The notes below the pieces were generated by a model. The model saw only the letters and a program-made list of their open reading frames with translations. It did not search any database and had not been told where the DNA came from. A program made the position numbers and the translations under genes. Below, in pieces: positions 1-64,000 of a stretch of 64,000 nucleotides of DNA (position 1 is the first letter of the stretch; each line of letters opens with the position of its first letter). The stretch comes from Chondrosia reniformis (lineage: Eukaryota; Porifera; Demospongiae; Chondrillida; Chondrillidae): NCBI GenBank assembly GCA_947172415.1, contig OX359202.1, forward strand, positions 5,256,899 through 5,320,898, in the 5' to 3' direction.

Positions 1-1
1 A

Positions 2-892
2 GGACCTATACCCTTCCAGGATGGACTAGGAAAGGAAGTCATCAGTCGCTTTGACACAGATCTAGCCTCTAACTCCACCTGGTACACAGATGCTAATGGA
101 CGTGAAATGCAGGAACGTATCAGAGACTACAGGAAGACATGGAAACTGAACAACACTGAACCAGTAGCTGGAAACTACTATCCAGTCAACAGTCGTATCT
201 ATGTTCAGGATAAATCAAAGAAGACCCAATTTACAGTTCTCACAGACCGATCTCAAGGTGGATCTAGTCTGAAGGATGGAAGTGTTGAGTTGATGCTTCA
301 CAGAAGACTCCTAAGGGATGATTATAGAGGAGTAGGTGAGCCTTTGAACGAAACTGGCCAATTTGGTGATGGTCTGATTATTCGTGGTCGTCACTGGATT
401 GTGTTTGACACAATAGCCAATTCTTCTGCTGCCCATCGACTTCTTGGAGAAAAGCTTCTTTTGCGCCCCGCTGTGGCATTCAATAGAGATAGTGGATCAC
501 CCAAGGACTACCTGACCAAATACAATGTGATGTACTCTGCAGTGTCCAGAGAGCTCCCCGCCAATGTTCATCTGCTGACACTGCAGTTTGTGGATGCAAA
601 CACAGTCATTCTTCGTCTTGAGCACCAGTTTGAGAAGAATGAAGACAGCACTCTCTCCAAACCAGTGACAGTGTCCCTTGATGGATTGTTTAAACCTTTC
701 AAAATAGAGAGCATGACAGAACTGGTGTTGGGAGCCAATGATGAACTGTCTAATGTTCACCGCTTGCAGTGGAAGACAGCAGAAGAAGAAGCTCCAGTCA
801 CGCAGGAGGAGAAGAGAGATGATTTGAAGGCAAACTCAGTGACTCTTAACCCAATGGAGATACGTACTTTTGAAATGAAAATCAGTGGATGA
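2..892 (+). CDS. MAN2B1: Lysosomal alpha-mannosidase, copy 1 (3' part only)
   Basis: This is the C-terminal 296 codons of a glycoside hydrolase family 38 lysosomal alpha-mannosidase; the rest lies left of the window. The frame is open from base 2 and ends at TGA 890-892. It encodes the beta-sandwich C-terminal half (for example LMLHRRLLRDDYRGVGEPL and IIRGRHWIVFD), not the catalytic domain. It is nearly identical to the same part of copy 2 downstream (about 96-97% by eye) and has TAC (Tyr) at 128-130 where copy 2 has a stop. Only about 150 bp separates its stop from the start of copy 2, so the two are head-to-tail tandem duplicates. The family removes alpha-linked mannose during lysosomal glycoprotein breakdown. 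Assignment to MAN2B1 rather than MAN2B2 rests on the N-terminus of copy 2. Confidence 0.9.
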   Translation, partial: GPIPFQDGLGKEVISRFDTDLASNSTWYTDANGREMQERIRDYRKTWKLNNTEPVAGNYYPVNSRIYVQDKSKKTQFTVLTDRSQGGSSLKDGSVELMLHRRLLRDDYRGVGEPLNETGQFGDGLIIRGRHWIVFDTIANSSAAHRLLGEKLLLRPAVAFNRDSGSPKDYLTKYNVMYSAVSRELPANVHLLTLQFVDANTVILRLEHQFEKNEDSTLSKPVTVSLDGLFKPFKIESMTELVLGANDELSNVHRLQWKTAEEEAPVTQEEKRDDLKANSVTLNPMEIRTFEMKISG

Positions 893-1041
893 AACTATTA
901 TAGCATTAACTACACAGTAAATAGGAATTTATTGGTATATGTGGTATACCTACCTGTACCCTCCTGTATCTACCACTACCTACCTCTGCCTATCTCTACC
1001 AACTAATTGTTGTCATCCCTCTGAAATCGTAGTATTAGAAA
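893..1041. promoter_or_regulatory. Short spacer between tandem mannosidase copies
   Basis: These 149 bp must hold the 3' UTR of copy 1 and the promoter and 5' UTR of copy 2. A pyrimidine-rich CTACC/TACCT run lies at about 949-1000. I see no clear TATA box. The start of copy 2 has a good context (AGAAAATGG). Confidence 0.4.
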
Positions 1042-1841
1042 ATGGCGGAAGCTTTGCGAATATATCTAATATTTGGGTTAGCGTTGCTCGCATGTTGGGC
1101 AAAGTCCCAAAGCGAAATAGTTAACGTTCACCTCGTACCTCATTCACACGACGATGTAGGGTGGTTAAAAACAGTAGACCAATATTTCTCGGGGACCGAG
1201 CGACAAATTACTCCATCCGGTGTGAGATATATTATCGATTCAGTAGTTCACTCGTTACAAGACAATCCAAATCGAACCTTTATATTTGTGGAGATGGCTT
1301 TCTTTGCTCGCTGGTGGAAGGATCAAACACCGAGAAAGAAAGAAATGGTGAAGAAGCTAGTTTCCAATAAGCAGCTGGAGTTCGTTAATGCAGGATGGTG
1401 CATGAACGACGAAGCTACGACAGACTACAACGCTATTATCGATCAAGTAAGTACCTCATACGCCTCTCAATAATATAACATAGCATCCCTTAAAATGCAC
1501 TGGGACCCAAGTAGCGTTCACTTTACTTCAAAGCAAGCCACGCGCGCCCACCAATCACATTGTAGATAGGATCGCACCTTTGGTACCTCATGGGTAGCGC
1601 CATTTTGACTCAAGTCATGGAAGGGAATTTATAACTGTTGTATCAATAATTGTATTGTTATCATAGCTTAATTTGTGAACATTATGTGAGAATACAATAT
1701 CTAACACTTTAAATTTATAGGATGTAAATTATTAGGACCGAAAGCATTATGTGAGAATACAGTATCTAACACTTAAAAGGTTATAGGATGAATACAATTA
1801 TAATAACACAAGAAATAAAATTGAAATATTCATAGTTACAA

Positions 1842-1872
<31 letters not shown>

Positions 1873-4438
1873 TTATTCTTAGATGTCGTTAGGGCTAAAA
1901 TTTGTCGAAGAGAACTTTGGAAAAGAAGCTAGGCCAAGAACAGCATGGCACATTGATCCATTTGGTCATTCTTCAGAACAGGCTGCACTATTTGCCAAGA
2001 TGGGGTACGATGGGTTATTCTTTGCCAGAATAGACTATCAAGACAAGGAGAAGCGGAAATCAGATAGGTCCTTGGAATTGATTTGGAGGGGAAGCCCAAC
2101 AAACTGGGGAAGACAGTCCGATTTGTTCACGGGTATATTTTACAACCACTACAGTCCTCCTCCAGGTTTGTGCTTCGATCTCATACACTGTAACATAGAT
2201 CCTGTTGTCAGTGACCCTGAACTGTTTAGCTACAACTTGAAAGAAAAGGTGAATGATTTGGTAAGGGATATCAAGTCGATTTCACAGTTTTACCGAACCA
2301 ATCACATTATGTTAACAATGGGAGATGATTTCCAGTATGAGAATGCTGAGATTTGGTACCATAGCTTGGATGGATTGATTAATGCTTTTAATGAGCTGTT
2401 TCCTGATACCTACAATGTATTCTACTCTACTCCAACAAGATATCTTGAAGCTTTGAACTCTCTCAACCTCACATGGCAAGTGAAAACTGATGACTTCTTT
2501 CCCTATGCCGATTGCCCCTTCTGCTATTGGACGGGATACTTCACTAGTAGACCTGCTTTGAAAGGGTATGTCCGCACTATGAACAGTTTCCTTCAAACCT
2601 GCAGACATATGGAAGTGTTTTCTGATGGTCCTCCAAAGAATGTAACTTCTGATAAGCTTGCTAAGGCCATGGGTGTTGTGCAACACCATGATGCTGTCAG
2701 TGGTACAGAGAAACAACATGTAGCTGATGATTATGCAATGAGACTTCACATTGGTGAGGTAGAATGTCGCAATGTTGTTAATTACTCGTTGAACAAGTTG
2801 GTGGATAAATCAGGTTCTTCTCAAGTGAATTGGGAGTTCTGTGAGTATGTGAATATCAGTGTGTGTCCAGCTTCAGAAAGCAACTCCTTTGATGTCCTCA
2901 TCTACAATCCGCTAGCTCGAAATCAGAGCACAGTCATAACTGTCCCTGTTCAGTCTTCCAAAGTATCTGTGTTCTCCCCAACTGGTAGCACAGTTGTCTA
3001 CGACATTGTTCCAGTGTCCAATGCCACAAAGAATGTAAGAAGAAGTCGTGGCACTGCACAGTACAACGTTGTATTTGAGGCAATGTTGCCACCTTTAGGA
3101 TTTGCCACTTACTTTGTGAGGCCTTCCTCGTCCTTCACCAGATACTCAAGGGAACAACCTAAAGCTACATCCACAAGCAAGTTTGCAAAATACAAACCAC
3201 AAGAAAACTTTATTGAGAATGATAATTATCAGGTTGTTCTTAACAAGACAACAGGAAGAATTCAAAGCATTGTCAATTTAAAACTTGGGAAAGCCGTAAA
3301 ATTGGACCAGCAGCTCTTATGGTACATCTCCAGTGAAGGTGATCTGGCCTCTAATCAGGCCTCAGGAGCATACATATTCCGGCCAGCCTCTCCAGCCTTA
3401 CCAGTTAACATGAATGGTAACAAAGCTAACTTTACAATAGTAACCGGACAACTTTTCCAAGAAATTCATCAGGAATTTTCAAAGGCATTTACACAAGTGG
3501 TTCGGTTATATAAAGGAGCTAATTTTGTTGAAGTTGAGTACACTATAGGACCCATTCCAACTTTTGATTTCAAAGGTAAGGAAGTCATCAGTCGCTTTGA
3601 CACAGATCTAGCCTCTAACTCCACCTGGTACACAGATGCTAATGGACGTGAAATGCAGGAACGTATCAGAGACTAAAGAAAGACATGGAAACTGAACAAC
3701 ACTGAACCAGTAGCTGGAAACTACTATCCAGTCAACAGTCGTATCTATGTTCAGGATAAATCAAAGAAGACCCAATTTACAGTTCTCACAGACCGATCTC
3801 AAGGCGGATCTAGTCTGAAGGATGGAAGTGTTGAGTTGATGCTTCACAGAAGACTCCTAAGGGATGATTATAGAGGAGTAGGTGAAGCTTTGGATGAACC
3901 AGGCCAATTTGGTGATGGTCTGATTATTCGTGGTCGTCACTGGATTGTGTTTGACACAATAGCCAATTCTTCTGCTGCTCATCGACTTCTTGGAGAAAAG
4001 CTTCTTTTGCGCCCCGCTGTGGCATTCAATAGAGACAGTGGATCACCCAAGGACTACCTGACCAAGTACAATGTCATGTACTCTGCAGTGTCCAGAGAGC
4101 TCCCTGCCAATGTTCATCTGCTGACACTGCAGTTTGTGGATGCAAACACAGTCATCCTTCGTCTTGAGCACCAGTTTGAGAAGAATGAAGACAGCACTCT
4201 CTCCAAACCAGTGACAGTGTCCCTTGATGGATTGTTTAAGTCTTTCAAAATAGAGAGCTTGACAGAACTGGTTTTGGGAGCCAATGATGAACTGTCTAAT
4301 GTTCACCGCTTGCAGTGGAAGACAGCAGAAGAAGAAACTCCAGTTACGCAGGAGGAGAAGAGAGATGACTTGAAGGCAAACTCAGTGACTCTAAACCCAA
4401 TGGAGATACGTACTTTTGAAATGAAAATCAATGGATAA
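1042..4438 (+). CDS. MAN2B1: Lysosomal alpha-mannosidase, copy 2 (one in-frame stop)
   Basis: Exon 1 is 1042-1446 and exon 2 is 1883-4438; the intron 1447-1882 starts GTAAGT and ends TTCTTAG after an ATT repeat, in phase 0. The joined frame would encode about 985 residues, close to the roughly 1,010 of vertebrate lysosomal alpha-mannosidase. Residues 1-22 look like a signal peptide. HSHDDVGWLKTVDQYFSG is the GH38 N-terminal zinc-site motif, and AWHIDPFGHS carries the expected catalytic Asp. The junction (IIDQ then MSLGLKF) matches the conserved family sequence. The frame is interrupted by TAA at 3674-3676, after residue 732; copy 1 has TAC there. The remaining 254 codons are open and well conserved. 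It could be a recent pseudogene, a null allele, a read-through case or a sequencing error. Product identity is certain; function is not. Confidence 0.88.
3674..3676 (+). other. In-frame nonsense codon in mannosidase copy 2
   Basis: The sequence reads AGAGACTAAAGAAAGACATGG here, against AGAGACTACAGGAAGACATGG in copy 1 at 123-143. The change TAC to TAA turns Tyr into a stop, and the next codon changes silently from AGG to AGA. No other frame break is seen in copy 2. No splice sites flank the codon that would remove it cleanly. Confidence 0.9.
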
Positions 4439-4474
4439 AAATGACCTCTTCAGTTGAAACTACAGCTTTGCATA

Positions 4475-4480
4475 ATAAAT
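4475..4480 (+). terminator. Polyadenylation signal of mannosidase copy 2
   Basis: An AATAAA hexamer lies about 35 bp after the stop codon of copy 2, at the usual distance for an animal poly(A) signal. It is assigned from position and sequence only. Confidence 0.5.
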
Positions 4481-4644
4481 AGTTCATTTTCATTTATCCA
4501 TTAATTTATTCATACCCATATTCATATTTATTCTAAAGGATTATGTTTACAATTGATTGTTTCAATACGTGGCAAGCAGTTTTTGAATTTACATAATTTC
4601 CTTTGACCAATTGCATGATGTTGTCTGTGCTTTTCATAGATACC

Positions 4645-4875
4645 ACAGGATCAAATTTCAGGTTTCATATTGCATGAAACCTATTTGAAACTTCTTGAAC
4701 AGCCAGGTTTCAAAGGGTGCTCAGGTGTGCATGTGCTAATAGATTAATTTCATGGGTTTTAGTTTTTAACAGCCCCCTTTCCGGTTTTATATGTTTTCAT
4801 ACCTTTTGAAACCTGGCTGTTCAAAGAGTTTCAAATAGGTTTCATGCCTTCTGAAACCTGAAATTTGATCCTGTC
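4645..4875. mobile_element. Palindromic MITE-like element, about 230 bp
   Basis: Long imperfect terminal inverted repeats: the left arm starts ACAGGATCAAATTTCAGG and the right arm ends CCTGAAATTTGATCCTGT. The arms run about 65 bp each, including GCCAGGTTTCAAA and TTTGAAACCTGGC. TACC flanks both sides (4641-4644 and 4876-4879), a possible 4-bp target duplication. There is no coding capacity, so it is probably a non-autonomous DNA transposon. Confidence 0.7.
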
Positions 4876-4974
4876 TACCTTTAGTTATAAATATATAGGA
4901 TGAATATAACTTGTCAAGATCATTATACTATATATAGGAAGTAACTAACTCTGGTATGGTTAATTATATATTGC

Positions 4975-5105
4975 TTAAATTTCAATATGCTGCCTGTGTG
5001 TGGTTAGCCTAAAATGTCATGATCACTGTCTTGTTTTGATACTTTACCAGATGTAATTGTCAATGTTGCAATTATTCAAACTTCATTTTTTGAATGTTTT
5101 TATTT
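4975..5105 (+). repeat. Dispersed repeat R1, copy 1
   Basis: Diverged copy of a dispersed sequence also at about 5340-5532, 11945-12115 and 48661-48755. Shared blocks include AAGTTTCAGTATGCCAC, ATGATCACTGTCTTGTTT and CCAGATGTGCT. There is no coding capacity and the class is unknown. Confidence 0.6.
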
Positions 5106-5339
5106 GGATCTTGTAGCATATATAATAATTGAATAGGGCGATCATGTTTTTCTTCTATATATACTTGAGGGTACTGCCACACTCTTTGATATGTAGCTAT
5201 ATACTTTGTATATAGTCGTGGTTTGGAATTAACAACATTGTGTAACTGCAAGTGGTCTTAATATACAAATATGCATATGGATTTTTAAAATGGACAGCAT
5301 ATAATGCGACACATACGTATCAGAGAGTACGGCAGTCGA

Positions 5340-5532
5340 TCCCTACTTCTAGTATATCCATGATGCGCCCAAAAATAGAAGTGATGTTTATAGTTAAGTT
5401 TCAGTATGCCACTTCTGCAATGTTAGCCTTACCATATGATCACTTTCTTGTTTTGGTCCTTTTTCTAGATGTGCCAATCACTGTTATAGTGCCATCCCTA
5501 CTTTTAACTTCATTTTTAAATGTTTTTATTTA
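5340..5532 (+). repeat. Dispersed repeat R1, copy 2
   Basis: This copy also carries the 5' block with GATGCGCCCAAAAATAGAAG, which recurs as GATACGCCCAAACAATCGAAG near 48668. The 93-codon open frame across it is a by-product of the repeat. The rest of 4439-5652 shows no gene; it should hold the KAT14 promoter or upstream exons but I see none. Confidence 0.6.
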
Positions 5533-5652
5533 ATTTATACTAATAACTAATTATGTGACACATATGTATATATGTGTGACTAATATAATCTACACTATTC
5601 TCCTTGTTTTAATTATAAGCCATTATGTATGAATATGTATATATGAATATAG

Positions 5653-7493
5653 GAGTCAAGCTGTGCAGCTGGTAATCTACCACTTATTAGTGGATGGGCG
5701 AGGTAGGAATGGCTACCTGCACTATGAAAGTGATATTGGAGCCTTTTTGGATGAAAATTGGTCTAGAATTATCCCAAACAGGAAGAGAACATCTTACTGG
5801 ATAAATACAATGGCTGGCATTATGTCCACCAGCTGCCCTGCCATTTTTAAATCTGGGACCGAGGAACTCCATGAGCCAGGTTGGTGGACATTACAAGTTC
5901 TTAAACCTCCAGACCCTGATCACGGACCAACACGAGGTAAAGCTTTTTAGTTTGGGAGACTACAAGTTACGTATTACCAGATGCTAATTTATAATTAGTA
6001 TATAGCTAGATACTTAAGAGGTAGGGTTATTAAGAATGTGCATTTTATATAATTAATCTGCTTTTACATAACATTTAGTGTTAATGAAATCATAAATAAT
6101 TATATAGTATAAGTATATAAATAATTCATACATAGGTAAATATTGTAGCAAAATGGCTGCCTTATTTCAATAAGTAATCCAATACTATTTTCCTACTGTA
6201 ACAGTGTTTTGTGGATTAACACCTTGACTCACATGCAGCAAATTGATTTTTAGTCTCTTAATAGTAAATCAATTATGATGTCTTCTTTCTGTAGGAGTGA
6301 AAAGGCAGGTAAAGCCGGACACACCCAGTGATGAATTGTCTAGTTCAGTATTTGAGAATGAGGATTCAGAAGTTGTGCTCCCAGACATAAAAAGATTTAA
6401 ACATGACATGAAACAGATGTTGGGAAAAATTAAAAGTGAAGACAACAAAGTGGAAAAAGATATAAAGAAAGCAGTTCCATCAACAACAAGTGCTAAGCGA
6501 TTAATAAAGCTCACAGACCCTCTGGAAGCTGTCACATTGAGATACCTCACTCGACCTGCAGTTACCGAAGAAGTCAGCAAAGACTACCGAATTCAACAGT
6601 TAGTCACTATGCTAAGGCTGAGGCAGAGATATCGTGATAACAATCAACCAGTGTTTGATGTTGACAGATTTGTCAACGAAACACTGCAAAAAGTAGACAG
6701 ATATCAACCAGATCCTAGCAACCCTAATCTAGCTATTCCCATTCCAAAATCTTTTCCTGTTCCAGTTAACCTGCAAGTACCACCAGTGACTGTACCATAT
6801 CTAGATGAACCTTTCAAGCTGGGTCCAGTTCTCACTACAGCTTGCCCTGCTGATGGTGATGTCACTCCTAGTCACATGACTCCTAGTCACATGACCTCCC
6901 TCGTTAGTCCTTACACCAAACAGATCTTAAACCCTGTCATCTGGGTGGACCATGAGTGTCAGCCTAGAAGGCTTAAATTATTGGCAGAGCTGCAACAGCA
7001 TAAAAGGTATCAGCACAATTGGAACAGAAAAGAGAATGTACCGTGCCGTACTGCAATAACCTACACTTACTTTCAAAAGCATCAATTGAAGGCTGTGGAT
7101 GCACTGGTTACTCGTTTCTTCTGGAAAGGCACTAACATCAAAGAGTGCTTGGAATACCCTGATTTCACCGTTGTAGCATTGTGTGAAAAGTTGGTGATTG
7201 GCTTCGGATGCCTAACTCCCAACGTTTGGATCAATGAAGCATATCTCCCCTTTCTGATTGTCCACCCGGAGTGGCAGAGCGCTGGCATTGGGTCCTTTAT
7301 GTTGTATCACCTGGTACAGGCTTGTGTTGGAAATGACATTACTTTGCATGTCGCTGTAAACAACCCAGCTGTCTTCCTGTATCAGAAGTTCGGTTTTAAA
7401 ATAGAGCAAGTCTGTCTTGAGTTTTACAACAAGTATTATCCACCAGAATATTATTATTCAAAGAATGCATTTTTGATGAGACTGAAGAAATAA
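5653..7493 (+). CDS. KAT14: KAT14/CSRP2BP histone acetyltransferase, 5' end missing
   Basis: Two exons are clear: 5653-5936 (acceptor ATATAG, donor GTAAAG) and 6295-7493 (acceptor TTCTGTAG), joined in phase 1. The first encodes the conserved winged-helix-like region with SGTEELHEPGWWTL. The second encodes a charged linker, the stretch VSPYTKQILNPVIW, and a C-terminal GNAT acetyltransferase domain (PDFTVVALCEKLVIGFG, FLIVHPEWQSAGIGSFML with the Q-x-x-G-x-G acetyl-CoA loop, and LYQKFGFKIEQ). KAT14 is a subunit of the ATAC coactivator and acetylates histones H3 and H4. The human protein is about 780 residues; about 494 are seen here. No in-frame ATG precedes the first exon (TGA at 5630-5632), and the N-terminal zinc-binding part is not found between 4439 and 5652. 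A stop ends the gene at 7491-7493. Family assignment is secure; the 5' structure is not. Confidence 0.88.
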
Positions 7494-7549
7494 TTAAATT
7501 TTAAAACTATATAATCTGTTTGTACTTATGCATACCTACATTATGTTAT

Positions 7550-7557
7550 CTAATAAA
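7550..7557 (+). terminator. Polyadenylation signal of KAT14
   Basis: AATAAAAA about 57 bp after the KAT14 stop is the likely poly(A) signal. Assigned from position and sequence only. Confidence 0.5.
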
Positions 7558-7734
7558 AATAATGATCTATCTGTAGTATGCATATAAAGATAGGAGGACG
7601 AATAAAATAATTTAGTAGCTGCACTGTAATATTATTATTCTTATAGTTTTAGGGATTGTAAAGTTTTCTAGACATATAGGAAGAAGGCATTGTAACCCCC
7701 AAAGAAGTTGTTAGTCAATCAGTGCATGCTCAGA

Positions 7735-9693
7735 CACAAATCCTGCCAAAAAAGTGGCAATGTTAGTGTTATAATCTACAAAGTTATTCTCTACCTATAA
7801 TAGGTCCATGTTAAAAGGACATGCACATTACATCATCACCTTTACATATAACAAATTAATGTCTCTTTCATGTACATCCATTAAGGATGATGATTTAGGA
7901 GAAACTGCCTGATCTCAATAGGGATCAGCCAGCTAGGTGAATACGCTACTTGACATACATGTGTGAAGTTTGTTCTGCAAGAGAGAGCCACATGAACAAC
8001 TGATTACTTTATTTTCATTGAATAGTTGCCAGGGAACTGCACCTGGTTGTTATGGAGATTTTTCTATATGGAATAAATTGGATTTTAATGTAGGCTATAC
8101 AGAAGCAAACAATATGTACAATGTAAGTATATTTAGAAAGGTCAAAAATACTTTTTTACTCCTCAGATGGGCCAGTACTGTAACCACTCCCCCAATTGAG
8201 TGTAACCATAGCTACTAGGAGCTGGAATTGACCCTAAATCAGGTATATATACCAGTTGGACAAATTTAATCTAAGTCATTTGAAATATTCTTCTATCTAG
8301 TTACAATGGATACTTAAGAAAGTAGCTACAGAAACAATCATTTTTAAACAGTTTACAATTTAACTACTAACTAGCTAATGTCAAAACCAATTACCTTCAC
8401 TTGGATTGTACAGTTTCATAGCAAGGTAAACTGATCTATCTTGGACAAATGTAGTCCAGGTCCTTTACAGTTGTTATACTCACTGCTGATTCCATGCAAA
8501 TCTCCCTTAATCCAATACTTTCTTTCCCACCTGAATGGGTTAAGCCAATAACATTAATGATTCCCTACCACTCAGTTCTTCTTTCTCCTAAATTGGACAT
8601 GTTGCTAGGTAACTGACATTTGACACAAATCCTGCCTAAACCTGTTATTGCATCAACCACTGTCATGAGCTGTTACAGTGAAACAATTGGACAGAAAAGT
8701 GCCAATTATAATGTACAAAGTAATTTTCTACCTATATCAGTCACAGATAGGTCCTATATTAAAGGACATGCACATGAAGTATTGTACACATCACCTTTAC
8801 ATACAACAAATTAATGTTTCTTTCTTCATGTACATCCATTAATAATGACTTTGGAGAAACTGCCTGGTCTTAATTTGGATCAGCTGACTAGGTGAAGATA
8901 CTGCTTGACTTACATGTGTGAAGTTTGTTCTATAAATGAGAGCCACATGAACAACTTATTACTTTATTTCAAATTGAATGGTTGCATGCCAGGGAACTGT
9001 ACCTGGTTAAATTGTTATGGAAACTTTTCTATTAGAAATAAAGGTAGGCTATACCGAAGCAAACAAGATGTACAACTTACGTAGACAAAAATGCTATATT
9101 TACACCTCAGATGGGCCAGCACTGTAACCACTCCCCCAAAGGAGTGTAACCATAGCTACTAGAAGCTGGAATGGACCCTAAATCAGGTATTCCAGTTGGA
9201 CAAATTTAATCTAGGTCATTTGAAGTATTCCCCTATCTAGTTACCATGGATACTCAAGAAGAGTAACCACAAACAGATTTTCTAAGTAGCTACAGAAGGA
9301 ATAGTTTTACCTACTAACTAATGTCAAAGCCAACAATAATAATCTTGCTCAAAGGGATTGTACAGTTTCATAGCCAAATAGCAAGGCAAACTGATCTATA
9401 GGATACAGAGAACCTGTTAAGACTGTACTACAAACCTTCCCCAACTAAACTAGGGTAGCTGGAAGTTACTAGTTACTAGGGACTGGTAGACATGCTAAAT
9501 CTGGTAGTCCCATTGAACAGATGTTATCCAGGACCTTTACAGTTGTTACTGTATATATACTCACTGCTGATTCCATGCAAATCTCCCTTGATCCAAACTT
9601 TCTTTTTCCACCTGAATGGGTTAAGCCAAAAATGCTGATGATGCATGCCCTACCATCCTTAATTGGACATGTTGCTAGGTAACTGACATTTGA
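7735..9693. repeat. Diverged tandem duplication, two units of about 0.9-1.05 kb
   Basis: Unit 1 (about 7735-8632) and unit 2 (about 8633-9693) share the same ordered blocks: ACACAAATCCTGCC, AAAGGACATGCACAT, CATGTACATCCATTAA, GGAGAAACTGCCTG, TGTGTGAAGTTTGTTCT, GAGAGCCACATGAACAAC, AGATGGGCCAGYACTGTAAC and TTGCTAGGTAACTGACATTTGA at each unit end. Divergence is roughly 10-20% with indels. No long conserved frame is seen in either unit, so this is probably an old non-coding tandem duplication between KAT14 and MTA. Confidence 0.75.
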
Positions 9694-10439
9694 TTTTTAT
9701 GACAATTCTTCTGTAAAAAGACTATACAGAAATAAAGTATAGGCTACACAATAAGCCGTATACTTGTGTAATCAGTTTATATAAATCGTAAGTAACAGAA
9801 GGTGAAGATAATAATTAATATTATGTCAATCATAACATTGTAACCTAAAAGAAGAACAAACTTTTTTTAAATCGGCTAAGATAGTTTGTCTGATTGTTTA
9901 AACAAAATGACCCACCATTCAGTAAAGTTTAGGGATGCACAACGCCAAAGTTCCTCGAACTAGAAAAATTGATCAGTGGCAACGGCCATTTTGGATTCAC
10001 AAATTGATTGAGCAATAGACAATTAAAAGTTAATTGAATAAGAAACTCAATAAATTATGGCCTATACGTATATACATCGCGAGTCTCAGCCGTCATCAAG
10101 ATTGTGATCTGGTCATGTATGTATACACATTTGCATATAGTATACAATCATTTGAAACCTTTCTTCGTTTAATAATATTTATATTAAAGGAACCTGTACT
10201 TTCTTGTTAACAAATACTTGATTTTCAATGTCCTGTGTTATGAATGAACATGTCGCTTGCCATGTCAATTCATGCTTTCGCAAGAGCCTGTGCATGTGTT
10301 TAAAAAATGATCACTGCATGCTGAAACAATTAGAGGGTCATTAAAATATTGATAGCCTGTTTATTAATTATAAGCACTTCTACTCAAAGGGTCACTGGAC
10401 ATGCTAAGATTTGCTTCGCTGAATAGCCATGCATGTTTT

Positions 10440-11430
10440 CGAGTCTGAACTCAGCAACAATAACAACTTGCTGAATAGGCTGGGTCATGTACTACATGTT
10501 GTCTATTGTTCTCGAAAAAGATATCGAAAACAATTGTAGTTCCACGATTTTCCGCCAAGTCCACGAGGTTTCCCGCCGACAATTTCAATAAATAGTCGAG
10601 CACATTTTCAATCTTTGGCCTCCGGGCTATCAACTCTGGAGGTCTACTTTGGTGTGGATCGATGCGAAAACCGTGGTAGGAGCACGACCATGGTACCATG
10701 CGACAAAGGGTCATCGGTGTTCTTATAGTGGGGTGGTCTCTCTACCTATGGGTTAGTGCCTGGAGATGTATCTCACTATTAATCCTGCTTGTGTGTTAAA
10801 TTGGCACTTGCGGATTCTCACTATACGACCCGTACCTGGAGGAGCGTGGGTCCAGTGCCACTACGTAGTCGGTCAGGAAGCTATTGTAGGCTGCCGCATC
10901 AGGTTGGTGTTTGCATGGAAGACATTTGCAGTTATTTAATTGGAATTTTACATGCATGCTCATGTTTATGTCCGTATGTACATTTATGCTGTTAGTTATA
11001 TATTCTCTAATTCTTTTCTTATAGTTCATCGATGGGTCCCTACTCTAAAGCAACCTGGCCGATCCCAATGAGCTAAAGTCTGTGTACAGTGCTCTCAAGC
11101 TGCGTTGTGTGCACATGATGATTCTCATTGGTGGGAGTTTGTGGTCCGCCAGGGTCGGGCTTGTTCTGTCCGTAGCGTGAGGCAGGGCAGGACTAGTAAC
11201 TGGTCACAGGTCGGTCAGGTACGCCGGACCGTTCCCGAGCAGCTTCTCTTACGACGCCAGTAGTGGAAGTGTCAAACAGAGTTGAGAAACCGGAGGCCAT
11301 TTGGGGCACGAAGTACTTCTACCTCCACGTGGTGTGCCCTGGGATCACCTTTACACTCAGTAAAGTGATGCGAAACGAAGTACTGCATGCAGCACCGTTC
11401 CAGTAACACTCATGCAAAAGGAGAAGAAAC
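10440..11430. other. GC-richer unassigned block
   Basis: Base composition is visibly richer in G and C than the flanks, and low-complexity sequence is absent. Short frames exist on both strands (87 codons at 10451-10714 minus; 68 codons at 10789-10995 plus), but none is recognisable or clearly spliced. It could be a first exon or CpG-type promoter of an unrecognised gene, a non-coding RNA or a decayed element. The rest of 9694-12334 is AT-rich spacer with repeat R1 copy 3. Confidence 0.3.
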
Positions 11431-11944
11431 AGCATGGTCTCTGTACAACCATGAAGAACTTGTTTACTACATTGTTTGAACATTTTTAATTTAAACCATG
11501 TATATGTGTATTTCAGAATTGTCAAACAAAAATGATCATTGTGCAGTGGTTATACAATCCAAATTGTCGATAATGATGAATTCATGAGATCGGTATAATA
11601 AGATATACATTATAATATAAATGCAGCTCATCGCAAATTCATAAATCTATGTAAGCATTCAGTATACTCTTGTAAATTATTGTATAACAAGTATTACAAA
11701 AATCCAAAGGCCGGCTCATATCCTTATAGATTGCGGCAACGTTGAAAGACATGTATCATTCATTCATGAAAAAAGGGAAAAAGGAGGAAAGTAAAAATGG
11801 GTCAAAGGTCGTGTTAAGATCGCTCATTTATGAAGTAATTCCATGAGTGTTTATAACTATAGCTTAATGTACATTTAGCAATGTAACTTGATATGGATCA
11901 TGCAACTACGTGATGATGTGCATATTATATATATATGTATAAAA

Positions 11945-12115
11945 TATAGTTAAGTTGTTTAATCTGAGTATGCCACGTCTGTGTGGTTATCTAGCCTTGT
12001 CACCATGATCACTGTCTTGTTTCATTACCTTTTTCCAGATGTGCTTGATACTGTTGCAAGTATCCCTAGCCTACTTCTCATTTCACTTTTAACATCTTTA
12101 TAATAAACTGACTGA
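11945..12115 (+). repeat. Dispersed repeat R1, copy 3
   Basis: Contains AGTATGCCACGTCTGTGTGG, ATGATCACTGTCTTGTTTC and CCAGATGTGCTTGATACTG in the same order as the copies at 4975, 5340 and 48661. Lies just downstream of the MTA gene. Confidence 0.6.
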
Positions 12116-12334
12116 ACTCCATATATAATCCATTTATATACGTATATAGCTTCACTAAATTCGATTGTCCATAGGCACACAATCCATACATGCATGTACA
12201 TAAATAGGTATTATAACAACAGCATACAACACAAAACTAAGGAACAAAAAAATAAAACACATCATATCCTACATATACGTACGTGTCTGCGCATGTCATT
12301 ATTATTACATCATTAAAGTGCTATAGGAGCCAAC

Positions 12335-15300
12335 TCAGTCTTCCAAAGGCTTCTTTGTAGGAGTTCTTGCAGTTTTGATGAGGGCTGGTCTTCCCACTTT
12401 ATCTCTCAGTTTCCTAAACATGTAACATCAAAGTTTGGTAAGCACAAGGTTCACGGTACACTGGATTATATAGCATTCCAAAAGGTGCATGTGCATGCAA
12501 TAGACATTAATTACGTACATTCATTAAAACAGTGTGATACAGACTGTGGTTATCCACAGAGGGCCTGAAAATTTATATAAACCACTTAAAAACAATATAC
12601 GTATGTACATCATGTGATAGGACTACCAGTAATTTTACTAGTGACCTTTTTAAAAATTGCAAATTAAGAATTCAGAAACTTGCTTTTCAAATTGTAAACA
12701 AAAAGTTTGATCACAAAAGTACATACGTACGTATATATATTGTTAATAATTCTAGTTCTCTACATATGTACATACGTACATATATGTAATTTAAGGGGCT
12801 TACTTCAAATCATTATCAGCTTGGAAAAAGTAATCTGATATAGGGTTATCCCCCGCAGAGTTAGTTGGTACACTTTTTCTAATTTTAGCCAGAGGAGACT
12901 CAGATGTTTCGCCTTTTCTCTTTCGGACCACACCTGTCTTCACATCTTCAACATAATCTGTGCACAGGGAGACAGAAGAATGTCTACCATCCTTGATTAG
13001 TAGTGGAAGAATATAATCATCACTAAACTAACACTGATAAACAAGTAATTCAAGTTGTGTAGCTTCCTTCCCACACTCAAATTACTTCCCAAACCCAATG
13101 ATATGCTGATGTGGGTTATATACGTATATGGGACTAGCATAGCAATCAGAAGTAAAAATGAAAACTAACCTTGTCCTCCATTAGTTTTGGCAGATGAGAT
13201 GATTTGAGGCTGGTGTTGGAACATCTTTCTCAGAGGAGGAGTGATGGGTGACACAGTGGAGGGGACCTTGATCAGGGTCTTCACAGGACTGGGGGACGGG
13301 CATTGCCTCAGCTTTGCTACTATGCCATTCATCTTCCCCTTCACTACAACAGTCTTGCCAATCCTGACAGATGTCCTATGCACACTTGCAGTTACTACTT
13401 CAACTACATACGTACATACATACATGAAGAATACAGTTCATACATACATACGTGAGTACATAAATTACAGAGAAACTAAAAGAAATTCCAAATTCTCCAC
13501 AGACAGTCCACTCTAGCCTGGTAAAGCAACAAAGAGGCCATTCTTAACAAATTAACTGTTTACAAAGAAGCACATTAGGATTGCATGCATGAACGAGTGT
13601 TGACATGTTTGATCAGACCACAAAACAATTGTAATATTTACCACAAACAATTGTAATCCTTATACATCACTAAAAGAGGAAAAAAGGGAAAAAGCAAAAA
13701 GGCCTTGGGTGTACAAGATCAAAAATGGCACCTATTCCAAACAGAATGGGAGGGGCTCTGGTCCCCTAGGAAACTTCAGTCACACCCCATAATTTATTAG
13801 GCAGTGGTGAGTGGGCAGGTACGTATATCCAGTGTCGTACAATGCCATCAGAGAGCGCACTGTCTATGAGCACACATCAATGTCAAGTCATACAGAACAC
13901 CCATAGAGCTACGTAGTGCTGTACCTGAAGGAATTGAAGATTCTGGTACCGCAATTTCCTTTGAAATGGCACGAGCATGCTTACGTAGAATACTATTACC
14001 CAAGCTCTTCCTCAAAAGGAGTGTTTCACTATTTGGTTGTATTGTGAATGGATTTTGGGGACGTAGAGTTGGTTTTTTACGACTCTACAAGAAAATATCA
14101 GATGTGAATGTACGTACGTATGTGGCAAAGGTAAGATACTGTTGTATTAGTCCAAATACACACCTTGTAAGGATGCCTGGTTGATGATTTTCCTCCTAAG
14201 AAAGGAACGAAGGCACATTATATACATACATAATCTGGTAAAGCTAAGGGTATGTACGTATGTATGTAAATGTTAAGGTGTAACTTCTCTTAAATAAGTA
14301 GATACGTAGCAGATCATATCAATGTGACCACTAAAACTGTGGATAGCTTAAGAAACCCTCCCCCAAACTCTAGTCTACCATCATCTGGTACGCACATACG
14401 TATGTATATGGTGTTTCCTGTCACATGTACTGTGTGGTGCATGGTACGTATTTCCTGTTACGTACATGTACGTACGTACGTATACTTACCCTTTGAGGAG
14501 CGATTTTTTGATAAAATGGCAGCAAATGAACAACTTTTATCTGATACTTCTATAAAAGAAAATGAGAAAGAGAGAAGTTGACAGTTTATATCTTTGAGTT
14601 TAAATCCTAAACACGCATATGTATAGGTACATCAGTGTGTGCTAGTGTAGGGTGGTTGAGTGTGGGTGTGCCATACATACCCCATTTGGTCACCAGCTTC
14701 AGTCCTCCGTACTTCCTCCAATACACCATGCAGAGATCACAGAGCCTGCACTGTTCTTGTGGCGGTCCCCAGGAATACCACCTTGAAGCAGTGGAAGCTG
14801 AGTTGGATGAGAGACACTACATTACATTTCTGTTCATGCTGCTACACATGCAGTAAATACAAACATGATATGATACAAGTTTCTTCTACGTACGTACAGT
14901 TTGTATGTCAAAAATATTTTTGAAAGGTTTTATTAGCATCTAAAGAAGTTGTTGAAGAAAACCCCAGCATTGAAATGTCATATAATAACTCAAAAACTGT
15001 ATCTTTAGATGTTCAAAAAGAATGAAAGATGCCTTTTCAATACAAACATGCACAATGATTCATAAATTCATTCATTCTGTATACTACGTTTAACAATGTC
15101 CAAAACTCCTTGGAACAAATCCTCTGTTATTCCAGAGGTGAAGAGAGAAAGAGCACATCTTCAAATACATACGTAGGTAGGACAACTCACTGAAGCAACT
15201 TTCACATCCCTTTCCATCAGCTAGCTGGGGCGGACCGGTCTTGTTAGTGGGGATCTCATTTGGCAGCTGGCCAGATGTTGCGGCCTTACCACTGAGGTCT

Positions 15301-18300
15301 CTTGGAGCAGTTGGTGGGCCGTTGGATCTCAGGTGAACAATTACTTCCTTGAGGTCATTCTGTTTCTCAATCATTCTGTGTCTCTTCTGTATCTGATACC
15401 GATCTGTCGTCTTCCAGAAGTAGTAGTATGAGACTATGCTTTTGATGGATTTCCATGGTAACTGGAGACAAAGGTAAACATATGTATGTCAGGGAGCGGT
15501 ACGTACATGAGCCTTATAGTCGTTAATTAGATTAATTTAAGGTGATTACTTTGAAAATTGAATTGGGTGTGAGAATTTTCAAAATAAGTGTCAATACATG
15601 TTTTTACATAACTTAAGTCACAAAAATACTCAAGATTTAACATTTAATAAAATCTAAATTCATTGTTGGTACTTCAATCAATACTCTTATATACACGTAC
15701 GTATTTATACTATTTTCCACTAAAGACATGGTTAACACATTAATATGGGCTAATAGGAAAAATTAGAATAGACAGTATCTATAGACTTTAGATAGTCAAT
15801 TTTAAGTACTAGGCAAATACATGTGAACAGATTCAATTATTTGGTAAACACTGATCTTTATGTACAGACATGTACCCTAACAGTGTCACGATAACACAAT
15901 GATACTAATTACTATCAAATTGATAATCAAACCACAATTATGTAGCTATTATAAAAAATGCTTATAAGATGCCAGATTATAAACACCAAATAAGCCAGCC
16001 AAGTTTAGGCAAAATTGATGATACATAAAGAGTAAACATTGACAATAATTGTTCATAAAATATCACATTTTAAAATACACATTTGTCAGCCATATGAAGC
16101 ACGTAATCATCTGTTTCCACTCTAGACTTCATATACGACCTGCTTACATGCTTCTTCTGAATGTAGTAGAAGTCTTTGTATTCCTGAAGACCATCCTCAA
16201 ATCGTTTAGCTTCATCCTGTGTCCACGACTCCAACTCATCAGCACAGAGGAGAGGTCCACGGGGGACAAGCTGGGCCACTGCATCACCAATCTTGTAGGT
16301 GCTCTTGTGAAGTGTGTCCATACCGTGAAAGAGAGTTATATCTCGAGAAGCTGCTGCAGCTCCAAGACGTAAGCTGATCTGGGGCTTTCTTGACCCATCT
16401 AAAAGAGCTCTGGCAAATGTACCGACTGACCTACGTATATTATCACATAAAATTGGTTAAACATGTGGCCATCGGTCAACTTCTGTATATTTACTGCACA
16501 TACGTATGTACGTACATATAATACCTCATGAATGATGCTACAGTAATTCACCCTCTGCACACACACATATCAGAGATCAACTCAGCTACACACCCAGACA
16601 CGCGCATGAAAAATCTAAGATACCATTTTCCTACATCCTATGCCAATTCTGTAAAAGAGCCTATAGGGGAACTAAACCTGAAGAGAGCTTTGGCTTTGAG
16701 AGCATACCCACCCACACATGTGCACACACCCACACATGTGCACACACACACACATGTGTACACACACACATGTGTACGTACACACCCACCTTGCCACCAC
16801 CAGGTACTGCTCAACTTCTTGGTCACTTAACTTTCCGGGTTCCCAAACCTGAGTCTCCACACTAGCGTCGTCCTCTTTACTCTGTGAGTCACTGCTGGCT
16901 GTCAAAGGAGGAATTTCAGCCTGGTAGTCCTCCCCCACTCGTATCTCTCCCTTGTCTACCATTAGATTGCGCTGGTTTGGATCATACACCATCGAATAGA
17001 AGAAGAAATCCTCCTTCTCAAGGTAACAAGCAAGATGGTCGAGCTCATTCAGCAAGTACACTGTACACTTACCCCTAAAGATAACATGTTAAGAAAAAGA
17101 AATATTCATTCACCTGTTACTACGTATACGTACATACTTTTCCTATCACATAAGAGCCCTGATCTGACCTTTGACCTGTGAGATAGTACACAGGTCAAAC
17201 CACAACACCTCTAGACTCATATTAACATCAAAAGAATGACATAAAATTTGGGCAAATGATTCGAAGCCTAGAGAAACGAGACCATTGTGTCCATTTGTCC
17301 AGAATTACATAGGTATATATTTAAAATCTTAAGAACCAAACAATTCTTTTTATTGCTTTTTGGAAGTTACGTATGTCTACCCAAAGGCCTATATCAGTCA
17401 CTGAAGTAGACCCTCAGGGCTGAACACAAGATTAAACCGACTGAGTCTTTAGAGGCTCAAAAAGGTGAGAAATGATCCTTTTAAGATAAGCTTGAGGAAT
17501 CCTTATTATATTAACTGTATACAATTTATACAATGCCTTAAATCCGATCTTACGTACGTAAATACAGATTCCAATGCATGCATATGGTGACACATACAGG
17601 GTATGTATGTTCATAGATACATTCACACTCGTTCATGTAAATAATCTCTACTTCTCATACGACATTGGTTGCTAGGAGATTAACTTACCTGACCATGTCA
17701 ATCTTGTATGTTTCAATTTGTCGTGAAAGAAACAGCTCACGATGCTTGATGAGATGCAGCTTGATGGAACTTAATTCCTCAACATAGCTTCCAGGAGGAT
17801 AACCCTCTTCGTTATTCTCCTCCTCCAGAGCCACTATACAATGGTGATGCAATCCAGCTAACTACGTATAACTAATTCAAAGACTCCAAAGAAAAAAGTT
17901 AAAATATGCTACATCTACTTTAGAGTAAAAGGCCTAATAGGGAACTAAACCTAGTGAGAGCTTTGGATGAGGATACAAGAGTTTTCTCCTCATTATTCTC
18001 TTTTTCTCCACTCAAGCACGTCTTCTCATTGTGTCATGTCACATAAATTGGTGTACATTGATGATATACACAATTGTTGTGTACTGTTACTTTACTGAAA
18101 TGATAGGGAGTATTTGTTGTGATCACGATGAGCTAGAAAGTTATTGAATTCCAACAAGAAGGAATTCTTTAGTAGAACGTTTTGACCCGTGGATCTTCAT
18201 CAGCAAATAAGAATGCAATAGGAAATTGGTGTTTATATAGAGGTAGGATGACAGTTGGTAAAATGTTAGTTCATTATACTCCATAATAAATTACTATATC

Positions 18301-19060
18301 AACAATTCAATCATTCTTGTTGTCAATTAAAATCCGGGGCAAAATGCAATGTAGAAATGTCGAGTTTTATATATATGTACCTTTAAATTATATGTGGTTA
18401 TATGTTTAAATTTAAGTGGTAAAAACATTAAAAGCTGAGAAAATGATAGGAGTTTCCCCATGGACACTTCCTATTTTCAAAACTGTTATTATATAGCTTT
18501 TCAATTGATATTTGAGATATAAAATAAAATCTCTCAATTTACAAAATAATAGCATAACATATATTTTATTACTCACGCATCATGGATAATAGCTTTAACT
18601 TTTAAAAAAATTCTAAAGGGTTAAATGTTGCAATATAAGAACCCGCCAATAAACTTACATGCATGCTGGTCAGCCAAGCCCAGGAGATGCTGGGGTAAAT
18701 CTCTTCTTCTGTAAAAGCACTTACAAGCTACCTCCACGCCGCCCTTTGAGTTCTAAATTGTTACACAAAAGGTTACTTTTGGCGCCATGTGCATTTCATA
18801 GGCATCAGTCCGTTCGTAATTGTTACCTTTCTGAGCTCTTCAATCTTGCACACTTGATAAGGAGTGGGTGGTGGATAAACCTCCATGTAGACGCACTCTG
18901 AGGGGAAAACGAAATGAAGATATTAAGTTTCGATTGTCGGGCGCTACGTGCCCACGCCACGGTCCTGGCGACTTTTTGCCTACAAACCACATTCACAACA
19001 ACAGTGCTAAAAATGAATTTCACTACAAATACCTCCAACTCTATATAATCCTTCGGCCAT
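12335..19060 (-). CDS. MTA1: Metastasis-associated protein (MTA), NuRD subunit
   Basis: Fourteen exons join in frame to 670 residues: 19033-19060, 18827-18897, 18659-18752, 17689-17833, 16790-17074, 16148-16430, 15191-15461, 14681-14797, 14490-14549, 14164-14195, 13925-14084, 13170-13403, 12804-12957, 12335-12413. Junction phases agree throughout and the total (2013 nt) is a multiple of three. Domains in order: BAH (starts [10 protein letters not shown], then FYRRRDL), ELM2 ([29 protein letters not shown]), SANT ([20 protein letters not shown]) and a GATA-type zinc finger (CESC and CRLCDLC around RWYSWGPP, ending YWRKYGGLK), then a basic C-terminal region. MTA proteins scaffold HDAC1/2 through ELM2-SANT in the NuRD complex. 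Length fits the family (about 600-715). The start has a good context (GAGATGG). There is one MTA-like gene here; which vertebrate paralogue it matches cannot be said, so the symbol is generic. Confidence 0.93.
16592..16700 (-). mobile_element. HHR-associated repeat (family B), 3' fragment
   Basis: Minus-strand fragment of the dispersed repeat that carries a hammerhead motif at 28106. It contains the reverse complement of GGAACTAAACCT and CATTTTCCTACATCC. It lies in the MTA intron upstream of exon 16148-16430. Confidence 0.55.
16705..16790. repeat. Alternating purine-pyrimidine CA/TG repeat
   Basis: Imperfect repeats of CACCCACACATGTGCACA and ACACACACATGTGTAC run right up to the MTA splice donor at 16789. 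ORFs read across it are repeat artefacts. The alternating pattern could adopt Z-DNA. Confidence 0.8.
17905..18010 (-). mobile_element. HHR-associated repeat (family B), 3' fragment
   Basis: The minus strand reads AGCTCTCACTAGGTTTAGTT and TAAAGTAGATGTAGCAT, matching the 3' part of the repeats at 28106, 53657 and 55246. The 5' hammerhead region is absent. In an MTA intron. Confidence 0.65.
18120..18245. mobile_element. Diverged copy of the palindrome-forming element
   Basis: Contains AGAACGTTTTGACCCGTGGA followed by TCTTCATCAGCAAAT, a relative of the core found at 32880, 37555 and 40052. No intact inverted repeat is left. Confidence 0.5.
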
Positions 19061-19545
19061 CTCTTTTCCGCCGCGCAACTTATCCCCGAACTCCAAAGTT
19101 TAAATTTTAGAATGTCCGGCAGCACCTCCTTATTCGACGGGCGCGTTCCTGTTAGCACCCATGGGGGTTTATTCGGATTGAAACCGCGCAATGTCTCATG
19201 GGGGTTTAATCGATGCAAGCTTTATTGCGAAATCGTTTCGAGCTAGTCATGAGCTATTATAGTCTCGATATTTCTATTGTACTGTACTATATTTAGCTTT
19301 GTCTTCTAATCAAGGGAATTCAACTGATGTGACCATCAAATTGGATATTTGTTATAATTGCTACAATATTACACAAATGATGAATACAGAAATCACTGAT
19401 AATGCCAGTTCACTATTGACCCTTCAAACAGCACTGTGGTGGCTATCACTGTCATCTGTAGGGAGAATAAAAAGATAAGTGACAAAATGTGAATTGCATA
19501 AAATTTGTATAGTATCAACCAATAAGCTCTTTATTTTCCTCCTCT
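19061..19545. promoter_or_regulatory. MTA promoter and 5' flank
   Basis: Upstream of the MTA start codon the sequence becomes GC-richer (about 19061-19200) with several CpGs, and contains CATGGGGGTTTAT twice (19159-19171 and 19198-19208, the second shortened). A 44-codon plus-strand frame from 19111 is not supported by anything else. The remainder to 19545 is AT-rich and featureless. Confidence 0.4.
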
Positions 19546-19549
19546 CCAC

Positions 19550-20180
19550 CCTCCCTCTCCTAGCTCCACTCTCTCCCTCCTAGCTCCATCCCACCTCACC
19601 TAGCTACACTCTACGTCTCCCAGCTCCACTCTACCTCTCCAGCCCCACTCTATCTCTCCTAGCTCCACTCTACCTCTCTCCTAGCTCGACTATACCTCTC
19701 CCAGCTCCACTCTACTTCTCCAGCTCCACTCTACCTCTCCTAGCTCCACTCTACCTCTCCTAGCTCCACTCTACCTCTCCTAGCTCCACTTTCTCCCTCC
19801 TAGCTCCACTCTCTCCCTCCTAGTTCCATCCTACCTCACCCAGCTACACTCTACCTCTCCTAGCTCTATCCTACCTCTCCTAACTACACTCTACATCTCC
19901 CAGCTCCACTCTACTTCTCCAGCTCCACTCTATCTCTCCTAGCTCCACTCTACCTCTCTCCAAGCTCGACTACACCTCTCCCAGCTCCACTCTACTTCTC
20001 CCAGCTCCACTCTACCTCTCCCAGCTCCACTCTACCTCTCCCAGCTCCACTCTACCTCTCCCAGCTCCACTCTACCTCTCCTAGCTCCACTCTACCTCTC
20101 CTAGCTCCACTCTACCTCTCCAAGCTCCACTCTACCTCTCCTAGCTCCACTCTACCTCTCCTAGCTCCACTCTACCTCAC
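19550..20180. repeat. 20-bp minisatellite at the 3' end of WDR26
   Basis: About 30 copies of a unit close to CTCTCCTAGCTCCACTCTAC with variants CAGCTCC and AGTTCC. The WDR26 stop codon (20161-20163) and the last few codons are made of this repeat, so the array has grown at or into the coding end. Confidence 0.9.
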
Positions 20181-23100
20181 CTCCACTTTCACTCTCCTCT
20201 TCCTGTTCACTCTCATTATAACTGTCATCATCATCCTCTTCCTCCTCATCAGATGTCACCACATGATCTCCATCAGAATGGGTCTTTTCGTCAGATTGAC
20301 TCCCTCCACCTAATGATTTATCTTCCAGTAACAGAGAATGCTGAGATGATGTTGCCATGGAAACAGCTCTAGCTGCGGCCGGCTTGGCCTTGTGAGTTAA
20401 GCAGACTTCTTTGGTTGCCCAGATCCTCACTGTACCATCATCACTAGAAGATGCCAGGAGATCATGCTTGACGGGATTCCAGGACACACAATTCACTATT
20501 CGGGAATGACCCTCCAACTTGGCAATCGGAGAAGTTTCCTTTAAGTTCCATATATAAACCATGTTATCTATATAAGGTATAGATATAAACCATGTTATCT
20601 ATATAAGGTATAGATATAGACCATGTTATCTATATAAGGTATAGATATAGACCATGTTATATAGGTATATAAGGCATAGATATAAACCATGTTATCTGCC
20701 ATAGACTGCCTTTTAATTGTGGTATTAAATTATTGCATTTTGCTGCATTGCAAGCTGATTGCAGTTCAAAGATTGCATTTTTCGGTGATGCCATTTCTTC
20801 ATGGCTTTTTTGGCTTTTTCCACTACTCTCGGTGAGAGGTCTTGTCTCTTGTGCTGTAGGCATAGGCAGCTGCTGTGGCTTAGCTTATAGACTCCTTTCA
20901 CACTAATAATCCGCGTGTCATTAATGATATCATAAAGTAACTAATCCTTAATAATAAAATATACATTTTTGTGAAAACTTTCGCAATTCGTAATTGTTTG
21001 GTGGTTGCAATTAAAAGGCAGTCTACGGTATACGGGGTATAATATAATATATAGACCATGTCATCTATATAAGGTACACATCCAGTCAAATGATCTTATT
21101 TACTACAGTACTTTTCGGGTCGGTTGTCCAGACCAGACGTTGGAATTGGTAAAAAGGTTATCGCTGCATGGTGACATCATTTCAGTGGGAAAGTTTGTTC
21201 AAAGGGTAGTCATGAGTGCTAACCAATTACCAGTTGCAATGTCTGGTCTGGACAACCACTCTAAAAAGTACTGTATACAGCTGTCCTCATATTTAATAAA
21301 CACAAAACAGGAGTGGTGAGAAACAAAAATAAGCAGAAAAAAGAGGTGTGGCAAACTGTGTTTATTAACAAGTGAAACTTAATTGAGTTAAATATGTGGG
21401 GGAAGGTGTGTCAATTGGTGGTGTGTTTATAATTAAAATGGCTGGGATATCAAACTGTAGATAAAACTTGTGATGGAAAAACTTTGGAATATAAATGTGA
21501 TGATAGAATAAGGATTTCTTCTAACTGCGTTGAACTTATCTTTTGGAAAGGGTCATCTTTCGACTTTGGGAGCATCTAAAAAAACTGCGTCTCTAGACGC
21601 TCCCAAAGTCGAAAGATGACCCTTTCCAAAGATAAATGTGATGGTTCCGAAGGATGGAAGCAAGCAGATATACGTGGGTTTGAGGTAGTAAAAAGTTTTG
21701 CCCTGTGTACAGGGTGTTGCTGTATAGTTGTCAAAATGTTTAGTCATTGAAACTCTAGACACTGTGTCATATTTAAAGGAAGCAATGCATTGTCCTCACT
21801 ACTTGGATCCCAAGTGTATCTATATCTAATAATAATACAGTTTTTACATTACTTTTTACAACAACAACGTTAAAAATGCACTCTAAAAACATGTTATTAA
21901 TTAATATATTAAAAGCATCCAAACAGTCTACAAAATGTGAAAATCTAGGAAAATTGAGGCAGAATGGTGAAACAAAAGTGATAATCTTGCAAATTAAGGG
22001 GATAATTGGTGATACTTCCAAAATTTCAGAAGATAACCTCAGAATAACATTACTAAATCAAATTATACAAGACTTCTCAAATATATGTACGTATATGTAA
22101 GTTAACCTTCACTTCCGCTGGCAATAAAGCTTTCATTGTGGCCTCCAAAACAGGAGTGAACGGTGTAAAATCCTTGTGTAAGGCCTTGAAACCTCTGAAC
22201 AAATGAGCAATCCTCAATGTTCCATAAATGAATCGACTAACCAGAGAAAGATTTACTAATTACAAGTTACTCTATTCAACAACTGATTACATATGTATGT
22301 ATGTACATACATAATATATACTGTATAAATAGTACTACTTCCTGTACATACATAATATATACTGTATGAATAGTACTACTTTCCTGTAGATGCAGTGGAC
22401 ATGCATATGAAGCAAATGAAACATAGAAATAGACTATTTTCCTGGATATATCACTTAGGAAAAACTTATAGAGCCTTATAATCAGTATTTACGTAATTGT
22501 AATATTGAAATCAATTCAAATCAAATTAACCCTTTAAGGCCGTCAGCCACTTTAGTGGCTTTGACCGTTAACACCCATAAGGTAAAATAATTGTAGAATC
22601 TTTTTGTAACTTGCATAATCAATAGCGCTAGTATAGTGTAACATACGTGTGAAATATTAAACGTTTCTGTTACAGTATAACTGTATAATGAAAGAATGTA
22701 TTACATTCGTATTGCAAGTATACAGATTACGAAAGTGTTAACGAAAAACGCATAGTTTACGGAAGTTATACTAAAAATATAAGATGGCCGTCTAAACGAG
22801 GACTAATCTTCTTAAACGAATTTTACATTTCTTACATTTCTTACATTTCATGGTCTTTTGAATATCATCGAAGGATCTTTGGAAGGTTTTCAGAATTAAA
22901 GAATTTAAAAACAGAAATATAATAGGTTAGAAAAGGTAGTTTTTACTCATATGCCATTAAAGTGGCTAACGGGATTTAACGAGTATGCGTTAACAACATG
23001 CGGGACTTAAAAAGACAAATTCATTGTCAATACACAAAAGTTAAGATTGTTGAGAAAGAGAGACAATGTGTAAGTGTTAGTCTTAGCAAACACGACTATT

Positions 23101-26100
23101 CCAATTTTAATATGATAGTGGCAAAACAATTGTAGCAACTTGTCCTTATGGTTTTAAGGTATATAGTATTGTATGTATGTACATGCTAACAGTGTAACAA
23201 ACATAAACATGAGAAACAACAAAATGAACTCACTTGATCAGAGAGATTTAATAATAAATAATTTCCCAATTTTGATAAGCACATTGACATTACAGGATGG
23301 TCCTCTTGAAAACTACAAAAAGCAAGACAATTAATATGTAATAGTTATTACACACTCTGCCCCTAGGTTTTTCTTGCATTTTCGAGGGATAACACAAGCT
23401 TATAGACGTTTACTGAGTTTTTGGCGGGATACACTATTGTGTAACTATAGTAAGAGGCCAAAGTACCTCTTATACTTCAGTTGTGGAATATAATTTGCCT
23501 TGGTTGCCCTAGCAATGGAGTGTATCTATGCATGTACACTGATTGGATGTGCCCATGTGTTCACTTACAGGGGAGTGAATTTTGGTTCGGAAAAATTGTA
23601 GGATCTAACTCGATGGTGAGTGTCTACTGCAATGGCTTCGTTTGTTTTTGGGTGGGCAGCTACAGCCTGTACCCGCACTCCCTCCCAGGTCTCCAACACA
23701 GTGCCATCTGTAGACTGTAGACAACAAAATATACTGTAGACTGTAGACAACAAAATATACTGTAGACTATCTGTAGACCATATGTACGTAGGTAATATAA
23801 TATACCATACATGTACGTATATATATTAATGGTGATTGAGCATATCTCAGCTTCTCCTATATTATACAGTGGTATATTGATTAACCAAATCATCAGCTAT
23901 CCATACACTTTTGAGTATTACGTAATACCAAAATGGCTACTGTTAAAAGGAAGCGAACAGTTATACGTTGATATTTTTGCGAAAGATATGCCAGAGGAGC
24001 TGAGACAACATTACTATCTAAAGAATATGAGGCAGGAAAGTTGACTGTAAGCAATGTCAAGTGTTATGAAGATGAACAGAAAGAGTTTGTTTTGAAATTA
24101 GACAATGTCTGTGTATGTATCTTACAGTGAAAAATTAGGGGACTTTAAGATCTGAAACCAATCTTAAAGTTGTGATGTCTCATCATTACCCCACCCACTC
24201 ATCATTACCCCACCCACTCATCATTACCCCACCCACTCATCATTACCCCTCCCACTCATCATTACCACTTTAAGATCAGCTTCAGATCTTTAAGTCCCCT
24301 ATTTTTCATATTTAGTGATCAGCCACAATTTGGCTATATCCCTTATCTACTGATAAGGAAATCACAAGCTTTTTAGTTTTGGGAGTTTTTATCAGTAGAT
24401 AGCCACTCAAAACTTCCATCATATGCCATACTGATGAGTCCTAATAAGGATGAAACAGCTGTCTATGGCTCAACCATCTCTTTGAGTGGCTAAGGGGAGA
24501 CTCTAGTTCCCATTAAGTGAACTTCAGTTCCACCCATTAGCTCATTGTGCTCCTCAGGGGTAAAATTCAGAGTCAAATTATGAGACATTTTATTTTATGG
24601 CAGTGTCAATCCTGAATTAGTTCATAAAATTCCACTGCACATATTCACACTTCATTTAATACATCACAACTCATAATGAATTAGTGTACACTAACACAAT
24701 CATAGAAATGCCCTTTCAATCCTGCACAGAAAAATCGGTTTCCATTCCTTTGCCAAGCACAACTGGTCAAACTGTCCTCAGAACTCTTGTTAATTCGACA
24801 TTTCAAAGCACCAGTCTGAAGGAGAGAAGAGCAGTAGTGTCAGGATCTATCATTTTAATAACCATTTGCCTTAAGAGGCTAAGATACACTGAAACACTAT
24901 AGCGCAAATAAAGTAAAAATACACATGAAAGATGAATCTTCTAGAAATATGTAATTAGTCACAACATTATACACATACGTAACAGAGCAATTAAATCACC
25001 TCTGTGTCAAAGAGATAAACATATTTCTCATCTTCTTGTCCACATGCTAAGAGCAAGGCATCATTCGGACTCCATGAGAGGCAAGCCACTCCATGTACTG
25101 GGACCTTTATGACATGTAACTTCTTTGGCAGTTCCTATGAATATAGTTTAATTCATCATTATTACTGCGGCCATAGCAAAACAAAAGTAAAACAGCAAAA
25201 CACTTGTGGTTGAGGAAACCGAGGGCTAAATATATGTACGTACATGTATCTAAATATATCTCTACATATGTACTCTGTAACCACAGCCCATAACTTAATA
25301 AAATACATTTTCCTAGTGGAACATATAAAAGTTAAAGTAAAACCACCATAATAAGCCTCTATATATAATAGAGAAACTGAATATAGAAACAATGGGATAT
25401 ATAACTGAAGGCAGCTTTAGAAGGGACAAACCTCAACGTCCCAAATGATGATTTCCCCTCCCTTTGATCCGGAGGCTAGCCTCTTTCCATCATTAGAGAA
25501 CTTGACATACCACACCTTAATGAATGTACAAGCACTGTGATAATGACACCACAACTATTTCAGTATACCAATATCACAAAGAAGGAAGAATGTGAAAAAG
25601 TAGTAGTCACTGAAAAAGGGCCCAGGGCAATGGGATGTAAGTGTACAAGTATGTGAGTGTGTGTGTATTAAGCCAGTGCAATAATGAGCTATCATTATTA
25701 TCACACAGGTTTAATGTGCATCTGATCTTCAGACATGCATACCTCATCTTTATGATCAGACAGTACATGAAGTGTTTCGGAGGGTATTTGATCTCTAACA
25801 GAAATAAGGTGAACAACAACAAACAGGTAAAGAACAAGGTTGGGTTACGTACATACATAGCAAATGACAATCTCAACACATGAACGTTTGTTATTAGGCA
25901 ACGCAAAGACAGGGAAGTACAACCCGAAACCTGACACTAAACACAGTAACTCTGACATGACCAACCTTAGGTCCCTAGGGACTAGCATTCTAGATTATTC
26001 ACAATACTGTATTCAACAGAGTGTTAATCGGCAATCAAGGGCAGTCAAGAGGTCCTAATTAGGGTGCAGAGGACCCAATCAGTATTGGGTGACTGATCTG

Positions 26101-29100
26101 GGAGACCTCACCAGCCAAGCTATTAGGGGATAATATTACCATACCCCATATCTACCTGTATGCAATCTGTAGGAGTTTAAGAGATACCGTTTGACAGAAT
26201 CCTCTGTCAGCAAAGTAAACAGACACCAGACAGAATATAACATCAATTAAATTATTTATTTAATACTAAAAATTAAGATTCAAGGTTTAATAGATAGGTT
26301 AAAACAAATAAAGAAACCCATCTTATATTTCTTAGCTGGTAGATTAGAAGAGACATGAAGATCTGGCTATAAAGAGATTGACTCAAAGAATATAGATTGC
26401 ACAGTCAGTATTTCTGTACTATTGACCCTACATTGTACAGCCAATGGTACGAAAGGAAAATGATATCAAAGAGCGAGATGAACTACAGGGTACAGCCAAT
26501 GGTACGAAAGGAAAATGATATCAAAGAGCGAGATGAACTACAGGGTACAGCCAATGGTACGAAAGGAAAATGATATCAAAGAGCCAGAGGAACTACAGGG
26601 TACAGCCACTGAAGGTCAGTTCAGGGGTACACTCAACATACAGAAAACATACAGAAAACAGGCACTTACACTAATAATGCACCAACGGGGCAGTACACTT
26701 ACTTGCTACACATGTGATTATGAAGCAGCGAATATGTGTTGAGATCGTCTCCCTGACAATGATATAAACACTTTTCTGTCTGGTAGAGAAGTGCCTGGTC
26801 TATTATGGTCTGCAGTCGGTGTGGGGGCAACATAATGGATGCCGGAAGGTAAGCTACAAGAGGACGGAGGATATGGAGTGTAAACAGACATTCTTCAAGC
26901 TAAACTTGAGGTTCACAGTGATAAGGGATTTGGGGACAAGCACAGAAGATCAGTGTTCTAATGTACGTACGTATTAGACCATGAGGTGCCATTTTTTTGG
27001 ACATGTACATACACTCACACATACACACACATGTACGTACACTCACACATGTACACACACCTAATAACTTATCCATCAAGCGGTGTCTGGACCCTCCAGA
27101 GGCTCCAGACCAGTCTGCCTCTCTCTGAAGCTCCACCGGGTCCTTGTACATCATAAGACTAAGCAATGGTAAACAGAATGTCTGTAAGTACACTGTGTCA
27201 GTAAACAAATACTGGCTAACAGTAACCTGCCCCTCCCCCCTCCCCCTCCCTTCCCCTCCCCCCTTCCCCCTTCCCCATTCAGTGGATGCGATGACTTCAT
27301 TTATATCTTAATCATTATAGAGGGCGGTAGTTGTATGTACATAGCTACGTAGTTTGGTATCTATGTATATGTACGTATATAATAGATAATTAAAATCAAT
27401 AATGCCCATTCCAAACCAGTATGTATGTATATACGTATGTACGTATACATAATAATTAAACTTACGAAGACAACTTTCTGAATCGTTCATCTTTACTTGA
27501 ATCAAAGTAGAAGGCTACCTCCCTTCTGAGACACCAAAGAGCTTCCACGTGATGGTTTCCTTCCAACAGCTCCAAATACCTTTCCTCAGCCAATAACTGG
27601 TGCATTACCTACATCATGAAGACAGTCAGAGAGGACCAGAGAAGTACATCACAGAAGTGCTGGGTTCACCTCACACACAATAATAGTCTAAGGTTTTAGA
27701 GTAATTTTACAAGATATTTAAACTAATGGATAAGCTGTCTATTTGAAGTATTGATAGAAACTGAATACATATGCACATAAATATAGCAGTCTCCGGGGTA
27801 AACCCTTTCATCAACATCATTACTTTAGGGGTCACAATTACTCAACAATATTCAACTTGTAAGATACTGTACATCTGACTACATATCATTATTATGAGTC
27901 AATGCGGCCCTGTACTCATACAATTAGATATATTCCCTACCTTTTTGTCTTCAGGAGATTTCATGAGCAACTCCATTTGATCAAGTGTCTGATGTGCCTG
28001 GTAAATGATACCAAAACATGTACATATGTAAGTACATGCCTGTGTGGGTGATTGTGGTGTACATATGTCAATAATTCACAAAAGGTCAAGAAAAAGACAA
28101 AGATTCCCAGGGTCACTGATGAAGGGTGGAATTGCCAGAAACAGCTGTCTGACCCAGGGGAGAAGAAGAAGAAAAAGACAACGCCTGTGTCTTCATCCTA
28201 AGCTCTCACCAGGTTTAGTTCCCTATATGCTTTTTAATTTATCACAGAGCAGGCATAGCATGTAATTATTCATATGTAAGGAGCATGATATATCATACTA
28301 TATTGTAGCCATCTGACAAACCAATAATGATCGCAACAAGCACTCCTTATTCCTTCGTATGTACACATATACAACTGGGACCATTACAACTATTCTCACA
28401 ACACTTATCAAAATAAAAACCTTAGAAGTTTAAAGCATGCAAAACATTTTATTCATAATATATAAAACAGGAATAATGTACTGATTGGGTGCCATTAAGG
28501 GGGTCTTCTTATATGACAGCAGCATTGCTAATTGTAGTTCCTTCACTGTATGTCTGTATAATGATGAGGCTGAAGATCAATGAATATGAGGGGTGCATAG
28601 GAAAGACTGGAGATAAAATAATAATGAAGCAAGCTTTAGAGAAATACTATGAGAATTATTGGCTACCATTGCATACTACACTCTAAGGATTGCAAGGTTT
28701 CACACTCAGTTAAGCGTCTGTTAGTACACAGAGCTAAGTTTCTGCATTACTGGATAATATGGATTTCATTTCACCAAGATTAATAATGAATGAATGTTAC
28801 TGAATCCATTACTTCATTGAGTCATTAATTGATTTGGAATTGTTTCTATAATCATTTTAAAATTTCAAAATTGAATTTTCAAACAACAAACATGCACAAG
28901 CACAACAGAGAGGAGTACCGATGCTAATCAGAAAGTGGTCAGAGTTCTCAAGTGTCTGGTGGACAAGGCTATCACTGTGCCCTTGCTACAGGTGGGACAG
29001 CTAACCAGCCGGGCTTATCAGTAACCTCAACACATTCCTTTACATCCTCCCTAGTTTTGTTTTGAGGGATTAGATAATACAATGGAATCTCTCACTCAGC

Positions 29101-30892
29101 AGTTATTCTCCAACTTAAACTGGGCGTGTGACCTCTTTATAGAATCCTTATTCAGTGCATTTCAATATTAATGGGAACTGGAACAAACATATGTAGTCTC
29201 TATATATGTATGCTAGTAGAAGGGATACTTCTGATCAAGGTGACTGTCAAGGCCATACAAATATTAGTACAGTGTCTGAGAGTGCTTCAAATAAGGTACC
29301 TTATTACTTAAATATAATATGTACATAGCATAGAGAAAATAGGGCTACAGTAGGAATCAAATGTGTATTTATATACTCAAAGATAAACATACGTCTCATT
29401 GCTCTATACACACATATGTACACATAAATACACATACATAAAGACACACAGACTTACTCTATACACACACAAACACACACACTATACACACAGCCACTAC
29501 ACACTATACACACAGGCACTATACACATAGGCACACACTATACACACAGGCACTATACACATAGGCACACACTATACACACAGGCACTATACACAGGCAC
29601 ACACTATACACACAGGTAGTACACACTATACACACAGCCACTACACACTATACACACAGCCACTACACACTATACACACAGGCACTATACACAGGCACAC
29701 ACTATACACACAGGTACTACACACTATACACACAGGCACTATACACACAGCCACTACACACTATACACACAGGCACTATACACACAGCCACTACACACAC
29801 AGGCACTGCATAGACACACGCAACCCATCAAAAACAACAGATACATAATGAATAGGCCATCCCTCGCCCCGGAGTGATACAATGCAGATTATACTGAACT
29901 GTAAGGATGCTTCCCCATAATGTGATGCATGGGTTAGAATGGTCTGTATTGTACCTCTCACTCATAAAGTAGTCTTAATAACATGTCACATTACAGCAAC
30001 TCAAAATTTTGTTAATAAAGCTGAAATAAGGACAATCAATAAAATTGAAAACAGGCTTTAGAATTTTAAAGTAGGAACTAATAATTGATGAATTTAGTTA
30101 TTTGATGACACACACATAGTACATATAAGTATTACTATAATGAATAGACAATCACTGTAATTATAATGTCTGCAACGACCAAGTGACAGAAGTCATTCAT
30201 CTTGGAGAGGAAAACCAAATTCTATTAAATGGCAACCAGTCATTGGGAACAAACTATCATAAATATTGTATGTATTAAACAGGTTTAGAGTAACCTAGTA
30301 ACTATGCATGGAATGCAGACACCTACCTCGTCCCATTTTCCACTAATGACTAGCTGTCTGAACTTGGCAGCTAGGGGATGATCCATGGGACATTCTGCCT
30401 CTTCAGTCAGTGTCTCCACTGTAGACCTAAGTACACACAGAAAATGACATCATTGCTGAGGTCAAATATGGAAAATTTAAGTCAGGCAAAAATGTATACA
30501 CTTCTTGCATCAGCATCAGCTGATTCATATTTCTACATACACCTATATGAAGAAGTTCTCTCTCAGACAAATAAAGAAATAGGCAGCCATTTTCAGGTTT
30601 TAAACCTTCCCAGTTTAGAGGACATAAACATACACAAACTAGTGGGAGCCTATACTAGATAAATGTACATAGCTTACACCAAACCCAGGTCTCTCAAGTG
30701 TTGCCCAATGAGTTTAATGCTCTCGAGTTCTCTCTGGGAATACGTTCTTTTCTTCTTCACTTCGAACAGTGAATGGTTCCCCGAGGAACTCTGAAGTTTC
30801 TGTTTTAGTTTTTCTGTTGGGGAGAGACTGCCACTTTCTTCATCGTTCAAAAACCCGACACCATTTCTTGCGAGCGTACCATTGGTCGACAT
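20161..30892 (-). CDS. WDR26: WDR26, WD40-repeat subunit of the GID/CTLH E3 ligase
   Basis: Thirteen coding exons join in frame to 627 residues (human 661): 30678-30892, 30327-30426, 27941-27997, 27466-27608, 27061-27158, 26703-26853, 25432-25534, 25000-25134, 24696-24815, 23569-23714, 23234-23312, 22107-22236, 20161-20567. The phases agree. A LisH-CTLH region comes first ([15 protein letters not shown], then [18 protein letters not shown] and [19 protein letters not shown]), then WD40 repeats ([72 protein letters not shown]). The C-terminus is a long acidic Ser/Asp/Glu tail absent from the human protein. WDR26 is a scaffold or substrate receptor of the CTLH ubiquitin ligase. The start is set by an in-frame TAG at the upstream exon junction, so ATG 30892 is the first usable codon. 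The exon 25432-25534 acceptor is weak. Confidence 0.93.
20547..20697. repeat. Minisatellite made of the WDR26 last-exon splice acceptor
   Basis: Four to five copies of a unit near AACCATGTTATCTATATAAG follow each other, separated by GTATAGATAT. On the minus strand each full unit reads CTTATATAG followed by ATAACATGGT, which is the acceptor and first codons of the last WDR26 exon (starts 20567). A further single copy lies at about 21054-21076. Confidence 0.85.
21104..21274. mobile_element. Inverted-repeat element, about 170 bp
   Basis: The left arm includes CAGTACTTTTCGGGTCGGTT and GTCCAGACCAGAC; the right arm includes GTCTGGTCTGGACAACC and AAAAAGTACTGT. Arms are about 47 bp with a non-coding centre. 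In the last WDR26 intron. The 104-codon frame across it is an artefact. Confidence 0.7.
21538..21633. mobile_element. ATCTTTGG-family inverted-repeat element
   Basis: Near-perfect 34-bp arms (GAAAGGGTCATCTTTCGACT and AGTCGAAAGATGACCCTTTC) flank a 26-bp centre, ATCTAAAAAAACTGCGTCTC plus a few bases. Flanks contain AATAAGGATTTCTTCTAACT, shared with the other copies at 34277, 36228, 37592, 41999 and 44703. Confidence 0.8.
22526..23010. mobile_element. Possible TTAA-flanked element
   Basis: The left end reads TTAACCCTTTAAGGCCGTCA with GCCACTTTAGTGGC; the right end carries GCCATTAAAGTGGC in inverse order and ends GGGACTTAA. TTAA at both ends and a CCCTTT terminus recall piggyBac-type elements, but the inverted repeats are poor. 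Low confidence. Confidence 0.3.
24127..24309. mobile_element. Inverted-repeat element with internal 19-bp minisatellite
   Basis: The arms contain AATTAGGGGACTTTAAGATC and AGATCTTTAAGTCCCCTAT. The centre holds five copies of CATCATTACCCCACCCACT (24181-24270). In a WDR26 intron, directly before the hammerhead at 24400. Confidence 0.8.
24400..24492 (+). ncRNA. Type I hammerhead ribozyme motif, copy A
   Basis: Elements in order: stem I GCCATA (24425-24430), CTGATGA core (24431-24437), stem II GTCCT-AATA-AGGAT (24438-24451), GAAA, stem III ACAG/CTGT with no loop, cleavage-site C at 24463, and stem I TATGGC (24464-24469). All conserved core bases are present and stem II pairs fully. Stem I is extended by TAGCCACTCAAA (24400-24411) pairing with TTTGAGTGGCTA (24481-24492) across internal loops. 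The loop-less stem III is typical of hammerheads in animal retroelements, which are known to act as dimers. In a WDR26 intron on the strand opposite to the gene. Confidence 0.85.
26426..26608. repeat. 55-bp minisatellite, three copies
   Basis: Three near-identical copies of a unit containing TACAGCCAATGGTACGAAAG and AAAATGATATCAAAGAGCGA, with a fourth partial unit, in a WDR26 intron. Confidence 0.85.
27221..27282. repeat. C-rich (CCCCTCCCC) tract
   Basis: Polypyrimidine C-rich run in a WDR26 intron. The complementary strand has enough G runs to form a G-quadruplex. Confidence 0.8.
28106..28160 (+). ncRNA. Hammerhead ribozyme motif, copy B
   Basis: Stem I GGGTCA (28110-28115) pairs with TGACCC (28150-28155). 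The core CTGATGA is at 28116-28122 and GAAA at 28138-28141, then ACAG/CTGT and the cleavage-site C at 28149. Stem II (AGGGTGGAATTGCCA) pairs poorly next to the core, so activity may be weak. Compare the decayed relatives at 49092 and 53657. Confidence 0.7.
28161..28275 (+). mobile_element. Family B repeat body downstream of hammerhead B
   Basis: AAGCTCTCACCAGGTTTAGT and GGCATAGCATG are shared with copies at 49140, 53707, 55246 (+) and 16592, 17905, 36885 (-). Non-coding; probably one unit with the ribozyme. Confidence 0.65.
28915..29005 (+). other. Exon-like stretch opposite a WDR26 intron
   Basis: A plus-strand frame reads [18 protein letters not shown] and TVPLLQ before a consensus-like donor CAG/GTGGGA, preceded by an AG. 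It resembles a HEAT-type helix but is too short to assign. It may be a captured gene fragment or chance. Confidence 0.2.
29461..29815. repeat. CACTATACACACAGG minisatellite
   Basis: Irregular units CACTATACACACAGGCA, CACTATACACATAGGCA and CACTATACACACAGCCA repeat over about 350 bp in the WDR26 intron between exons 27941-27997 and 30327-30426. Confidence 0.85.
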
Positions 30893-31258
30893 GTCTCTAC
30901 TAGACTCTTCACTACTGTCAAACAAACTTAACTGAGGAGAAGTTCGAGCCCTTTTGGATGGAGGACTGAACCCCCGTTCTCTGTCGCTGTCGCTAGAAGA
31001 GGCCAGCCTTTGAATCTATCAGAGAGATAGAGAACGAATAAGTGATGATAAAACTCTTCAAGGTAATCTTTAGCTCCCGACAACGGTTCTGGCCCAGGTG
31101 GGAGTCGGTATACGTGTTATTAGTATCTCCGTCCCCCTGTTTGTGTAGACACTTGTTTTATATACTAAATGTCAGCATATTAACAAAATGGCTATTATAA
31201 AAAAAAGTGCAGCGGGGATAACGACCCGACCCCGAGTCGTCAAGAGATAATACTTACA
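30893..31258 (-). promoter_or_regulatory. WDR26 5' UTR and upstream intron
   Basis: The first coding exon extends 5' to 31015 (acceptor CTGATAG). A likely non-coding first exon ends at 31258 with a GTAAGT donor. The junction places TAG in frame upstream of ATG 30892. Sequence from 31259 to 31692 should hold this first exon, the WDR26 promoter and the 3' UTR of KNTC1. Confidence 0.5.
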
Positions 31259-31692
31259 GACTATATCCTTTGGCTGACTGACGCCCGATATCAACGAGAA
31301 ATCTCCAAACAAATCGACAAATGGAACAGTGCGAAAAGGTCCTATTTAGAAGTGAAACTCACGTACGTGTACGTCTGTAGTTTTATATAGACTCAACGTT
31401 TCTCAGTTGTCCGGTTCCTAGTGGTGATGGTGCTATGGCCTCCTTAATTTTCAGAGAAACACAAAATGGGTGGTAGATGATGAAGTTGGTCACCGTGTTT
31501 ACCTTCATTCATACCTAAGAACGCTGTGGTTTCATCAACAACTTCCGATACGTACGTACTTCACTTAATACAGGAAATATTATAAATTTTTGTACATCTA
31601 CGTTTACGTTATTACTATTGTAGGTTCAGTTCATCACATTCTTCCAATTCTTTGAAAAGAGTGTTATAGATCTATATACGGTAGAGAGAACG

Positions 31693-34600
31693 TTATAGTG
31701 AAGTATGCAAGCACTTGAATATGATAAGAGTTGCTTTGTTTGAGAGCTTATGTGAATACATAAAAGACGGGACCTGGCGACAACTGGGTAGACTGGTAAG
31801 TTCTTCCTTGACAACTCTCTTCTCAGCTTCATCCATTCCTTTGCATATTTTCTATAGTTGAGAATAACAAAGTTGTTTTTAAGATCCATTGCAGAAAAGA
31901 CAAGTAAATAAGTACATTCTAGAGACAGCCCTAGACAAAACAACTCACTTTAAGAAACAACAGCCTCTCCTTGCCTGTAATAAAGTAAACACAGCCAAGA
32001 GCTAATGCTTTCATGCCCAAGTGATGATAAGACTTTACAAAGAAAGCCATGTCCAATGATAATAGGAAAGGGCACCTACAAAGAATAAGACAAGATTTTA
32101 CCTTTATACTCTCACAGCTCACACGTCACTTGGCTAGGAATTTCCTTTTAATTCAAAAGGCAAACCCAGTCACTAAAACCTTACTCTAGTAAGAGAAAAA
32201 AAATTTCAGTTAGTGATGCTTCGGTGTCTTCAGTGAATGGAAGAGAGACATCCTTCAAAGGTTGCATTAGAACACAATTCCAGGCATCAGGAAGACTGGG
32301 CATCTAGGCAAGTATAATGAGGAAGCAGATTAACACATCTTGAAGACCTCTTAGGGCTTGCTTTCATGCTGAGGCTTCCTAGCTCATAACCTGTTTAACA
32401 GTCTTCTAACTGTTCCTCTAAATGGGCACAAACTAATAAAGAATGTCTGACTAGAATGAAATCTTACCTTCAGGGCATCAGGAGCAGTTTTCATAAGTGC
32501 AACCACGCAACGCCTCAGAATTTTGACCTGCTTTAGTTCCATGAGGCTGGCAAGCAAATACTCCCAAAGAACTTGATCAAATATCTTATGGAAAAGCATC
32601 ATGTCCACAACCAGATCCAGAACCTGACACACAGTACATGAAACACCATTCCATTAATATTAAACATATCAGCAATACTGTACATACGTATATTGCACAC
32701 TGGAAATGTCAACATGTACGTATATATACGTTGAGTAATTGCAACACTATGTAGATTTAATGACCCGTACCGATGTCTTCTGTAGGAAACTGCTAAAGAG
32801 GCTCAAGATATACATACTTACTCATTACAGATAACAAACAAAAACTCTATCACTTTATAAGTACATACGTATATGTGATATATGAAGTTTATTGAGCAAC
32901 AGCAACATTAAATCTTTGGAATAGAACGTTTCAACCCGTAGGTCTTCATCAGCAATATGAAAAAAGTGAGGAAAGTAATATATCAATAAACTTCATATAT
33001 CATCATGATCGCGACAAATAAGCCCTATCACTTCTACGTATATGTACGTATACATTCAATATTCATAGTAGTCATACACAATAGTCTATTATTTCTTGTC
33101 GACATACTGTAATCCTAATATACCATAAGTTGAATAAGTGACTTCATTTCAATTATTATTGAAAGCATTTATTTTGCACTACAAATCAAACTGTTTACTA
33201 GCCAAAAAACAAGCATTTCAATAATTCATTAGTGCAAGTGAAACTCTGTTTGAATATGGGACAAGAAACAGTTGGCATGTATGCCTTTTTCTATATCAGC
33301 AATATACTGTACATACATTGCACACTGTATACCACTACTCTGTTATGGTCATACTAGGGATGCAGCAGTGAGATTGGTACATAATGGTATGTCTTGGGGT
33401 ATGTTAAATACCTTATGTAAACTAAATACCTCAAGTTTACATAGTGCAATTAGTTGTGGTTGAATAACAGGAATAGCAAAGCCCTTGCTACCTATCCTAG
33501 ACACCCACCCTTGCTTCCTTCTTGTGGTTCTTAAGTAGTCCCTTGACAAAAGCCTTTTTATCGCAGGATATGTAAGTCTTTGGATCAGTGTAAATATTTA
33601 AACTATCCAATTTGGCCACAAACTGTAACACCTGGTGATAATTCCTGAGTAACAAGAAGAGATACATTACTGTAACATATAATTAAGGTGTTAATATATT
33701 ATGACCTACGTATATCCTGTTTCCATATTAATTTTCAGCAAAACTAAACATATATTGAGTGGAAGTTAGATAATAAAATCTGTAAAGTATACATATCTGT
33801 ATATGTACATCAAGGTTTCTATAGGGAAGGAGTGAGCACTTGCCCCACCCCCTTGAAGAAGTTAAATTGTCAATGTTTATAGTAAATATTGAACTAGGTT
33901 GCCCTTCAAAATATAAACATTTTGCCCCTCCTCTCTGTGATATTTTAAAAAAATAAATTGCGCATATATATATAGAATCGAAAAAATCAAGAAAATGAAG
34001 AGTGGCAGTAACTAATCCAGATGCTATAGTAACATAACAGCTGAGAACACTTAGGCTTGCATACATTATTTCCTGGACATCCCTTTTGGAAACTTCCTGA
34101 ATCACATCTGAGGGAACACAATGAAGCAGCACCTTCAAACCCATCACCTGAGATTTGTAAGGGAAAGTCCCTGAAGGTCTCTATGGTGTAAATGGACAAA
34201 AAAGGTTTATCACGTACGTAATGTAACAAAATGAAGAGAGTTAAATGATAGGGATTTCCTCTAATGGTGCCAAACTTATCTTTGAGATGGTACATCTTTA
34301 GTCTTTTGAACATTTAGAGACAACTGAAGACCCCCAGGGTTAAAACATCTGAAACCCACCTGTGTCCAGGGTTACATAGAGTGTAGGGGTTGATTTTGCA
34401 GCCCTGGTCCCAAGTTCTGCATGCAGCCCTGGTGTCTTTAGATGCTCAAAAGACTAAAGATGAACCATCTGAAAGACAATTACTGATTACCTAAATATTA
34501 GATTTCAAAAATTTAAGAGATTCCTTAATGGGTTACAATTTCAGTGACCCACTTACGTAGACACCCTTAAATTAGAATATCATCCAAGTTAGTGCAAATG

Positions 34601-37600
34601 AATGACCTTTCTTACTGTTCCATACTCACCTTGGCTATGTTGAGCAAAGTACAGGTGTTCTGCACAAACATCTCTTCTTCACTTACAAGGTACACCAATC
34701 TAAAGAGAAGAAGAGAAGAAATTGTGATTAATTTCATCTAATAGCATTAACTTGAAAGTTTTAGCTTCATCAACAAATGTTCCTTTGGGATTAACTCTTT
34801 CGACCCAGAGGTCTTCATCGGTTGCTGAAGCACACTAATTGATATATACATCACAACACACAAATACTCCCACTCCCTTCATTAAACAGCACCACATACC
34901 AGTACACATACGTAGGATTCTAGGTGTAGGTAAACATATTTCAAAGCTTTGACTCAGAAAAAGGAGCTGCACATTTCTTATAAAAAACTACTAAAATATT
35001 TGTTATCACATTGATAATTAAACCACAATCATTTCAATTACAAAATCAGATGAAGAAAAAATGAAATTAAATAAGCCAACCAGTAGTGTTCTGTTGCTAA
35101 CCTACAGTACCGGAGTAATATGTACCCTCAAGGCTCAAAGGCTACTAACACTGTATCTACCTTTGAAAAGATTCCTCTTCTTCATCCATTTTGTCTCCAG
35201 TCTCATTAGTGGAACTGCCTGTTGTCACAAATGTGTCATCTAAAGAGAGCTGGGTGATATCCAAGGTCACATCTAGTGGGCTCTGCTTCCTACTGCCCAG
35301 GCTGAATAACCACAACTAGTAGATAAGATGAGACTAAATGCAAAATATCTGTACAAAGGCTATGATGTTAGGTACGTACGTACAGATAATCTCTGTAAGA
35401 TATTATGCAAAACTACCCAGTTGATCTAATATTGGTTGGGGGACCAAAGTTCTATTAAAAGTGGCAAACAGTGATGGCCTTCCAGTAGTCCAAGATGGAG
35501 TAAATAATCAAAGAACCACAGACAGCTGTTTCACCCTCCTTAGGGCTCATCAGTGTGGTACACTTTGGTGGTGAGTTTAGACATTAGATAGAGACACCTA
35601 CCTATATATACGTACATCTATATCTGGACATTCTGTAACGGAACGTAGTACATACATACACAGTTATGTCTAGAAGTAATAAACATGTTCAGAGCTGGAG
35701 CCACTATATTAGATCATCTTTTCAATTCATCTCCTTCAAGTATTTTCAAGTCAAAATAATTGAATGGAAAAATGATACATACGCACATACTTTAACTTTT
35801 TATTTATAACTAAATACACAGGCTTAATAAAGAAATAAAGATGCGACTCTGTTACCTCAATCAACTCTGCCTTAATCTTTGATAAATCAAAATCGGAAAT
35901 TTTAGCAATTTCTTTAGATAGATTGTGAATATTAACATCTAAAAGAAAATTAAGAATGCCAAAATTAACAACACAGCACTGGTGTGCCCTACGTATGTCA
36001 ATACTTACTCAATCCACACAACTATTAGGAGTAATATAGCCAACACAAAATTACAAATAAAACTCTCTATTGGCTCTAAATTATAGTGAACGCTGAACTA
36101 TATACTCAAAGTTTAGGTTCCACTCAAAAGATAAGTTTTCACTCTAAAGTAAGTTTGATGAATGTAGAAGAGATTATTAAATTTTTATTCTTTACACAAC
36201 ACAGTTAAACCTCCTTATTTCTATAATAGAGTAAGGATCCCTTCTAACTGCATCGAACCTATCTTTTGAAACACTGAAGAAGAAGACCCTCAGGGTCGAA
36301 ATTCTGACAGCCAAGAAGAAACAACAAAACTGCGTCTTTAGACGCTCTAAAAGTCAAAAGATGATCCTTTCAAAAGATAACTCCTTACTTCTATTTGAGT
36401 CCTCTGTGCTGACTGGAATAACAGTGTACAGGTGCTTGACAAGCTCAACGGGTTGTCTCAATAATGACTGTGCCTCAGGATCATTAACACCACTATTCTC
36501 CATCAAATGTCTCACATGAGCCAGGCTTACTTCGCTCTGGACAGACTGATGGATGTTAACTGCCTCCTCCTTTTCAATCTATATCATTTGAAATACAAAA
36601 TTAAATCAAATAGAAAGTTCCATTACACTAGTCTTAATCAAACAAATGGCAAATTCTTATTTTATTATTTTTCATTATTGCTGCTAGGCTGACATGCTCA
36701 AAATTTATAATATTAACTACTGAGTTCCTTAATCAAGGCTCTGATTTAAGCACTGGAAAACATATCCCATTCTTCATGAATAATCTAACAGTGTATACTT
36801 CTAATCTGCCTTGATCAGTAATGTAGTATATTAACAAAACCTGTAGTTATGTCCCTATTTGTTCATGAATAATCTAACACACCTTTTTCTTACATGCTAC
36901 ATCTACTTTAGAGTATAAGGTCTATAGGGAACTAAACCTAGTGAGGGCTTTGGATGAGGATACAAGAGTTTTCTCCTTCCACTTCTCTTCTTCTCCATTG
37001 GGCCATGCATGGCTCAGTGGAGAAGAGGAAGAAAAAAACCTTCATCTTCATCTAAGGCTCTATAATCTGCACATAATCTACCCTAAGTTATAGGCACAGG
37101 AAAATGGTGTCTTTAGTTGCTTTTTGTAAGCCTCACATCACTAATTGCCTTGTTGATCCACTCTTTAGCCAAAGTAGCAGTCTGCTGTAGTACTGCAATG
37201 CACCCCTCTCCTAGGACAGTCACCAGAACAGCTAACAGCAGCACAAGCCATGTCATTGAAGACAAAACATACAGTACCTACCTTGGACAATACCTTTAAA
37301 CTTCCTACCACATAAGACTGCAGTTTTTAAATCACCAATTTGAGCAATGAGCTGCATCAGTCGTAGACAAAGTTGTTTGTTCTCTGTAGAATTCTTTGGT
37401 TTCTGCTGATTTGCAAGATTCTTGATAGTTTGAACAAGAATTCTATCATTTGTTATATTAATCAATGGACCGACTTGCATGATCTCATCAACATTGCAGA
37501 CGTTCAACTCGGGACCTAAATACGTACGTACACAGGTATGAAGTGATGAGGCTTATTTGTCGCAATCATTATGAGATATGAAGTTTATTGAGCAACAGCA

Positions 37601-40600
37601 ACATTAAATATCTTTGGGATGGTACATCCTTCGACCTTTGAGCGTTTAAAAACGCTGACTGAAGAAGACCCCCAGGGTTAAAACGTTTGATGAAGAAACG
37701 AAAACAAACTGCGTTTTTAAACGCTCAAAAGTCAAAGGATGTACCATCCCAAAGATCGATAAGTTCGACGCAATTATAAGGAATCCTTATTCTATTAGCA
37801 ACATTAAATCTTTGGAATAACGTTTCAACCCGTAGGTCTTCAATTTAGAGTACACTTACGTACGTAGTTATATGACAATTACCTCTTAGATTGCATAAAT
37901 TAATCAAACAACTCAGAGGGGCTAGGGGACCATGCCCCCAGACCCCCTAGGGGACCATACGTACCTTCAGGTACTAGCACCCCCTCCCAAATAAAAAATC
38001 TTCCTATGTAGATTGAACCCTGACTATATTTGGTCACATTTAGCTGAACATAACACTGCAGGAGATTGTTCAACATTAGCAAGTTAAACCATATGTAAGT
38101 ATAAAAGTACATTTAGGGACCAAATTATTTGGTTTTGACAGTGTTACTTGCCTACAAAGACAACAGAAAACTATTTAGAATGGAAAAAAGCTTTAGTGTT
38201 TAACCAGATCTTTGCATCCCATATCCTACATACGGATATTGTATTATGTTCTTTCTGTTACTACTCTACCAACTAACCCAGTATTTTCAATGTTTCTCCC
38301 ATAACAAGAGGTTGATATGGCAACCTACAGCTGGAACAAGCTGGCAACTCCATTCTCTTCTCTTTCTCATTTGCATCAGCCTTTGAAACATGCTTAAGAT
38401 AGTATTCCACTTCATATTCACCTGGCGGAGCATGCCTCTTGTAAGACCTCAGCCATTCCAATATCGCCAGTCCCTAAGGACCATAAAATAGGACTAGTAG
38501 TCTGGCAAGCCAGACCTCACATCTGCTTATGTCAAAAATGGTGTGTCAACATGGATTGAAAAGGGTAGTGAATCTATTGCTCTTTTTACCTTCTTAACTC
38601 TGCTTATGCTATCTCCCTTATCAGATATGTCCTTTATTTTTTGAAGGATAAAATGGAGTCTTTTATAATCATAAGGAGAAACCTGCACCCAATGGAATGG
38701 AATATTTTAGAGCACAAATTAAATAGGATGCTGTACATACGTATCTTATATACTTTAAGCATATGTCAGAGTCTATATTTCTATGATAATCACCACAAAA
38801 TCATTGAGCTGGCTTTGGGAATAAAGAAACTTACTTTGGAGAGGGCATTTGTGAGAGATCGCAAACCATCTCCAATTGACAGCTTCTGCAGCAGTTCAAC
38901 TGCTTTCGGTTCATAGCCCTCCTTCCAATTTACGAGCAGAGTTGAAAGGTACAACACCAGTGTCTCAGATGTTACTAATTGCGTATCTCTAATATACGTA
39001 CATAAAGTTACAACAATGATAAAGTAAGCCAGTGATGATGGATATTGTTATATAGTACGTACATCTAAAAATACAACCACAATTCATTGGTGGATATTCA
39101 AAACAGCTGTATTGAACCGAATCGAATCAATCAAAAAATGGCAGATCAAGATGGCACTACCATGTGTTAGCGCTGAAGAAGGAAGAGTTTAATCATCAGT
39201 AACTAAATTCTTTTGTAGTGACTAGATTTCTTGATTTATTATTACAAATTTTGCTATCTATCTGATTTATTGTCTGTATATTAAACTGGGACACATGAAA
39301 AGTAGCCTTCTTTGGCTAATGGGATACCCAGTATAAATAAGATAAGTGAAGTAAACATGTAAATAAATATATCAATCTCAGAACAATATGAAAGCATCTT
39401 TACAATAGACTGTGAATCACAACCCATTTCACTAGTACAGTAATATTTATTTTACAAGAGTTAATTGACCTGACCAACCAATTAAGATGAGACTTTGGTC
39501 ACTTAGTTGGTCAGGTGTAATATATACAATATCTCCCTGAGATTATATTTCTACGTATATCAAATTTTACATTATGTATAACGCCAAACCAGCCAAGTGA
39601 CCTAAGTCTAATCTTGGCTGGGGGACCGAAGTCCTATTAAATTGGCAACCAGTGATCGCCTCCCAGTCACCCAAGATGGAAAAATTCATCAAAGAACCAC
39701 AGACAGCTGTTTCGCCTTCATTTGGGCTCATCAGTGTGGTACACTGTGCTTGGCGTGATACTTTCCAGTGAATATTTTGCTTATCATCATAGCCTTTGCA
39801 CAGGCCAAGTGCAATTAATATACACATATCCTATACCTGCAGAATTCAAGGATCAGAGAAAGAGGAACTTCCTTTATTTTAAACAATTTGTTTTTAGTGG
39901 CATCTTCGATCTGTCTTCTATCTGGTCCCATAGCTTCTGAGAAGTCAATCTATATACACAAAGGCAACAAACAAACAAACAAGTCACTAAATGGCAATAT
40001 ATCATCTACACACTACCTTGAAGTGATAGGGCTTATTTGTTGCAATCATGATGATATATGAAGTTTATTGAGCAACAGCAACATTAAATCTTTGGAATAG
40101 AACGTTTCAACCCGTAGGTCTTCATCAGCAATATGAAAAAAGAGAGGAAAGGTTGGTGTTCAAATAGAAGTTGGTCACTTTTTTCATATTGCTGATGAAG
40201 ACCTACGGGTTGAAACGTTCTATTCCAAAGATTTAATGTTGCTGTTGCTCAGTAAACTTCATATATCACACACTACCTTGTATCTTCTAAGTATCTTGCC
40301 CCATTTGGCCTGTTTGAAATACTTCAAGGCTGTCTCTTCACTAGCCTGCTGGCGCATGACCTTTGCATAGATGTACGCTAGATTGGCCAGTGCCTAGCAA
40401 CCAAAAGAGAATTACAGTGACACTAGTCCTGCTGTTACCTGTGTGTTGATGAACACACATGATTGAGCAAGGAGTGTACCAGAATATTTCCTAACAGCTT
40501 AGCAAAATGGCCACTAATTCAATTTTTTTCAATTTTACCCTTCTATAACCCCCCATCCCCCATTATATCTTTTTACTACCACTTTGGTAAGTTTTGAGGT

Positions 40601-43600
40601 AATATCTATCAACTCTGAAATTTTAGCTTTTCATGTCAGTGGCTCTTTAACTACGTATATATTCTCCTTATATAAGTCCTATATAAGTTACATAAGTCCT
40701 TATACTGCTGTTATAACATGAATAATGATGGCAAGTAGGTACTGTAAATGTACCAATCAACCAAGCAAATAGTTATTACAATCACTACCTTATTGGTCTC
40801 TATAGCACTAATGTGATCTATACAGTGTACATGCATACATATGCACAACTACAGTACAATAAAACATGTATGTATACTGTTAGTGAAATGTTGCCTGATG
40901 ATGTAATGTGTACAGTACCTGTTGTTTGGTGTAGCCCTTAGCTGACATGTGTGAGGATAACAGCAGTCTATTCACATTAGCTGGTTCATTGCAGAGCAGA
41001 AGAGCAAAGGAATAGAGCGCATCTAGTTTAGAGGGCCTCAACACCTGCAGAGTTAGCCATGTCACATGTGCACAAATTGAAGGAAATAATTATTTGAAGT
41101 AATTTAAGTTGCAGGGGGAAGAGGTTTGTAGGGGAGGGACTTGTAGGGGTGGTTGTAGGGGAGGGACTTGTAGGGGTGGTTGTAGGGGAGGGACTTGTAG
41201 GGGTGGTTGTAGGGGAGGGACTTGTAGGGGTGGTTGTAGGGGAGGGACTTGTAGGGGTGGTTGTAGGGGGAGTAGATTTTGGATGTATGGGATTATAAAG
41301 GGAGGGGATTGTAGGGGGGAGGGGATTGTAGGGGGGAGGGGATTGTAGGGGGAGGGGATTGTAGGGGGAGGGGATTGAAGGGGGGAGGGGATTGAAGGGG
41401 GGAGGGGATTGAAGGGGGGAGGGGATTGTAGGGGGGAGGGGATTGTAGGGGGGAGGGGATTGAAGGGGGAAGGGGATTGTAGGGGGAGGGGATTGAAGGG
41501 GGGAGGGGATTGCAGGGGAGGGGGATTGTAGGGGGAAGGGATTGAAGGGGGAGGGGATTGTAGGGGGGAGTGGACCAATCATAGGTGAGAGGGATAACAA
41601 GGAGGTGCAAATAGTGTAAAGTGGAGGCACTGTGTGGGTGTGTGGGTAACCATGCTTACCAGTTCTATCAGGTGTGTGATTGGAGCATCAATCAAGAGCT
41701 CCTTTCTCTCAAATTCTGTAAGATCTTTCTTATTAATTAGGTTCTGAACTAACAATGCATCAACTACCTAAAAAGATAAAACATTCAAGATCTACAAAGT
41801 GGATCTATAAGGTGGCTGCCCTTTATGAATCAGCGAATCACACTGAGTGCTAGTGCATATGTACAGTGTACGTACGTACCTCAAGGCTACACTGTAGGGC
41901 CAACTGACTGAGGTTGTTCTCCCTTAACAGAGATCTCACAGCCTTTGATCTCTGAACTACTGATTTGAGATCTACAGCTAAATAATGCATCAAAATGGTA
42001 TCTTTGAAAGGCTTCATCTTTCAATCTCTTTTGAGTATCTAAAGACAGTTTTTTCTTTGAACTTTTTGACCCTGGGGTTTTCTAAACTTTTGACCCCTGG
42101 GGTTTTCTTAACATTTTGACCCTGGGGTTTTCTTAACATTTTGACCCCTGGGGTTTTCTTAACTTTTGACCCCTGGGGTTTTCTTAACATTTTGACCCTG
42201 GGGGTCTTCTTCATCTTAGATGCTCAAAATAGCTCAAAAGATAAACCCTTTAAAGATAAGATACCTAGCACAGGATTATACAAATAAGCTGTACCTTTAT
42301 CTGGAGTGAAGCAGCCTTTACTGTAATACAACTGTGCAACAGAAGGTAGAATATCACTTTGTTCCAACATCAATGCTTCTTCCTTATAAATTGGCTCAAA
42401 GAGATAATTTTTTAATTCACTTCTCATTCTAGAGGAACACCAGGAAGAAATAGAGTACCTTTTAGAAGGTAAATGATCATATTAACCCCAAATTACATCT
42501 TTATATAGACACTGAAGGAGTTGAGAGATGCACATATATACTATCTAAAAGAATAGTTAGAAGGAATCCTTAATTGATTATGAAATGTGTAGAAATGGTC
42601 ATAAATTTATAATGAGATTTTGAGGTGCGCTTGTTACTTTAAGTGTTCCGCTTCCTGCTCTATTGAGGAGCAATGCTGATTGACCAAACACATGGACCTG
42701 CAAGCAGAGCCCCAGTCCAGGTAACCATGGAGATCACCTGCAAGACCAAAGGATATGTCGCAACACACATTGCACAATAGTAGCTAATTAAGGTTCTTAA
42801 TCTTGTGGCAAAACAAACTATCAGTTGACATCTCTTCACACACACTGACATCTCTTCACACACACTGACATCTCTTCACACACACTGACATCTCTTCACA
42901 CACACTGACATCTCTCACACACACTGACATCTCTTCACACACACTGACATCTCTTCACACACTGACATCTCTTCACACACACTGACATCTCTTCACACAC
43001 ACTGACATCTCTTCACACACACTGACATCTCTTTACACACACTGACATCTCTTTACATATACTGACATCTCTTCACACACTGACATCTCTTCACACACAC
43101 TGACATCTCTTCACACACACTGACATCTCTTCATACACACTGACATCCTACACCTACCTACGTACGTACCATTTTTGCAAACAACTACAGATTTCTCGCT
43201 CAGTCTCAAGAGACTGTCCAATATTTCTGTGACAACGGAGTCACTACCCTTCAAATGGTCATCAAACCGACACATCCTATTCCATGTCATTTCACTGACT
43301 TCTAACAAATGCACTGTGTCCGTCTCACTAATGTCAATATTTTCAAGTTTTCTAAAAAAGAAACAAGTAATTCATCTTTACTTAAATAAAGATGTGACAT
43401 TTACAAAGAGTTTAATTATCACTGAAGTAGTGTTTTCCTTTCAGGTAAACCCTTCATTTATGTAAATCTACACATATGCATACATATGTGTTATGTCATC
43501 AAAGTGCCTTACTTGAAAAAGCTGGCAGCATCACCCAGTCTGTTTAACTGAATGGTATGCTCAATCAATTCACAAAACAGCCAGACATCAGAGCACTGAT

Positions 43601-46600
43601 AGAGTTGGCTATACCTGTGTAGGTGATCAATATACTGTATATGAGTGGGGTTTATATATAAAATACAATCAATCAGATAATCAAACCACAAGTATTCACT
43701 AAAACATCAGTGAGCTGGAAGGATATGAAAGCAGTAATCGAATACAAGTAGTTTACAATGCAATGGTGGGCGTGGTTCATGAAGGTCTGTACGAAAGAAG
43801 GAAGTTTAAACTATTGTTCCAGTTAAATGAGGCCTCTTTTTCTATAGTATTAACAACACAAACGTTATAGGTTCCATCCATTTAAACTTCATACATACAT
43901 AGAATGCAAATTATTCAATATACAATAGAAAAAAAGCTAATTCAAATAATGGGTAATCAAAGTGATAATCAAACCACAAGTAATATTTTCAAACATCAGG
44001 AAGAGGGAAAAACACATAAAGAAACAATTGCTGGGAATTGAACCCAGAATAGCTGGTTATGACTACCAGTGCTCTGCCACTGAGCTACAACTGACACAGC
44101 AATGCTCCATTACGTTTCCCTCTGATACTAACTATAAATAGTTGCCATGCACAGTAATTAGTAGTGATTCAGTTATCAGAACAAGCTCAAAATCAAAGAC
44201 CCAGCCCATTTCCGGTGGGAGGAGCCATCTTAACCAATTGCTTGCTTGTGTAATGATATGGCAGGGCCTCTTAACAATACTACATTGCATACTTCGCTAA
44301 GGCTTGGAGTCCCCCTGAGGAGATTGGAAACTTCTCAAGAGAAATTCTCTTCTTCACTTGTTGTCTACAGTAGTCCTCGCAGAGTAGATCATCTATACTT
44401 GGCATTTCTGAGAAGTATTTCTATGCATAGATAATTAAATTGTATCTGACATGAAAATATAACTACCGCATGTGGGGGTAGATAGACAGGCTTCTACTAA
44501 CTACTAAATATTTTGAAGGGAAATAAATTTCACTATTTCAAGGATTTTGTTCAAGTTGCAAATATTTCTACCTTCACTTATAATAATATACCACATACAG
44601 TATGTGCATCCTTGAAAATTAAACCACGAAAACTATGGAAGAGCTTTCCGTGAAAATATATACCCACAAACATTTCCTACTGTACTGTACGTATGTCAGA
44701 CTTGAAATGGTACGGATCTCTTTGGAGCATCTAAAGGTTTTTAATTTGAACCTCCAATCAGAGGTTTAGACTGGGGGGCTCTTCTTCAGTCTTTAGATCG
44801 TGCTCAAAAGAGATTGAAATTTGAACCCTTCAAAGATAAAGCTATGTACATATGTGCATAACAAATTAATAGGTTAATAGGTGAGCATCGTAAGTTTCTT
44901 AAGACTTTAAACATCTACATTAACTACACATACACTGTACCTCAAGCTTTAGCATTCGTTCCAAATACTTTTGGATCTGTGAGTAGGCCATTTGTGGCCA
45001 GACGCACTGAGAAAAGACTGTCTCATCAGTAGTAGATATAACCATCTTGGTTGCTGTTAGGGCTAGCTGGACAGATGTCACTATCCTTCCTAACTTTCCT
45101 TTAAGAATCAATCTGTCGGTAACCTCCTTTAGGAGTTCAGAATCCAGTGATAAGAGGTGGCACTCCACTTCAGATGCCTACCAGAAACAACCTGAAATTA
45201 CAACTGGTCACGGGGCCCAACCCACTTCCTGAGGGTGGGGGCCACTGAACCAGTCACCAGAAGCCCAACTCTCTTCCTGTGGGTGGGGCTAGTGAACCAG
45301 TCACCAGAAGCCCAACCCACTTCCTGTGGGTGGGGCTACTAAACCAGTCACCAGAAGCCCAACCCACTTCCTGTGGGTGGGGCTACTAAACCAGTCACCA
45401 GAAGCCCAACCCACTTCCTGTGGGTGGGGACTACTGAACCTATCTTACCATAATACCCAAATCTCAATGCATCTAGCTATACCCACCTTCCCTCGCTCCA
45501 TCAGAAACTCAAGATGACATTGGTTAGCCTCACTCTGCTTGACACCACACAGTCCAGCAATCTACATCATAGCGTAGGGAGTAAATTTTACAATGCCAGA
45601 AATATTACTTGCAAAATTATATATATATATGTAGATATATTATATGTAGCTACTATACTAACATGATACTATACTAATAATCAGGACCACATAGTTTAAA
45701 ATGTCTTTCAGAGAATATTTTCGTGAAAGTGCCAAATATTGCCCAAATGGAAATTTTCACAGAAACAATTTCTTATTCTCATTACTGAGATTGCAGAGTG
45801 AACTACTAGTGAACTACAGCTACCCTTTTGTACTGAGAATATTTTCACAAATCGCAATCTACGTATTGTAAAAGTCATGAAACTATTCTTGAGCAAAATT
45901 TACGGTGTATTATGTACATCTGTAGTTTACATACGTACATACGTAAATGAATACAATTAAAGGAAAGGTACTCACACATAGCAGGTCATCTAGTGAGGAG
46001 GGCGAGTTGGAATAAGCTATAATCTTCACCAAACCAATAGGTCTATTCTTGCGAAGATATTCCAAATCAGCCTCATTGATGCTATACACATGTGCTATTC
46101 TTTTCATCTCTGCCAAGTCATAAATTTTCTTTAGAGAGGCCGCTTGGGGCAGTCTATAGGAGAGGCACCTATTGACAAGTTGCCTCACCTCTGCAGACCA
46201 AGGCACTGGAACATCCTTCACGAACTCACACACTCCTTCTAAATATGTCTATAGAAACAAGACATAACAAAGACATAAGGTAGTTCTACAGCAACACTCC
46301 ATCACAGCACCTCTTGGCTGTCTATGCACTCAAGTAGAGCTAAGATCTTGGCCTCCCAAGGTAGCTCAGTAATTCTGTTTCCAAAATAGAATCTTGAAAG
46401 AGGAGCTCGAGTTAATATGTGCTAAAAAATATAACATATACTTGTATAGATTATAAATATATTTACTGTAACTTGTAATTGTCTACTGTAATATGTATAA
46501 TATATACTTGTAAAATATATCTACGTACGTATATACGTACTTGTGCAAATGTTACAACTTGCTTAAGAGATGGATTTGAAAAAAAAGGTTCAGAAAGACA

Positions 46601-49600
46601 TCACATCTTGACCTACAGGATTCTAACCTTTATGTAGTCAAGCAAAACTTGGTTCACATCAAATCCGTGTTCCTTGCAGTACTTCTCCACGTTGCCCTTG
46701 ACAATACCAGAGTACATCTCCACAGCATTGACCTTATCCAGCATCAGATAGACAACCTCCTTCCCACCTACCTGTGTATGTGCATTTAAATTGATAGCTA
46801 AACCACAAGTATTCATTTGTAAAAATCAGTAAGAGAAAGAAACTATTGCGTGACACATTCAAACCATCTTATCACCTCAGAAATTTGTTCTATGGTGACA
46901 TCAGTAAAAGACAACTCTTTGTGGAGGTATCGCAATTCTTCTAATCTACTCAATATTTTCTTTAACATTCCCACCACCTCTGTCTGACAGGTCTATCCAA
47001 TGAAATTACACAGAAATATACACTAAAAGTGTTGCAATAACTAATAAGATCAGGGTCTTACTCCTGCAAATGTGTCTGCTTTGGCTGCAGCTGCTGGAAT
47101 GATTGGATGCTTCTTCAGCTGCTTAGTCAGAGTGGTGACTTGTGAAAGAAGGCTCTTTGTTGACTCAATCGCCTCATTCAATGGCAACTTAACATCCAAT
47201 CTAAACAAACGTTCAACAGAAGTACCGTACCACTCAATAAGCCATCCCTATGAAAACAAAACATGAAAATGTAAATATCATTAAAACTGTTGTCAGTAAA
47301 TAAATGTCATGCATCATTAATAGTTAAGATGACTCTATTGTATAGCTATTTAGAGGCATTATGCACAAATCACACATAGTAAATTACACAGCATTTATTA
47401 TTAAAATGATATAAGAGTCAATATGTTCAAAAGTAGCCAAATACATATATCAGTAACTAGTTAAAAGGGGCTGAGGTACTAGTTGGAAGCTTACAAGGGG
47501 CTGAGCTACTAGTTGGAAGCTTACGAGGGGCTGAGCTACTAGTTGGAAGCTTACAAGGGGCTGAGCTACTAGTTGGAAGCTTACAAGGGACTGAGCTACT
47601 AGTTGGAAGCTTACAAGGGGCTGAGCTACTAGTTGGAAGCTTACGAGGGGCTGAGGTACTAGTTGGAAGCTTACAAGGGGCTGAGCTACTAGTTGGAAGC
47701 TTACGAGGGGCTGAGATACTAGTTGGAAGCTTACGAGGGGCTGAGGTAAATGTTGAACCAAAAAGGGTATCACTGTCTTGCACATCAAAGAAATCTCAGC
47801 CAGGGGACTGTCCCCAGGAATGCATTCAAAGAGACCATGAAATATGTCTATCTGTAACTCATCCAGCAATGCTCTCTAAAAATGAACAGGACAAACTAGG
47901 ACAGTTTAACCACATATTGCAAGTATGTGTGTGCACATATGTGTGATGACCTCTGGCTATGTAACGTAGTATGCAGACATAGGTGGAGGGGTGCATGAAT
48001 TGAACTGAAGCAGTCCTTGAGGATATACTGATACAAACCTGATGTCTTTGCCAAATAAGGGAAGCCTGTAACAATCTTCCCTTCATGAGCAAGATCTTAA
48101 GTATTTCACATATCTCTGCTGACATGAAGATGGACCACACTTCAGGACTACAGAGAATGGCACAAAAAGTTGTAAAAAACATTAGAGATTTTGATGAGGT
48201 AAATTAATTTTCCACTACAGCAATTGTAGGCGGTGTTTCTTACTTGAATCCATCCGATTCCAACATTAAACTGTAAGATGCAAGTCTGTGGAGGGTCCTT
48301 TGGTTCTCTAATAAAAGAGAACTTTTCATAGACTTGGAGGCTTCAGAAACATCAAGAATCTAAAGAGAAATATCAAGAATCTAAAGAGAAACATCAAGAA
48401 TCTAAAGAGAAACATCAAGAATCTAAAGAGAAAGTAGTGTATGTAACGTTATCAACATTTATATCTGTATCATAAACGAACAGTTTGAGGATACTACTGT
48501 ATATGCATGCCTAGACTCCACCACCCATCCAAGAAATTGCCCTCGAAGCTCATTGAAACTAACTTTCACAAATATTAATAAATTTGACCAAATATGTATA
48601 CGTATACGTATGTACCTAAACTACATACTGTATACAATCAAAGACAGATTTTAGCCAAAGTAGGGATGATACGCCCAAACAATCGAAGTGACGTGTATGA
48701 TTAAGTTTCAGTATGCCACCTCTGAATGTTTAGCCTGACTACTGTATATGATACCGTACTCTCTGATTTGTCTCATTAACTCACTCTTTTCTGGCAATAC
48801 TGAAGTAGTCCAGTATAAAGATTTTTGTCTTGTGTCTTTACTGCATAACACATCCTGCACACAAAGCTTACATCCTGGAGAAAAGGGAAGTGGATATTTC
48901 AGCAGGTCTACCACATGCAATGGAAGTCTATTACAGAGTATTCCATTCATACACACACTGCATACATGAACTTAATGCAAGTCCTGAAAAGCATATATAC
49001 ATGTTATTAACTAAATCTGCCAATATTAATATAGCATGGAAATTCACTCCATTTGTCATGCTTCATACATAACGGTACATGGGACGAAGATTCCCAGGAT
49101 CACTGATGAAGGGTAGAGTTCCCAGAAAGAGCTGTCTGGCTCAATTGAAAAGAAGAGTTTAAAGTAAAAGCCTATAGGGAACCAAACTAGATGCTCAAAA
49201 ATGTTAGATTATTCATAATGTCAACTGAATCTGACAATGTAAATATAACATGGGAAATCTACTCCATTAGCTATATGATTCATATGTAATGGTACGTACT
49301 GTACATGTTCTAGTTGATTAGCTAAACTATATACTAACTGATACTTTGTTCAGACACTCTAACATCACTGCCAAATTTTCAGTGTTTTCCAATAAATATT
49401 GAGACTTGCTCTTGTAAAATTCCTAAGAGGATTTGAATCTCAATTAAGTGACAAATACATACATATCTTTCGTGCAATAAATAATAGTATTCGTGAGTCA
49501 AACTACAAATGTAACAGTGCAAAAAACATTAATAAACATTAAAATAATGTATATATTATACATATAAATTATCAAAATGATAATCAAATCACAAATCATC

Positions 49601-50190
49601 ATTCTCAAACATCATGAAGAAGGAAAAACACGAAAAAGAAACAATTGCTGGGAATCAAACCCAGGAGAGTTGGTTATGAGTTATGACCACCAGTGCTCTA
49701 CCACTGAGCTACAATTACCACAGCAATGCTCCATTCATGTTTCCCTCACCTTTCACACTAATTATATAGTACATACATGCATGCATATACTGAAAAACCC
49801 TTAATATTAACGTCCATTATATTTAGCGTTTTACTGTATATGACTTATTAATGTCTAGTGTTTTGTTGTAAATACTTGCTCCACACTACTGTGCACGCGT
49901 AATAATTATGCATAAAAACATTTTAGCGACCATAAATGTTAGCGAATGATATTGCATCGCTAATTTCGCTAACATTAATGGCGCACTAATATTAAGGGTT
50001 TTACAGTACATACATACATACATACATACATACATACATACATACATACATACATACATACATACATACATACATACATACATACATACATACATACATA
50101 CATACATACATACATACATACATACATACATACATACATACATACATACATACATACATACATACATACATACATACATACATACATACA

Positions 50191-50224
<34 letters not shown>

Positions 50225-53200
50225 CATACATACGTACATCAAGGCTCAGATCATTCTCTTTTGCAAAATGCTCTGCCTCATCAAACTGTCTTGATTTAAT
50301 GAGTCTCTGCAATCTGTAACAGACAATTAAATCTTATTCATAAGTTTACTATAAAAAGTGTATATATGACTTTACTCTTACTGTTGCAAAACTTGATGGT
50401 GTAACAGGTAACAGGAGTTAGGCAGAAAAGGAATTTAAATATGTCTACTTAATAGACTATTAGTGCATTAAAGGTACTTCACATACCATACGTTGCCTAT
50501 AACTCATAGCCTGTTAAGGAATGGATACCATACAAGTTCAAGTACAACAGTGCTACTTCAAAGAAAGACATTATGAAGATACACCAAAATTTAAAAATCT
50601 CTTTTCTATATTTTCAATATTTCATAAACATAGTGGAGGAACACCCACATTAGCTCAAACAAGTGATTGTGAATAATTGTATTCGTATTCATCAATCGTC
50701 TAGCTTCCTCTCCATACACAAAACAGAGATCTTGCTCTAACAGCAGTATGATTCCATTTGTGCTAAATGTGGTTATTAATCTTATCCAAAAAAGGTCTTT
50801 ATTACTACAAGTTTACTATAAGTGTATGACAGCTTTTCATTTTTGGCCAAAACAATACAGGTATCCTCACAAAGATTATTATATTATGGTGCCACTTCTG
50901 TCATTTTATACACATTTTAGAAACAGAATAACATCATTCTCATACTGTCAGGTAGCAGCTGTTACTCGTCAAACATAGAAATGGCCGCCACACATGGGAG
51001 CAGGCTAAATTGTAATTAGTAACGGTCTAGCAATTACACCAATTCCAGGATGCCCCACCCAGAGAAAAAAAGAAGAAAAGTTTGTATAAAACTGCATCCT
51101 CGTTCAAAGGCAAACATTTCAGGCTTTCCCTTAATAAGTCCAGGAAATTAGTCTATTCTATTCGCAATTCATAGCCTCATATGAATGTCAAGCATATCTA
51201 TAAGAAATGGTGTTTTCAATTGTTCCTCCTCAATATCTCCTGTTTAATTACACATGCAAACAGTCAAATTCAGCATGCTGCCAAGAGACCAATCATTTTA
51301 AATTTAAGTGTCTGGTTAACATGGTAACTTTGACAAAAAGGTAAAATGGCTGAAATATGTAGATATACGTAGTATATAGTGATGGGGACAGCTAATTGGT
51401 CATCTTATAGTGTATACCTACCTGTCTTTTGGATTAGCCTCGTACACTTCACTTATTCTAACCCTGCAGAGGAAGGAACTGTCTCCATCACAAGAGTGTG
51501 CAAATTGGTCATCAGGAAACGGTGTCAAGTATCAAATTGCACTGATAAACATGCTAAGTATGTATTTTGGGATGTTAGTCTCTTTAGCATAAGGTGATAA
51601 CAATACCCAGACAAATCAAATTAGGTTAAACCATTTCCATGGTGACATGACACAGCAAATGCTGACAAGTACAGAGCTCTCCCTCCAAGTACAGAGCTCT
51701 CCCTCCAAGTACAGAGCTCTCCCTCCAAGTACAGAGCTCTCCCCCCAAGTACAGAGCTCTCCCTCCAAGTACAGAGCTCTCCCTCTCCAAGTAAGAAAAA
51801 GGCAGATTAAAAAATTAATCAGTCAATGAAACTTGAGAAAAGCCTATAAATGTATCCAATTGGGCAGTTGACAATAAAAACAACAAAATCCAGTTACTAA
51901 AGACAGGCAATAACAGTTCCTAGGTACATACATATGTAATAACTAATCTCACCCTGTTCCTGAGGAGAACTCCATAAAGTACATGGATCTCTGAAATAGA
52001 CAACACAAAACATGCAATATTTGCATCAGCTTGACATGCAGTTATTGTTGACATTTCAATACATGCTCACATCCGTCCACCCATCCATCCATCCATCCAT
52101 CCATCCATCCATCCATCCATCTGTCCACCCATCCGTCCATCCATCCATCCATCCGTCCATCCATCCATCTACCCATCCATTCATCCGTCTGTCCATCCAT
52201 CCATCCGTCCATCCATCCATCCAACCAGCTTATCATTATCACAGGTTACCACAGGCCTTACGTACCTGTATAGAGCATCCAGGAATGATGGTGGCACCTA
52301 ATGAAACAGTTAAAGTTGCCTTTGTGTTGAGTGATGGAAAATCCAGAAGATAGAGATTGGGCTTGACAAAGCAAACAGAAGCCGGAATAAGTCATCAAAT
52401 ATTTTATGGGATAGACTTAAAACTAAACTACCATAACTATAGTAAACAAGGTGAAAGAACATTTCTACAACCATCAATTAAACAGTTTTAAAAAGGGATT
52501 CGGTCGATCAAATTCAACAGAAATCAGTAACACATAGTACGAATATACAGTACATTATCCTTAAATTGGAAGTCAAAATCATCAACTGAGCAGAGCTAGG
52601 AAAACACTCAAGTGTTCAAGGTAATTCAATTTTACAGTATAAATGTTATCTTTCAAACTCAAGCTAGAATTCATTCTAACATGTGGAAGCAGACAATTAC
52701 TCAATAAAGCTGGTATTCAAGAATATGAATAAGCCCTGACCTAAGGTTAATTACACAAAGTGACTCCATGACCATAGTATTGAAAGAAACACTTTGAAGA
52801 CAAAGCAGTACGTGCAGGAGGTGTATATCAATTGGTACGCCCTATCTGGGTATAATCCAAGTCAACATATAGCACCTCTCACCCAAATGAAGAATTCAAG
52901 TCCACCCATAACAGTAAGACTGTCAGGATTCCTCTAAAGGATGGCATCCTTCCTCAAGGTCAGACAGGTTAAAGTAATTACTCACAGACAGTATTAAATC
53001 AGATAGGAACATACCCAAGTAACACACAGGCAAATACAGAAATATGGTATGTAATTGAAGTACATATACCCATTCATCATACATTAAGCTTAATCCTCCT
53101 GATAGCTTGATGAAGGATGATTAGACCTTCAACCCATTATAGCAATGAATAGCGAAAGATTATGAGAGATTGAGAGAAGAAGCAAAGTTTTGTTGAGTAC

Positions 53201-56200
53201 ACTGTATTTAATGTTACATGACTCTCTTAAATGAGGAGTAAACCCCTTAAATTAGGGATGGCCCTAATTAAACTCTTATTGATAACAATAATTAACCTAC
53301 AAATTAAACTAAATACCCTGCCTGCAGTGTCCCATGAAATTGGATGTCCTTTACCTGTTGTGCCTCTGCTTGTACTGAGACACTCAGCATCTCGTCACCC
53401 GAGGAGGAGACATCACAGCCAGTGCTGACCAGTGTAAGGTCACTGGCCTTTGCCACATTCCACACATCAATCAGACAACAAAGAAGCATGGACCACAGTC
53501 CTAAAGAACCCTACAACACAGGATTTAGACAATGTAGAGCTATATTATCAGCAGATGACAGAGAAAGGTTGTTTGGGCATGCTTCAGATTGACTCCAATT
53601 AATATCCATTCTTCTAGGTATCTGCCTTTACTTAGGAGACCATCAGACTGACATACAGTAGTTCTCAGGGTCATTGATGAAGGGTGAGATTCCCAGAAAC
53701 AGCTGTCTGGCTCAGTGGAGCAGAAGACTGTATCCTCATCCAAAGCTCTCACTAGGTTTAAGTAGGCCTTTTACTCTTAAGTAGACGTAGCATGTACAAA
53801 AAATGTTAGATTACTCATGGTTTTGTTGTATAAAACATAGGTGTGCGTGTGTTGTGCGTGTCATATATAGAGTGTATTGCCCACATCTGATTGGAGAGTG
53901 ACGAACAATGAGTCATTTCTGACCACTGCAAACTTCCTCACAACTGTCCCTACAGAGAAATCAATTTGAATAAACAAACACGACCTTTACCATGTACTAC
54001 GTACTGTAAGTTTACATAATCTATGTACCTCAATCGCTTATGTATGTACTGCACGTAGGTGCTGATTGCATGGAGCTATTAGTATACATCATTGTCACCA
54101 TGGAAACCATAATAGTTTATAAACTAAACATCTATAGTTCCAATTTCTAAAAAGAGAAGTTTGAAGAAAAACAAACTTTCTGGTGTCATGCCAAAAAAGG
54201 TGATGGAGGTTAAAGTACCACATCAAATGCTACAAATTAATGACATCACCGGATAGCCACTCCATGACATCCGATCGCTCCTAACAGGAAACACAGCTGC
54301 AGTCTGTTATATATTTCATCAAATTAAACTCCTTTTCACATAAGACACACCTTGATAGGATAAATTAGATACTTAGAACAATGCCAAGGGGCGGAGGTTA
54401 ATCAAATTACAGGTAGATGGATGTCTATTACGTTGAACTATATACTTTGGATTTAAATAGTATATACACACACTATACGTATGTGTGTATACATATAATT
54501 TATATAGCACATCCCATTAATCAGAGAGTACAGTGGTACTATCTATGTAGGGATGGCCAAACACCATGGCTGTCCATTCCAATGTATTATCAATTATCAC
54601 CTAAAATAGAGTAACGACAAAACGAATTTTGGTTACATTCAACTAATTGTAATCATCTACGTATATTTGCTTTTTAGCATGTTTCAATGCTTTCCAATAT
54701 TCACAAAGTAGCTAAACAGCTCAATTCTGATTCTTTTATCTTCTTATTATTAATCTCTGGTGTAGCATCTTTTTAAATACCACAGACACTACATCAAGTC
54801 CATATGGATAATTGAATACCTGAACATTCACTGACTTAATTCCTACATCTTCTAAAATGCATACCGTACTTTTGTTCAAATATTAGTTAAATTTGATCTA
54901 TGAATTCCACATGGATGCCCCTCCATGACTTCAAAACAATAAACAATGTCATTCCTGGTAATTGGTCAGTGCCTTAAATTAATCTCAAGAGACCCTCAAG
55001 CGCATTTGCTTATCTAACTTTCTATTCTAATTCAAAAGAGCGGAATGTAGGTGCCGTATTTGGCATCTGTCACACTACCAATGACATGACCTACATAGTT
55101 ATTTACTATTTTGCATTATGAAAGTGTTGCTTAAACAAACATTAAGAACTTGGATTTGATTTCTGTATTAAAATTTTTATATATAATATGTGTTTGTTCT
55201 TAGAATAAATATACGTACAAATATACGTACATACTATAGCATAAATCTGTCTGGCCCAGTGGAGCAAAAGAAGAAAGAGAAGATTTCTGTATCCTCATCT
55301 AAAGCTCTCACCAGGTTTAATTTCCCTATAGGCTTTTTATTTATTACAGAGTAGGCATAGCATGTAGGAAAATGGTACATTAGATTATTCATATCATCAC
55401 AACCACTCTCTAGGGTGACATATGTAGTATATGTATGTATGGCATTCCTATAGTATGTACCTGATATTGAGTTAAATCTGTCAGATTCAATAACCTTATT
55501 CTCCTTTCGGTCAAAAGTCCAAATGGACAATGAAGATGCATCGTCCTATATATATATATAACACCGGGTATACGTACCATTACCTCAATGTCACACATTA
55601 TATATCCTCAGTTATGCAATCCCCTTCATCCTCTTCTGTTTGGATAAGTGAATAATAGTGAATATATTGTATATAAACCAGTAATATTTATGAATATAGA
55701 ATCTTTGTCTTCAATAGTTACTCTCTTTCTCTTATTTTTGACACACTAGTAGGACCTGTCATAGCCCCTATTTGATTCCTATTTGAATTATATGTTGTAG
55801 TGCAAGTTACGTAATATTGCACATTGTTATGCAATTTTCAAAGACGTCTCTACATGTGGGTATCTCAACCACAGCACATACACTGCAAATGATGGTCCAA
55901 CTGTCTCTATAGAAACCGGCAGAAACAACTGGATCCACTGGCACCTTCAACACCTGTCACAGTCCAAAAAAAAACAATTGGAACATTTGATCATAAAATA
56001 GAATATATAACAATACTAATATGTATAACAATATTACAATACAATTAATAAGCCTCATGAATACCTCAACTCTTGGTTGGGACCCACCTCCTAAGAAATA
56101 GAACAACAGTATACACTAATCATGGTTTCCATAGCAACGTGGGTAATGCAACAGGATACAGATATAGCATAGAGGTAATAGAGCGAAACATACAAATCAC

Positions 56201-59200
56201 AACATACAGGGTTACAGGGATACAATTTGCCCCCTCTGCCCTCCCCTTGAAAATGTCAAATGTTATATGCTATATATGTGCTAGAATGAACATTGGTGCA
56301 CTAAACATGTTTGCCCCCCCCTTGCTAAATACTCTGAAAGAAAACACTGACATACGTAGTAATATCTGCTACCTTTGTGAATTGAGCATACCATCAAACA
56401 TAGGTAAGGAAAATATTACAATATTGGTATGTTAGAGGCAGTAATGGCTACCATAGAAACCCACATCAATGGTTGCCAAGCAACCTGGTTTCAGTCCCCA
56501 ACCAAAACAATTTTGGTTCAATGTCTGCATGTAAAGCCAGGATGTACGTAATAAAAGAAATGGTGAAAAGATAAAAAGGGGAAATTTACTTCAGTCATGA
56601 AGTCAGCGATTAGTTAACAAACTTACACACTTTCAATGTCTGTGCCTTCTTTAATTATATAATAAAAACTTTTATGTTACCATATATAGACAATGGAATG
56701 TTTGCTGTCATGCTGAAAAATGACAAGCATTCCATTTAAATCTGATTATTATCCAAGACTGAAATGTGTATATAGTCAAAGCAGACCAATTAATCTGTTA
56801 TTAAAGACTTTTTGAATAGACTGGAACCATCAATGGAATGTTTGGTAAAAGGTAGTACTGAAAAAATTCAAACTTTCAATAGCTGACCATCCACACATTT
56901 ACATCATTGACAGGTTCAGAGAAGGAATTTAAACAATTGAATAGACCTGTTTGTACATGCAGATCTGGTACCCAGGGGTACTCTAAGGGTGAGTTACCAG
57001 ATCTGGTACCCAGGGGTACTCTAAGGGTGAGTTACCAGATCTGGTACCCAGGGGTACTCTAAGAGTGAGTAACACTTACCAGCAAGAGAGAGTGCCATTA
57101 CATATACCTCTCCATCTCTTGTCAAAATCAACAGATTATAGGTCCCTAAACACACATGTGAGTACACACATGAGCATTGTACAGGAAACTGATAATAAGC
57201 TGGCAAAGTTGTGAGGATGGGTGTGGCTGGTCATGAGGATGGGTGTGGCTGGTCATGAGGATGGGTGTGTGCTGGTCATGAGGGTGGGTGTGTGCTGGTC
57301 ATGAGGGTGGGTGTGGCTGGTCATGAGGGTGGGTGTGGCTGGTCATGAGGGTGGGTGTGGCTGGTCATGAGGGTGGGTGTGGCTGGTCATGAGGGTGGGT
57401 GTGTGCTGGTCATGAGGGTGGGTGTGGCTGGTCATGAGGGTGGGTGTGTGCTGGTCATGAGGGTGGGTGTGGCTGGTCATGAGGGTGGGTGTGTGCTGGT
57501 CATGAGGGGCTGGATACATACATACCTATTCCAACTCTTGTGAACTCCAAATAGGTAAACAAAAGATCTTTGTCTTCCTTTTCAGTTTGCAGGATGTCCT
57601 AAACATGTACCAACACCTGATTCAGTAACTTAATCATGACAGAATATAAAACAGTGTATGTACAAAGAACACAAGTAGGGTGCTTTATTGAGCTTTAAAA
57701 CATTACATTGCAAATGTAACAGAGCTGTGTGAATATTTAAACAACAAGTTTAGTTCCCATACTCTTATTAAGCTGAAATCACTACATGTCACAGTAAAGG
57801 AAAAGGTGGACCCCTAAGTTTAAAACACAACCTTAAAAGGTATCAAAGTATTGCAACAAAGATAAAATTGAACTCCTTTGAGGCAGTGATTAGCTGGAGC
57901 ATACACTAGTGAACAAGGATGTATTGGACAACACATAATTAGAGGCAGGTCATTAACACCTAGATCACTTATTAGTTCACAAAGCAAAGCCATATAGGTC
58001 AATTAACTTTAAGAGTCACTCAATTAGTAATCAACAAAATGTAACATTATTCAAACCTTCTGAAGAATGGCACTTAAATCTTCTGAATGATACAGACAGA
58101 TAAATCCATTGCTACAGATAAAGAGTGGAAGGGTGGATCATTCAAAAATCACATTCAATATACACATCGTACATTGTTTTCTATAAGCCAGTTATTATGA
58201 TTCAATGGCTTCTATTCCAATATTCTACTGAATGGAAATTACAATGCACTTGTGGTTCTATTGAGCTAAAAATAAATATAAGTCATGACAGTGTGATGTG
58301 AGTTTAAATTACTTAAGAGTGCAGTTTAATAAACATTCATAAATAGGGTCAATCTCATCAGACTATTACAACTTGATGGGTGCACAACATACAAAAAGCA
58401 CCAACAGTTGTGTGTGTGTATATTGTCAGAGATCCTTTTTATGGTATGTCATATGACAGAGGTGGGCACCATATAGAGTCAAGTGTGCCAACAGTCACAT
58501 TCGGCTGTATAGGTGTGCAACAATGGTGATACATATCTTTCACCACCTCGACATGACTCGGTGTCAACAGAGAAAGGTAGATCCTTAGATACATCTGCCA
58601 GCACCATCATTATCATCATATTTTTTATTTAAAACAGGATGGTCCCATTATCACATATGGCTGGTCTCCTTGGGAGTACTGGAATTATAATCTAAGTCCA
58701 ACTAGGAGAACTGCAGTACTTAATCCCAAAGCTTCTTCACTGGTCTAGGTCAACCAGTGAGGAAGCTTTGCATATTGGAAATCTGTGTGTACATATATAT
58801 AGTGATTACTTGGTCCTTATATGGTGTGAAAAACAGTCAATATGCTATATTTTGGCATCCAGAAAGGACTCGGCGGTTCCGATGTAGGGAATAGACATTA
58901 GGAAACAGTCTGGACCGGTGAAGAAGCTTTAGGATTAAGTACTGCAGCTCTCTTAGCCACTGATTGGATTTAGATTATAATTACCACTTATTAATTAAAT
59001 CACATGTAACTCTAGAGGAGTTTCAGATACTGCAACTCATGAATAATTGACCGTCAGTATCTTAGTAGACAAAAGATCTTCTGTACATACATACCATTTA
59101 ATAGATTGCATTTTCTAAAATATTTATAATTTGCATAAAGCAGGACGGACAGTGCAAAAAAGTAAGTGGAAAGTTTGTATTGTGTTTCCATCACACAATC

Positions 59201-60237
59201 GCTTTTCCATGATTATTATATAAATTTCAGTACCATACCTATGTATATTAATAATTGATATAATGGACAGGAGATTTGCAAATTGCTAACATGCACGGTA
59301 CCACTGATTTTGTGCACATGTTATGATTCATGGCTCCATATATGGGATTGCATGCAGCATGCTATATTCTGGTAATGAATAATCAAACACCATTTGATAT
59401 ATCCATGACTAGAGCGTGATTATATAGAGCTGAGGATGAGGAGCCAGTGTTTTCTCCACTGGACCGCTAATTCTGAGTAGCTATACATCCTTCATATGAG
59501 AGTCTTTTCACAATCCCTTGAAGTCTATAGCTTGCTACACTTTATCTTACCTGTTAATATCATTTTATATAGCTTAGAGTTGCATGATTTCAATAAATGA
59601 ATAAGATACATAGCTAATGTAAACTAGCTATAATTGGGCAACCCAGCAGTGAGTCTCATTAATGGTTCGTAGGTCGACGTTTTGTGTTTATAAACGCAAC
59701 GTACGCAAGTTAGGCCACGTAACGGCTTCCTTCATCCCAGAAAGGCTAGTTTTATAGCGCAATGAATTGTAAGGGTCGCCCAGAATGTCTATATTCTCCT
59801 AGTATAAGCAATAAATAGCATAGATTTCATGTATGTAAAGCAGCTACCGCAACTAGTTAATGTCGCACGCATACCTCTCTGTGACACTTACCTAAGTCCA
59901 ACAGCCAAAATACTGCTATCCTGGGAAAATGCAGAAATGTCCACGTTTGCGTTAGCTTCTGTATTAAGGAGAATGTTAACATTTAGGAAGACAATACTGG
60001 AGCTTATCTTCTACACTGACTCACCGGCAGCAGAATAGTGACTTGTTTCTCTATCTCTGTAGAGTAGTACTTCAACTCCTCTACTCACACAAAACTGCGG
60101 TACTGTTGCGTTAGAAGCACATAAGGCAGGCCTTTCCTACAGACAATAGGAGACATTATTACCAGCTAAGCAGCTTGAGAATGGCAGTAAATTACCGCAA
60201 TGGGAAGAGATACTACAGTCTTAAATTCGAACGCCAT
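31693..60237 (-). CDS. KNTC1: KNTC1/Rod, kinetochore-associated protein of the RZZ complex
   Basis: A 28.5-kb gene with several dozen short exons. It starts at ATG 60237 (AAAATGG context). Early exons I could phase: 60196-60237, 60025-60136, 59892-59958, 58057-58111, 57526-57598, 57080-57145. They encode an N-terminal beta-propeller ([45 protein letters not shown] near 55.5 kb). Diagnostic matches to Rod follow: [19 protein letters not shown] (50.3 kb), [11 protein letters not shown] (48.1 kb), [10 protein letters not shown] (47.8 kb), [20 protein letters not shown] (46.2 kb), [20 protein letters not shown] (32.5 kb). A C-terminal alpha-solenoid follows the propeller in this family. With ZW10 and Zwilch, Rod recruits Spindly/dynein and Mad1 to unattached kinetochores. 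The last exon probably begins near 31858 ([18 protein letters not shown]) and ends at TAA 31693-31695; a second open frame to 31626 makes the end uncertain. Most internal exon borders are not individually resolved here. Confidence 0.88.
32878..33030. mobile_element. Copy of the 40052-type palindromic element
   Basis: Contains TATATGAAGTTTATTGAGCA, AACGTTTCAACCCGTAGGTC and CTTCATCAGCAATATGAAAA, then an inverted end AACTTCATATATCATCATGA running to GACAAATAAGCCCTATCACT. KNTC1 intron. Confidence 0.75.
34277..34477. mobile_element. ATCTTTGG-family inverted-repeat element
   Basis: The arms include ATGGTACATCTTTAGTCTTT and AAAGACTAAAGATGAACCAT; the centre has CTGAAGACCCCCAGGGTTAA. KNTC1 intron. Confidence 0.75.
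35400..35508 (-). mobile_element. Family C repeat body adjoining hammerhead C
   Basis: On the plus strand TTGGTTGGGGGACCAAAGTT, CTATTAAAAGTGGCAAACAG and CCAAGATGGA match the region next to hammerhead D (39590-39689) block by block. A partial copy lies at about 30175-30240. Confidence 0.7.
35509..35565 (-). ncRNA. Hammerhead ribozyme motif, copy C
   Basis: On the minus strand: stem I ACCACA, core CTGATGA (35553-35547), stem II GCCCT-AAGG-AGGGT, GAAA, ACAG/CTGT, cleavage-site C (35521), and stem I TGTGGT. Outer CAAAG (start) and CTTTG (end) extend stem I across an internal loop. Every conserved core base is present. It is on the same strand as the host gene KNTC1, so it would be transcribed in the pre-mRNA. 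Confidence 0.85.
36228..36390. mobile_element. ATCTTTGG-family element, left arm shortened
   Basis: Left flank AAGGATCCCTTCTAACTGCA, the CTGAAGAAGAAGACCCTCAG centre, and right arm GTCAAAAGATGATCCTTTCA. The left arm has lost most of its middle. It ends within about 10 bp of a KNTC1 exon. Confidence 0.7.
36885..37015 (-). mobile_element. HHR-associated repeat (family B), 3' fragment
   Basis: The plus strand reads CATGCTACATCTACTTTAGA, GGGAACTAAACCTAGTGAGG and TTTGGATGAGGATACAAGAG, the reverse complement of the family B body. No hammerhead core is present. Confidence 0.65.
37555..37840. mobile_element. Nested insertion: ATCTTTGG element inside a 40052-type element
   Basis: The outer element begins TATGAAGTTTATTGAGCAAC and is interrupted after CAACATTAAAT at about 37611. 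The inner element (about 37592-37797) has arms GGGATGGTACATCCTTCGAC and TCAAAGGATGTACCATCCCA. Outer sequence resumes with AGCAACATTAAATCTTTGGA, duplicating part of the left side. Confidence 0.75.
39468..39518. repeat. Short inverted repeat
   Basis: ACCTGACCAAC and GTTGGTCAGGT flank about 28 bp in a KNTC1 intron. Possibly the end of an element related to the adjoining family C repeat. Confidence 0.5.
39590..39689 (-). mobile_element. Family C repeat body adjoining hammerhead D
   Basis: CTTGGCTGGGGGACCGAAGT, CCTATTAAATTGGCAACCAG and CCCAAGATGGA match the region at 35400-35508. The opposite side of the hammerhead (39766-39812, CCAGTGAATATTTTGC and TTATCATCATAGCC) recurs at 61511-61555. Confidence 0.7.
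39690..39747 (-). ncRNA. Hammerhead ribozyme motif, copy D
   Basis: On the minus strand: ACCACA, CTGATGA, stem II GCC...GGC (GCCCAAATGAAGGC), GAAA, ACAG/CTGT, cleavage-site C (39702), TGTGGT. Core and stem I are intact; stem II is 3 bp. Host-gene sense orientation in KNTC1. Confidence 0.82.
40021..40268. mobile_element. Palindromic element with 91-bp arms at a KNTC1 splice donor
   Basis: Arms 40052-40142 and 40178-40268 are reverse complements with one visible mismatch (GTTTATTGAG and GTTTACTGAG). The whole is flanked by the 13-bp direct repeat ACACACTACCTTG (40008-40020 and 40262-40274 or so). On the minus strand that repeat is CAAG/GTAGTGTG, the donor of the neighbouring KNTC1 exon. Confidence 0.8.
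41109..41575 (+). repeat. G-rich minisatellites (quadruplex-prone)
   Basis: Two arrays: about 41121-41270 with GGGGAGGGACTTGTAGGGGT, and about 41298-41570 with GGGGAGGGGATTGTAGGGG or GAAGGGG. G runs of 4-6 recur every few bases on the plus strand, the template strand of KNTC1. ORFs of 79-200 codons here are repeat artefacts. Confidence 0.9.
41999..42262. mobile_element. ATCTTTGG-family element with expanded centre
   Basis: The arms include TCTTTGAAAGGCTTCATCTT and CTCAAAAGATAAACCCTTTA. The centre, normally one CCCCAGGGTT motif, is amplified into about six units of TTTTGACCCCTGGGGTTTTC (42063-42200). Confidence 0.75.
42832..43147. repeat. 18- to 20-bp minisatellite, about 17 copies
   Basis: CACACACTGACATCTCTTCA repeated, with small indels, in a KNTC1 intron. 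Confidence 0.9.
43935..44120 (-). mobile_element. tRNA-derived SINE, copy 1
   Basis: On the minus strand an A box (TAGCTCAGTGG, 44087-44077) and a B box (GGTTCAATTCC, 44044-44034) are spaced as in a tRNA. A shared tail follows with CTTCCTGATGTTTGAAAATA and CTTGTGGTTTGATTATCACT. The tail alone recurs at about 15915, 35010, 43672 and 46795. KNTC1 intron, same strand as the gene. Confidence 0.78.
44703..44843. mobile_element. ATCTTTGG-family inverted-repeat element
   Basis: The left arm includes ATCTCTTTGGAGCATCTAAA; the right arm includes CTTTAGATCGTGCTCAAAAG and CCCTTCAAAGATAAAG. Arms are diverged. KNTC1 intron. Confidence 0.65.
45205..45432. repeat. 45-bp minisatellite, about five copies
   Basis: Units contain ACCAGTCACCAGAAGCCCAA and CCCACTTCCTGTGGGTGGGG. 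KNTC1 intron. Confidence 0.88.
47459..47752. repeat. 30-bp minisatellite carrying a splice-donor-like motif
   Basis: About ten copies of GGGGCTGAGCTACTAGTTGG plus AAGCTTACAA. On the minus strand each unit has CTCAG, then CCCCTC or CCCTTGT, then GTAAGC. The unit nearest the KNTC1 exon that encodes [10 protein letters not shown] supplies its donor. The array is open in the exon frame, as 10-residue repeats. Confidence 0.88.
48357..48432. repeat. 21-bp minisatellite, four copies
   Basis: CATCAAGAATCTAAAGAGAA repeated in a KNTC1 intron, beginning at an exon end (ATTCTTGATG on the minus strand). Confidence 0.85.
48661..48755 (+). repeat. Dispersed repeat R1, copy 4
   Basis: GATACGCCCAAACAATCGAA, TGATTAAGTTTCAGTATGCC and ACCTCTGAATGTTTAGCC match the 5' half of copy 2 at 5340. 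Confidence 0.55.
49092..49140 (+). ncRNA. Decayed hammerhead motif E
   Basis: CTGATGA and GAAA remain, with stem II GGG/CCC, but stem III is changed (GAGCTGTC) and stem I (GGATCA and TGGCTC) no longer pairs fully. Family B body follows to about 49190. Confidence 0.55.
49560..49745 (-). mobile_element. tRNA-derived SINE, copy 2
   Basis: A box TAGCTCAGTGG (49711-49701) and a B box read as GGTTTGATTCC (49661-49651), with the same tail as copy 1 (CTTCATGATGTTTGAGAATG and GTGATTTGATTATCA). KNTC1 intron. Confidence 0.78.
49998..50240. repeat. (TACA)n microsatellite next to a KNTC1 donor
   Basis: More than 50 tandem TACA units end within about 15 bp of the exon encoding [19 protein letters not shown]. 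The donor GTACGTATG is itself at the edge of the array. Long Met-Tyr-Val-Cys ORFs here are artefacts. Confidence 0.95.
51660..51795. repeat. 20-bp minisatellite, six to seven copies
   Basis: CAAGTACAGAGCTCTCCCTC repeated in a KNTC1 intron. Confidence 0.9.
52076..52232. repeat. (ATCC)n microsatellite
   Basis: Imperfect CATC/CGTC tetranucleotide repeat in a KNTC1 intron. Confidence 0.95.
53657..53706 (+). ncRNA. Decayed hammerhead motif F
   Basis: The core is mutated (ATTGATGA instead of CTGATGA), but stem II GGG/CCC, GAAA, ACAG/CTGT and TC-TGG remain. Family B body follows to about 53830 (AAAGCTCTCACTAGGTTTAA). Confidence 0.55.
53707..53830 (+). mobile_element. Family B repeat body after decayed hammerhead F
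   Basis: GTATCCTCATCCAAAGCTCT and AGTAGACGTAGCATGTAC align with the other family B copies. Confidence 0.6.
55246..55400 (+). mobile_element. Family B repeat starting at the ribozyme cleavage region
   Basis: Similarity to family B begins at CTGTCTGGCCCAGTGGAG, which includes the GTC cleavage triplet, and has no hammerhead core upstream. It continues through AAAGCTCTCACCAGGTTTAA to AGGCATAGCATGTAGGAAAA. Confidence 0.6.
56960..57068. repeat. 42-bp minisatellite, about three copies
   Basis: AGATCTGGTACCCAGGGGTA and CTCTAAGGGTGAGTTACC repeat up to the donor of the exon ending at 57080. Confidence 0.88.
57210..57510. repeat. 22-bp minisatellite, about 14 copies
   Basis: GAGGGTGGGTGTGGCTGGTC and the GTGTGCTGGTC variant alternate. 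KNTC1 intron. Confidence 0.92.
58672..58985. mobile_element. Inverted-repeat element, about 310 bp
   Basis: The arms contain AATTATAATCTAAGTCCAAC, CTGCAGTACTTAATCCCAAA and GCTTCTTCACTGG, answered by CCGGTGAAGAAGCTTTAGGA, TTAAGTACTGCAG and TTTAGATTATAATTA. Non-coding. KNTC1 intron. Confidence 0.75.
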
Positions 60238-60457
60238 TTTTTCTTCAAAAAACCCGCCAATGGGCGCGGTCGATGGAGCAGTAGAAATAGACACCTCAAC
60301 CTTTTAGGCATTAAGGAAATTACACTAATAATTATTTAAACTATATAGCTAAAAGAGCGCGGTGATAAATAGTAGTGCACAATGTATATGGCTTGAGTGC
60401 TATAAAAGCAGTAACTGAAACGTGTATACTTATACTTTAAGTAAGTCAATCGAAAGC
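60238..60457. promoter_or_regulatory. Divergent promoter region, KNTC1 / EGF-CUB gene
   Basis: The two start codons point away from each other across 220 bp. The KNTC1 side is CpG-containing (GGGCGCGGTCGATGG); the other side is AT-rich, with TATAAAAG at 60401-60408 about 57 bp before the EGF-CUB start codon. Confidence 0.6.
60401..60408 (+). promoter_or_regulatory. TATA-box candidate
   Basis: TATAAAAG lies at a fitting distance upstream of ATG 60458. Confidence 0.5.
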
Positions 60458-62059
60458 ATGGATTGCTATAATTTGCTATCACTTTTGCTCGTTGTCCAGG
60501 GATTCTTGACAAGTGATAGCCTTCCCATCAACCCAGGCCATAAGCACTTATATAGAATTCTCCGTTCAACGAACCAGAAACCATCACTTGATATTAAGAA
60601 GGTGTATATAGGTGGTAGGCGATGTAGGGACAGCTCTGGTAATGGCTATTCCGATCGCGTAACGGAGCTATGCAATGCAACAATATGCAGACCGCCCCAG
60701 ATAGTATCAGAAGCATTTGTTTGCTCTCAAGAATGTATTAATAACGGAGTAAGGCAAAATGGCAAATGTGTCTGTCCAGAAGGCTTCCATGGAGACTTTT
60801 GTGAGAAACGTGAGTGCTGCTGCGCATATGCATGCATTTTATAAAGTGTGCAAACCATACATGCTGTGTTTGTATTATATATATATATGTGCAAGGAGTT
60901 GAATGGAAATCTAAAAAAGTGCAATCTCATGCATATGCATACTATTTCATATATATAACTAAATTGAAATAAATTATCAATAATAAACAGTGTATATATT
61001 AATTTTCTGCAGGTTCACCTGTCTGTGGAGGTCTTTTTGTAGCTCACAGTGGGAATATCGGATATGGTATTAATCCTGGTGAACTAAACGAAGCTAGAAG
61101 ATGCATTTTTGAAATCAGAACTGATGAGGTCCTTGAGGATTTCCCTGGTAGAAGAATAATTCTAACAGCTCCAACATTTAACATTACTCCAAAATATATA
61201 ACTGAAGATGATATGGAAGGAAACGTGAGATGCCCTGAAGATAATAGGATAAACATTTATCAAACGGAATATGCACCCGGATACAGACTAAGACCCGGTG
61301 GCTACTGTGGAATAGATACATTTAAAACAGTCATCAGTGAAACTAATGTTGTCTATATAGAGTTTCTTGTCAGTCCAAAGTACAATAACTCAGCCCAGTT
61401 TTTTCAATTCATTTATACAACCATAGTAGATAGTAAGTTGGATTTAATTATCAAAGAAATTTTGCCTGTATACAGCTTTTGGTAATCAAATATTCACTGA
61501 AAATATTATTCCAGTGAATATTTGATTATCATCATAACCTTTCCACAGGCTCTGTGCATGCAATTAAGTCCTTTTGTTTATAGGTTATATATAATGATAG
61601 CCATATACAAACTCCCTGCTTATATTAACTGCAGAAGGAATATAGCACAAGTATATAATATGTATACAGTATAATTTTCATCTGTATGCAGAACCGGAAT
61701 ACTTATGCCATGACATCTGGAAGATGAACAGTCAATATGGTACCATTATGACACCAGCTTATCCAATTCCCTATAAATCCAACATATTCTGCTGCTGGGA
61801 TATATTGGTGAAGAAAAACAGCACCATAAAGATTGATATTTTGGAAATGGATCTTCCTGGCGATGGAGAGAAATGTAATGATGATTATCTCTTGTTGTTT
61901 TCAGAAAGGGAAGGAAGAAGTTTAGAAATATGTGGAAAAAAGCAAAATATGGTCGTTGAGTTTCATGATCCGTGTAGACTATTTGTGATTTTTATGGCAA
62001 ACAGAAGGATTGAGGGAAATGGATTTAAAATGGATTTCCAACAATTGGGATCATCATAG
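60458..62059 (+). CDS. Secreted EGF-like / double CUB-type protein
   Basis: Three exons, 60458-60809, 61013-61432 and 61692-62059, join in phase (donors CGTGAGT and AGTAAGT, acceptors CTGCAG and ATGCAG) to 379 residues. Residues 1 to about 20 form a signal peptide (MDCYNLLSLLLVVQGFL). A Cys-rich EGF-like module follows (CSQECINNGVRQNGKC then CVCPEGFHGDFC). The second exon resembles a CUB-type sandwich (CGGLFVAHSGNIGYGINPGE). The third exon is a clearer CUB domain (CHDIWKMNSQYGTIMTPAYP, KIDILEMDLPG, DYLLLF). No membrane segment or anchor is seen, so the protein is probably extracellular; the ligand is unknown. I do not recognise an orthologue. The ATG at 60458 is chosen because it gives the signal peptide; the frame upstream has no earlier ATG in good context. 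Confidence 0.85.
61486..61530. repeat. Inverted repeat in EGF-CUB intron 2
   Basis: AATCAAATATTCACTG and CAGTGAATATTTGATT flank AAAATATTATTC. The right side continues like the sequence flanking hammerhead D (39766-39812). Confidence 0.7.
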
Positions 62060-62422
62060 TTTTTATCTCAATCAAAATAAAAGGTGGTCCATCAGGAAAT
62101 TAAAGCTGGTCTTTTTTGTTTAATAATGTGCAATTATATGCTTATGTATGCGTCCTGTAATATATACCACATACACAAGGATTGATAGAAATGCTTTTAT
62201 TGTATTTATTTAGGTCATATATACATGGACTTTATGCACTTTTTATATACTAATAGGTTCATTTAGCATCAATTTCTTATACTTCTTTTAATCTGAACTT
62301 TTATATCTCTAATTTCACTGTATATAAATACAATTCTTGAAGTTTTTAATACCAAATTACATGTATACATTTCAGGTGAATTTCAGTTTCACAAATATTC
62401 ATTTAGGAGAGAACTTCTTCTC
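62060..62422. other. Convergent 3' spacer
   Basis: This AT-rich sequence separates the EGF-CUB stop from the CBM9-like stop on the other strand. AATAAA at about 62075 is a likely poly(A) signal for the EGF-CUB gene, and TTTATT near 62193-62207 could serve the minus-strand gene. No coding signal seen. Confidence 0.5.
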
Positions 62423-63939
62423 TCATTTGCTGGTAAACCAGATCAGCCTGTCATCTCTGATGTGTCCCACAAGATTCTTTGTGAGATCTCTTGGACGACA
62501 TGTCACATTAAATGAATAAGTTGTTGCGTTAATTACTGGCACTGATGCACATTCTCCTTTAGCCACAAAGTCTGGTAGATTTGTTAGCTGCCACATTAGA
62601 CCAGTGTAGTAACCATTTATAGCAAAGAACTCCTAAGAAATGGAGAAACCAGTACCTCCCTTACAAGTATGTAGGATTAGTAAGTATATAAATGTAGAGC
62701 TGCAGTTATATGATACACAAACAGACCAGCTACTGTAGGTACCTTCATGGCATAGTAAGTCTGAACTAGACTGGTGTAGACTGCCCACTGGTCTGCATCG
62801 TATTTGAAGCTGGTGCTATTCACTGTATCCTCACTGAACTGAACAAACCCCCACCTGCAGAGATGTACTATATACCAGTACACACAGACACACATAAACA
62901 TACACTATTATTGAATTAATTAACTGTTTGACATGAAACAGAAAGCTTAAAATCAGCCATAGTCACTAGGGCGGACATTTAATTCTTGCCATCCCTTAGT
63001 CTTCGGTATACACTCTGACATGACAACAATGCCACATGAATAGGAAGCCATTGTAGAAAAGACTTTAAAAGGTGTACATGCCCCACACAGTGCATGACTA
63101 CCATCTCCAATATTGACATAACATGAATACCACAATATAGCGTTCACAAACACAATCACAAGCTATCATCACATATGTACATATTTATGATACAAATATA
63201 CTGTCTTATTACATTTGTGACACTAAATAGTTCATTGTACATCTGTTAACATACGTATATACATACACGCTGGCAGGGCTCATGTCGTACGTACCTATAA
63301 TCACATTATACCTCTATCCACCTGTTAGGGATCGAATTACTACACCTTCAGTTTATAAATATATGCACATGCCACTAATTAGAAGCATCCATTCCGGCAA
63401 TTATTAACACTAAACAGCGACAAAGCTATAGCCAAAACATTATAGAAGATATGGTAAATTGAATTAATTATAAGCTAAAGTTTAACAAGGTGCAACAGGT
63501 CCTTATGATTACTTATCAGACAATTACGATCTTCAACAAGAACAAAGGTTTGAATTCCATAACTGCATACCATCCAATAACACCAGCTAACAGCTAGTAT
63601 TATATAACCATTAACAACCTTAATTATACATTCAGCAATGTAATGCGACTGGTTACGAAGGAACATATCTTAGGTATAATGAAATGTATAAACAAAATGG
63701 CCTCATAAAATGCTTTTTAAATTAAAGTTTAGAAATTCTTCTTTAAGAATAAAGTGCAGCTCCATGAAGCTATAGATATATATATATAGAGAGACACATT
63801 CATGACAAATGTGATTGTTTTCTACCTTTCAGGTATGTGCATGTTCAGTGCCTCCTGGGAAGACCACACCCAGTTATCTTCGGGCACACCAGGCACCTTC
63901 TCATAGTGTCCATTCACATCTCTCACTCTCCACTCAACT
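62423..63939 (-). CDS. CBM9-like domain protein (3' part, continues past right edge)
   Basis: Three exons on the minus strand, 63826-63939, 62743-62854 and 62423-62632, join in phase. They give the C-terminal 144 or so residues, starting VEWRVRDVNGHYEKVPG and running through EDNWVWSSQEALNMHIPER, WGFVQFSEDTVNSTS and a variable end to TGA at 62425-62423. The blocks VEWRV, DNWVWSSQ...NMHIPERWGFVQFS are the signature of CBM9-like (carbohydrate-binding module family 9-like) proteins, best known from bacteria. The N-terminal part lies to the right of the window; the first base of exon 63939 completes a codon from outside or further upstream. Binding target and location are unknown. The introns show it is a resident gene and not contamination. 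Confidence 0.7.
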
Positions 63940-64000
63940 CTACAGACATGCATGGACAAACAGGATGAGAACTTTGGTACTCTAACATTTTTCTAATTTA

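Follow-up and report, generated by a model that had tools for sequence, protein, structure and literature searches.

Is the hammerhead motif that lies in an intron of a WD repeat-containing protein 26 (WDR26) gene of the sponge Chondrosia reniformis a ribozyme serving that gene, or does it belong to something else? We addressed this question in the window, that is, the whole stretch of 64,000 nucleotides analysed here (C14:5256899-5320898), and in the genome from which it comes (117,379,552 bases in 15 contigs). A previous inspection of the letters alone (the sequence-only reading) had described the motif as a hammerhead of the animal-retroelement type, and its letters, core and stem pairing are as described there. 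Beyond that reading, we found that the hammerhead is one old, rearranged copy of a dispersed repeat, and that two more retrozyme-type and three minimal hammerheads are present in the same window (Table 1). Our preferred reading, to which we assign a probability of about 0.86, is that the window contains a single old and incomplete copy of a small non-autonomous retroelement, namely, a metazoan non-LTR retrozyme, and that the hammerhead is its processing ribozyme.

Table 1. Hammerheads and associated repeat features in the window (position 1 is the first nucleotide of the window).
Feature	Positions	Strand	Remarks
Type I hammerhead (inner stem I, core, stems II and III)	24425..24469	+	Rfam RF00163, 32.2 bits
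Outer stem I, 5' strand	24400..24411	+	12/12 complementary to 24481-24492
Outer stem I, 3' strand	24481..24492	+	12/12 complementary to 24400-24411
Palindromic stem III, ACAGCUGU	24455..24462	+	Dimer: 4 bp without loop; monomer: 2 bp and AGCU loop
Predicted cleavage nucleotide, C17 = C24463	24463	+	From the established hammerhead core; product 5' end would be 24464
Direct part of family-1 retrozyme unit with hammerhead	24268..24588	+	Unit 155 through cleavage site to ~141 of next turn
Inverted partial copy of family-1 unit (positions 137-196)	24129..24186	-	83% identity; head to head with direct part
19-bp minisatellite between inverted and direct pieces	24179..24273	.	Array computed
Family-2 retrozyme copy	39576..39818	-	Hammerhead 39696-39740; inverted partial piece 39751-39818; Rfam 30.2 bits
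Family-2 retrozyme fragment	35425..35565	-	Hammerhead 35515-35559; absent from Rfam list at E 0.01
Minimal hammerhead in Naiad-type PLE pLTR-like fragment 28082-28264	28110..28155	+	Own model, 30.7 bits
Minimal hammerhead in Naiad-type PLE fragment	53668..53713	+	Own model, 24.9 bits
Degraded minimal hammerhead in Naiad-type PLE fragment	49097..49142	+	Own model, 14.8 bits, E 0.097

The window copy has the anatomy of a type I hammerhead, with the invariant core CUGANGA...GAAA, the nucleotide H17 and three stems, stem I being the open one. In the window letters, the halves of the inner stem I are GCCATA and TATGGC, the core elements CTGATGA and GAAA occupy 24431-24437 and 24452-24455, respectively, stem II is made up of GTCC and GGAT with a G-U at the outermost pair, and the halves of stem III are ACAG and CTGT, followed by the cleavage C at 24463. 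Both a stem I internal loop and a hairpin loop II are present, the two elements that would take part in the putative loop-loop tertiary contact known from natural hammerheads, and the two strands of the outer stem I (TAGCCACTCAAA/TTTGAGTGGCTA) are fully complementary, as the sequence-only reading had it; its placement of the predicted cleavage after 24463 likewise agrees with the position of the hammerhead core. With our own strict motif scan, the window yields three hammerheads of the full type I form (24431 on the plus strand, 35553 and 39734 on the minus strand), compared with 0.015 on average for a dinucleotide shuffle, and no hammerhead of this strength occurred in 200 shuffles. Since the shuffle counts are far below three, we rejected a chance origin of the motif, as the earlier judgment that the match is too long for chance had implied.

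The Rfam model Hammerhead_1 aligns with the motif from end to end with an E-value of 2e-6, a value that holds for a search of 301 bases only. However, the covariance hit above threshold that had been expected for this copy did not materialize, as its score is lower than the gathering score of 34 bits, and a scan of the whole window at the gathering score listed two tRNAs alone and no hammerhead. The two tRNA-like sequences over the Rfam threshold are located at 44023-44094 and 49640-49718, both on the minus strand. In the whole genome, the same model gave 65 scored matches (73 scored of 11,921 candidates in the search), of which 51 places elsewhere pass the cut-off, and none in 14 control genomes. 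The window copy is thus a hammerhead by its anatomy and by its membership in a repeat family whose members pass the Rfam threshold, although the copy itself falls below it. In a model of our own, built on 36 distinct relatives with the three retrozyme-type hammerheads of the window included, these three score 67-74 bits, and the one at 24425-24469 scores 73.6 bits.

The folding of the motif bears on the form in which it might act. The segment 24398-24494 folds with a z-score of -4.6, and the lowest-energy fold of the hammerhead is without stem III, the CUG of the core being paired with the CAG of stem III. The stem III sequence is its own complement, and according to fold prediction, its monomer form is unstable, at +1.5 kcal/mol with respect to the open state, while as a two-strand duplex it reaches -11.1 kcal/mol. 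The loop-less ACAG/CTGT stem III proposed in the sequence-only reading stands for a dimer, but the same letters can also be drawn as two pairs closed by a tetraloop. Being weak in the monomer and strong in the dimer, stem III fits the view given in passages of PMC7761336 that a weak helix III often keeps the monomer, but not the dimer, from cleaving itself. The same passages describe a stable helix III in most invertebrate motifs, which cleave as monomers.

The surroundings of the motif show what kind of sequence it belongs to. The stretch 24268-24560 is 88.6% identical to a 354-bp unit found elsewhere in the genome, starting at unit position 155, passing the cleavage site and ending at 97; a further tail, up to about 24588, was traced using a match of the genomic locus L016 that reaches 24586 and by eye from the letters, with some 17 unit bases absent after 24560. 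The minisatellite between the inverted and the direct pieces resembles an inverted GAGTGGGCAGGGGTAAT stretch of the 354-bp unit, from which, judging by the letters, it may derive. We also considered the inverted repeat 24131-24177/24260-24306 as an independent MITE, and rejected this since it maps inverted to the retrozyme unit, although 60 bp of it are also present by themselves in the locus L046. The window copy is a single partial unit without a tandem partner, and its flanks show no clear target duplication by eye; therefore, it cannot give a monomer circle, and as to mobility, it is most likely an inert relic.

Relatives of this copy are dispersed over the genome. A query with 24310-24520 returned at least 45 matches including the window itself (40 scored of 658 candidates), and 39 of the other 44 span nearly the whole query with 86-90% identity; exact matches to the hammerhead core number 229 genome-wide, versus none for the reversed pattern. 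We distinguished two families. The unit of family 1 is 354 bp long and non-coding, and the locus L014 holds two such units head to tail, whose cleavage sites are exactly 354 bp apart. The unit of family 2, which has two members in the window, is 359 bp long and occurs in 4.5 tandem copies in L064, the largest number seen. Both families include exact tandems (354 and 359 bp) as well as head-to-head inverted pairs. The G+C contents of the 354- and 359-bp units are 45.2% and 42.9%, the longest ATG reading frames in the tripled units have 40 and 51 codons, and their RNAs fold far better than shuffled sequences (z = -6.9 and -6.6), respectively. The two units are 70% identical over about 160 bp (203-359 versus 202-364), a part that includes the hammerhead, and the other ~200 bp contain no alignable sequence in a direct comparison. 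The two families hence look modular (L014:1597-1911 (-) and L064:973-1331 (-), related at 203-359 and unalignable in the rest), and the break between the related and the unalignable parts of the unit falls where many insert ends lie.

We next consider the evidence that the ribozyme has been maintained. In an alignment of all 36 distinct hammerhead 45-mers, four of which are cut in stem I by a breakpoint, 94.0% of the cells pair, compared with 26-44% when the partners are slid, and none of 500 shuffles reached the covariation score. Three pairs, two in stem I and one in stem II, are altered on both sides between families 1 and 2, and L004 in family 1 has a double change of its own at the end of stem I. 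Neither the number of pairs with double-sided changes (3) nor that of further pair types (11) lies above the shuffles (488 and 498 of 500, respectively), so that the measures exceeding the shuffles are the number of doubly changed cells, the covariation score and the percentage paired only. The covarying changes represent few events, mostly a single split between the two families. Using one copy per family as the reference unit, we found that the hammerhead 45-mer differs at 12 of 900 positions in 20 younger family-1 copies (289 of 6640 in the rest of the unit), at 18 of 350 in eight older family-1 copies (203 of 1960 elsewhere), and at 14 of 675 in 15 family-2 copies (336 of 3214 in the rest of the unit), with a bias in favour of this outcome from seven of the 43 copies (L002-L008), which were found via the hammerhead and of which L007, L002 and L005 are among the main 35. 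In both families, the hammerhead has changed less than the rest of the unit, which suggests that the ribozyme is of importance to the replicating lineage.

The ends of the inserts provide information about how the copies arose. At 30 + 16 chosen loci, with both arms of an inverted pair counted, 43 of the 50 outer 3' ends of family 1 are located at unit positions 135-149 or 188-205, and 25 of the 27 of family 2 at 137-155 or 189-197, leaving seven and two ends, respectively, outside both clusters; none of the 50 or the 27 lies within 6 nt of the cleavage site. These loci were found with queries spanning the cleavage site, which favours inserts across it. When we used a query of unit 200-315, which stops 39 nt before the site, none of the 20 runs (17 distinct) ended at the site, and the runs ended at 116-201. 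The lack of ends at the cleavage site indicates that the inserts run across it, which is what copying from a circle or from an uncut multimer would produce.

Direct repeats shared by the two flanks average 9.9 nt at 23 family-1 loci and 8.9 nt at 13 family-2 loci, a set that omits L036, overlapping loci and loci from the Rfam search, compared with 5.4 and 5.7 nt for permuted flanks, and the observed mean was reached in none of 300 permutations. At least 10 nt are shared at 18 of the 36 loci (14 of 23 in family 1 and 4 of 13 in family 2). Several of the shared stretches are AT-rich simple repeats, thus not every one of them is a target duplication. The inverted-pair loci L011, L012, L017, L019, L027, L029 and L031 are among those with 12-14 shared flank bases, suggesting that the whole pair was inserted in a single event. 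Among 100 of the 229 core matches, neighbouring cores within 2 kb are divergent in 11 cases, convergent in none and in the same orientation in 10, one of which (C5:1988136/1988417) joins two different families. For GIY-YIG matches (150 scored of 382 candidates), the pairs within 6 kb are divergent in 12 cases, convergent in one and in the same orientation in five.

These data allow us to weigh the rival that fares best, in which a LINE-type reverse transcriptase mobilises linear multimeric transcripts and the ribozyme plays no part in making the template. Elements with RVT_1 are abundant in the genome (at least 150 scored matches of 1,688 candidates), inserts across the cleavage site could come from uncut multimers, and according to passages of PMC11167929, the ribozyme of a PLE is dispensable for the insertion of that element in vitro. 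However, the reduced divergence of the hammerhead in families 1 and 2 speaks for a ribozyme of some importance, and the head-to-head bias of the inserts matches that of the GIY-YIG elements in this genome, the group with which the inserts were compared. On balance, we consider a LINE-driven origin unlikely.

We therefore turn to Penelope-like elements (PLEs) as candidate helpers. Two kinds of PLE are present in the genome, for which we take Naiad and Poseidon to be the appropriate clade names, and the Naiad-type carries a hammerhead. In L047, a reverse transcriptase is followed by GIY-YIG, both in one frame; in L048, a reverse transcriptase piece was tested, GIY-YIG was read by eye, and the locus forms a 1,960-bp head-to-head inverted pair with 99.6% identity. 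The head-to-head PLE pairs of L047 and L048 adjoin long minisatellite arrays. L045 has a frame of 997 codons with GIY-YIG near its start (Pfam 21.9 bits, cut-off 22.6); a Pfam search of this 997-residue frame returned no reverse transcriptase, which was recognized by eye from motifs (YIDDLLC). L046 has a frame of 1,010 codons with a GIY-YIG match. A minimal hammerhead exists in both L045 and L046, and in the former it is present twice, once on either side of the frame, at a distance of 3,501 bp. Rfam listed no hammerhead in four PLE loci even at E 1, and the PLE hammerheads rest on our own model (21 bits, E 0.0011) and the letters.

Traces of both kinds of PLE are scattered in the window. The fragment 28082-28264 is 76% identical to the repeat that flanks the PLE reading frame in L045, and fragments of this repeat are also located at 49083-49156, 53663-53727, 55266-55392, 16605-16691, 36864-37005 and 17927-18000, three of the seven containing minimal hammerheads. 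The stretch 37609-37797, and also 36279-36380, 34248-34316 and 21499-21582, are similar to the ends of the Penelope/Poseidon-type PLE in L047 and are partly inverted repeats; 37614-37752 obtains Rfam microRNA precursor scores far under the thresholds. Three PLE protein pieces had no match in the window at E 1e-3.

How closely are the retrozymes related to these elements? The 13-mer GAAACAGCTGTCT has five exact matches in the window, in two Naiad-type fragments and three retrozyme-type copies, and none in shuffles, and L045 and L046 carry GAAACGGCTGTCT instead. Outside the hammerhead, the retrozyme unit shows no similarity to L045, L047 or L048 among the matches listed, in which minisatellites dominate, and the matches to the unit in L049 are retrozyme copies. 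In L046, 60-80 bp of the terminal hairpin region of the retrozyme alone (3971-4046, a 79-bp match) lie upstream of the Naiad-type frame. As the matches listed show no similarity between the PLE loci and the unit outside the hammerhead other than these 79 bp, the link to PLEs rests on the insertion anatomy and stem III, and the insertion anatomy favours PLEs as mobilisers.

The same data bear on a second rival, in which the hammerhead would be a solo pseudo-LTR of a decayed PLE rather than part of a separate retrozyme. In its favour are the presence of two PLE kinds in the genome, one with a hammerhead, the 13-mer common to two Naiad-type fragments and the three retrozyme-type copies of the window, and the similar insertion anatomy. 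However, the exact tandems of 354- and 359-bp units have no coding part, hence no reverse transcriptase and GIY-YIG of a PLE, the unit is not similar to L045, L047 or L048 among the matches listed, the 79 bp matched in L046 are absent from L045, and stems I and II of the retrozyme hammerheads are of the longer form. This makes a decayed PLE a rather improbable source of the motif.

Under the retrozyme reading, the cycle might run as follows. A tandem copy would be transcribed, and its hammerheads, probably paired via the palindromic stem III, would cut the RNA after C17 into monomers of about 354 nt, which a host ligase would circularise. A Penelope-like reverse transcriptase would then begin copying at a 3' site, some 140 or 195 nt downstream of the cleavage point, and pass the rejoined cleavage site one or more times. 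It would insert the product, often together with an inverted head-to-head partner, and about 10-14 bp of the target would be duplicated. Retrozymes are in this scheme probably copied from circular or multimeric RNA by the genome's own PLEs. It is also conceivable, if quite doubtful, that the palindromic stem III shared by retrozymes and Naiad-type PLE fragments (GAAACAGCUGUCU) could let their RNAs join in trans as hybrid double hammerheads, with the PLE transcript licensing cleavage, circle formation and packaging of the retrozyme RNA, before the reverse transcriptase copies around the circle.

As for the host gene, the minus-strand frames on both sides of the motif have WDR26 as their best match in a search of solved structures (six exon pieces strung together give E 2.3e-64), and the motif lies between an exon inside 24684-24839 and an exon inside 23568-23825, and hence in an intron. 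The location claimed earlier was therefore right, but not in the sense of the gene: the hammerhead is on the plus strand and WDR26 on the minus strand, so the WDR26 transcript carries the complement of the hammerhead and the pre-mRNA cannot form it. The window copy could at most cut a plus-strand transcript that is antisense to WDR26. Recruitment of the ribozyme for WDR26 regulation, through intron processing or antisense control, is suggested by the intact core and the intron location, but we rejected it as highly improbable, because the motif is antisense to the gene and one among many dispersed copies, and because most members of the family have an intact core as well (54 of the 61 copies collected). 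Thus, the hammerhead is probably not a special switch of WDR26 and has little meaning for that gene itself.

Rather, the hammerhead extends retrozymes, and possibly genome-encoded circular RNAs too, to a sponge, and with it to a lineage that branches close to the root of the animals. Our literature search, with supplements and most subscription papers outside its reach, returned no report of a sponge hammerhead or retrozyme; PMC7229834 is without the terms sponge and Porifera, and PMC7761336 contains sponge once, in a reference title. Passages of PMC7229834 propose LINEs or PLEs as mobilisers and call PLEs a strong candidate. The insert ends turn the PLE link, which is only proposed in the published model, into a concrete and testable one: the inserts run through the cleavage site, their ends cluster at other positions of the unit, and they are arranged head to head like the GIY-YIG elements of this genome.

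The sponge family displays several features of a retrozyme, namely, short hammerhead tandems, low G+C content, non-coding units and shared flanks of more than 4 bp. As described in parts of PMC7229834, the metazoan non-LTR retrozymes of coral, mussel and axolotl likewise have a type I hammerhead in AT-rich non-coding units of about 150-450 bp, occur as dimers to multimers with target duplications of more than 4 bp, and have a highly self-paired unit RNA and PLEs in the same genome. In contrast to them, the elements found here reside in a sponge host, fall into two families (354 and 359 bp) that do not differ in stem III, are known here from DNA alone, and in many mapped copies are single or head-to-head inverted rather than arranged in long arrays. 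The weak or loop-less stem III, suited to a dimer, and the tandem arrangement are shared with the minimal hammerheads of PLEs and Terminons (passages of PMC7761336 and PMC11167929), but the sponge units differ from these in having a stem I with 6 bp in its inner and 12 bp in its outer part, and in being non-coding. Compared by description in PMC7229834 passages, the satellite hammerheads of newt and axolotl have similar units of about 330-350 bp and a weak palindromic helix III, whereas the core matches in the sponge number hundreds and are dispersed, rather than tens of thousands. We are thus dealing with a real hammerhead of an ordinary kind, in what is apparently a new host phylum.
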